37,247 nt of DNA from Bacilli bacterium (GTDB taxonomy: Bacteria; Bacillota_I; Bacilli_A; RF39; UBA660). Made by a program: the position numbers and the translations under genes. The notes below the pieces were generated by a model. It saw only the letters and a list, made by a program, of their open reading frames with translations, had not been told where the DNA came from and did not search any database. This document shows positions 1 to 37,247 of this stretch, piece by piece; the stretch's first letter is position 1; each line of letters starts with the position of its first letter. The stretch spans positions 1-37,247 of the forward strand of contig JAFYER010000013.1 of assembly GCA_017544165.1 (NCBI GenBank). The letters run 5' to 3'.

Positions 1-107
1 CTTGGTTTGAAATGGACTTTGATGAGCAAAGAAGAATTATTGAACATTTAATCGACAAAGTTATAGTAAATGATAATGAAATCAATATCTACTATAACAT
101 TTATTAA
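1..107 (+). CDS. Serine site-specific recombinase, C-terminal end only (partial)
   Basis: An open frame enters from the left edge, in phase from position 3, and stops at 105-107, giving about 34 residues. The residues DEQRRIIEHLIDKVIV followed by an alternating DNEINIYY strand are typical of the extreme C-terminus of large serine recombinases, where a coiled-coil helix leads into a final beta strand. No catalytic part is visible. The stop lies about 30 bases before the point where the neighbouring permease gene loses family resemblance, so the gene probably sits at the right end of an integrated element. Confidence rests on a short but characteristic tail; the rest lies outside the window. 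Confidence 0.6.
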   Translation, partial: WFEMDFDEQRRIIEHLIDKVIVNDNEINIYYNIY

Positions 108-140
108 AAAATATTTTTTCTCCCACTGGGGGTAATAGTC
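108..140. mobile_element. Right edge of a first integrated element, inside the permease gene
   Basis: Read on the minus strand, the permease matches its family down to the residues SLTLIG, ending near 138. It then switches to LLPPVGEKIFF and unrelated sequence that runs antisense through the recombinase tail at 1-107. The changeover is therefore placed between the recombinase stop and about 140. The stretch contains a GC-rich partial dyad (CCCACTGGG, about 123-131) unlike the surrounding AT-rich DNA, which may be part of an attachment site. The exact crossover cannot be fixed because the other end of the element is not in the window. Confidence 0.5.
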
Positions 141-756
141 CAATTAAAGTAAGAGATATATTAAGTTTTAGACTAGTTATTATTGTTGGGTAAGCACTTG
201 GTATAACTAAGTAATGAAGCATTTGCCTTTTGCTAGCTTTAAACGTCTTAAATAGTTTAATCTTGACTTCATCGGTATTAGTAAAGCCATTGTAAATAGT
301 CGAAATATTGACAATAATATTAGTTAATAAAGCTGTAAGAATAATGCTTTTAGGATTAGCGCCTGCCATGATTATAATTATGGGCCCAAGAGCAACTTTG
401 GGAAGCGAGTTGAGGATTGTTAAAAATGGATCAAATATTTTAATCGTAATTGGAAACAAATAGAAAATAATTGCTATGCCAAAGCCTAATGATGTTCCCA
501 ATATAAATGCTATTAAACATTCTAAAACGGTTGTGAAAACATGTTTTAAAATATTATTAGTTATGATTAAATCTTTGATAGTTATTATTATTTTACTGGG
601 ACTTGAGTAAATAAAGCTGTTGATATAACCCTTACTTGATAAAAACTCCCAACTTAGAAAAAATATTATTGTTAATGATATTTGAAATAACAAAATAATT
701 CTTTTTTCCTTTTTTATATTTTTTAAAAAAGCTATTTGTTTTTCAGATTGTTTCAT
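139..756 (-). pseudogene. ABC transporter permease (SsuC/TauC type), 3' end cut off
   Basis: This is the membrane subunit of a nitrate/sulfonate/taurine-family importer. About 206 residues are family-like: a basic N-terminus, about five hydrophobic segments, and the EAA-loop region (FKTFKASKRQMLHYLVIPSA) that docks on the ATPase. After SLTLIG, where relatives continue for about 45-50 residues through the last membrane segments, the frame reads foreign codons and stops at 82-84. The start codon at 754-756 overlaps the end of the ATPase gene by 14 bases, a sign of translational coupling. The lost C-terminus should make the product non-functional unless the element to the left excises. The substrate cannot be read from this subunit. 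Confidence 0.8.
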
Positions 757-1489
757 CTAAATCACTCCATATTTTTTCATAATAATTGGCAAATTCTGGA
801 CATTTTCGTTTTTCAATTGAGTTAATGTTATTTGGGAGTTTTATATTATATTTTTTCTTAACTACAGCTGGCCTCTTTGAAAAAACATAAATAACTTGAC
901 TGAGACTAATTGCTTCACCAATATCATGGGTAATCATGATAGCTGTTTTCTTTTCTTTTTTAATTATGTTATAGACATCATCAGCAACTTTAATTCTTGA
1001 TTGATAATCAAGCGCTGAAAATGGTTCATCTAAAAGTAGTAAATCGGGTCTGGTAGCCAGCGTTCTAATTAAAGCAACCCTTTGTTTCATTCCTCCAGAT
1101 AACTCTTTTGGATATTTATTAATAAACTCGATTAATCCATATTCTTTCAAAAGATTTAAAACATATTTCTTATTTTCGTCATTATCTTTTTTTTGAATTT
1201 TTAAACCAATCATGGCATTTTCAAAAATGGTAAGATAGGGAAGTAGTGCATCTTCTTGAAGCATATAACCGATTTTTAAATTATCATTTTTTTTAATAAT
1301 CCCATTATCTTTATTTTCTAAGCCGATTATGATGTTAAAAAGAGTTGATTTTCCGCATCCAGATGAACCGATAATTGCGGTAAAGTCTCCCTCATTAATA
1401 TCAATCGATATATCTTTTAAAGCTTCTATTTCACCATTTAAAGTGTTATATGTTTTACTGATGTTTTTTACTTGTAAAATTTTATTCAT
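743..1489 (-). CDS. ABC transporter ATP-binding protein (SsuB/TauB type)
   Basis: This is the cytoplasmic ATPase subunit of the nitrate/sulfonate/taurine-type importer, 248 residues, the normal length. It is intact: Walker A GSSGCGKST at residues 41-49, Q-loop glutamine 78, signature LSGGMKQ at 130-136, Walker B LLLLDEP at 150-156 and the switch histidine at 188. Its start overlaps the stop of the substrate-binding gene by 8 bases and its end overlaps the permease start by 14, so the original operon order was binding protein, ATPase, permease. It is the only unbroken gene of the three. Substrates of this family include sulfonates, taurine, nitrate and pyrimidine precursors; nothing here decides between them. 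Confidence 0.93.
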   Translation of the reverse strand: MNKILQVKNISKTYNTLNGEIEALKDISIDINEGDFTAIIGSSGCGKSTLFNIIIGLENKDNGIIKKNDNLKIGYMLQEDALLPYLTIFENAMIGLKIQKKDNDENKKYVLNLLKEYGLIEFINKYPKELSGGMKQRVALIRTLATRPDLLLLDEPFSALDYQSRIKVADDVYNIIKKEKKTAIMITHDIGEAISLSQVIYVFSKRPAVVKKKYNIKLPNNINSIEKRKCPEFANYYEKIWSDLDETI

Positions 1490-1886
1490 AATTTTTTACT
1501 ATGTCTTTAAATGGGACATACTTGTCGAGCAAATCATTGTCAATCATGACATCTTCTAGATTCTGTAGTAATTTTTCAGAAATGATGTTGTTTGTAAGCC
1601 AAGCATCGTTTTCTTTATATCGATTAATTATTTTAGCTAAATCATTTATTGATGTATCTGGGAACTGAGGAAGAATTATTTTAGCGATAGTTTTACTATC
1701 ATTTTCTTCGGTAAACTTTAACCCCATATTAATTGCTTTAACAAAATTACGTATTATTTCATCATTTTTTTTGATAAAGCTTTTGCGAGCATAAAAAACA
1801 GTATATGGCATATCTCCAGATAGTTTTCCGATACTTGCTACAACATACCCGTATCCTTGCTTTTCAAGGGCTAGTGCATTAGGCTC
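1482..1886 (-). pseudogene. ABC substrate-binding protein, 3' part of a split gene
   Basis: This is the C-terminal 134 codons of an SsuA/TauA/NMT1-like periplasmic-type binding protein, from EPNALALEKQGYGYVV to the stop. Relatives read GDYVxLFEPxAxxLEKEGxGYVVASIG continuously; here everything before the glutamate codon at 1884-1886 has been replaced by element DNA. An open frame continues upstream into the element (to an ATG at 1943), but those residues are foreign. The remainder of the gene lies at 8793-9374. The two parts share phase across the duplicated GA dinucleotide and would rejoin to a 328-residue protein. This part has no ribosome site or signal of its own and is probably not a functional product. 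Confidence 0.9.
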
Positions 1887-1897
1887 ACTTAGTGCAA
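1866..1897. other. Left attachment junction (attL) of the 6.9-kb element
   Basis: Host gene sequence up to the TC at 1885-1886 meets element sequence starting ACTTAGTGCAA at 1887. The 11-base element arm (1887-1897) is the reverse complement, with one mismatch, of the arm at the other end (8780-8790). TC, or GA on the gene strand, is the 2-base crossover core. A GA core is the one known for TnpX/TndX-type large serine recombinases. Confidence 0.85.
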
Positions 1898-1927
1898 TAT
1901 TTTTATTATTAGCATATTTTTTATTAT

Positions 1928-2842
1928 ATGGATTTATATGCAATTAGAAAAAAATTAAATATGGGAATTAATCTATCTTCTTTGAATTTAAAAGTGACTT
2001 TTTATGCTAGGGTTTCTACAGACCACCTAGATCAGCAAAATTCATTACAAAATCAAAAAGATTATTTCACTGCATTAATCAAAAATAATAAAAACTGGCA
2101 ATATATACCCGGTTATATTGATGAGGGAATTAGTGGTACTAGCATCAAAAAAAGAGATAGTTTTTTAAAAATGATTGATGATGCTAAAACTAATAAATTT
2201 GATTTAATTGTCACTAAGGAAATATCAAGATTTTCTCGTAATACCTTAGATAGCATTAAGTATACAAGAGAGTTATTATCTTATGGCGTAGCTGTTTTGT
2301 TTATTAATGATAATATCAATACTTTACTATCTGATAGTGAGCTTCGTTTAACGATAATGGCTTCGATGGCTCAAGATGAAATAAGAAGACTATCGGAGAG
2401 AGTAAAATTTGGAATGAATCAAGCCATTAATAAAGGCACCATTTTGGGAAACGATATGTTATATGGCTACAAAAAAGATCGTAATACAGGAAATCTTTAT
2501 ATTATCCAAGATGAAGCTATAATCGTTCAAAAAATGTATTATCTTTATGGTGTTAAAAATTATTCAATTAATAAAATAGTTAATATTTTAAATAAAGAAG
2601 GATTAAAAACTAGGCAGAATAATAAATGGTGTACTTCGACAATTTCCAGAATGCTTAGAAATCCTAAATATAAAGGTTTTTATTGTGGAAGAAAATCAGA
2701 AATAATCGATTATATGACAAAGCAGCTTAGGAATAATCCTCAAAAAGAATGGGTATTATATAAAGATGAGGATAAAATACCTCCGATAATCGATGAAAAA
2801 TTATGGAATAAAGTGAATAAAAAACTAACTAAAAAATATTAA
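1928..2842 (+). CDS. Large-serine-recombinase-family protein lacking the C-terminal zinc/coiled-coil region
   Basis: This is the probable integrase of the element. The resolvase catalytic domain is intact: YARVST with nucleophile Ser30, the GISGTSIKKRDSF segment, and the arginine-rich FDLIVTKEISRFSRN motif, followed by the long E-helix. A 'Recombinase' DNA-binding domain follows at about residues 170-260 (GYKKDRNTG... RMLRNPKYKG). The protein ends at 304 residues with LWNKVNKKLTKKY. Most relatives continue 150-250 residues into a zinc ribbon and coiled coil that control integration versus excision; no CxxC pair is present. The true start is uncertain: ATG at 1928 gives a full catalytic domain, ATG at 1961 would also keep the YARVS motif, and neither has a clear ribosome site. 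Confidence 0.88.
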   Translation: MDLYAIRKKLNMGINLSSLNLKVTFYARVSTDHLDQQNSLQNQKDYFTALIKNNKNWQYIPGYIDEGISGTSIKKRDSFLKMIDDAKTNKFDLIVTKEISRFSRNTLDSIKYTRELLSYGVAVLFINDNINTLLSDSELRLTIMASMAQDEIRRLSERVKFGMNQAINKGTILGNDMLYGYKKDRNTGNLYIIQDEAIIVQKMYYLYGVKNYSINKIVNILNKEGLKTRQNNKWCTSTISRMLRNPKYKGFYCGRKSEIIDYMTKQLRNNPQKEWVLYKDEDKIPPIIDEKLWNKVNKKLTKKY

Positions 2843-2866
2843 ATGAATTAATTAGCTTATTTTTTA

Positions 2867-2895
2867 TTGTTGACTTATTGAAATTGTATTATAAT
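2867..2895 (+). promoter_or_regulatory. Promoter for the TasA/SipW-like operon
   Basis: A perfect TATAAT at 2890-2895 is preceded at 17 bases by TTGTTG (2867-2872); an overlapping TTGACT (2870-2875) gives a shorter 14-base spacer. It lies between the recombinase stop and the first surface gene and would give a 5' leader of roughly 100 bases. Confidence 0.6.
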
Positions 2896-2900
2896 TATGT

Positions 2901-2976
2901 CATAGCATAGATAGGGTATTGTTTTAGTCATGTAATATCTTTTTTAGCGAATTAGTTGCAACTAAAATATGCTATG
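2901..2976 (+). promoter_or_regulatory. Structured 5' leader with closing 9-bp stem and internal palindrome
   Basis: CATAGCATA (2901-2909) pairs perfectly with TATGCTATG (2968-2976), enclosing 58 bases. Inside, TTAGTTGCAACTAA (2952-2965) is a perfect 14-base palindrome that can form its own hairpin or bind a dimeric protein. The layout, a closing stem with a hairpin inside it placed just before a strong AGGAGGTG ribosome site, could be a cis-regulatory RNA. I do not recognise it as a known riboswitch class. Confidence 0.45.
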
Positions 2977-3005
2977 TAACAATAATAGAAATAGGAGGTG
3001 AAATA

Positions 3006-3719
3006 ATGGAAAAAGGAAATGGGGCAAGACTTCTTTCAGTATTAGCGCTTGTTATTGCGGTAGCAGGTTTATCAATCGGTTTTGCGGCCTATACAAGTAC
3101 GTTAAATATTTCAGCAAATGCTAATGTTGAAATTAATGCGACAGCTGCATGGAACGTTGGCTTTGCTTTAGCTAATGGCACTATGGGTAATACTACCGGT
3201 AGCCCATACCAAGTAGCAGGTACTGGTCCAACAAATGCGGGAACAATTGATTTATATAAGTATACAATTGCTCAAAATACAGCACCAACACTTACTAATG
3301 TAAGTGGATCAACTGTATCATATGCATTTAAGATTAAAAATGAAGGAACAATTGCAGCTGATTTAACAACACTTTCTGGTGGTGGATTAACTTGTACATA
3401 TAATTCAAATGCTGCAAGTAGAACAATTGAACAAGATCCAATTAACGTTGGCGCACAAATGACTGCTGAAAGCGGTGATGTTAATCAAGCTGATTGTAAT
3501 ACTATGTTTAATGCAACATTGACAGTCGATGGTCATACTTATGATGTAGAAACTGTTGGAACTCCAAACTATACTGGAATGACAATTGCTGCTGGTAGTA
3601 GTGTTGATGCCACTTTAACCATTTCAGCAACGGGAACTGCGCCATCAAATGGTTTACTGGGTGATTTCATTGTAACACTTGGAGCAATTACTGTTGTTTA
3701 TAGTTCAAGTACTAGCTAA
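3006..3719 (+). CDS. TasA/camelysin-like secreted fibre protein with SipW-type signal peptide
   Basis: The 237-residue protein is probably the major extracellular subunit of the cassette. Residues 1-28 form a signal peptide with a short positive N-terminus, a hydrophobic core (LLSVLALVIAVAGLSIGFAA) and then YTSTLNISANANV, the pattern of SipW-dependent TasA/CotN/camelysin proteins. The mature part is Ala/Thr/Asn/Gly-rich, beta-strand-like, with three cysteines and no anchor or sorting motif. AGGAGGTG lies 5 bases before the ATG, the strongest ribosome site of the operon, and a long hairpin follows the gene; both suggest high expression. The adjacent signal peptidase supports the assignment. 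Fibre formation is inferred from TasA homologues; the mature domain could instead be a non-polymerising surface protein. Confidence 0.75.
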   Translation: MEKGNGARLLSVLALVIAVAGLSIGFAAYTSTLNISANANVEINATAAWNVGFALANGTMGNTTGSPYQVAGTGPTNAGTIDLYKYTIAQNTAPTLTNVSGSTVSYAFKIKNEGTIAADLTTLSGGGLTCTYNSNAASRTIEQDPINVGAQMTAESGDVNQADCNTMFNATLTVDGHTYDVETVGTPNYTGMTIAAGSSVDATLTISATGTAPSNGLLGDFIVTLGAITVVYSSSTS

Positions 3720-3731
3720 AGCTAGAATAAC

Positions 3732-3759
3732 AAAGTATATTAATGATTTAATATACTTT
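3732..3759 (+). promoter_or_regulatory. 12-bp hairpin between the fibre gene and the signal peptidase gene
   Basis: AAAGTATATTAA (3732-3743) and TTAATATACTTT (3748-3759) are perfect inverted copies with a 4-base TGAT loop. No U-run follows, so it is not a standard terminator. It could protect the 3' end of the fibre mRNA or attenuate transcription, keeping the structural subunit in excess over the processing genes. Confidence 0.5.
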
Positions 3760-3787
3760 AACAAAATTATTTGGGAGAGTTGTGAGA

Positions 3788-4915
3788 ATGAAAAAGGGAT
3801 ACATTAAATTATTAACGTTTGAAATTGTTATTATCGCAATACTTTTGCTAAATAGTTTTGTACTAAGTATATTAAATAGATATATCTATATTTTGTTTTT
3901 GGCTATCATATTAGTTTTTTTTAAAATAATATTTGGTTTTGAAAAAGACCGTAATCGTTATTGGAAAAGTATCTGCTTAGAGGTTATCATTTATTTATTA
4001 ATCTTCTTTTTAGCATATTATCTTTTAGGTTTATTTACCGGTTTTTATAAAACAATTAATTATTTTAATTTTAGAAGTATTAGAGATATTCTTACTCCAA
4101 TAGTGATATTGATTATTCTTAAGGAAATACTTCGCTATATGATGCTAAAAAAATCAGAGGGCTCAAAATTATCTGTGATTATGACAACTATTTTATTTAT
4201 CATCTTTGATATTACTTTTTTTGCGGGCTCTCAGCATTTTCAAAATTTTTATGACTTTTTTGTTTTTATAGCTACGATTTTATTGCCTTATATAAGCAAA
4301 AATGTCATAGGTTCTTATATATCTATTCATGATGGTTATAAACCAACAATTTTGTTTTACTTAGTAATGGAATTATACACTTATGTGATTCCAATAATAC
4401 CAAATCCTAATCATTATATTTATTCATTAATTCATTTGCTTGTACCTTTTGCATTGTTATACCGATTATACATATTTTATAAAAGAGATCGCGATGAAAA
4501 AATTGAAAGTGCCAAGCAAAGTAAGGAGATATTAGGATTAATTCCTTGCACAATTATCATTGGTATATTGGTTTACTTTACAAGTGGTTATTTTAGATAC
4601 CATGCAATTGTTATTGGCAGTGGAAGTATGGTTCCTGCGCTTTATAAAGGTGATGTAGTACTTGTCGAAAAGAAACATAATGATATTGAAAAACTAGAGG
4701 TTGGTCAGGTAATTGCTGTCAATTATGAAAACACTATTATTGTTCATCGAATTGCTAAAAAAATAAACGTTGAAGGGCAAACAATTATATACACAAAAGG
4801 TGATGCCAACAACAATATTGATAGCTATAAAGTAACAAAAGAAATGATTTATGGGTTGGTTAATGTAAGAATACCGTATATTGGATTTTTACCTGTTTGG
4901 TTAAGAAATTTATAG
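3788..4915 (+). CDS. SipW/archaeal-ER-type signal peptidase I with polytopic N-terminal extension
   Basis: The last ~120 residues are a signal peptidase of the SipW/ER class: GSGSMVPAL with catalytic Ser280, VHRI with His320 in place of the lysine of ordinary bacterial SPases, and KGDANNNID with Asp339. It probably cleaves the SipW-type leaders of the gene before it and the 896-codon frame after it. Before this domain lie about 250 residues with roughly seven or eight hydrophobic helices, whereas SipW has about 190 residues in total. The extension may be a scaffold or assembly module. ATG at 3788 is preferred over the GTG at 3782 because the GGGAGAG ribosome site is then 11 bases away rather than 5. 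The enzyme acts at the outer face of the membrane. Confidence 0.85.
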   Translation: MKKGYIKLLTFEIVIIAILLLNSFVLSILNRYIYILFLAIILVFFKIIFGFEKDRNRYWKSICLEVIIYLLIFFLAYYLLGLFTGFYKTINYFNFRSIRDILTPIVILIILKEILRYMMLKKSEGSKLSVIMTTILFIIFDITFFAGSQHFQNFYDFFVFIATILLPYISKNVIGSYISIHDGYKPTILFYLVMELYTYVIPIIPNPNHYIYSLIHLLVPFALLYRLYIFYKRDRDEKIESAKQSKEILGLIPCTIIIGILVYFTSGYFRYHAIVIGSGSMVPALYKGDVVLVEKKHNDIEKLEVGQVIAVNYENTIIVHRIAKKINVEGQTIIYTKGDANNNIDSYKVTKEMIYGLVNVRIPYIGFLPVWLRNL

Positions 4916-4925
4916 AAGGGATAAA

Positions 4926-6062
4926 ATGGAAAAGAAAGGAAGCCAAAAAACAAAAGTCACTAATACTAGCAAAAAAAGTGTAAGTGTAAAAAAGGCTATT
5001 GTTTCTAAAAATGTTTCACCAAAAAAGAGTGTGAATGATAATTTTTGGGAACGCGTTATCGTAAACACTATTTTATTTATAGTGTTTATAGCCGGTTGTT
5101 TTTTTGCTGCCACAAAAACCATTGAAAGAAAAAAAGCTGAACCAATTACGTATTCTGACACCAATAAAATTGAATATAAAGTTTATTTAAAAGACAATGA
5201 ATTCTATAAAGATGAATTTTTAGGAATGAATAGGGCATATGTAGCCAATTTAATTGACCACATAGATATTGATTATAGTTATTTGTTTAATATACAAACC
5301 ATTACCAAGATGGGCTTTAACTATCGGATTATTGCTCAGTTGATTATTGAAAATTCGAAGGGGATTAGCTTTGTCGACGAAAAATATGTCGTTAAAGATA
5401 CGGTTAGCAAGAGTATTAATAATACCGGAACATTTGCTGTTAACGAACATGCTGTTATCGATTATGGTTATTATAATTATTTAGCTAATAAGTTTAAGAT
5501 TGAAACAGGAGTCGATATTATCAGTTATTTAAATGTTTATCTAGAGGTTGATAAAAAGACTGATGAAAGTTTGAATTATGTGATAAATGATTCTAATAAG
5601 GCTAATATTAAAATACCATTATCTGAAAGGGCTTTGGAAATTAGTTTTGATGCTAATAATTTAGAGACAACTAAAAGCATTACTCCGGCTGAGGAAGTTG
5701 TTGTAAATTATCATTATTTAGCACTGGAAATAATGTTATTTATTATATCAACAATATTTATAGTTTTAATAATTAAAGATTTAGCAACACTTATAAAGAG
5801 TAAGACAGCATATGATAAATATGTCGATAAGCTTCTTAAAAATTATGATCGTTTAATAGTCGAAACCAAAACAAAATTTGATATGTCAAATTACAATGTT
5901 ACTTCGGTTAAAAGCTTTACCGAACTTCTTGATGTCCGCGATAATTTAAAGTTACCAATAGTTTACTACAATATTATTGAACATAAAAAAGGCATTTTCT
6001 ATATTAAGAATAATAAAGATATCTTTAGTCTTATTGTCGTAGAAAAGAACGCTAATAAATAG
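4926..6062 (+). CDS. Two-helix membrane protein, DUF5305-like, partner of the signal peptidase
   Basis: The 378-residue protein has a Lys/Ser-rich cytoplasmic N-terminus (residues 1-40), a membrane helix at about 43-62, an extracellular beta-rich domain of about 200 residues, a second helix at about 265-290 and a cytoplasmic tail of about 85 residues. This architecture, the opening YKVYLKDNEFY strand, and the position directly after a SipW/ER-type signal peptidase resemble DUF5305 proteins, which occur beside such peptidases in archaea and Bacillota. The function is unknown; an assembly or anchoring factor comparable in role to TapA is a guess. It starts 10 bases after the peptidase stop and ends directly before the next gene. 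Family assignment is from memory of the pattern. Confidence 0.55.
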   Translation: MEKKGSQKTKVTNTSKKSVSVKKAIVSKNVSPKKSVNDNFWERVIVNTILFIVFIAGCFFAATKTIERKKAEPITYSDTNKIEYKVYLKDNEFYKDEFLGMNRAYVANLIDHIDIDYSYLFNIQTITKMGFNYRIIAQLIIENSKGISFVDEKYVVKDTVSKSINNTGTFAVNEHAVIDYGYYNYLANKFKIETGVDIISYLNVYLEVDKKTDESLNYVINDSNKANIKIPLSERALEISFDANNLETTKSITPAEEVVVNYHYLALEIMLFIISTIFIVLIIKDLATLIKSKTAYDKYVDKLLKNYDRLIVETKTKFDMSNYNVTSVKSFTELLDVRDNLKLPIVYYNIIEHKKGIFYIKNNKDIFSLIVVEKNANK

Positions 6063-6071
6063 GTGGTTTTT

Positions 6072-8753
6072 GTGGCCAAAAAGAAGAAAAAGAAATTACA
6101 ATATATAAAAATGATAGCATACATACTTGTTTTATCCACTCTTTTTTTAAGTATTGGTTGGTCCGCTTACGAATCGACGATGGTAATGGAAAGTTATGCT
6201 TATGTTAGAATTCCTAGTGAGGTTAGAGTCACTGGTTTTTCTTTATATAGTGTTAATAATGGAGCAGTTGGTGCTTACGAAGACTACAATGTCCATTATG
6301 TGACCGCTAATGCGTCACTTCCTAATGCTAATTCGACTATTACCTACGAAGTTGAGATTACCAATATGCAACTTGCTCAAGGAGCATCAGTCGGCATATT
6401 AGATTATTCTGGCCTTCCGGAGGAATTAGATATTGTTTCTTGGAGTGGTTATAATTTAAAAGATAAAATATGTGATGATCAAAACCCTAGTGACTGTGGA
6501 AGTGGGGCTCAAAAAACATTTTATATAACAGTTGGCTACAAAGATGCTTCATATTATGATCCTAATGATACATATTTTATTTTTGATATTAACTTTGATT
6601 TTCGAGAGTTTCATAGCATTACTTATATGAATATAACTGGTAATTATCCTACCACTATTATAGATGGTGATGATTTAGATATTACACTAAACAATATACC
6701 TTCTTTGCAATTAGAGGTAAGAGGAACCCAAGAGTATTTAGAAAATACCGATTATACCTATACAAATGGTAATTTAGTTGTGGATAACATCGAAGAGGAT
6801 TTAACTATTCGGATGATTCCAACTTATACCATTACGTATAATGCCAATGGTGGTAGATTTAATAACAATCAAACAACAAATAATGTAACCTACGTTTGGC
6901 GATATAATCAAAATAATATTCTATCTGGGGCAGAAATAATGCCTACCAATAATGGGAATACTTTTTATAAATGGTATGATGATACAGGGTACAATACAGA
7001 ATTTGATATAACTCAAGAAATAAATCAAAGTAAAAGCGTATATGCAAGGTGGGTTAATGCCGTTGTGGAAATGAATGGAACTTTCTATACAAGTATCACT
7101 AATGCCCTTAATGCTATTACTGACAATACAAACTATACGACCATTACCTTACTTAAGGATACTAGTGAACATATTTCGATTGATACTCCTCAGAAGGTTA
7201 TTTTAGATATGCAAAATCATACAATTAGCAATAAGACTGGCACAGCTGTAGTAACTGTTGATGGCAAGTTAAAAATTCGTAATGGTACAATTACCTATAA
7301 TAATAATCAAAATGGTGTTATCAATGTAAATAGTGGTGGGGACCTTACTTTAACTGATACAAATGTCAGTATGACAAAAAATAATGGAAAGCAATGTTTA
7401 TACATAGCCGGAAATGTTTTAGTCGAAGGAAATAGTGTGTTAACTGCTGTTTCTAACCAAAGAGCTACTGTTCAAACTATTTCAGGTGGACAATTTACGA
7501 TAACCGGTGGAAGTGTTATATCAACTGGAAGTAAAAGTGCTATCGTTGTCTATAGTGGCCAATATGTAACTATTGGTACCCACGATGGGTTAGTTGATAA
7601 TGACAGCGTGCTTATTCAAGGAATAAACTATGGTATCGAAGGTAAGTTCTATTTATATGATGGAGTTGTAAAGGGTAAAAATGGTGTTTCTACTGAGGCT
7701 TCGCCGTTACTTGGCGTCGAGGATAACCAAGGAGGCATTTATGGTACCGAAACTATTAATGGGGTAAGCTATGAAACGCTTCAATTAACGGGTTCAAATA
7801 CGATAACTCTTGATCCTAATGGTGGAACTATGCTTGAAACGGTATTTTATGTTCGAACTGGCAGCCCTATTGGTCAACTTCCAAGTCCTTCAAGGGGTGG
7901 ATATGTCTTTATGGGATGGTATGATGAAAATAATCAATTATACAATGACCCTACATATATTGTAACCAGTGATTTAAATCTTACTGCTTCTTGGTCCCAA
8001 GAATATGCTGCTGCGATTGGTAATACCTATTATTATTCTGTTCAAGACGCAGTTAATGCAGCCACAAACAATACCTGGACAAATGTTGATTTAGTAAGAG
8101 ATGCTAGTGAAAATGTCACTATTAATGCTACAAAATATATCAATTTAAATTTACAATCTTATTCTATTAGCTTTAATGGGGCAGCAGCCGTTGTCGAGTG
8201 CTATGGAAGAATGGAAGTTTCTAATGGATCAGTAACATCAGCATCGTTAACTAACTCGGCATTTAATGTTCGCCAAGGTGGGCGAGCCCTTATTAATAAT
8301 GTTAATATACTCGCTACGGGCTCAAGACAAGCAGTTTATATTTATGGTGGTGGTTATGCAGAAATGTCAGGAACTGCTTATATTAGTTCCAAAACAACAG
8401 GTACACCAAGTGGGGCCTCAATTGAAAGAGGGACTGTTCAAAATCTAGCCAATGGAACATTAATAATTCATGGTGGGACGATTGTTGGTATTAATCAACA
8501 AGCCGTATCAAATGAAGGAACATTAATTATCGGCGATGATGATGGCGTTATCGATAATTCGACTATTGATATTCGTGGTAATACATATGGCGTTCGAAGC
8601 TCTGTTGGCTTTAGCTTCTATGATGGCGTTTTGAAAGGTCAAACGGCTGCCGTCTCGGGAACAATTGCAACTTGGGATACCAATTATACGTTGACCGATG
8701 GTCTTGAAACGATTGATGGTAATTCATACTATACAAAATATTTAGCACCTTAA
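6072..8753 (+). CDS. Large surface protein with duplicated InlB B-repeat and beta-helix modules
   Basis: The N-terminus has a Lys-rich stretch, a hydrophobic core and SIGWSAYESTM, matching the SIGFAAYTSTL processing region of the fibre protein upstream, so it is probably cleaved by the same peptidase. A beta-rich N-terminal domain follows. Then come two modules, each an InlB/Listeria-Bacteroides repeat (YNANGG...ARW; LDPNGG...MGWYDENN...ASW) and a pectate-lyase-like beta-helix of about 235 residues (first at about 7050-7790, second at about 8000-8745). The ends of the two helices match (YGIEGKFYLYDGVVKG, YGVRSSVGFSFYDGVLKG). GTG at 6072 is chosen because AGGTGG lies 5 bases upstream; a GTG at 6063 is also in frame. 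No sorting signal is present. Likely an adhesin or fibre-associated protein; no catalytic residues are recognised. Confidence 0.75.
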   Translation: MAKKKKKKLQYIKMIAYILVLSTLFLSIGWSAYESTMVMESYAYVRIPSEVRVTGFSLYSVNNGAVGAYEDYNVHYVTANASLPNANSTITYEVEITNMQLAQGASVGILDYSGLPEELDIVSWSGYNLKDKICDDQNPSDCGSGAQKTFYITVGYKDASYYDPNDTYFIFDINFDFREFHSITYMNITGNYPTTIIDGDDLDITLNNIPSLQLEVRGTQEYLENTDYTYTNGNLVVDNIEEDLTIRMIPTYTITYNANGGRFNNNQTTNNVTYVWRYNQNNILSGAEIMPTNNGNTFYKWYDDTGYNTEFDITQEINQSKSVYARWVNAVVEMNGTFYTSITNALNAITDNTNYTTITLLKDTSEHISIDTPQKVILDMQNHTISNKTGTAVVTVDGKLKIRNGTITYNNNQNGVINVNSGGDLTLTDTNVSMTKNNGKQCLYIAGNVLVEGNSVLTAVSNQRATVQTISGGQFTITGGSVISTGSKSAIVVYSGQYVTIGTHDGLVDNDSVLIQGINYGIEGKFYLYDGVVKGKNGVSTEASPLLGVEDNQGGIYGTETINGVSYETLQLTGSNTITLDPNGGTMLETVFYVRTGSPIGQLPSPSRGGYVFMGWYDENNQLYNDPTYIVTSDLNLTASWSQEYAAAIGNTYYYSVQDAVNAATNNTWTNVDLVRDASENVTINATKYINLNLQSYSISFNGAAAVVECYGRMEVSNGSVTSASLTNSAFNVRQGGRALINNVNILATGSRQAVYIYGGGYAEMSGTAYISSKTTGTPSGASIERGTVQNLANGTLIIHGGTIVGINQQAVSNEGTLIIGDDDGVIDNSTIDIRGNTYGVRSSVGFSFYDGVLKGQTAAVSGTIATWDTNYTLTDGLETIDGNSYYTKYLAP

Positions 8754-8778
8754 AAATCCCTTATAATAGGGGTTTTTT
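8752..8778 (+). terminator. Rho-independent terminator of the element operon
   Basis: AAAAATCCCT (8752-8761) pairs with AGGGGTTTTT (8768-8777), with one G-U pair and a 6-base loop. It overlaps the stop codon of the last surface gene and sits just inside the right end of the element, insulating it from the host operon. Confidence 0.75.
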
Positions 8779-8810
8779 GTTGCACTATGTTCAAATAGAT
8801 TGACATAATC
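8775..8810. other. Right attachment junction (attR) of the 6.9-kb element
   Basis: The element arm TTGCACTATGT (8780-8790) meets the TC core (8791-8792) and then the host gene (AAATAGATTGACATAATC, the minus-strand codons for DYVNLF). It is the partner of the junction at 1866-1897. Confidence 0.85.
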
Positions 8811-9374
8811 ACCAATATTACCAATAAATGCTCCGGATAGAGCGGCATAATCAACGCTATAATTTATGTTTATTTCATCTTGATCAATATTTGCTTTTTT
8901 AAGTGCGTTTAAAAAATTTAATGCTGGCATACCACCTTTTCTTCCAACAATTATTTCTTTTCCCTTAAGATTTTCTAAAGAAAATGTTTCCTCATTAGTT
9001 CTAGAAAGAATAAATTGCCCATCTCGTTTTGTAAGCCCACTAAAAATTTGCAAGTAATCTTTTTCACCATTTTTATAAACGTATATAGCACTTTCTGCTC
9101 CAGCAAAACCTATTTGAATATCACCTGATAAAACTGCCGCAGATACTTTGTCAGCACCACTTACTAGCGCTAATTTGATATTTAGATTGTTTTCTTTAAA
9201 ATATCCGTTTTCTAACGCAACATAAAGTGGAGTATAAAAAACAGAGTGAGTTACTTCACCAATCGTTACTTTGGGAATGTCTGTTTGATTTTTTTTGTTT
9301 TTAAATGATGTTACAATGATTGAAATAATAACGATAAAAATTAATAATAGTCCAATAATAATTTTCTTTTTCAT
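8793..9374 (-). pseudogene. ABC substrate-binding protein, 5' part of a split gene
   Basis: This is the N-terminal 194 codons of an SsuA/TauA/NMT1-like binding protein: a membrane-spanning N-terminus, then VTIGEVTHSVFYTPLYVALENGYF, VSGADKVSAAVLSGDIQIGFAG and KGKEIIVGRKGG, all typical of the family's first lobe and hinge. After GDYVNLFE the frame enters the element and stops at 8742-8744 after 16 foreign residues, so the second lobe is missing. The rest is at 1482-1886. It starts at ATG 9374 with AGAGGTGA upstream. The N-terminus (IISIIVTSFKNKK) has no lipobox cysteine, unusual for a monoderm binding protein, so the product would be anchored by an uncleaved helix or released. Confidence 0.92.
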
Positions 9375-9447
9375 TAAATCACCTCTAAAATAGTATATTC
9401 GGGAATTATTTTTGTGATTAGTTCATAATACTTATATAGATTTCATA

Positions 9448-9477
9448 TTTACATTATAGTAATAAATGTGTTATAAT
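9448..9477 (+). promoter_or_regulatory. Promoter of the three-gene helical-protein operon
   Basis: TTTACA (9448-9453) and TATAAT (9472-9477) are separated by 18 bases, 26 bases before the start codon of the downstream gene. It lies in the intergenic space divergent from the split binding-protein gene. Confidence 0.7.
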
Positions 9478-9503
9478 TACTTCATAATAAAGGGTGATTG
9501 CAA

Positions 9504-10685
9504 ATGAAGGTATTAAATGCTGAAATGACGAGTTTACTAGACAAATTATATAATCTACGCGGCAGTGATAGTGTGGTACTTCTTTCAATGGAAAAAGAAA
9601 GAGAGGCTGCTTTAGAAACTAAGGATAAGACTAGTGCTTTAAAGACTGAACTTCAAACTAAAATTAATGATTTGACAGCTGAAGAAAATATACTAGCTGA
9701 TGAGGGAGCAAAATTACAAGCTGCTCTTAGTGCAATTAATAAGGAGCAATTTACTACCGTAATTCAACATTTGGGAATTGATTTTGATCCGGAAATGCTT
9801 CGCCGTCGCGTCGATGAAAAATTACCTGAGACAATTGAAAAAGTAGCAATTGAAAAGAAAAGTGCCGGTGAAGAACTTGTTAAAGTTGAAGATGAAATGA
9901 ATGAAGCAATTACCAAGATTGAAGAATTAGGAATTAGAAGAGATGAAGCTATTTCTAATCAAGAAAGATTAAATAAATATTTTGATCTAGCATTAAATTC
10001 CAACATAAACATTACTAGAGATGAAATAACATCACTTCTTGCTAAATTTGATTTTACTGAGGAAGAACAAAGAGAAGCTGCTAAGTTATTGATGTTCCCA
10101 GAAGATGGTTTATTTGATTATGAAAGCAGCTATGGTCAAAAAAAGGACATAGAACGTCAAGCAAGTGAATATGCTAAAGTATTAAAGGAGCAAACAACGG
10201 TTACACCTGAAAAAGAAACAATTATTCCAGTTAGTGTTGAAACTCAACCAATTTTAAAAGAAGAGGAAACAGCTAGTCTAGTTGTTGATACTCCAGTTCA
10301 ACCAAACAACGAAAATACTACTATAACTAGGGATAAACTAATGGAATTTTTAAAGAAATATTCATTTGATGAATTAGATTTTACTGAAAATGATATTGAT
10401 TTAATGCTTAAGAATTTTGATGCTGACTTATTTGCAAGTAATATTGAGCTACTTGATAAATGTGATGTACCTAAAGATGTATTTAATGATAATATCGAGT
10501 TAATGTATGATAAAGAGTTAAATGCAAAAATTGACAAATTGATTAGTGTTGGTAAAACACCGCAAGATATGTATCTAAATCCTAATGTACTCACAAAATA
10601 TGATTTAGGAGAATTAAATAGTGCAATAAAAATGTTGATAGATAGTGGACTTGATCCCAAAAATGTACCATTAATGGCATATTAG
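9504..10685 (+). CDS. Hypothetical coiled-coil protein with helical-repeat C-terminus
   Basis: The 394-residue soluble protein has no signal or membrane segment. Residues about 20-165 are charged heptad-like helices, probably coiled coil. A middle acidic helical part (DEITSLLAKFDFTEEEQREAAKLL) is followed by a low-complexity Pro/Thr/Glu linker at about 230-275. The C-terminus (about 280-394) is a helical-repeat region (FDADLFASNIELLDKCDVPKDVF). ATG at 9504 is preferred to an upstream TTG at 9498 because AGGGTG is then 7 bases away. It is the first gene of an operon with the two that follow. I do not recognise the family; the C-terminal repeat resembles the 95-residue protein at the operon's end. 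The role is unknown, perhaps scaffolding or nucleic-acid binding. Confidence 0.75.
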   Translation: MKVLNAEMTSLLDKLYNLRGSDSVVLLSMEKEREAALETKDKTSALKTELQTKINDLTAEENILADEGAKLQAALSAINKEQFTTVIQHLGIDFDPEMLRRRVDEKLPETIEKVAIEKKSAGEELVKVEDEMNEAITKIEELGIRRDEAISNQERLNKYFDLALNSNINITRDEITSLLAKFDFTEEEQREAAKLLMFPEDGLFDYESSYGQKKDIERQASEYAKVLKEQTTVTPEKETIIPVSVETQPILKEEETASLVVDTPVQPNNENTTITRDKLMEFLKKYSFDELDFTENDIDLMLKNFDADLFASNIELLDKCDVPKDVFNDNIELMYDKELNAKIDKLISVGKTPQDMYLNPNVLTKYDLGELNSAIKMLIDSGLDPKNVPLMAY

Positions 10686-10695
10686 AAAGGTTTTT

Positions 10696-11532
10696 ATGGA
10701 TAGTATTGCAAAAAAATTACAACTTCTTAATTGTCCCGCTAACATGTATCCAAGAGCATATAAACATATTGCTTCATTGGAACTTATTAGCTTAGAGGAA
10801 TTAGAACAAATTCTTCGATTATTACTTACTAAGAAGATAATAATTCCTAAAAATGGGGAGATACTTGTAGCTCCTGAGAATTTTTGCGTGCTAGCAAACG
10901 GCTTCGATGTTTTGAAAATGCGTATTGAGGAAATTGAGAAAATTGGGCAGTTGGATGCTTATCGCGAAAAGCTAAGCAGAATGAATTCTAAATCTGGGAT
11001 AGATAACCTTAAACAAATGATAAATATGGGGAAACCAATTAAAGATGGTAACAAGTATTCAAAGGTACCATTCAGTTTAAGAAGATTTAATAGTATTAAT
11101 AATAAACCAAAAGTTGAAACTAATACTGATGAACCTCAAGCTATTAATTTTGAAGTTCAACCTGAAGTATCTGTTATCCCTAGTGTATTTGACACAATAC
11201 TAGAAGAACCTCAAGAACATGCTCTAACGGATGAAAGTTTCGAAGAGTTTGAACGCTTAATGGATAGTTTACAGCGTATCATGTTTACCGTATATGGTGT
11301 TAGCGAAGTAAATGATAAAATAACTGATAATTTAATTAGACTCATTACTAGCAAAAAAAGTGTATTAGAAGGTCAAGAAACAAAAGAAAGTTTAGATAGT
11401 GAATTATTATATACTGCTATAACTCATGGAAAGAATATTTCAGAAATTGAGCAACAAAAAATTAGAAATAGTATTGATGATGAACTTAATGCAGCAAAAG
11501 AAATCGACATCGAACTAGGGAGGGCAGCATGA
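10696..11532 (+). CDS. Hypothetical helical protein
   Basis: The 278-residue soluble, mostly helical protein has no membrane segment or signal. It has an N-terminal helical domain (residues 1-130, with a short strand pair around KKIIIPKNGEILVAPENF), an acidic variable linker (about 135-180) and a C-terminal helical domain. It follows the previous gene by 10 bases with AAAGG upstream and overlaps the next by 4 (ATGA), so the three are cotranslated and probably act together. The family is not recognised. Confidence 0.72.
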   Translation: MDSIAKKLQLLNCPANMYPRAYKHIASLELISLEELEQILRLLLTKKIIIPKNGEILVAPENFCVLANGFDVLKMRIEEIEKIGQLDAYREKLSRMNSKSGIDNLKQMINMGKPIKDGNKYSKVPFSLRRFNSINNKPKVETNTDEPQAINFEVQPEVSVIPSVFDTILEEPQEHALTDESFEEFERLMDSLQRIMFTVYGVSEVNDKITDNLIRLITSKKSVLEGQETKESLDSELLYTAITHGKNISEIEQQKIRNSIDDELNAAKEIDIELGRAA

Positions 11533-11816
11533 AGTTTTTAGAAGAATTGGGATTTAGCCCCGAAGTTATTGCCGAAATAAAAGATAATACGCCAGATAAA
11601 TTATTGACACTTCTTGCAGCTCAAAAAAAATTAATAGCGGAGAATATTAATTATTTAAAAAATCTTGGAATTACAAATTATCAAGAAATATTTGTTAGAT
11701 ATTATGATATTTTCTTAATGGATAGTAGTAATTTTAGAGGTGTATTTGATAAATATGATCCTGTTGATTTAGTTGCTAAATTACAAAAGAATATTAATGT
11801 AGTTGAATACTTATAA
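11529..11816 (+). CDS. Small helical-repeat protein with mTERF-like pattern
   Basis: The 95-residue protein is all helical. The spacing of residues, LEELGFSPEVIAEIKDNTPD then ENINYLKNLGITNYQEIF, repeats a unit of about 35-40 residues in which L-x-x-LG starts a helix and P or Y-D-I-F-L follows. This is the look of mTERF-type helical repeats; the same kind of unit appears at the C-terminus of the first protein of this operon. That similarity is by eye only. It ends in a strong terminator. Confidence 0.65.
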   Translation: MKFLEELGFSPEVIAEIKDNTPDKLLTLLAAQKKLIAENINYLKNLGITNYQEIFVRYYDIFLMDSSNFRGVFDKYDPVDLVAKLQKNINVVEYL

Positions 11817-11847
11817 AAAGGAAATGAATTAAGCATTTCCTTTTATT
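11816..11847. terminator. Bidirectional terminator between convergent genes
   Basis: AAAAGGAAATG (11816-11826) and CATTTCCTTTT (11834-11844) form a perfect 11-bp stem with a 7-base loop. A-runs and T-runs on both sides serve the plus-strand operon and the minus-strand phosphoesterase-like gene. Confidence 0.9.
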
Positions 11848-12607
11848 TTGCTATTAATCGGTAAACGTTTATTGAAGGTTCATTAAATAAACGTATGTTA
11901 ATATTGCCATTACCAATTCCATAGGATATATACATTTGAGAATCATTTATTTTATAATAATTATCACTATATTTTTTTGCGCCATTGAGTTTTATTAAGG
12001 CTCCCCAAAAAGGTATTCTTATTTGCCCGCCCAGACTATGACCGGCAAGAATTAATGATGGCATCTCGCCATTTATATTTTTGATATCATCGGGTTTATG
12101 GATTAAACAAATTGAATATGTTTCAAGTGTGTTTTCTAAATCACAATTATTTAAAATTATTATTGGAATTAAATCATTATTATATAAATAAATTGGTTCT
12201 TCAATTATTATAAATCCTGTTTCTATTAATATTTCTTCACTTAGCTTAGAATCTTTATCACCTAAAATAGCGTATTTTCCTAAATCTGATTTAATATTTT
12301 TTAAATATTTTATTAATTGTTTTTTATTCTTATTAGAAAGTTTGCCATCTAGCAAATCGCCAGTAAAAACAGTAATATTTGGTTTTTGTTCATTTATTTT
12401 TCTTATTAGCTCCTCTAAATTTTTAGCACTTTCATTGTTATATAACAAGTCGGAAAAATGAACAATTTTAGTTCCATTAAATCCTTCGGGAATAAGCTCA
12501 TTTTTTATTGAACACTCTTTGACTAATATAATATTAGGTGCAATATAAAAAGAGTAACAAAAAATTAAAACTAATAAAATTACTAAAAAAACTATCAATT
12601 TTTTCAT
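11843..12607 (-). CDS. Membrane-anchored metallophosphoesterase homologue with degenerate metal site
   Basis: The 254-residue protein has an N-terminal membrane helix (residues 2-22) and a YkuE/YaeI-like calcineurin-type phosphoesterase fold facing outward. The five motifs are present but altered: FSDLL (51-55; the usual D-x-H histidine is Leu55), GDLLD (83-87, normal), GDKD (116-119, instead of GNHD), IHKPD (His170, normal) and GHSLGG (189-194, instead of GHTHGG, Leu192 for His). Members normally bind two metals and hydrolyse phosphoester or nucleotide bonds, YkuE at the cell envelope. With about four ligand or catalytic positions changed the protein is probably inactive or works differently. 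It is monocistronic and convergent with the preceding operon. Confidence 0.8.
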   Translation of the reverse strand: MKKLIVFLVILLVLIFCYSFYIAPNIILVKECSIKNELIPEGFNGTKIVHFSDLLYNNESAKNLEELIRKINEQKPNITVFTGDLLDGKLSNKNKKQLIKYLKNIKSDLGKYAILGDKDSKLSEEILIETGFIIIEEPIYLYNNDLIPIIILNNCDLENTLETYSICLIHKPDDIKNINGEMPSLILAGHSLGGQIRIPFWGALIKLNGAKKYSDNYYKINDSQMYISYGIGNGNINIRLFNEPSINVYRLIAK

Positions 12608-12695
12608 TCCAATATCATCTTCTTTTATCTATTGTATCAAAAATAAAAAAATAAAAAAACATAATTATTTTTTTTTACGTATAGTAGTATTTTTA

Positions 12696-12724
12696 TTGAA
12701 AATAGTCTTGCAATATGTTATTAC
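12696..12724 (+). promoter_or_regulatory. Promoter for the pilus/adhesin locus
   Basis: TTGAAA (12696-12701), a 17-base spacer, and TATTAC (12719-12724) preceded by a TGT extension (extended -10). It lies 26 bases before the first gene of the long plus-strand locus. Confidence 0.5.
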
Positions 12725-12750
12725 TTTTAATAGTAGAGAAGGTATAGGTT

Positions 12751-13476
12751 ATGAATAAAAAAAGCATATTTTTGATGTTACTTTTGATGTTTTTTGCTAA
12801 TTTGAGGGTTGATGCAGTGAGTAGTTGTTCCTATAAAGAACAAGCAGAACTAAATAGTGAAGCGGCTCAAATTAAGGTGAAATACGAGGAGAAATCGGAG
12901 CTTTATTATCCACCAGCCGAATATTGCGGTGAAGCGGGGGAAGGATGCTCTGTAAATAATTATTATTTCACCATAACAATATTAAATATGAGTGAGAATT
13001 TTTATATTGAGGTTGATGGTAATAAAAACAAACAATTAACTTTTACTTATGATGATGTAAAAGACGGCATTATCACTTTTAATTATGAAAATGTTGATGA
13101 AATTGGAAATTTCACATTTAATGTTTACTCATCAAGCGAAACTAATTGTGCTTATGAAAAATATCGGGTTATTCATTTTACTACGCCTAAATTTAATAGA
13201 TATTATTATGATGGAGAGTGTTCAAACGTTCCTGATTATTATTTGTGCCAAAAATATATTACAACGGAAGAACCAAAATATGGTGATTTCTTAAACCAAA
13301 TTACTGAGTACAAAAAGCAGTTAAATGAAGAAAAAGAAAAAAACAATCGGAATTTTTTAGAAAAAATTTTTGATTTTGTAGATAATCATAAAACTTTGCT
13401 CGGTATTACAACCACCATTGTCGTTGCAGGGGTTGTTACAGTAGTGATTGTTAAGAAAAGGAAAGAGTCAATATGA
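12751..13476 (+). CDS. Secreted, C-terminally membrane-anchored Cys-containing protein
   Basis: The 241-residue protein has an N-terminal signal peptide (residues 1-22, ending VDA). The ectodomain is of about 180 residues, rich in Tyr, Asn and Glu, with eight cysteines after the leader, mostly spaced as CxYxE, CGExGEGC and CxxVPDYYLC. A charged helical stalk (about 185-210) and a C-terminal membrane helix (about 216-235) with a KKRKESI tail follow. No sortase motif precedes the helix. The stop overlaps the start of the giant adhesin gene (ATGA), implying coupled expression and perhaps a physical partnership, such as a membrane anchor or chaperone for the adhesin. The family is not recognised. 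Confidence 0.75.
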   Translation: MNKKSIFLMLLLMFFANLRVDAVSSCSYKEQAELNSEAAQIKVKYEEKSELYYPPAEYCGEAGEGCSVNNYYFTITILNMSENFYIEVDGNKNKQLTFTYDDVKDGIITFNYENVDEIGNFTFNVYSSSETNCAYEKYRVIHFTTPKFNRYYYDGECSNVPDYYLCQKYITTEEPKYGDFLNQITEYKKQLNEEKEKNNRNFLEKIFDFVDNHKTLLGITTTIVVAGVVTVVIVKKRKESI

Positions 13477-16400
13477 AAAGAATATTAAAAAAATCGTTAA
13501 TATTATTTGCTTTATGTTTATTTAGTACTAAAAGCGTCAATGCTTTTGAAGTAAATAGTAGTTACTCACTATCTTCTTCAACAACTATCGGACAATATGT
13601 AAATAGAATAAATCATAAATACAAGATTGGCGAAAATTATTATACAACTTATAATCCTATTGGCCACGCTGCGGTAGATTCTAGTGGTAATACTTATGCA
13701 GCTTATTGTTTAGACCCTGGACATTCTACTGATCCATCCAATAGCTATTTCGTTTCAAGAACATTAATGAGTGAAGATAATTTGAGTGCAAGAGACTATG
13801 GCCTTTTAACAATACTTAAGCATGCATCTTCAAATTCTTGGGGTGATTCTAACTTTTTTATTACTCAACATGCAGTTAGAATGTATATTGATGTTTTTCT
13901 TGGTTGGGCAAATCCAACATTTTATAATCAAGGTAGTCAAAATACATATCCAAATGTTCAAGCATATGCTGGTGCAGTTTATCGAGCTATTGTTAAAGAC
14001 CCTGATTTGCAAGAAGCTTATGTTGCATTAACAAAAGGCGTGTATGGTAATTACACAGACATTCCTAGCGTTTTTGGAATGTCAGGCACTAATGAAAGTA
14101 CGATAAAATATTTTTCTGGTAGTGACATTGATGCTGCAATTGATGTCCTTAAAGATGGTGTTTATGCCGCTTTAAGTTATCAAAATGGAAAAGCAGAAGT
14201 GCAAGATGCTAATTTAGAACTTTTGGGTGTCGAAAAAACTGATGAAGAAGACACTAAACTAGCAATAGTTGCTCTAAAATTAAAAGGCATCTCTAGTTTG
14301 AAATTAAGTGATGCAATTACGATAGTTATTGGTAGTAATGTCCTTAATGCAGAATTAATTGGCGTGTCAGAAACATATGAATTAAATGAAGACGCCTATG
14401 AATCAAAAGACTGGTTGACAATATCTGAAGATGAAAAAACTTTATATTTAGCATTCCGTATTCAACATGTTGTTCCTGAAGAAGGTTCAGAAACCATAAA
14501 TGGTTCAATTAATGTTAATTTCCATTTAGAAGGATCAAATTTCTTATCTGGAGCCGTTTTACATGCTAAAAATGAAACTGCTGGAAAAAATTATCAAAGA
14601 TTTGTTATTTTTACTAATGATAGTAGCGAACTTAATCGTAATTTAGGTATTCCTATAAGTGCTGATCCTGAGGATATAACAGAAGAAAAGGAACCTTGTA
14701 ATCCTGAATATAATTTACCACCTGTTTGTCAAGATGATTCAGGTGAAGTTAATGATGATAATTCAGTAACATATTCTTTTAAAGAAGGCGTAGTTGATGG
14801 AAAGTCTTCAATAATTGCATGTATTGTTGAAAATACTGATTTAGCTACAAATGACTATCAATTAATTGACGATAGATCAGAGGTCGTAAGCGATAATGCT
14901 TATTGTGCCGTATATTGTAAGGAAGATTATAGTTTTGATTTGCCATATAAGCAACATGTAGATAATGGCCGTTATTTCCGTATTCGACTAGGAATAAAGG
15001 GACAACAAGATTGCTATTTATCAAAAATGAATAAAAAGCAATTTAATAAAGATGTTATCGAAGCTCAAAAAGGCATAGTAGATGCTTATAATGATTGGTT
15101 AAAATATTATGAACTTGCTAATGCAATCTCTCTTAACCAATTTGTGGGTACAGGCGAGTATGATACATGTTACGATGAGCAATGCAGTAAAAAAACCGAT
15201 GATGATGGTAAGCTTACAAGTTGTTCAGAAGAAGAAGCTGAAACCTATAGTTCAGAAGAAAGCAAAAAAGTTGTTTTCAAAGGTACATATTATGCTTACA
15301 CTGAAAGTGGCGGTAGTTTAACTGTTGCTGCTTCAGCAGCAAAGAAACCTGAAGATGTCGAATTTAATAACGATTTTACTGACCCAACTCTTTCATGTAC
15401 AAAGAGCGGTGATACGTGTAGTTCAACCGGTTCGAAAGAGTGTACCATAGAAGATGGCGATGATGCCGAAAGTATATACAAAGCTGAAAGAGATGAAGAA
15501 ACAACAGGCTATAAAGCTCTTGAGAAATCTAAGAAAAAAGTGCTTGTTGCCAAAATTGAGAAATTAAAAGAAATTATAGACGAATATAATAGCTGTATGG
15601 ATGATGATGATTATAAACCTATTAGTGGTGCATATGAAAACAATCACACCTGGGATATGATTTATGATTACGATCCTGAGATTTCGTATAGTTATCAAGA
15701 ACCAGACCCAACTAGTATCGATACACCAAAGTGGATTACGGAAGTTCAAAGCCTTGGCGCCGATATAATGGAACCTGTTAAACGTGATCCTGATAGCCCT
15801 GAACCAGCAGAGTACATTAAAGCTGGCGAATGCGAGGAAAGTGGCGAAGATGGTATATGCCAAGAAGTTGAAACTGTCGAATTGATTTTTGGTGGTGAAA
15901 GCCCCGTTAAAGAGTATTGTAAAGAAAACGATTTAGATAAAGAAACCTATGAATGTTCTGCAGGATTAACTAAACCTACATATTCAAATAATAGCTATTT
16001 CACTTGTGAAATTAGTGAAACCGGTGGGGTTAGTTGTGGTTCTAAAACATTTAAAGTTACCGATATTTCTTATTTACATAAAGTTGCTGTAGCCGGCGGT
16101 ACGTATGATACTCCACGTGTCTATTATTCATACCATACGGATGGCAGTGTAGTTATTGACACTGATTATCCTGATATAGAAAACAATTATGATCGTATTG
16201 ATGGACTTCCTGTTGGAATTAATACACCATATGGTACTTATTTATATCGTTTATCATTAAATAACATTGGTAAATATTATAATACTGGTGAACTTGGAAG
16301 AATTTATAGTGATGATTCTACTAGCTTAGTAATGAAAGTTAAAGAAGCTGCTGAGACCAGTGATGGTGAAACAGTTGGTAAAAATGAATATGTTTGTACT

Positions 16401-19001
16401 TATGATGTTCCTCATGAAGACGTTAATCCGGATAAATGGTGTGTAATTTATGAAGATAAATATTATGTATGTGATACAGAAGTATATGATGAAGATTGCG
16501 AAGAAAAAGCTAGTTTAGAAGAAGCTAAAAACGATAGCAAATATCATGATAATTGTAGTGAGACGGTTGAAAAACCTTATACTTATTGTAATGAACACGA
16601 AGGTAACTATTATGTGTGTACAACTCCTGATTATCAAGATGACGATGAGGTATGTCAATTATATCCTTCTAGGGAAGCCGCTATAAATGCTAGTGATTTT
16701 ACATATGGTTGTAGTGAAAAAACTTATTGTGTTCAAAAGGGAAAAGAATATTATGTTTGTACTCAACCTACTTACGACAAAAAGAAATGTCAATCATATG
16801 GAAGCGGAAGCGAAGCAAGGGAAAAAGCTAGAAATAATAGCGAAGATAAGTCTGGCTGTAATGAATATGATTTAACATATTGTATAAGAAAAGGAAAAGA
16901 ATATTTTGTATGTACACAAAATAGTTATGATGAAAAGGCTTGTGAATCATATGGTACTAATAAATTAGCAGCCCTTTATGCTTCTGATAATGATGATGGT
17001 TGTGGTGCATTATATTGTGTTCCTCATAAAGATAAGTATTATGTATGTTTGACTAATTATTATTATAAATCTACATGTGACGAAGCCGACTCATTAGATG
17101 ATGCCTTAAATAATAGTGATGAACCAGGTAATTGTGTGCCAAAAGAGGATGAAACTTGGTGTGTAAAAAAGGGAACAGAGTATTACGTATGTACTCAATC
17201 TACGTATGACAAAAAGAAATGTATAGGGCCAAAATCTTTGGAAGAAGCACAAGAAATAAGTACTTATGATGGAAATTGCTTGTTTAATGACGATACATGG
17301 TGTGTAAAATATAATAGTAAATATTATATATGTCCACAAGAAGGTTATGGTGATAATTGCGCGCTTGCTGCAAATAGGGTAACAGCTTTAAAATCAAGCA
17401 AGAAAAATTATAATTGTCCTGTACCTACTTGGTGTATAAAGGAAAATGATCAATACTATATTTGTGAAAGCAATGTTTATACTTCTGAGAAATGTACATC
17501 GGCTTCTTATAGCGACGCAGTTAATAAGAGTACATATGACGTTAACTGTGTTGAGGAAACCTGGTGTGTAAAACATGATAGCAGTTATTATGTGTGTACT
17601 CAATCTGATTATGAGGAAGATAAATGTCAACCATACTATAACAATAAAGAACAAGCTATAAAAGATAGCAAGTATGATAGTAATTGTACAGAAACATGGT
17701 GTGTAAAAGAGGGAAGTACATATTATGTATGTACTCAACCTGGCTATGATAAAGATAAGTGTCAATCATATGAAAATAATAGGACACTTGCAATTGATTC
17801 AAGTAAGCAAAATTATAATTGTTCAGAAGTAACGTATTGTGTTGAAAACGCAGGTAAGTATTATTCATGTAAACAAAATAAATATTCAGAAAAAGATGGT
17901 GATTGTAGTGAGCCTTATATTACTAGGGAAGAAGCAATTAAAAATAGTAGTTATCCTGGAAACTGTGTAAATTATTGTATAGAAAATGAAGGTTCATACT
18001 ATTCTTGCTCTCAAAAAGAGTATTCATCCGATACTAATATCTGTAAACCATATTATGATGATTGCAGTTCAGCAATATCAGCAAGTTATGAAAACATTAA
18101 CTGTAAATGTGATAAACAAAGTCTTGAATATTGTGTAAGAACCGCTAGTGGATATTATTCTTGCAAGGAAAAAAAATATGATCCAAGTTGTATTAAGCAT
18201 GAAAATAGAATCAAAGCTTTAGAGTCAGTAAATTGTAATCCTGATGATGAGGATTGCGAAAATGATTATAATTGCCGTTGTCCTAAATGTACAGTAACTT
18301 GTTATGATACATGTATTCAAAAGCCAACAAAGAAGCCTTCTGAGGATGTAACTTATGAATTATTATTTAATTTTAATGCTATAACTCCAGCCAAAGTTAA
18401 TATTAATGGCCGAGAAATGGGTTATAACTGGGATATAAATAATCCTAAAAATGTTTTAATAGCGCGTAAAGCTGCAAATACGATATCAGAAATCGAGGCT
18501 AGAGCTAATGTTGTAAATGTTTCAAGTGAACCTGAAATAGAAAAAGTTCAAGATTATGACTTTAAAGTTACAATGTCTCCAGCAGTTACTACTTGGGTAA
18601 GAGAATACAATCGTTCACAACTAGATAGTGGAAGCTACAATAATGATTCTATGAAGTGTTATGACTACGAAATCGATAGCGGAACAGGTATTAACTCTGA
18701 AGGTGAATGTAAGAAAGCAGGCTACACATGGAAAGATAATAAATGTGTAATGGCTAATATTTTCTGCTATAGTGAGTTTATTGATGAATTAGTTGAAAGA
18801 CAACCTGATGCCGTTGATAACGAGACTTTAACAAGACGTAATAATGCAAAGACAGCATCATTTAATAATTATACAAGTTATAAATCTTTACCATATACTG
18901 AAACACCGATAGTAACAAATGATTACTGGACGATTTATATATATGATAAATTAGATATTAATGGTGATGGTATTCCAGATATTGGACCATCATGGAAGTA
19001 G
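13473..19001 (+). CDS. Giant secreted adhesin: thioester-type domain plus 13 Cys-rich repeats
   Basis: The 1842-residue protein has a signal peptide (residues 1-24, SVNA). The N-terminal domain has the hallmarks of a Gram-positive thioester adhesin domain: AAYCLDPG with Cys79 and TQHAVRMY with Gln132 (family motifs YC-x and TQxA), a pair that can form an internal Cys-Gln thioester reacting with host amines. Beta-rich segments follow to about residue 400, then acidic Cys-containing regions to about 985. Residues 989-1588 hold 13 tandem repeats of about 46 residues with four cysteines each. A CPKCTVTCYDTC cluster and a C-terminal domain end in a calcium-loop-like DINGDGIPD. There is no LPXTG, membrane anchor or S-layer motif, so attachment must be by another route. 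Its position directly before pilin and Tad genes suggests the pilus displays or secretes it. Confidence 0.82.
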   Translation: MKRILKKSLILFALCLFSTKSVNAFEVNSSYSLSSSTTIGQYVNRINHKYKIGENYYTTYNPIGHAAVDSSGNTYAAYCLDPGHSTDPSNSYFVSRTLMSEDNLSARDYGLLTILKHASSNSWGDSNFFITQHAVRMYIDVFLGWANPTFYNQGSQNTYPNVQAYAGAVYRAIVKDPDLQEAYVALTKGVYGNYTDIPSVFGMSGTNESTIKYFSGSDIDAAIDVLKDGVYAALSYQNGKAEVQDANLELLGVEKTDEEDTKLAIVALKLKGISSLKLSDAITIVIGSNVLNAELIGVSETYELNEDAYESKDWLTISEDEKTLYLAFRIQHVVPEEGSETINGSINVNFHLEGSNFLSGAVLHAKNETAGKNYQRFVIFTNDSSELNRNLGIPISADPEDITEEKEPCNPEYNLPPVCQDDSGEVNDDNSVTYSFKEGVVDGKSSIIACIVENTDLATNDYQLIDDRSEVVSDNAYCAVYCKEDYSFDLPYKQHVDNGRYFRIRLGIKGQQDCYLSKMNKKQFNKDVIEAQKGIVDAYNDWLKYYELANAISLNQFVGTGEYDTCYDEQCSKKTDDDGKLTSCSEEEAETYSSEESKKVVFKGTYYAYTESGGSLTVAASAAKKPEDVEFNNDFTDPTLSCTKSGDTCSSTGSKECTIEDGDDAESIYKAERDEETTGYKALEKSKKKVLVAKIEKLKEIIDEYNSCMDDDDYKPISGAYENNHTWDMIYDYDPEISYSYQEPDPTSIDTPKWITEVQSLGADIMEPVKRDPDSPEPAEYIKAGECEESGEDGICQEVETVELIFGGESPVKEYCKENDLDKETYECSAGLTKPTYSNNSYFTCEISETGGVSCGSKTFKVTDISYLHKVAVAGGTYDTPRVYYSYHTDGSVVIDTDYPDIENNYDRIDGLPVGINTPYGTYLYRLSLNNIGKYYNTGELGRIYSDDSTSLVMKVKEAAETSDGETVGKNEYVCTYDVPHEDVNPDKWCVIYEDKYYVCDTEVYDEDCEEKASLEEAKNDSKYHDNCSETVEKPYTYCNEHEGNYYVCTTPDYQDDDEVCQLYPSREAAINASDFTYGCSEKTYCVQKGKEYYVCTQPTYDKKKCQSYGSGSEAREKARNNSEDKSGCNEYDLTYCIRKGKEYFVCTQNSYDEKACESYGTNKLAALYASDNDDGCGALYCVPHKDKYYVCLTNYYYKSTCDEADSLDDALNNSDEPGNCVPKEDETWCVKKGTEYYVCTQSTYDKKKCIGPKSLEEAQEISTYDGNCLFNDDTWCVKYNSKYYICPQEGYGDNCALAANRVTALKSSKKNYNCPVPTWCIKENDQYYICESNVYTSEKCTSASYSDAVNKSTYDVNCVEETWCVKHDSSYYVCTQSDYEEDKCQPYYNNKEQAIKDSKYDSNCTETWCVKEGSTYYVCTQPGYDKDKCQSYENNRTLAIDSSKQNYNCSEVTYCVENAGKYYSCKQNKYSEKDGDCSEPYITREEAIKNSSYPGNCVNYCIENEGSYYSCSQKEYSSDTNICKPYYDDCSSAISASYENINCKCDKQSLEYCVRTASGYYSCKEKKYDPSCIKHENRIKALESVNCNPDDEDCENDYNCRCPKCTVTCYDTCIQKPTKKPSEDVTYELLFNFNAITPAKVNINGREMGYNWDINNPKNVLIARKAANTISEIEARANVVNVSSEPEIEKVQDYDFKVTMSPAVTTWVREYNRSQLDSGSYNNDSMKCYDYEIDSGTGINSEGECKKAGYTWKDNKCVMANIFCYSEFIDELVERQPDAVDNETLTRRNNAKTASFNNYTSYKSLPYTETPIVTNDYWTIYIYDKLDINGDGIPDIGPSWK
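16437..18236 (+). repeat. 13 tandem ~138-bp coding repeats (four-Cys modules)
   Basis: Each unit starts [WY]C[VI], has YY[VIS]C about 8 residues later, a third Cys after 6-9 residues, then an A-rich helix and a fourth Cys after about 18 residues (usually in YxxNC). First residues of the units read WCVIYEDKYYVC, YCNEHEGNYYVC, YCVQKGKEYYVC and so on to YCVRTASGYYSC. Units in the middle (about 16720-17780) are most alike (CTQPTYDKKKC, CTQSTYDKKKC, CTQPGYDKDKC), the last three diverge. Repeats are clear in protein but imperfect in DNA. Confidence 0.9.
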
Positions 19002-19016
19002 GAAGGAGGTAGATTT

Positions 19017-19757
19017 ATGAAAGAAGCGTATTGGGGATATTGGTTAATTGTTTTAGGAGTTTTTATCATCGTGGTATTATTGCTTGTTCAAAATTATACC
19101 TCTACTAACTCCCAAGATTTTTATCTTGTTAAAGAGATTGCCGAAGCCGCTATGGAGGATTCTCTTGATTATGGTTATTACCGTACTTATGGTGAAGCAA
19201 AAATCAATAAAGAAAAGTTTTATGAATCTTTTATTAGAAGATTTGCTGAAGAGGCTTCATTGTCAACAACTTATAATATTGAATTTACAGAAGTATTTGA
19301 AGCCCCTCCTAAAATAGGAGTAAAGGTATCAAGTAAATCTAATTCATTCAGTGTATTTGGCGATTCTGAATCGTTTGATATAGTTCATAAACTTGATGCT
19401 ATTATGGAATCTAAAGTTAGTGGAGCCTCTGCTAACTATAGCGATGGAGTGTCAGAATTCCAAGCTGGAACTGCTGCCGATTATATTGATTCATATTTTA
19501 ATGATGAATATACAACTGGAGACTTCGATGGGTTACCATGTAATTATAAAGGTACTAAAATAATAGTTGAATATTGTGGCACTTTAAACCATTATGGACT
19601 ATTATTATATGAAGATGCCTTAGAAGATGAAGTGTTCTGTGTAGCACATGCAGCTGGTGATAAAACTCGTTTAATTGTCGCTCAAAAAGAATCATTTACT
19701 GATATGTTATGTAATCCAAGTTATGTAGCAGATGGTTACAGTTCAACTAAACCATAA
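19017..19757 (+). CDS. Pilin-like/TadE-like membrane-anchored protein
   Basis: The 246-residue protein has a strongly hydrophobic helix at residues 8-26 after MKEAYWG, then an extracellular domain with three cysteines. The N-terminus (MKE[AS], a glycine, then a long helix) recurs in the three small proteins at 23465-24504. The run of residues after the helix (LVKEIAEAAMEDSLDYGYYR) resembles TadE/TadG-type minor pilins. It starts 16 bases after the adhesin stop with AAGGAGG at 19003-19009. The likely role is a minor pilin or tip subunit linking the adhesin to the pilus; this is inference from order and shape. Confidence 0.65.
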   Translation: MKEAYWGYWLIVLGVFIIVVLLLVQNYTSTNSQDFYLVKEIAEAAMEDSLDYGYYRTYGEAKINKEKFYESFIRRFAEEASLSTTYNIEFTEVFEAPPKIGVKVSSKSNSFSVFGDSESFDIVHKLDAIMESKVSGASANYSDGVSEFQAGTAADYIDSYFNDEYTTGDFDGLPCNYKGTKIIVEYCGTLNHYGLLLYEDALEDEVFCVAHAAGDKTRLIVAQKESFTDMLCNPSYVADGYSSTKP

Positions 19758-19799
19758 CAGAATTGATAAATATTAATTATTAATAAAAGGAGGATAAAA

Positions 19800-20570
19800 A
19801 TGGGAAATATTATTAATACAATTAAGAAGCTTGTAGCTAATAAAAATACCGTAACAATTCTTGGTGTTATAGCTGGCGTAATAGTATTATGGGGATTTTA
19901 TAACTATCGTGTAAGTGAGGCTACCTCGCCAACTAAGGTACCATATGCTAAAGCATCTATATCCGCTACCGAACAAATTACTGAGGATAATATTGGGTTT
20001 GTTGAAGTAAATAGTAAACTGTTGAAAACTGCCGATGTTATTAGAAATAAAAATGAACTTGTAGGTATGTATGTTACAACGGGAACATCCATTCCTGCCG
20101 GCGGATTATTTTATAGAAGCCAAGTAGTTAAGAAAAGCCAATTACCAAATACAGATTTTGATGATATCGAAGATGGTTATACAATTTATGTATTATCTGT
20201 TAATAACCATACAACTTATGGTAATTCAATATATCCAGGTGATATTATAGATTTATATTTAAAAGCTACAGATGATAATAAAAAAATAATGTTTGGTAAA
20301 TTTATTGAAAAAATTACTGTATTAAATGTCAAAGATGCACAGGGAAAACCTGTATTTGATAGTAATCCACCTAGAACTCCAGCAGAGTTATTATTTGCTG
20401 TACCAAACGATATGTATGAATTATTGATGAAGGCAGGATATATTAGTGGTATTCAAGTTATTCCTGTCCCTCGAAATAAAAAATATACTTCTGAGGGTGG
20501 AGAAGTTAAAACATATCAATTTTTAAAAGAATTTATTCTTGCTAAAACATCAGTAATACCAGAGGTATAA
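19800..20570 (+). CDS. cpaB: Flp pilus assembly protein CpaB/RcpC (SAF domain)
   Basis: The 256-residue protein has one N-terminal membrane helix (about 17-34) and an SAF domain: VPYAKASISATEQITEDNI, then NKNELVGMYVTTGTSIPAGGLFY, the usual CpaB/FlgA-like layout. A second domain with LSVNNHTTYGNSIYPGDIIDLY and a long C-terminal part follow. In diderms CpaB works with the secretin; here, with no secretin, it probably acts at the cell wall during pilus extrusion. A strong AGGAGG lies 6 bases before the start, and the gene leads directly into the ATPase gene. Confidence 0.82.
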   Translation: MGNIINTIKKLVANKNTVTILGVIAGVIVLWGFYNYRVSEATSPTKVPYAKASISATEQITEDNIGFVEVNSKLLKTADVIRNKNELVGMYVTTGTSIPAGGLFYRSQVVKKSQLPNTDFDDIEDGYTIYVLSVNNHTTYGNSIYPGDIIDLYLKATDDNKKIMFGKFIEKITVLNVKDAQGKPVFDSNPPRTPAELLFAVPNDMYELLMKAGYISGIQVIPVPRNKKYTSEGGEVKTYQFLKEFILAKTSVIPEV

Positions 20571-20591
20571 AAGAATAGGGAGTGACTTGCT

Positions 20592-21701
20592 GTGAAAGAT
20601 GCTATATTTTCACAATTAGATTTTGGACCATTATCAGAATTTTTAAATGATGATAATGTAACCGACGTATCTTATTCTAATGGTGGTCAAGTATGGCTTA
20701 AGACATTAGACAAAGGTATATATAGTGTAGAACGTCCTGCGATTAATAATGCATTAATGGAAAAACTTGCATTTCAATGTTCAAATGTAATGGGTGTGAC
20801 ATTTAATATGGCACATCCTTTCTTGGATGCTGAAGGAGCAGAACTTCGTCTTAACTTTGTCCATGAGTCTATCGCGACGAATGGTATAGCATGTGTTTTA
20901 AGAAAAACTCCCGCTAAAATAAGATTAAACAAGGCGAAATTACTTGATGAAAAATATGTAACAGAGAATCTTCATGATTTTTTAATAGCTTGTGTAAAAG
21001 CTCACTGTAATATTATCGTAAGTGGGGAAACTGGTTCAGGTAAAACAGAGTTAGTAAAGTACTTAGCATCTAACACGGAGGAAAATGAAAAGATAATTAC
21101 AATTGAGGATACTCTAGAATTGCACTTAGATCGAATTTTTCCTCATCGTGATATTGTAGCCATGAAAACAAATAATATTGCTTCTTACTCTGATGTACTT
21201 GTTACATGTATGCGGCAAAACCCTAAATGGATATTACTTTCCGAGGTTCGTTCTGCCGAAGCCGTAACTGCTGTACGTAATTCGATTTCTTCAGGTCACA
21301 ACATTATATCGACTATTCACTCAGATAAAGCCCAAAATATTCCAATGCGTCTTTATTCCTTACTTGAAGGTAGTCAAGACATTGATCAATTTTTAAAGTC
21401 AATTCATAGGTATGTTCAAATAGGTGTGCATGTAAAAGGTTATATGAGTGCCGAACTACAAAGATTTCAACGGGAAATTGTTGAGGTTTGTGAATTTTAT
21501 GTTGATAATCAAAACGTTGCTAGAACAAATATTATTTTTCAAAAGGGCTTAGATGGAACTATTACATTTAATAATCCAACTAAATACTTGCGTGATTACT
21601 TTGGTGCTCAAGGTAAATTATTAAAAGAAGATTATTTTGTTGAAAACAATGATGAAAATAAACCTGTCGAGAGTAACGACATGGTTATTGATACATTATA
21701 G
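20592..21701 (+). CDS. tadA: Tad/Flp pilus assembly ATPase (TadA/CpaF)
   Basis: This is the cytoplasmic secretion ATPase driving pilus assembly, a VirB11/GspE superfamily member of 369 residues. Walker A is GETGSGKT (145-152), the Asp box is IITIEDTLEL (168-177), Walker B is ILLSEVRSAEA (214-224; LLSE instead of the commoner VVGE) and the His box is GHNIISTIHSD (235-245). It starts with GTG at 20592, with AGGGAGTGA upstream. It is shorter than many CpaF proteins because the N-terminal helical domain is abbreviated. It is followed after 12 bases by the TadB-like gene. Confidence 0.92.
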   Translation: MKDAIFSQLDFGPLSEFLNDDNVTDVSYSNGGQVWLKTLDKGIYSVERPAINNALMEKLAFQCSNVMGVTFNMAHPFLDAEGAELRLNFVHESIATNGIACVLRKTPAKIRLNKAKLLDEKYVTENLHDFLIACVKAHCNIIVSGETGSGKTELVKYLASNTEENEKIITIEDTLELHLDRIFPHRDIVAMKTNNIASYSDVLVTCMRQNPKWILLSEVRSAEAVTAVRNSISSGHNIISTIHSDKAQNIPMRLYSLLEGSQDIDQFLKSIHRYVQIGVHVKGYMSAELQRFQREIVEVCEFYVDNQNVARTNIIFQKGLDGTITFNNPTKYLRDYFGAQGKLLKEDYFVENNDENKPVESNDMVIDTL

Positions 21702-21713
21702 AAAGGTAAGAAT

Positions 21714-22607
21714 ATGGAACTAATTATATTATTATTAATTGCGGTTTTTATAGTATTATATCGACAAAACCCTGGTGAAAATGTATATAAGTTTTTTATA
21801 GGAAATGTATCTAATGCATATGAAAAGTATGCACCATATTCTTTCAAGTCAGTACGTGAAAAAGTTAAAGAGCTTGGACAAGAGTATACCGCTAGGCAAT
21901 ATTTATCACAAATAGTTTTATTTGCTGGTTTTGCTGGCTTAATTGGATATTTATACTTTTATAGTATTATATGGTCTGTTTTATATGCATTAGTTGCTAT
22001 CACATTTATTCCATATTTAGCTTACTTGCGATGTCAAAGAGTTTATTCTGAGTATATATTTGAACAAATACAAACCTATTGTACAAATGTCATTATGGAG
22101 TTTAATACAACTCAAAGTTTTGTTAAATCGCTCGAGGGTGTAAGAGATTCGGGTATTATCGAAGATCCTGTGCTTTCTGATATCAAAAAAATGATTGATA
22201 TGTCTTATGAAAATGGTACAATAGACGAATCAATAGAGTATTTTAATGAAAAATATCCATTTTATATGGTAAAAAATATGCATCAACTTTTCTATCAAAT
22301 TACCAAAGAGGGAGCAAGAGATGCAGGTCAATCACTTGAAAATATGTCAATGGATATTGATGCCCTTGTCGAAGGCGTTTATCGTGATCAAATGGATCGG
22401 AGAGATTTCCATACACGATTTCTTACATTTGGCGTGGCATTATTCTTTTTAATACTAGCATTACAATACATGTTAACAATTAATACATATCTTCAACTGA
22501 TTGAAATGTGGTATGTTCAAATCCTTTTACACGCAATTATCATTATTAATGCATTTTTCTTGCTGAAAGGTGAGAAATATTATAATGCGGATGTGGGGGT
22601 TGAGTAA
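21714..22607 (+). CDS. tadB: Tad pilus inner-membrane platform protein TadB-like
   Basis: The 297-residue protein has a membrane helix at the N-terminus, a helix pair at about 65-105, a cytoplasmic GspF/T2SSF-type helical domain (YIFEQIQTYCTNVIMEFNTT... ENMSMDIDALVEGVYRDQ) and C-terminal helices. This is the arrangement of TadB/TadC, which form the platform on which TadA acts. It ends one base before the ATG of the TadC-like gene. TadB rather than TadC is assigned by gene order and fold. Confidence 0.8.
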   Translation: MELIILLLIAVFIVLYRQNPGENVYKFFIGNVSNAYEKYAPYSFKSVREKVKELGQEYTARQYLSQIVLFAGFAGLIGYLYFYSIIWSVLYALVAITFIPYLAYLRCQRVYSEYIFEQIQTYCTNVIMEFNTTQSFVKSLEGVRDSGIIEDPVLSDIKKMIDMSYENGTIDESIEYFNEKYPFYMVKNMHQLFYQITKEGARDAGQSLENMSMDIDALVEGVYRDQMDRRDFHTRFLTFGVALFFLILALQYMLTINTYLQLIEMWYVQILLHAIIIINAFFLLKGEKYYNADVGVE

Positions 22608-22608
22608 T

Positions 22609-23397
22609 ATGTATATTGAAATAGTAATAATTGCTGTAATTATTTTTGTAATTATGTTTGCATCAGGTCAAATATCATTTACTCAATTAATATCTGATAA
22701 TGAGGCACTATTTAGAAGATTAAAAGAAGAAGATTGGGATTTTTATGTAAAAGCTAAATATGGTAATTTAGTTAATCCCGATATTCTATTTAATCAGAGA
22801 GTTAGAAATGGGGTAATTACAATCTTTGCTGTAATGCTTGCTTTCATTGGCAAGTTATCTGCAATCACTTTAGTAATTTGCTTTGCAGCAGGATTTGCTG
22901 TATTTAAATTCAGTTATATGGATATTAAAAGCTATTATAAAAAACATATAAATGAAATTGATGCCATGTTACCACATTACCTAAAAAGTATTGAAATTTT
23001 GATTCAACATTATACCGTGCCTGTTGCAATTGGTAAATCAATGGCTGATGCACCGGCTATATTCAAAGATGGTTTACAAGAATTAATTAATTCAATTAAT
23101 TCAGGTGATAATAGTATATATCCATATATGGAATTTGCTAAAACTTATCCGGTAAGAGATAGTATGCGAATGATGAGACTATTATATCGGCTAAGTATTG
23201 GTCGTCAAGATCGTAAACAAGAACAATTACTAGCTTTTTCGAGAACGATTTCGAATCTTCAACAAAAGGCTAGGGAAACAAAATATAAAAATCGTTTGGA
23301 AAAAATGCAAAAAATGACAATGAAAATGTTAGTTACAACTGGTATTGGGGTTATGATTTTGTTAATTTTATCTGTTTTACAAATGATTGACCTATAA
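22609..23397 (+). CDS. tadC: Tad pilus inner-membrane platform protein TadC-like
   Basis: The protein has 262 residues from the chosen ATG. An N-terminal helix (YIEIVIIAVIIFVIMFA) is followed by a helix pair near 70-100, a cytoplasmic helical domain (IDAMLPHYLKSIEILIQHYTVPVAIG) typical of T2SSF proteins, and a C-terminal helix. ATG at 22609 is preferred to the overlapping ATG at 22570 because it follows the TadB stop directly, has a GGGGGTTG ribosome site and begins at the membrane helix. It is the partner of the preceding protein in the assembly platform. Confidence 0.78.
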   Translation: MYIEIVIIAVIIFVIMFASGQISFTQLISDNEALFRRLKEEDWDFYVKAKYGNLVNPDILFNQRVRNGVITIFAVMLAFIGKLSAITLVICFAAGFAVFKFSYMDIKSYYKKHINEIDAMLPHYLKSIEILIQHYTVPVAIGKSMADAPAIFKDGLQELINSINSGDNSIYPYMEFAKTYPVRDSMRMMRLLYRLSIGRQDRKQEQLLAFSRTISNLQQKARETKYKNRLEKMQKMTMKMLVTTGIGVMILLILSVLQMIDL

Positions 23398-23401
23398 TAT
23401 A

Positions 23402-23430
23402 TTGATAAAATAAATATAATTTGTTATAAT
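23402..23430 (+). promoter_or_regulatory. Internal promoter before the small pilin genes
   Basis: TTGATA (23402-23407), exactly 17 bases, TATAAT (23425-23430). Followed by AAGGAGGAG before the first small pilin. It would allow the pilins to be made in excess of the assembly machinery. Confidence 0.65.
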
Positions 23431-23464
23431 TTAGTTAATAATAAAATAAGGAGGAGATAATTAA

Positions 23465-23713
23465 ATGAAAGAAGCTACTGGTGAATTATCTACAACAATG
23501 ATTGCCGTTGTTGCTATTGCAGCTGTACTTACAATTTTTACAGTTGTTTTATTACCATATTTAAGGAGTAGTTTAAATTCTAGACTTCACTGTGCTGATG
23601 CTACTTGTCCAACTGATTGTACAGATGCAACTTGTGCATGTACTTATATAGATGAAAATGGCGCTGCAACTGCTGTAACATGTAACAATCCAAATCATGG
23701 TGAAACTGATTAA
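23465..23713 (+). CDS. Small Cys-rich pilin-like protein (candidate major pilin)
   Basis: The 82-residue protein has a short N-terminus MKEATGEL, one hydrophobic helix (about 10-32) and a small exposed domain with six cysteines (CADATCPTDCTDATCACTY...VTC). Size, single N-terminal helix, its own promoter and strong ribosome site, and position after TadC fit a Flp-type major pilin. It lacks the usual basic leader ending in glycine with Glu at +5, so processing is either at Gly6 or absent. Its paralogue follows immediately. Confidence 0.68.
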   Translation: MKEATGELSTTMIAVVAIAAVLTIFTVVLLPYLRSSLNSRLHCADATCPTDCTDATCACTYIDENGAATAVTCNNPNHGETD

Positions 23714-23748
23714 TTAATTGATTTAATTATTTAAAGAAGGTTTTAAGA

Positions 23749-23988
23749 ATGAAAGAGGCGACAGGCGAATTAGCTAATTTATTAATTGTAGTAGTAAGTG
23801 TGGCTATTTTAGTCGCCTTTTTTTACTTTACAGTATGGCCAATTATTGATAATAATTTTAAAAAACAAACGGCTTGTGATAAGGCTATTTGTGAGGGAAC
23901 TGATACTGATAAAGATGGATTAGTTAATTGCGTTTATAAGAAGAAAAATGGAGATACTATTGATATCACCTGTAAATATAAGGGGTAA
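23749..23988 (+). CDS. Small Cys-containing pilin-like protein, paralogue of the previous
   Basis: The 79-residue protein begins MKEATGEL like its neighbour, has a hydrophobic helix at about 11-32 and a small exposed domain with four cysteines. Its NCVYKKKNGDTIDITC end aligns with CTYIDENGAATAVTC of the preceding pilin. A DTDKDG run looks like a calcium-binding loop. It probably shares the pilin operon (AGAAGG ribosome site) and is separated from the next gene by 3 bases. Confidence 0.66.
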   Translation: MKEATGELANLLIVVVSVAILVAFFYFTVWPIIDNNFKKQTACDKAICEGTDTDKDGLVNCVYKKKNGDTIDITCKYKG

Positions 23989-23991
23989 AAT

Positions 23992-24504
23992 ATGAAAGAA
24001 AGTGTTGGGATAACACAATTGTATGCTTTAGTAGTAGTCCTAATAATTTTATTTGCGGGAATAATGGCTTTTGCTATCAATCGTGCTAATTCATTTGCTA
24101 TAAAAGATAAAATTGTTAATATATTGGAAAAACATGATGGTTTTGATTTAACTCATGAGTTAATAGGTGGAATGGATTATTCTGATTGTGATCAAGAGCA
24201 TTTTGATGATGCACTTGAAGAAATCGTGTGTTCTTTACAAGAACTTTCTTATCGACAAACAGGAGTATGTCCGGAATTTGAAGGGAATGTTGAAGTGGTT
24301 GGTTATCAAAGAAACGGGACAAAGACCACCGGTAATAATAAATCATCTTTTTGTATTGTAAAGCAATCAGGGAATGCAAGTAAAAGTGGTGTGGTTAACA
24401 TGTATTATTATCAAGTAATTGTATTTTATCATTTGGATTTACCCATTGTTAGACAGTTATTTAGTTTTAAGAATATTGGCCAAACAAAGGCTTTGTATCA
24501 ATAG
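23992..24504 (+). CDS. TadE-like minor pilin
   Basis: The 170-residue protein begins MKESVGITQLY, followed by a long hydrophobic helix (about 12-30) and an extracellular domain with four cysteines. The pattern after the helix (AINRANSFAIKDKIVNILE) resembles TadE/F-type pseudopilins. It shares the MKE[AS] N-terminus with three other proteins of the locus. It lies between the pilins and the TadZ-like gene, AAGGGG ribosome site. Role as a minor pilin is inferred. Confidence 0.62.
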   Translation: MKESVGITQLYALVVVLIILFAGIMAFAINRANSFAIKDKIVNILEKHDGFDLTHELIGGMDYSDCDQEHFDDALEEIVCSLQELSYRQTGVCPEFEGNVEVVGYQRNGTKTTGNNKSSFCIVKQSGNASKSGVVNMYYYQVIVFYHLDLPIVRQLFSFKNIGQTKALYQ

Positions 24505-24516
24505 AAAGGAATAAGT

Positions 24517-25509
24517 ATGAATGTTATAGTATCTAATAAATATAAAACGCTATTAGCTAATTTAGATATTGATGTCATTAAAAATTTAAGTGGTGTTTAT
24601 ACTGTTGAAGATTTGTCTTTTCAATTTAAGAATTTCTTTTTTAATAAGATGATATTAGATATTACTGCTCTTGAAAATTATGAAGATATTAATACAATCC
24701 AAAGATTATCAGTAGCTATTGATATGAGTAAGGTAATTTTGTTATTAGATGATTCGCCAAAAGTTAATTCTCCGGTATATCTTTCTCAACTTGTATCCAT
24801 GGGAATTTATAATTTTACAAAAAATGTCGATGCCATAACATTTTTAATGAATAATCCAAATACATATAAAGATGTAGCTAGTTTTCATCAATTAAATATG
24901 GATTCCAACATGAATAATAATTATAAATCAGGGAATTATGAAGAAGATAGTTCATTAATGAGTCAAAGAGTACTTGGAATAAAAAATATTACTGAACACG
25001 CCGGAGCAACGACACTTGCATATTTATTAAAAGCTCATGTAGAGGAATTATATCGTGTTCGTGCTGTTGAAATTGACAAACATGATTTTGACTTTTTTAA
25101 CGATAATTCATTAGAATCAGTTAATAATTATGAATTACAAAATTATCTAGATCGTAATAGTGACAGTGAAGTAATATTGGTTGATATGGGTGAAAATAAT
25201 CTAGAGCAATATTGCACTGACATGATTTATCTAATTGAACCAGGTATTGTTCAGTTAAATAGACTTATAAGAGAGGATAATCGTATTTTTAAAAATTTAC
25301 AAGGTAAGAAAATCGTTCTTAATCGTAGCGTTTTATCCCCAAATGATGTCAGTGATTTTGAAAGAGAATCGGGAAGTAAAGTTTTTTATAATATGCCTAA
25401 TGTCGATGATAAAGATACTAATAATAAAGAGATTAGAAATTTATTAATTGCCTTAGGATTTACACGATTTAGTGATGAAAATAAGAGTAGTTTTGGTATA
25501 TTTCACTAA
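24517..25509 (+). CDS. TadZ/CpaE-like protein with degenerate P-loop
   Basis: The 330-residue cytoplasmic protein has an N-terminal receiver-like half (about 1-120; beta-alpha pattern MNVIVSNKYKTLL, KMILDITAL, KVILLLDDSP, GIYNFTKNVD) without a clear phospho-acceptor. The C-terminal half is MinD/ParA-like (VLGIKNITEHAGATTLAYLL, then VRAVEIDKHDF, VILVDMGE, KIVLNR). In TadZ/CpaE the P-loop is GG-x-GKT; here the lysine is missing (HAGATT), so it may bind a nucleotide weakly or not at all. TadZ proteins place the pilus machine in the cell. It follows the minor pilin by 12 bases. Confidence 0.68.
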   Translation: MNVIVSNKYKTLLANLDIDVIKNLSGVYTVEDLSFQFKNFFFNKMILDITALENYEDINTIQRLSVAIDMSKVILLLDDSPKVNSPVYLSQLVSMGIYNFTKNVDAITFLMNNPNTYKDVASFHQLNMDSNMNNNYKSGNYEEDSSLMSQRVLGIKNITEHAGATTLAYLLKAHVEELYRVRAVEIDKHDFDFFNDNSLESVNNYELQNYLDRNSDSEVILVDMGENNLEQYCTDMIYLIEPGIVQLNRLIREDNRIFKNLQGKKIVLNRSVLSPNDVSDFERESGSKVFYNMPNVDDKDTNNKEIRNLLIALGFTRFSDENKSSFGIFH

Positions 25510-25533
25510 AAGTGTAAAATAAAGGTTAAAATA

Positions 25534-25560
25534 TTGACAAAATAATAAATATTATATAAA
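25534..25560 (+). promoter_or_regulatory. Promoter before the first two-helix membrane protein
   Basis: A perfect TTGACA at 25534-25539 is followed by TATAAA at 25555-25560 (15-base spacer) or TAAACT at 25557-25562 (17-base spacer). A strong AAAAGGAG ribosome site precedes the start codon. Confidence 0.6.
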
Positions 25561-25585
25561 CTAATTGTAGAAAAGGAGTGTTATT

Positions 25586-25954
25586 ATGAATTTAAATGCT
25601 GTTGGAACTGATAAAGGTTTTTGTTATCAAACTTCAGGTATTTGGCAATTTGCTGGTTATGCAGTAATGGTATTAAAGATTGTTATTCCTGCGATATTAA
25701 TTATTTTAGGAATTGTTGCATTAGGGAAGGCTGTAATTGCTGCTGACGACAAGGAAATTAAAACTGCTGTTAACTCATTAATTAAAAAGTTTATTGCAGC
25801 TGTTATTATCTTCTTTATACCTGCCATTGTTTCTGCATTATTTGGTGTTGTTGCACAATTTAATGATGTACAAAATGATTATGAAGTATGTGTTAATTGT
25901 ATTACTAGACCAACTAAAGACCCTTGTAAAACTGCAGTTAATGCGACAACATAA
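25586..25954 (+). CDS. Small two-helix membrane protein, VirB2/TrbC-like shape
   Basis: The 122-residue protein has a short N-terminus GFCYQTSGIWQFAGY, a first helix IVIPAILIILGIVALGKAVIA, a charged cytoplasmic turn (DDKEIKTAVNSLIKK), a second helix FIAAVIIFFIPAIVSALFGVV, and a tail with VCVNC...C. This two-helix-with-basic-turn layout resembles T4SS pilin-like (VirB2/TrbC) proteins, but no other conjugation gene is here. It has its own promoter and terminator, suggesting high or separately controlled expression. A close paralogue follows. Confidence 0.62.
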   Translation: MNLNAVGTDKGFCYQTSGIWQFAGYAVMVLKIVIPAILIILGIVALGKAVIAADDKEIKTAVNSLIKKFIAAVIIFFIPAIVSALFGVVAQFNDVQNDYEVCVNCITRPTKDPCKTAVNATT

Positions 25955-25959
25955 TATTT

Positions 25960-25989
25960 TAACTAGTTTTATACTAGTTATTTTTTTTT
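25960..25989 (+). terminator. Rho-independent terminator
   Basis: TAACTAGT (25960-25967) and ACTAGTTA (25973-25980) form a perfect 8-bp stem with a 5-base loop followed by nine T. Confidence 0.92.
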
Positions 25990-25994
25990 GCATA

Positions 25995-26003
25995 TGATAT
26001 AAT
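25995..26003 (+). promoter_or_regulatory. Extended -10 promoter before the second two-helix protein
   Basis: TGATATAAT: a perfect TATAAT (25998-26003) with a TGn extension, directly after a terminator and 23 bases before the start codon. The -35 region (TAGTTA, inside the terminator stem) is weak. Confidence 0.55.
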
Positions 26004-26026
26004 AGCACTCGTGTGGAGATGATATC

Positions 26027-26398
26027 ATGGATTTGTTTGGTACTGAATATGGTTTTTGTGCGCAAACAGCTGGTTTATGGCAATTAGTTGGTTATTTAAT
26101 ACTAATAGCTAAGATTGTTATACCTGTTTCATTAATTATATCCGGCATAATAATACTAGGAAAAACAGTTATATCAAGTGATGAAAAAGAAAATAAAGAT
26201 GAATATAAAAAACTTACTAGGTGTATAGTAGCAGGAATTATGGTTTTCTTTATACCATACATTATATCTGCTATGTTTGGGGTAGTAAATGGTTTTAATG
26301 ATTTAAAACCTGATTATAATGTTTGTAAAAGATGTATGACTCATCCTAACAGTGAATATTGCAATGATAAAGTTCTAGCAATAGAATATAATGATTAA
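26027..26398 (+). CDS. Small two-helix membrane protein, paralogue of the previous
   Basis: The 123-residue protein has the same architecture as the protein at 25586-25954: GFCAQTAGLWQLVGY, helix IVIPVSLIISGIIILGKTVI, charged turn SSDEKENKDEYKKL, helix IVAGIMVFFIPYIISAMFGVV, and tail VCKRC...C. The conserved C, W, P and the tail CxxC are shared, the rest has diverged, so the duplication is old. It has its own promoter and terminator. The function is unknown; a pilus-associated subunit is possible from position alone. Confidence 0.62.
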   Translation: MDLFGTEYGFCAQTAGLWQLVGYLILIAKIVIPVSLIISGIIILGKTVISSDEKENKDEYKKLTRCIVAGIMVFFIPYIISAMFGVVNGFNDLKPDYNVCKRCMTHPNSEYCNDKVLAIEYND

Positions 26399-26420
26399 CT
26401 ACCAAATGGTAGTTTTTTTA
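26397..26420 (+). terminator. Rho-independent terminator ending the pilus region
   Basis: AACTACC (26397-26403), AAAT loop, GGTAGTT (26408-26414) followed by a T-run. It overlaps the stop codon of the second two-helix protein. Confidence 0.88.
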
Positions 26421-26475
26421 TTTAATAATATTTTAAATTTTGTGGTAAAATAACTAAAGCAAAGGGCGTGATATT

Positions 26476-29274
26476 ATGGATAAAATAATTGTAAAGGGAG
26501 CAAGAGAAAATAATTTAAAAAACATTGATATCGAGCTTCCTAAAAACAAGTTAATAGTTATGACTGGTGTGTCTGGTAGTGGAAAAAGTAGTTTAGCATT
26601 TGATACTATTTATGCCGAAGGCCAAAGAAGATATGTTGAAAGTTTGTCAGCTTATGCTAGACAATTTATTGGTAATGTCGACAAACCAGATGTTGATTCC
26701 ATTGATGGGCTTTCTCCTTCGATATCAATAGATCAAAAGTCTACGAATAAAAATCCAAGATCAACTGTCGGAACAATTACCGAGATTTATGATTATTTAC
26801 GTCTTTTATTTGCAAGAATAGGTGTACCTTATTGTATTAATCATCATATTCCCATTAAAAGCCAATCAATCGAGGAAATGACCGATAAAGTAATGGGATA
26901 TGATGGTAAAAAAATAACAATTTTATCACCGGTTATCCATGGTGAAAAGGGTACTCATAAGGATGAAATTGATGAATATCGCAAGGCAGGTTATTCTAAA
27001 ATAAGAGTAAATGGCAATTTTTATAATATTGATGAAGAATTTACTTTAGAAAAAAATAAAAAAGACAATATTGATATAGTAATTGATAAATTAACCGTTT
27101 CTATGGATGAAAGAAGTCGTATTTTCGAGGATATCACTTCTTCTTGTCATTTAGCGGATGGTAAAGTAGTAATTGCTGTAGATGACGAAGAAATTGTAAT
27201 GAGTGAAAAATACGCATGTGTCAAATGTAATTATTCAATTCCAGAATTAGAACCTAGACTTTTTTCTTTCAACTCACCATATGGTGCTTGTGAGGATTGT
27301 AAAGGTATTGGAACTAAACTTAGAATTAGTGAAGATTTAATAATGCCTGATAAGGAAAGAAGTTTAAATAAAGGAGCTATTTTACCAATAAATGCTGAAA
27401 ATAACATTTATTCAACAGAGCTTCGAACTGTTTGTGAGCATTATGGTATTGATATGGATATTCCGGTTAAAAAAATACCTAGAGAAAAACTAGAAATTAT
27501 TTTTTATGGCACAAAAGAAAAACTTGATTTTAAATATGTTTCTAAAAATGGCAATACGAGATATACAAATGATTATTATGAGGGAATTATTAATATCTTA
27601 GAAAGAAGATATTTAGAAACAAGTTCTTCTTGGATTAGAGAATGGCTTTCAAATTATATGGTTGAAAGTATTTGTGACACTTGTCATGGAACAAGATTAC
27701 AAGATTCTGTTTTATCTATTTATATTAAGGGAAAAAATATTTATGATTTAACTTGCTTTAATATTGCGGAACTTAAAGATTTTTTAGAAAATTTAAAGCT
27801 TACTAAAGAGGAACAAAAAATCAGTAATTTAATTTTAAAAGAGATTATTTCTAGGTTAGAGTTTTTAAAAAATGTAGGACTTTCATATTTATCCCTTAAT
27901 AGAGAAGCGGCTACCCTTTCAGGAGGAGAAGCTCAAAGAATAAGACTTGCTACGCAAATAGGTAGTAAGCTTTCTGGAGTATTATACGTTTTAGATGAAC
28001 CTTCGATTGGTCTTCATCAAAGAGATAATCAAAGATTAATTGATTCCCTTAAAGAAATGCGCGATTTGGGTAATACTTTAATAGTTGTAGAGCATGATAC
28101 GGATACGATGATGCAAAGTGATTATTTAGTTGATATCGGTCCGGGAGCTGGCGAAAATGGCGGTATGGTTGTCGCTGCTGGTACACCGGAAGAAGTAATG
28201 AAGAATGAAGATAGTATTACTGGCCGTTATTTAAGTGGTAAAGAATGTATTGAAGTTCCTAAGAAGAGAAGAAAGGGTAATAATAAGTTTTTAAAGATTT
28301 ATGGGGCTAGTGAAAATAATTTAAAAAATATTGATGTCAAAATTCCTCTTGGGAAACTTAATGTCATAACAGGCGTTTCAGGAAGCGGTAAATCCACACT
28401 TATTAATGAGATTTTGTATAAGAATTTACAAATGTATTTATATCATTCAAGAGTAATTCCTGGTAAATGTAAGAAAATTGAAGGTATGGAAAATACTGAT
28501 AAAGTTGTTATGATTACGCAAGATGCCATAGGAAGAACTCCTCGTAGTAATCCGGCGACATATGTAGGCGTTTTTGACGATATAAGAGATTTATTTACTC
28601 AAACCAAGGAAGCTAAACTAAAAGGCTATGATAAGAGCAAATTTTCCTTTAATGTTAAGGGTGGTAGATGTGAAGCTTGCTGGGGCGATGGTGTAAAGAA
28701 AATTGAAATGCATTTTCTTCCAGATGTCTATGTCCCTTGTGATGTTTGTCATGGTAAAAGATATAATAAGGAAACTCTTGAAATTACTTATAAAGGAAAA
28801 AATATTTCGGATGTCTTAGAAATGCGTGTAAGTGAGGCTTTACGTTTTTTTGAAAATGTCCCTAAAATTTATAATAAATTAAAAGTAATGGATGAAGTTG
28901 GCCTTTCATATGTGAAACTTGGTCAAAATGCCACAACTTTATCTGGTGGTGAAGCAGGAAGAGTCAAGCTTGCCAAAGAACTTCAAAAGAAAGCAACGGG
29001 GAAAAGTGTCTTTATCCTTGATGAACCGACAACGGGTTTACATGTCGATGATATTAAAAAATTGCTAGTAATTTTAAATAGAATTGTCGATAATGGCGAT
29101 ACAGTAATTGTTATTGAACATAATTTAGATGTTATAAAAGTAGCTGATCACATTATAGATTTAGGTCCTGAAGGTGGAAATTTAGGTGGTACTATTGTTG
29201 CTGAGGGTACACCGGAAGAAATTGCAAAAGTAAAAGAATCATTTACTGGTATGTATTTAAAAAAGATGTTATAA
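26476..29274 (+). CDS. uvrA: Excinuclease ABC subunit A
   Basis: This is the damage-recognition ATPase of nucleotide excision repair, which loads UvrB onto lesions. The 932 residues are a normal length. The first ATPase half has Walker A GVSGSGKSS (31-39), a zinc-finger region with CVKC...CEDC, the signature LSGGEAQRIRLATQI and Walker B VLYVLDEPSIGLH. The second half has GVSGSGKST, a second zinc finger CEACWGDG...CDVC, LSGGEAGRVKLAKEL and VFILDEPTTGLH. Unlike many Bacillota, no uvrB gene is next to it. AAAGGGCG lies upstream, and a weak extended -10 (TGGTAAAAT) may be its promoter. It is followed after 18 bases by lgt. Confidence 0.97.
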   Translation: MDKIIVKGARENNLKNIDIELPKNKLIVMTGVSGSGKSSLAFDTIYAEGQRRYVESLSAYARQFIGNVDKPDVDSIDGLSPSISIDQKSTNKNPRSTVGTITEIYDYLRLLFARIGVPYCINHHIPIKSQSIEEMTDKVMGYDGKKITILSPVIHGEKGTHKDEIDEYRKAGYSKIRVNGNFYNIDEEFTLEKNKKDNIDIVIDKLTVSMDERSRIFEDITSSCHLADGKVVIAVDDEEIVMSEKYACVKCNYSIPELEPRLFSFNSPYGACEDCKGIGTKLRISEDLIMPDKERSLNKGAILPINAENNIYSTELRTVCEHYGIDMDIPVKKIPREKLEIIFYGTKEKLDFKYVSKNGNTRYTNDYYEGIINILERRYLETSSSWIREWLSNYMVESICDTCHGTRLQDSVLSIYIKGKNIYDLTCFNIAELKDFLENLKLTKEEQKISNLILKEIISRLEFLKNVGLSYLSLNREAATLSGGEAQRIRLATQIGSKLSGVLYVLDEPSIGLHQRDNQRLIDSLKEMRDLGNTLIVVEHDTDTMMQSDYLVDIGPGAGENGGMVVAAGTPEEVMKNEDSITGRYLSGKECIEVPKKRRKGNNKFLKIYGASENNLKNIDVKIPLGKLNVITGVSGSGKSTLINEILYKNLQMYLYHSRVIPGKCKKIEGMENTDKVVMITQDAIGRTPRSNPATYVGVFDDIRDLFTQTKEAKLKGYDKSKFSFNVKGGRCEACWGDGVKKIEMHFLPDVYVPCDVCHGKRYNKETLEITYKGKNISDVLEMRVSEALRFFENVPKIYNKLKVMDEVGLSYVKLGQNATTLSGGEAGRVKLAKELQKKATGKSVFILDEPTTGLHVDDIKKLLVILNRIVDNGDTVIVIEHNLDVIKVADHIIDLGPEGGNLGGTIVAEGTPEEIAKVKESFTGMYLKKML

Positions 29275-29292
29275 TATTTGCGAGATGATATT

Positions 29293-30105
29293 ATGGATCC
29301 ATATGTTTTTGAATTTAAAGGAATAAGTTTAAGATGGTATACACTTTTAATACTTATTGGTGTTTTAGTAGGCTTTCGTTTAGTTAATAAAGAGGGAAGA
29401 CGTTTTAATGTCAATAAGGATTTCCTATTTAATCTATGTTTTTGGGTTATTATCTTTGGAATAATAGGGGCGCGTTTATATTATGTAGTTTTTAATTTTA
29501 GTATTTATAAAAATGACCCAATAAGCATTTTAAAAATTTGGGAAGGTGGACTTGCTATTCATGGTGCTCTTCTTATGGGCTTTATTACATTAGTTTTTTA
29601 TTGTAAAAAATATAAAATGCCAATTATTAGAATAACGGATTTTTGCGTGCCAGCCCTTTTATTTGCTCAAGGTATTGGTAGGTGGGGCAACTTTTTTAAT
29701 AACGAAGCTCATGGTGCTGCCACTTCACTTGCTCATTTACAAAGTTTACCGATTCCAAAGTTTGTTATCGAAGGAATGAATGTTTCGGGAATATATTACG
29801 AACCAACATTTTATTATGAATCTATTTTATGTTTAATAGGCTTTTTGGTTATAATGGTTATTCGCAGATTTAAATATATCAAAATTGGAACACTTACTAG
29901 TTTATATTTGATGTATTACGGAATTATCAGATTTTTCATAGAAAGTATGCGAACTGACTCTTTGATGCTTGGTGGTTTTAAAGTTGCTCAAATAGTGTCT
30001 GTTATCATGTTTATTCTTGGCCTTGCTAATCTAATGGTTATATCTCGTAAAACTAAGTTTGAGGATTTATATAATGATTTGGATAAAACAAATATTAGAT
30101 TTTAG
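29293..30105 (+). CDS. lgt: Prolipoprotein diacylglyceryl transferase
   Basis: The enzyme moves diacylglyceryl from phosphatidylglycerol to the lipobox cysteine of prolipoproteins in the membrane. The 270-residue polytopic protein has the family landmarks: SLRWYTLLILIG at the N-terminus, IIGARLYYV, the HGALLMG segment and the signature GRWGNFFNNEAHG, and near the end GIIRFFIESMRTDSLML. ATG at 29293 (MDPYVFEF) is preferred to a TTG at 29278; relatives start at this point. Probably cotranscribed with uvrA. Confidence 0.95.
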   Translation: MDPYVFEFKGISLRWYTLLILIGVLVGFRLVNKEGRRFNVNKDFLFNLCFWVIIFGIIGARLYYVVFNFSIYKNDPISILKIWEGGLAIHGALLMGFITLVFYCKKYKMPIIRITDFCVPALLFAQGIGRWGNFFNNEAHGAATSLAHLQSLPIPKFVIEGMNVSGIYYEPTFYYESILCLIGFLVIMVIRRFKYIKIGTLTSLYLMYYGIIRFFIESMRTDSLMLGGFKVAQIVSVIMFILGLANLMVISRKTKFEDLYNDLDKTNIRF

Positions 30106-30123
30106 TTAGTAAGGAAGTGTAAT

Positions 30124-30711
30124 ATGAAAAAAATTGGAATTTGGAATAAGATATTATGGGTAGGCCTTTTATTAATCATTATATCTCAGTTGATTATAAA
30201 CTTTTGGCAAGTTTTAAATGAGGATGTTGGATTATTTGCAATTACTATTTATAGTGTTGTGTCCTTGATTGGCCTATTAATTATTTTGATATCAATTAAG
30301 AAAGAAAGCATTTCAATTACAGGAAAAATTATCATATTGGTATTACTATTATTTGTGTCTGCGATAGGTACAAAATCTTTTTGTATAGTAGGGGGTAACG
30401 ATGAAGGCTTTTTTCTATTTATGGTATTAGTTCCTCATATATTAATGGTACTTAATTTATTTTCCATTTCAACTTTTTACATACTATTATTTAATTGGTT
30501 ATTAAAACTAATCCAAGAAAGTAAGAATAATCAAAATAGTAAGCACCTGATTTTATTAATTGTTGAGATTATTATAGCGGCTTTCTATATTTTTCAGGGA
30601 TTAACAGATAGCTGGAGACCCATGTTACTTTATGTCTTTTTACCAGTCATAATTATTTGTCTGTATGCAATTATTATAACTATCTTTAGTTTGAATAAAA
30701 CTAAAAAGTAA
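30124..30711 (+). CDS. Hypothetical polytopic membrane protein
   Basis: The 195-residue protein has about six hydrophobic helices separated by short charged turns, no signal peptide and no motif I recognise. It starts 19 bases after lgt with AAGGAAGTG upstream and ends in a terminator, so it probably ends the uvrA-lgt transcription unit. No function is proposed. Confidence 0.75.
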   Translation: MKKIGIWNKILWVGLLLIIISQLIINFWQVLNEDVGLFAITIYSVVSLIGLLIILISIKKESISITGKIIILVLLLFVSAIGTKSFCIVGGNDEGFFLFMVLVPHILMVLNLFSISTFYILLFNWLLKLIQESKNNQNSKHLILLIVEIIIAAFYIFQGLTDSWRPMLLYVFLPVIIICLYAIIITIFSLNKTKK

Positions 30712-30717
30712 TTATAG

Positions 30718-30743
30718 AGATACGAAATCGTATCTTTTTTTTT
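30718..30743 (+). terminator. Rho-independent terminator
   Basis: AGATACG (30718-30724), AAAT loop, CGTATCT (30729-30735), then a run of T. Downstream, TGATAAAAT (about 30750-30758) could be an extended -10 promoter for gltX. Confidence 0.9.
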
Positions 30744-30777
30744 GAAACAATGATAAAATAAGTAAAGAGGTGGAAAA

Positions 30778-32199
30778 ATGAAAGTAAGAACAAGATTTGC
30801 TCCATCCCCAACTGGATATATGCATATAGGTAATTTAAGAAGTGCTTTATTTGCCTATTTAACTGCTAAAAGTATGGGTGGAGATTTTATTTTAAGAATC
30901 GAGGATACTGACCAAGAACGTAAAGTTGAAGGCGCAGTAGATTTCATTTGTCAAACTTTAGATTTAGTTGGTCTAAAACCTGATGAAGGGGCTAATATTG
31001 GTGGTGAGTATGGACCATATTTTCAAAGTGAAAGATTAGATATTTATAAAAAATATGCAGAAATGTTAGTAGAGCAAGGTGATGCTTACTATTGTTTTTG
31101 CGATGAAGAAAGACTTGAAAAATTAAGAGAGATAGCTTCTGCCAGAAAAGTACCATTTATGTACGATGGGCATTGTTCACATATTCCTTTAGAGGAAGCT
31201 AAAGAAAGAATTGCTGCTGGGGAAAAATATGTTATTAGACAAAAGATGCCTAAGGAAGGTTTTACTTCTTACACAGATACAGTTTATGGCGAAATAAAAA
31301 TTGAAAATGCTACTTTAGAAGATCAAATTCTTATTAAAAGTGACGGATTTCCAACTTATAATTTTGCTAATGTAATCGATGATCATTTAATGGAAATAAC
31401 TCATGTCAACAGAGGTAATGAGTATCTTTCAAGTACGCCAAAATATTTACTTTTATATAAATCATTTGGTTGGGAAAGTCCTGTTTATATTCACCAACCG
31501 CTTGTTATCAAAGCTGATGGAACTAAGATTAGTAAAAGAAATAAAGATGATAATCTAATGGATTTAGTAAATAGAGGTTTTTTACCAGAGGCAATTATCA
31601 ATTATCTAGCTTTAATTGGTTGGTCTCCGAAAGAAAATAGAGAAATCTTTTCTCTAAAAGAACTTGAAGAAAACTTTGATATTACTAGAATATCTAGTGC
31701 TCCGGGTTGTTATGATATTAAAAAGCTTGAATGGTTTAATGCCCATTATATTAAAGAAATGGCTGATGATAAGTATTTAGAGTGGATTAAACCTTTCTTA
31801 ACTTATGATGTTTCTGATAAGTCTACAGAGTGGGTTAATAAACTATTATTAACTTATAAAAGTCATATAAGCTTTGGTGAAGAGATTAATGATGTTGTTA
31901 AAAACTTCTTTACTGACGAATATAATTTATCTGAGGAATGCCAAGAGCTTCTTAACAGCGATGAAATAGTTCCTTTGGTAATTGAAAAATTTATTAGTGA
32001 AATAGAGTTAATTGTCGATTGGAATACTGATAATATTTTAAAAGCAATTGATAATGTTAAAAATAGTTTAAATGTCAAAGGGAAACTACTTTATATGCCT
32101 CTTAGAATTAAAGCTAGTGGTTATATGCATGGACCAGAATTAGATGCCTGTATATTCTTACTTGGAAAAGAAAAAACTTTAAATAACTTAAGAAAGTAG
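30778..32199 (+). CDS. gltX: Glutamyl-tRNA synthetase
   Basis: The class I aminoacyl-tRNA synthetase charges tRNA-Glu, and in organisms without GlnRS also tRNA-Gln. The 473 residues carry FAPSPTGYMHIGN with the HIGH motif at 16-19, RIEDTDQER, the tRNA-acceptor region with CFCDEE, and KISKR at 250-254 as the KMSKS loop. The C-terminal anticodon-binding helical domain is complete. AGAGGTGG lies upstream. It is followed after 7 bases by cysS, an arrangement common in Bacillota, though the usual cysE between them is absent. Confidence 0.96.
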   Translation: MKVRTRFAPSPTGYMHIGNLRSALFAYLTAKSMGGDFILRIEDTDQERKVEGAVDFICQTLDLVGLKPDEGANIGGEYGPYFQSERLDIYKKYAEMLVEQGDAYYCFCDEERLEKLREIASARKVPFMYDGHCSHIPLEEAKERIAAGEKYVIRQKMPKEGFTSYTDTVYGEIKIENATLEDQILIKSDGFPTYNFANVIDDHLMEITHVNRGNEYLSSTPKYLLLYKSFGWESPVYIHQPLVIKADGTKISKRNKDDNLMDLVNRGFLPEAIINYLALIGWSPKENREIFSLKELEENFDITRISSAPGCYDIKKLEWFNAHYIKEMADDKYLEWIKPFLTYDVSDKSTEWVNKLLLTYKSHISFGEEINDVVKNFFTDEYNLSEECQELLNSDEIVPLVIEKFISEIELIVDWNTDNILKAIDNVKNSLNVKGKLLYMPLRIKASGYMHGPELDACIFLLGKEKTLNNLRK

Positions 32200-32206
32200 G
32201 GATAAT

Positions 32207-33598
32207 ATGAAATTATATAATACTTTAACCCACAAAGAGGAAGAATTTATTCCCATCGAAGAGGGCAAAGTAAAAATGTATACATGTGGGCCAACGGTTT
32301 ATCATTATGCCCATATTGGCAATATGCGTAATTATATTGGCCATGACATATTAGTTAGAACTTTAAAGTATTTAGGCTATGAAGTAACAAGAGCTATGAA
32401 TATAACTGATGTTGGTCATTTGACAAGTGATTCTGATTCAGGCGAAGATAAGATGATGAAAGCTGCTCAAAAAGAGGGCAAAACAGCGATGGAAATTGCT
32501 AAGTTTTATACTGAGGCTTTCTTTAAGGATTATGACAAATTAAATCTATTAAGACCGGATATTTTAAAACCGGCTACTGGCGAAATTGATATGTATATCA
32601 AAATGATAACTAAACTTTTAGAAACAGGATATGCATATATTTCTGGTGGTAATGTTTATTTTGACATATCCAAAGTAAAAGATTATTATGCTTTAACAAA
32701 TCATGTGGCGGATGAAATGGTTGTTGGCGTTCGCGAAGGAGTCGAGGAAGACTCAGCAAAAAGAAATCAAGCCGACTTTGCTTTATGGTTTACTAGTTCA
32801 AAATTTGAACATCATGAATTATTATGGGATTCACCATGGGGTAAAGGTTATCCTGGCTGGCATATCGAGTGTTCAGGCATTTCGATTAAATACCTAGGTG
32901 AGCAAATGGATATTCATGGTGGAGGCGTTGATAATATCTTTCCGCATCACACCAATGAGATTGCCCAAAGTGAGTGTTATTTAGGCCATAAATGGGTAAA
33001 TTATTGGTTTCATAACGAGCATCTTCTAGATGAATCGGGTAAGATGTCTAAATCAAATGGAGCTATTCTAACCGTTTCATTACTCGAAGAAAAAGGATAT
33101 GACCCATTAGCATTTAGGTTTATGGCTATGAGTTCTCATTATCGTAAACAATTACTTTTCACATATGATGCTTTAGATCAAGCACAATCTACTTATAAAA
33201 AACTACGCACCAAAGTTTTAAATATAGCTGATGAAGGCAAAATAGATGATGAAAAATTAAGTATCTATAATCAAAAATTTATTGATAGCATTAGTGATGA
33301 TCTAAATACTGCAAATGCTCTTGCTACCCTTTATGAAGTAATAAAAGATAATAAACTAAATGGGCATACCAAACTTGAGCTTATTAAGAAATTTGATGGT
33401 GTATTTGCTTTAGATTTAACTAAACCATTTGCTAAAAAAGAAATTGATGAAAAATATGTTGAGCAAATGATAGAAAAAAGAAGCGAAGCTAAGAAAAACA
33501 AAGATTATGCTCTTGCTGACCAAATCAGAGATGAACTTGCAAAACAAGGTATTATTTTAAAAGATACTCCTGGAAAAACGATTTATGAGGTGAAATAA
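32207..33598 (+). CDS. cysS: Cysteinyl-tRNA synthetase
   Basis: The class I synthetase charges tRNA-Cys. The 463 residues carry MYTCGPTVYHYAHIGN with the zinc ligand Cys27 and HIGN at 36-39, WHIECSG and HGGGVDNIFPHHTNEIAQSE with further zinc ligands, and GKMSKSNG as the KMSKS loop. The C-terminal helical domain ends IILKDTPGKTIYEV. Its stop overlaps the next start by one base (TAATG). Confidence 0.97.
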   Translation: MKLYNTLTHKEEEFIPIEEGKVKMYTCGPTVYHYAHIGNMRNYIGHDILVRTLKYLGYEVTRAMNITDVGHLTSDSDSGEDKMMKAAQKEGKTAMEIAKFYTEAFFKDYDKLNLLRPDILKPATGEIDMYIKMITKLLETGYAYISGGNVYFDISKVKDYYALTNHVADEMVVGVREGVEEDSAKRNQADFALWFTSSKFEHHELLWDSPWGKGYPGWHIECSGISIKYLGEQMDIHGGGVDNIFPHHTNEIAQSECYLGHKWVNYWFHNEHLLDESGKMSKSNGAILTVSLLEEKGYDPLAFRFMAMSSHYRKQLLFTYDALDQAQSTYKKLRTKVLNIADEGKIDDEKLSIYNQKFIDSISDDLNTANALATLYEVIKDNKLNGHTKLELIKKFDGVFALDLTKPFAKKEIDEKYVEQMIEKRSEAKKNKDYALADQIRDELAKQGIILKDTPGKTIYEVK

Positions 33599-34263
33599 TG
33601 GATATATTTTTGATAGTAATAATAATTTTAGTTCCTTTACTAGCGGAGATTGGTGTTAAATCTAATTATAAAAAATATTTGAAGGTAAAAAATACCCAAA
33701 AACTAACAGGTCAAGAAGTTGCTAGACAAATACTTGATAAAAATGGTCTTCAAAATGTATATGTCGTTGCTACTGATGGTTATTTATCAGATCACTATGA
33801 TCCTTCAAGAAAGACAGTTAGACTTTCTAAAGAGGTTTTTGAAGGCGAAACAGTGGCATCAATGTCAATTGCGGCGCACGAATGCGGTCATGCTATACAG
33901 GATAAAGAAGGTTATTTATTTTTCAAAATTCGAAGTGCTATTGTTCCCGTTGTCAATATTGCTACTTCTGTATCATATTATATAATCTTAATTGGTTTTG
34001 CCCTTCAAATGCTTAAACTAGTTTACTTAGGTATTGCCTTTACTTCAATGGGATTATTATTCCAAATAGTAACTTTACCGGTAGAGTTTAATGCTTCAGA
34101 AAGAGCCAAAAAACAAATTAATAAAATGCATTTAGCTTCCAAAAGTGAGGAAAAAGGCGTAAAAAAAATGCTTTGGAGCGCAGCTCTTACTTATGTAGCA
34201 GGCGTTTTAGCAAGTGCGATGCAAATTATAAGATTAGTTCTAATTTCTCGTCGTAATGATTAA
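33598..34263 (+). CDS. YugP-type membrane zinc metallopeptidase
   Basis: The 221-residue protein has an N-terminal membrane helix (3-18), a cytoplasmic or membrane-proximal domain with DHYDPSRKTVRLS, then AAHECGHAIQ with the HExxH zinc motif at 94-98. Three further hydrophobic stretches and a conserved EFNASERAKKQI segment follow, probably supplying the third ligand. It matches the YugP/DUF232 zinc peptidases (B. subtilis YugP has 225 residues). Substrate unknown. It is translationally coupled to cysS. Confidence 0.88.
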   Translation: MDIFLIVIIILVPLLAEIGVKSNYKKYLKVKNTQKLTGQEVARQILDKNGLQNVYVVATDGYLSDHYDPSRKTVRLSKEVFEGETVASMSIAAHECGHAIQDKEGYLFFKIRSAIVPVVNIATSVSYYIILIGFALQMLKLVYLGIAFTSMGLLFQIVTLPVEFNASERAKKQINKMHLASKSEEKGVKKMLWSAALTYVAGVLASAMQIIRLVLISRRND

Positions 34264-34280
34264 AATATATTATAAATAAG

Positions 34281-34310
34281 AAACTATTTGATTGAATTAA
34301 ATAGTTTTTT
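34281..34310 (+). terminator. Rho-independent terminator after the gltX-cysS unit
   Basis: AAACTATTT (34281-34289) and AAATAGTTT (34299-34307) form a perfect 9-bp stem with a 9-base loop and a T-run. Confidence 0.85.
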
Positions 34311-34320
34311 AATGTATAAT
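34292..34320 (+). promoter_or_regulatory. Promoter of the phosphoketolase gene
   Basis: TTGAAT (34292-34297), 17 bases, TATAAT (34315-34320). The -35 lies in the loop of the preceding terminator. Confidence 0.65.
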
Positions 34321-34347
34321 TTTATTAGAATAAGAGGGAGTATAAAT

Positions 34348-36723
34348 ATGGAAAAAGTGCTTAGCGATGAAATGTTAAAAAGTATTGATGGTTATTGGCG
34401 CTGTGCCAACTATTTATCAGCATGCCAACTATATTTATTAGATAACCCTTTATTAAAGAAACCTTTAGCAAAACATGATATCAAAAGAAAAATTGTTGGT
34501 CACTGGGGAACTGTGCCAGGCCAAAACTTTATTTATGCTCATCTTAATAGAATTATTAAAGAACATCATTTAAATATGATTTATCTTTCTGGACCTGGTC
34601 ATGGCGGTAATGCCATGATATCTAATACTTACTTGGAAGGTAGTTATAGTGAAATTTATCCAAATATTACCGAAGATGAAGAAGGATTAAAAAAATTATT
34701 TAAACAATTTAGTTTTCCGGGTGGAGTATCGTCACATGTTGCACCTGAAACGCCAGGGTCAATCAATGAGGGTGGTGAGCTTGGTTATAGTCTTGCTCAT
34801 GCTTATGGAGCAGTTCTTGATAATCCAAATTTAATAGCCGCCTGCGTTGTGGGTGATGGAGAAGCAGAAACTGGTCCTCTTGCAACATCTTGGCATTTAA
34901 ATAAATTTTTAAGTCCTAAAAATGATGGTGTTGTGCTACCAATACTACATTTAAATGGTTATAAAATTGCAAATCCTACAGTACTTGCTAGAATTTCACA
35001 CGAAGAGTTAAATAGCTATTTTGTAGGGCTTGGCTGGCATCCAATTTTTGTTGAGGGTAGCGAGCCAATGGAAATGCATGAACAAATGGCACAGGCTTTA
35101 GAATTAGTAATTAAAGAAATTGCTGCAATTAAAAAAATGGCCTCTAAAGATGAACTGGTAAATATTGCTTGGCCGATGATTATTTTAAGAACACCAAAAG
35201 GATGGACAGGACCTAAAGAAGTAAATGGCAAAAAGATTGAAAATACCTTTAGGGCTCATCAAGTTCCAGTGGATACAACGTCAAATAGAGAGAATATCCA
35301 TGTTTTGGAAGAATGGCTTAAAAGTTATCATCCTGAGGAATTATTTGATGCCAATGGTCGATTAAAAGACGAATATCGGAAAATTATACCTGAAGGAAGA
35401 TTTAGAATGGGTGCTAATCCTAATGCAAATGGTGGACTTCTTTTAAAAGATTTACGTTTACCTAATTTCAAAGATTATGCAGTCAAGGTTTCTAGACCAG
35501 GTAGTGTCGATGTATCTGACACAATGCAATTAGGGTTTTATATAAGAGATATCTTTAAACTAAATAAGGATAATCGTAATTTTAGATTATTTGGTCCAGA
35601 TGAAGCTTTATCTAATCGTTTCAATCATGTTTTTGAAGTAGAGAATCGTTCATGGAATGCTTATTTAAATAGAAAAGATGAATATTTGTCAACTGAGGGT
35701 AGAATAATGGATTCATATTTGTCTGAACATTTTTGCGAAGGAGCACTTGAAGGCTATCTTTTGACAGGCAGACATGGCTTTATGCATAGCTATGAGGCAT
35801 TTATTAGAATTGTCGATTCGATGACAAGCCAACATGCTAAATGGTTAAAAGTTACTAAAGACATGCCATGGCGGGAAGAAATTGCTTCATTAAACTATGT
35901 TTTAACATCTCATGTATGGCAACAAGATCACAATGGTTTTACGCATCAAGATCCTGGTTTCTTAAATCATTTAGTAACTAAAAAAGCTGATATTGTCAGA
36001 ATGTATTTACCAGCGGATGCCAACTGCTTAATATCTTGTTTTGATCACTGTATTAAAACTAAAAACTATATTAATGTAATTGTAGCTTCCAAACATTCAA
36101 GACCTCAATGGCTTACAATGGATGAAGCAATTAAACATTGTACAAATGGGGTAGGTATTTGGAATTTTGCTAGTAATGATGAAAATGCTGAACCAGATAT
36201 TGTTCTAGCTGCTTGTGGTGATACCCCAACTTTAGAGGTTTTGGCAGCCATAACAATATTAAGACAAAACTTTCCAGATATAAAAATAAGAATGGTTAAT
36301 ATAGTCGATTTAATGAGGCTTGAGTCTAATGATAAACATCCACATGGTTTAAGTGATGATGACTATGACGCAATATTTACTAAAGATAAACCAATAATTT
36401 TCAATTTCCATGGTTATCCATCACTAATTCAACAACTAACATTTAATCGTCATAATAAAGATTTACATATTCATGGTTATAATGAAGAAGGCACAATTAC
36501 AACACCATTTGATATGCGAGTTCAAAATGAAATAGATCGATATCATATTGTAATTGAAGCTTTAAAATATATTCCTAGACTTAATAATATTTCTTCAAGA
36601 CTCACTTGTTGGTGTAAAGATAAGTTAGTTGAACATAAAGAATACATTCATGAGTATGGTGAAGATATGCCTGAAGTAAAAAATTGGAATTGGGAAAAAG
36701 AAATATCAAAAATTCAAAAATAA
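34348..36723 (+). CDS. xfp: Phosphoketolase (xylulose-5-phosphate/fructose-6-phosphate)
   Basis: The thiamine-diphosphate enzyme splits xylulose-5-P (and often fructose-6-P) with phosphate to acetyl-phosphate plus glyceraldehyde-3-P (or erythrose-4-P), the key step of heterofermentative sugar breakdown. The protein has 791 residues, normal size. Visible landmarks are [14 protein letters not shown] (52-65), [10 protein letters not shown] (81-90), [16 protein letters not shown] (133-148), the ThDP motif VGDGEAETG (168-176) and, in the C-terminal half, [18 protein letters not shown] and [18 protein letters not shown] at 34348 with GAGGGAG upstream is chosen over an in-frame ATG at 34288, which lies in the terminator before the promoter. 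Monocistronic. Confidence 0.96.
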
Positions 36724-36750
36724 AAGTAACACCAAAATGTTACTTTTTTT
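36722..36750. terminator. Bidirectional terminator
   Basis: AAAAGTAACA (36722-36731) and TGTTACTTTT (36738-36747) form a perfect 10-bp stem with a 6-base loop, flanked by A and T runs. It serves xfp and the convergent gene. Confidence 0.92.
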
Positions 36751-37247
36751 CATCAATAATCCTATTATATTCATCTTCGTCGATATCAAGACATTTTAAT
36801 ATTTGTTCTTTAGTAAAATTGGCATTTTGCATGTTTTGTATTATTTGAAATCTTTCTTGCTCAATGCCTTGCTCAATACCTTGTTCTTTTCCTTCGATAT
36901 AGCCTTGTTCTTTACCTTCGTTGTAACCTTTTTCTTTGCCTTCAGCAAATCCTTGTTCAACTGCCATTTGCTTTTGAGTATTAATAAGCATAATGTAATC
37001 TTGCTCAGCTGATATCGGAGCGACGAAATCTAAATCTTCATTCAATTTACACACCTTACCTTTGTATTCATCTATGATATCCTTATTGGGACTTATTTCT
37101 TTGAGTTCATTAAGTTCATTAGGTTGTAAGTCAAGCATCATAATCAAATCATATTTTTTGATTGATTTCTTATCGTTATCATACCAAAACTTCATAATCT
37201 TGTCCATGTTGATAACAATTATTTTAAAATTGTTAATATATAAGTCA
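36740..37247 (-). CDS. Rpn / PD-(D/E)XK nuclease-transposase family protein, C-terminal part (partial)
   Basis: The open frame runs from the right edge without a start (a methionine at 37207 is internal) to a stop at 36740-36742. Visible residues begin DLYINNFKIIVINMDKIMKFWYD, then YDLIMMLDLQPNELNEL, IDEYKGKVCKLNED, and a string of short E-G-x-E-x-G repeats (YNEGKEQGYIEGKEQGIEQG) before a final helix-turn-like end. This is the characteristic C-terminal half of Rpn recombination-promoting nucleases and the related PD-(D/E)XK transposase family; the nuclease domain would lie to the right. These genes are multicopy in many gut Bacillota. Whether the full gene is intact cannot be seen. Confidence 0.75.
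   Translation of the reverse strand, partial: DLYINNFKIIVINMDKIMKFWYDNDKKSIKKYDLIMMLDLQPNELNELKEISPNKDIIDEYKGKVCKLNEDLDFVAPISAEQDYIMLINTQKQMAVEQGFAEGKEKGYNEGKEQGYIEGKEQGIEQGIEQERFQIIQNMQNANFTKEQILKCLDIDEDEYNRIIDEKK

Follow-up and report, generated by a model that had tools for sequence, protein, structure and literature searches.

An Array of Thirteen Four-Cysteine Repeats in a Putative Thioester Adhesin Encoded in a Tad/Flp-Type Locus of a Bacilli Bacterium

Introduction

What purpose might an array of 13 cysteine-rich repeats serve in a protein exported by an uncultured gut bacterium that is presumably, judging from its habitat, an anaerobe? Anaerobes have been reported to exclude cysteine from their exported proteins (PMC12453122), and the family to which this protein belongs is therefore unusual for its setting. 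The protein is encoded in a 37,247-nucleotide stretch of DNA (hereafter, the window) from Bacilli bacterium (RF39; UBA660), comprising positions 1 to 37,247 of the forward strand of contig JAFYER010000013.1 in assembly GCA_017544165.1. Its open reading frame (13473..19001; this and all other features below are on the + strand) specifies 1842 amino acids, of which 86 are Cys, and has homologs in congeners and across the family. We consider it fairly probable that the array is the disulfide-stapled stalk of a thioester surface adhesin that is encoded within a Tad/Flp locus, and that the stalk was amplified in this lineage.

Results and Discussion

The Four-Cysteine Array

A regular expression search of the giant open reading frame identified 13 copies of the motif [WY]C-x(6)-Y[YF]-x-C-x(8-11)-C-x(14-22)-C, each 44–52 residues in length (a module of ~46 residues), that together span residues 989–1588 (16437..18236). 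The units start at positions 16437, 16584, 16725, 16878, 17013, 17157, 17298, 17430, 17562, 17697, 17835, 17973, and 18129. Each of 2000 shuffled sequences of the same composition contained at most one copy of the motif (mean of 0.03). The interval contains 54 Cys, 52 of which belong to the framework; the two additional Cys are both in unit 12, which has an additional Cys inside its last gap. A preliminary description of the window, made from the sequence alone, had reported 13 four-cysteine repeats at this position with about 52 cysteines, and both counts hold. Two of its details required correction: the first spacing, given as x(8) followed by YY, is x(6) followed by Y[YF], and the helix described as Ala-rich has a single near-invariant Ala.

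Conservation was evaluated among 20 units, 13 from the giant protein and seven from congeners. All 80 framework Cys are kept despite low sequence identity, which averages 38% (amino acid) and 54% (nucleotide) between units. Every one of the 20 units has the four Cys along with Y9 and Y17, and 19 of them have Y10 and the helix Ala; surface residues differ strongly among units over the fixed Cys frame. That only the Cys, Y9, and Y17 are invariant at 38% identity suggests that the Cys frame was held while nearly all else drifted. Judging from these identities, the units are old, and the copies would have diverged after amplification. A recent expansion or an assembly artefact was ruled out by the 54% nucleotide identity and by the failure of Tandem Repeats Finder to detect an array at the 13-unit region. 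The preliminary description had allowed for a recent array in which the Cys are not conserved in homologs; they are conserved.

The unit had no match among Pfam, NCBIfam, or PDB sequences, and the predicted structure of three units had no significant match in the PDB, with comparisons to viral structures likewise yielding only noise. These results revealed no named repeat domain and agree with the initial impression that the module is not a recognized one; a match to a known disulfide-rich domain, which the preliminary description had named as a possible refutation, was not found by sequence or three-unit fold. An AF2 model of three units (pLDDT of 86) has a strand-strand-strand-helix order within units, and its pTM of 0.54, obtained with four sequences, leaves the arrangement between units uncertain. 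Each unit is predicted to fold independently, with a beta hairpin followed by a third strand and then a short helix. We regard the four-Cys unit as a previously undescribed block that is probably held together by disulfides.

Distribution and Amplification of the Unit

Homologs of the giant gene were identified in eight of nine congeners (it was not found in congener G005) and also across the family. Seven of the nine congeners encode exactly one unit, immediately before the C-terminal domain, and one (G001) encodes none; among the genus members compared, 13 units are present only in this genome. When a profile of the unit was used to screen 386 family genomes, it was detected in two genera only, with one copy in G389. 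In a phylogenetic reconstruction of units, unit 13 (18129..18236) grouped with those of congeners and the remaining twelve grouped together; most nodes were weak, with the pairing of unit 13 and the unit of congener L034 receiving 97% bootstrap support. By its position and sequence, unit 13 is the counterpart of the single unit of congeners. The simplest history would be that one pre-existing unit was amplified to 13 within the present lineage, followed by divergence of the copies under a fixed Cys framework. A phage origin was ruled out since no match was found in phages or viral contigs.

The named relatives are metagenome-assembled genomes of Bacilli, Mollicutes, or Tenericutes, all uncultured, and host guts were the source of several (the rectum of goat, the rumen of water buffalo and of roe deer, wild mice and, from an isolate name, possibly rabbit). 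Congener L034 has a different four-Cys module (CxDxxGxxHxxxxC...C...CP), in four copies, at the same hinge, and more distant relatives (L040 and L100) have other Cys-rich repeats placed further upstream. These observations bear on whether the units are instead ligand-binding repeats, for mucin, glycan, or matrix, whose amplification raises avidity. We consider this unlikely, albeit the best of the alternatives. The variation of unit surfaces over a fixed Cys frame is what binding repeats would exhibit, and the conserved aromatics (Y9, Y10, Y17, and W/Y1) could make a binding face. However, congeners manage with a single unit at the same hinge, and the other Cys module at that hinge in L034, along with Cys repeats elsewhere in other lineages, fits a spacer better. 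If the array is a stalk, as we favor, a longer one would give the N-terminal head greater reach from the membrane or pilus side.

A Putative Thioester Domain at the N-Terminus

Published thioester domains (TEDs) are recognized by an aromatic-Cys motif and a distant Gln within a PhiQzPhiPhi motif (PMC4450167, PMC6194298). The giant protein begins with a Sec-type signal peptide of approximately residues 1–25 (13473..13547; MKRILKKSLILFALCLFSTKSVNA), assigned by eye and kept in homologs. Downstream, Cys79 (13707..13709), in Y78-C79-L-D, fits the [YFL]C-hydrophobic-hydrophilic motif and is present in 18 of the 18 closest homologs and invariant in 42 aligned homologs. Gln375 (14595..14597), in YQRFV downstream of SGAxL, fits PhiQzPhiPhi and is present in 17 of the 18 closest homologs. 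An AF2 model of residues 21–395 (pLDDT of 74, pTM of 0.74) follows the class II TED order of strands, helices, and beta-sandwich, with the beta-sandwich insert (residues 225–374 of the model) preceding Gln375.

Comparisons of the modeled head point in the same direction. The best Foldseek match was EfmTIE86 (6fwy; E-value of 5.9e-5, probability of 1.00), and the top seven matches in VIA were all thioester domains with Z scores of 9.1–10.6, including BaTIE (6fwv; 10.6), Cpa (10.3, over 151 residues at 3.3 A), and SfbI (9.1), as compared to a Z score of 8.0 for the first non-TED match. A Pfam scan of the first 420 residues of 42 homologs identified TED (PF08341) in six, including residues 77–167 of the giant protein (E-value of 0.06; 14.2 bits versus a gathering threshold of 22); the best E-value among the 42 was 2.6e-5. 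On the basis of motif and predicted fold, residues ~26–395 (13548..14657) would comprise a class II thioester domain with a putative Cys79-Gln375 bond, and such a head would attach itself covalently to amines presented by host or bacterial surfaces.

Class II TEDs may also have a TQxxPhiW helix motif that is neither essential nor universal (PMC6194298). The corresponding position in the giant protein is TQHAVR, with Trp replaced by Arg, and most homologs are without TQ. A thioester Gln in this TQHAV helix was ruled out because the helix Gln is not the bond-former (PMC4450167), and the candidate is Gln375. In the wider family, many members are without the GAxL...QR Gln signature and several have a second Cys 14–19 residues after the first, which together suggest that the thioester is not shared by the family as a whole.

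The head is followed by a Cys-rich core (C409, C419, C450, C478, C482, and C514; 14697..15152) that is near-invariant among 19 homologs. Downstream of the array is a cluster comprising CxCPxC and two further Cys (18255..18314), of which the C(x)CPxC element is kept in congeners, and then a C-terminal domain (18315..18998) with IGPSWK at its very end. The latter motif is common to homologs: a GP[SA][WY][KR]-like sequence lies within the last 30 residues in 48 of 50 and is exactly C-terminal in 38. The protein ends in this motif, with neither an LPXTG anchor nor a C-terminal transmembrane helix, and the full-length sequence had no match in Pfam at E-values up to 1, Cna_B isopeptide and ester stalk domains included.

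A Tad/Flp-Type Locus

The gene directly upstream, which has 4 bp in common with the giant gene, encodes a 241-residue partner (12751..13476) with a signal peptide, six Cys, and a C-terminal transmembrane helix with KKRK. A partner-like gene is directly upstream of the giant gene in the relatives read, and in L049 the two form one open frame, with the partner matching its N-terminus (BLASTP, 8e-18). Downstream are genes for a DUF5411 membrane protein (19017..19757; PF17424, E-value of 1.4e-52), a CpaB/RcpC-like SAF protein (19800..20570; SAF, 6.6e-5 and RcpC, 6.7e-5), and a CpaF/TadA ATPase (20592..21701; T2SSE, 6.6e-29). These are followed by probable TadB-like (21714..22607; no Pfam match) and TadC-like (22570..23397; no good Pfam match) membrane proteins, both identified by position and conserved order. 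Beyond them are a small Flp-like pilin identified by sequence (23465..23713), with six Cys among 82 residues and a Cys-rich tail, a TadE-like pseudopilin identified by its N-terminal helix and position (23992..24504), and two small membrane proteins that contain Cys and match T4SS_pilin below cut-off (25586..26398; PF18895). The order partner-giant-DUF5411 recurs across the family and the Tad-type gene order is conserved. As assigned from Pfam matches (CpaF and CpaB) and from position and sequence (TadB/C and pilins), the locus is of the Tad/Flp pilus type. The giant protein may be attached to the Tad pilus or to its membrane partner; it is gene order that suggests the link to the pilus.

The impression in the preliminary description that the locus is unusually rich in Cys was correct. 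Six of its exported or membrane proteins contain 2.3–7.3% Cys, including the partner (2.5%), the giant protein (4.7%), the two small membrane proteins (3.3–4.1%), and the small pilin (7.3%), as compared to 0.3–0.8% in the other exported-looking proteins of the window.

The same genes could be interpreted as a secretion or DNA-transfer machine, in which case the giant protein would be a secreted substrate or a mating-pair adhesin. A CpaF-GspF-DUF5411 operon in gut Clostridia has been predicted to be secretion-related and includes an adhesion protein that is partly homologous to internalin B (PMC9523054). It shares CpaF, a membrane protein, DUF5411, and a putative adhesin with the locus described here, but differs in bacterial class and in that its adhesin is without a thioester domain. 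With respect to transfer, two neighboring proteins are weakly T4SS-pilin-like, and efficient conjugation of pLS20 depends on a class II thioester adhesin (PMC8092201). However, the CpaB/SAF, CpaF, Flp-like, and TadE-like genes constitute a Tad set, and scans of the window recovered no relaxase or coupling protein. We regard a secretion or transfer machine as a still less likely explanation than ligand binding, and continue to favor an adhesin encoded in a Tad/Flp pilus locus.

Cysteine Chemistry and Redox

The Cys of the unit are spaced by 9, 8–11, and 14–22 residues, and the absence of a CxxC or CxC knuckle and of a conserved His makes a metal role less likely. By their register in the secondary structure, the first two Cys would lie on opposite faces of the hairpin, such that C1–C2 pairing looks unlikely. 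The four Cys most likely form two intra-unit disulfides. Once the thioester Cys is subtracted, 14 of 17 thioester-type members have an even number of Cys (p ~0.006 if independent, although kinship among the sequences weakens this value), which is consistent with full disulfide pairing.

The preliminary description had asked how disulfides might form in such a protein, or whether its Cys bind metal instead, and the first of these questions proved to be genuine. Screening of ten genomes of the genus yielded no match over cut-off to the thiol oxidoreductases VKOR, DsbB, or DsbA-like Thioredoxin_4, nor to DsbD_TM. The present genome encodes two strong thioredoxins, both of which look cytosolic. 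A membrane-anchored CxxC protein with a thioredoxin fold was identified in six congeners (E-values of 1e-65 or better), its gene adjoining frr wherever neighbors were read; it was not found in the present genome, which is 88% complete. This protein is a candidate oxidoreductase only. Heavy disulfide bonding without DsbA, DsbB, or VKOR, achieved by another exported thiol oxidase such as the CxxC candidate in a new module that replaces isopeptide stapling, is a tentative proposal to which we assign limited credence.

Binding of metal, with the array as a metal-loaded rod or a metal store, would be compatible with the reducing conditions of the gut lumen and with a genus in which disulfide-forming enzymes were not found. 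Nevertheless, it is improbable given the lack of Cys knuckles and conserved His, the export of the protein, and the parity signal of its Cys as a whole. Least probable is that a partly reduced array exchanges disulfides with mucins as a thiol-based mucoadhesive, since the gut origin of several named relatives, the many exported thiols, and the lack of a detected oxidase are set against a strict conservation of four Cys and their spacing that suggests a folded structural role, and no other free Cys is conserved. A disulfide-stapled stalk thus remains our preferred explanation. With 27–86 Cys per protein in members of the family, which are distributed across one group of gut Bacilli, and no recognized oxidase, anaerobic oxidative folding could be tested with one protein and ten genomes.

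Comparison to Known Adhesins and Pili

Thioester adhesins have stalks that are stapled by isopeptide or ester bonds and most have sortase anchors. The class II members BaTIE (6fwv), EfmTIE86 (6fwy), SaTIE, and pLS20 p34 resemble the giant protein in their aromatic-Cys motif, distant Gln after a beta-sandwich, and fold. They differ in having a Cna_B isopeptide stalk, which in TIE proteins is combined with LPXTG, whereas the giant protein has a Cys-rich array, no LPXTG, and a Tad locus. Two disulfides within each unit would replace the isopeptide bonds of Cna_B stalks. Cpa (Spy0125), at the pilus tip of Streptococcus pyogenes, is similar in combining a thioester head with pilus association; however, its pilus is assembled by sortase, whereas the machine associated with the giant protein is Tad-type, and Cpa is not known to have Cys repeats. 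Absence of a sortase signal is shared with pLS20 p34 (PMC8092201).

Periscope proteins have highly identical repeats that vary in number within populations (PMC9704523). They are like the giant protein in having a repeat stalk, an N-terminal head, and a copy number that differs among relatives, but the units described here are ~38% identical and their variation in number is seen only between species. The Kil Tad system of Myxococcus (PMC12075869) shares the Tad machinery and has variable proteins thought to be at the tip, but these are minor pilins, whereas the giant protein carries a Sec signal peptide and shows no prepilin signature by eye.

Thioester adhesins are already known, and what would be new here is that such a head is carried by a stalk of cysteine repeats and encoded within a Tad locus; the papers searched included none on thioester domains in combination with Tad pili. 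A disulfide stalk, if confirmed, would represent a second chemistry for the mechanical job performed by isopeptide and ester stapling, and the giant protein would add a new type to the proteins that are displayed with Tad machinery. A profile comparison of its head to a second thioester protein, encoded on contig 7 of the same genome, aligned only the Cys motif, a single sequence being too little for such a comparison; that protein has Cna_B-like repeats and only two Cys.

Cysteine-rich repeats and other features of giant protein homologs

In one congener, the homolog of the giant Cys-rich exported protein (locus L034, contig G007:C18, 6662-11209) has a four-Cys module of another type, CxDxxGxxHxxxxC...C...CP, repeated four times at the hinge where the window's protein holds its 13-unit array, just before the C-terminal domain. 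This four-copy module is an amplification independent of the window's array. Two distant homologs, with 80 Cys (L100, 1867-7782) and 70 Cys (L040, 8305-12888) in total, have other Cys-rich repeats inserted between their N-terminal head and the conserved core.

Although the family is otherwise very divergent, the motif GP[SA]WK at the C-terminus of the giant (window 18984-18998) is near-invariant, and it is possibly a docking or sorting signal. At locus L049 (9457-14124), the 241-aa membrane partner and the giant are read as one continuous frame, and another signal-like helix separates the two parts; this may be either a true fusion or a lost stop.

Candidate thiol oxidoreductase and other surface proteins

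A membrane-anchored CxxC thioredoxin-fold protein, a candidate exported thiol oxidoreductase, had no match in the window's genome; it is conserved in six congeners (e.g., L134 764-1300, L135 546-1067, and L136 472-1005) and lies adjacent to frr wherever the flanking genes were read. The window's genome encodes a second thioester-domain protein (L050, contig G000:C7, 11384-13174), which carries Cna_B-resembling repeats and has just two Cys. Within the window, an 82-aa Flp-like pilin (23465-23713) has a Cys-rich tail (six Cys), and consecutive genes for an S26 signal peptidase, a DUF5305-like protein, and a List_Bact_rpt (Flg_new) protein (3782-8753) form a further small cluster for surface proteins.
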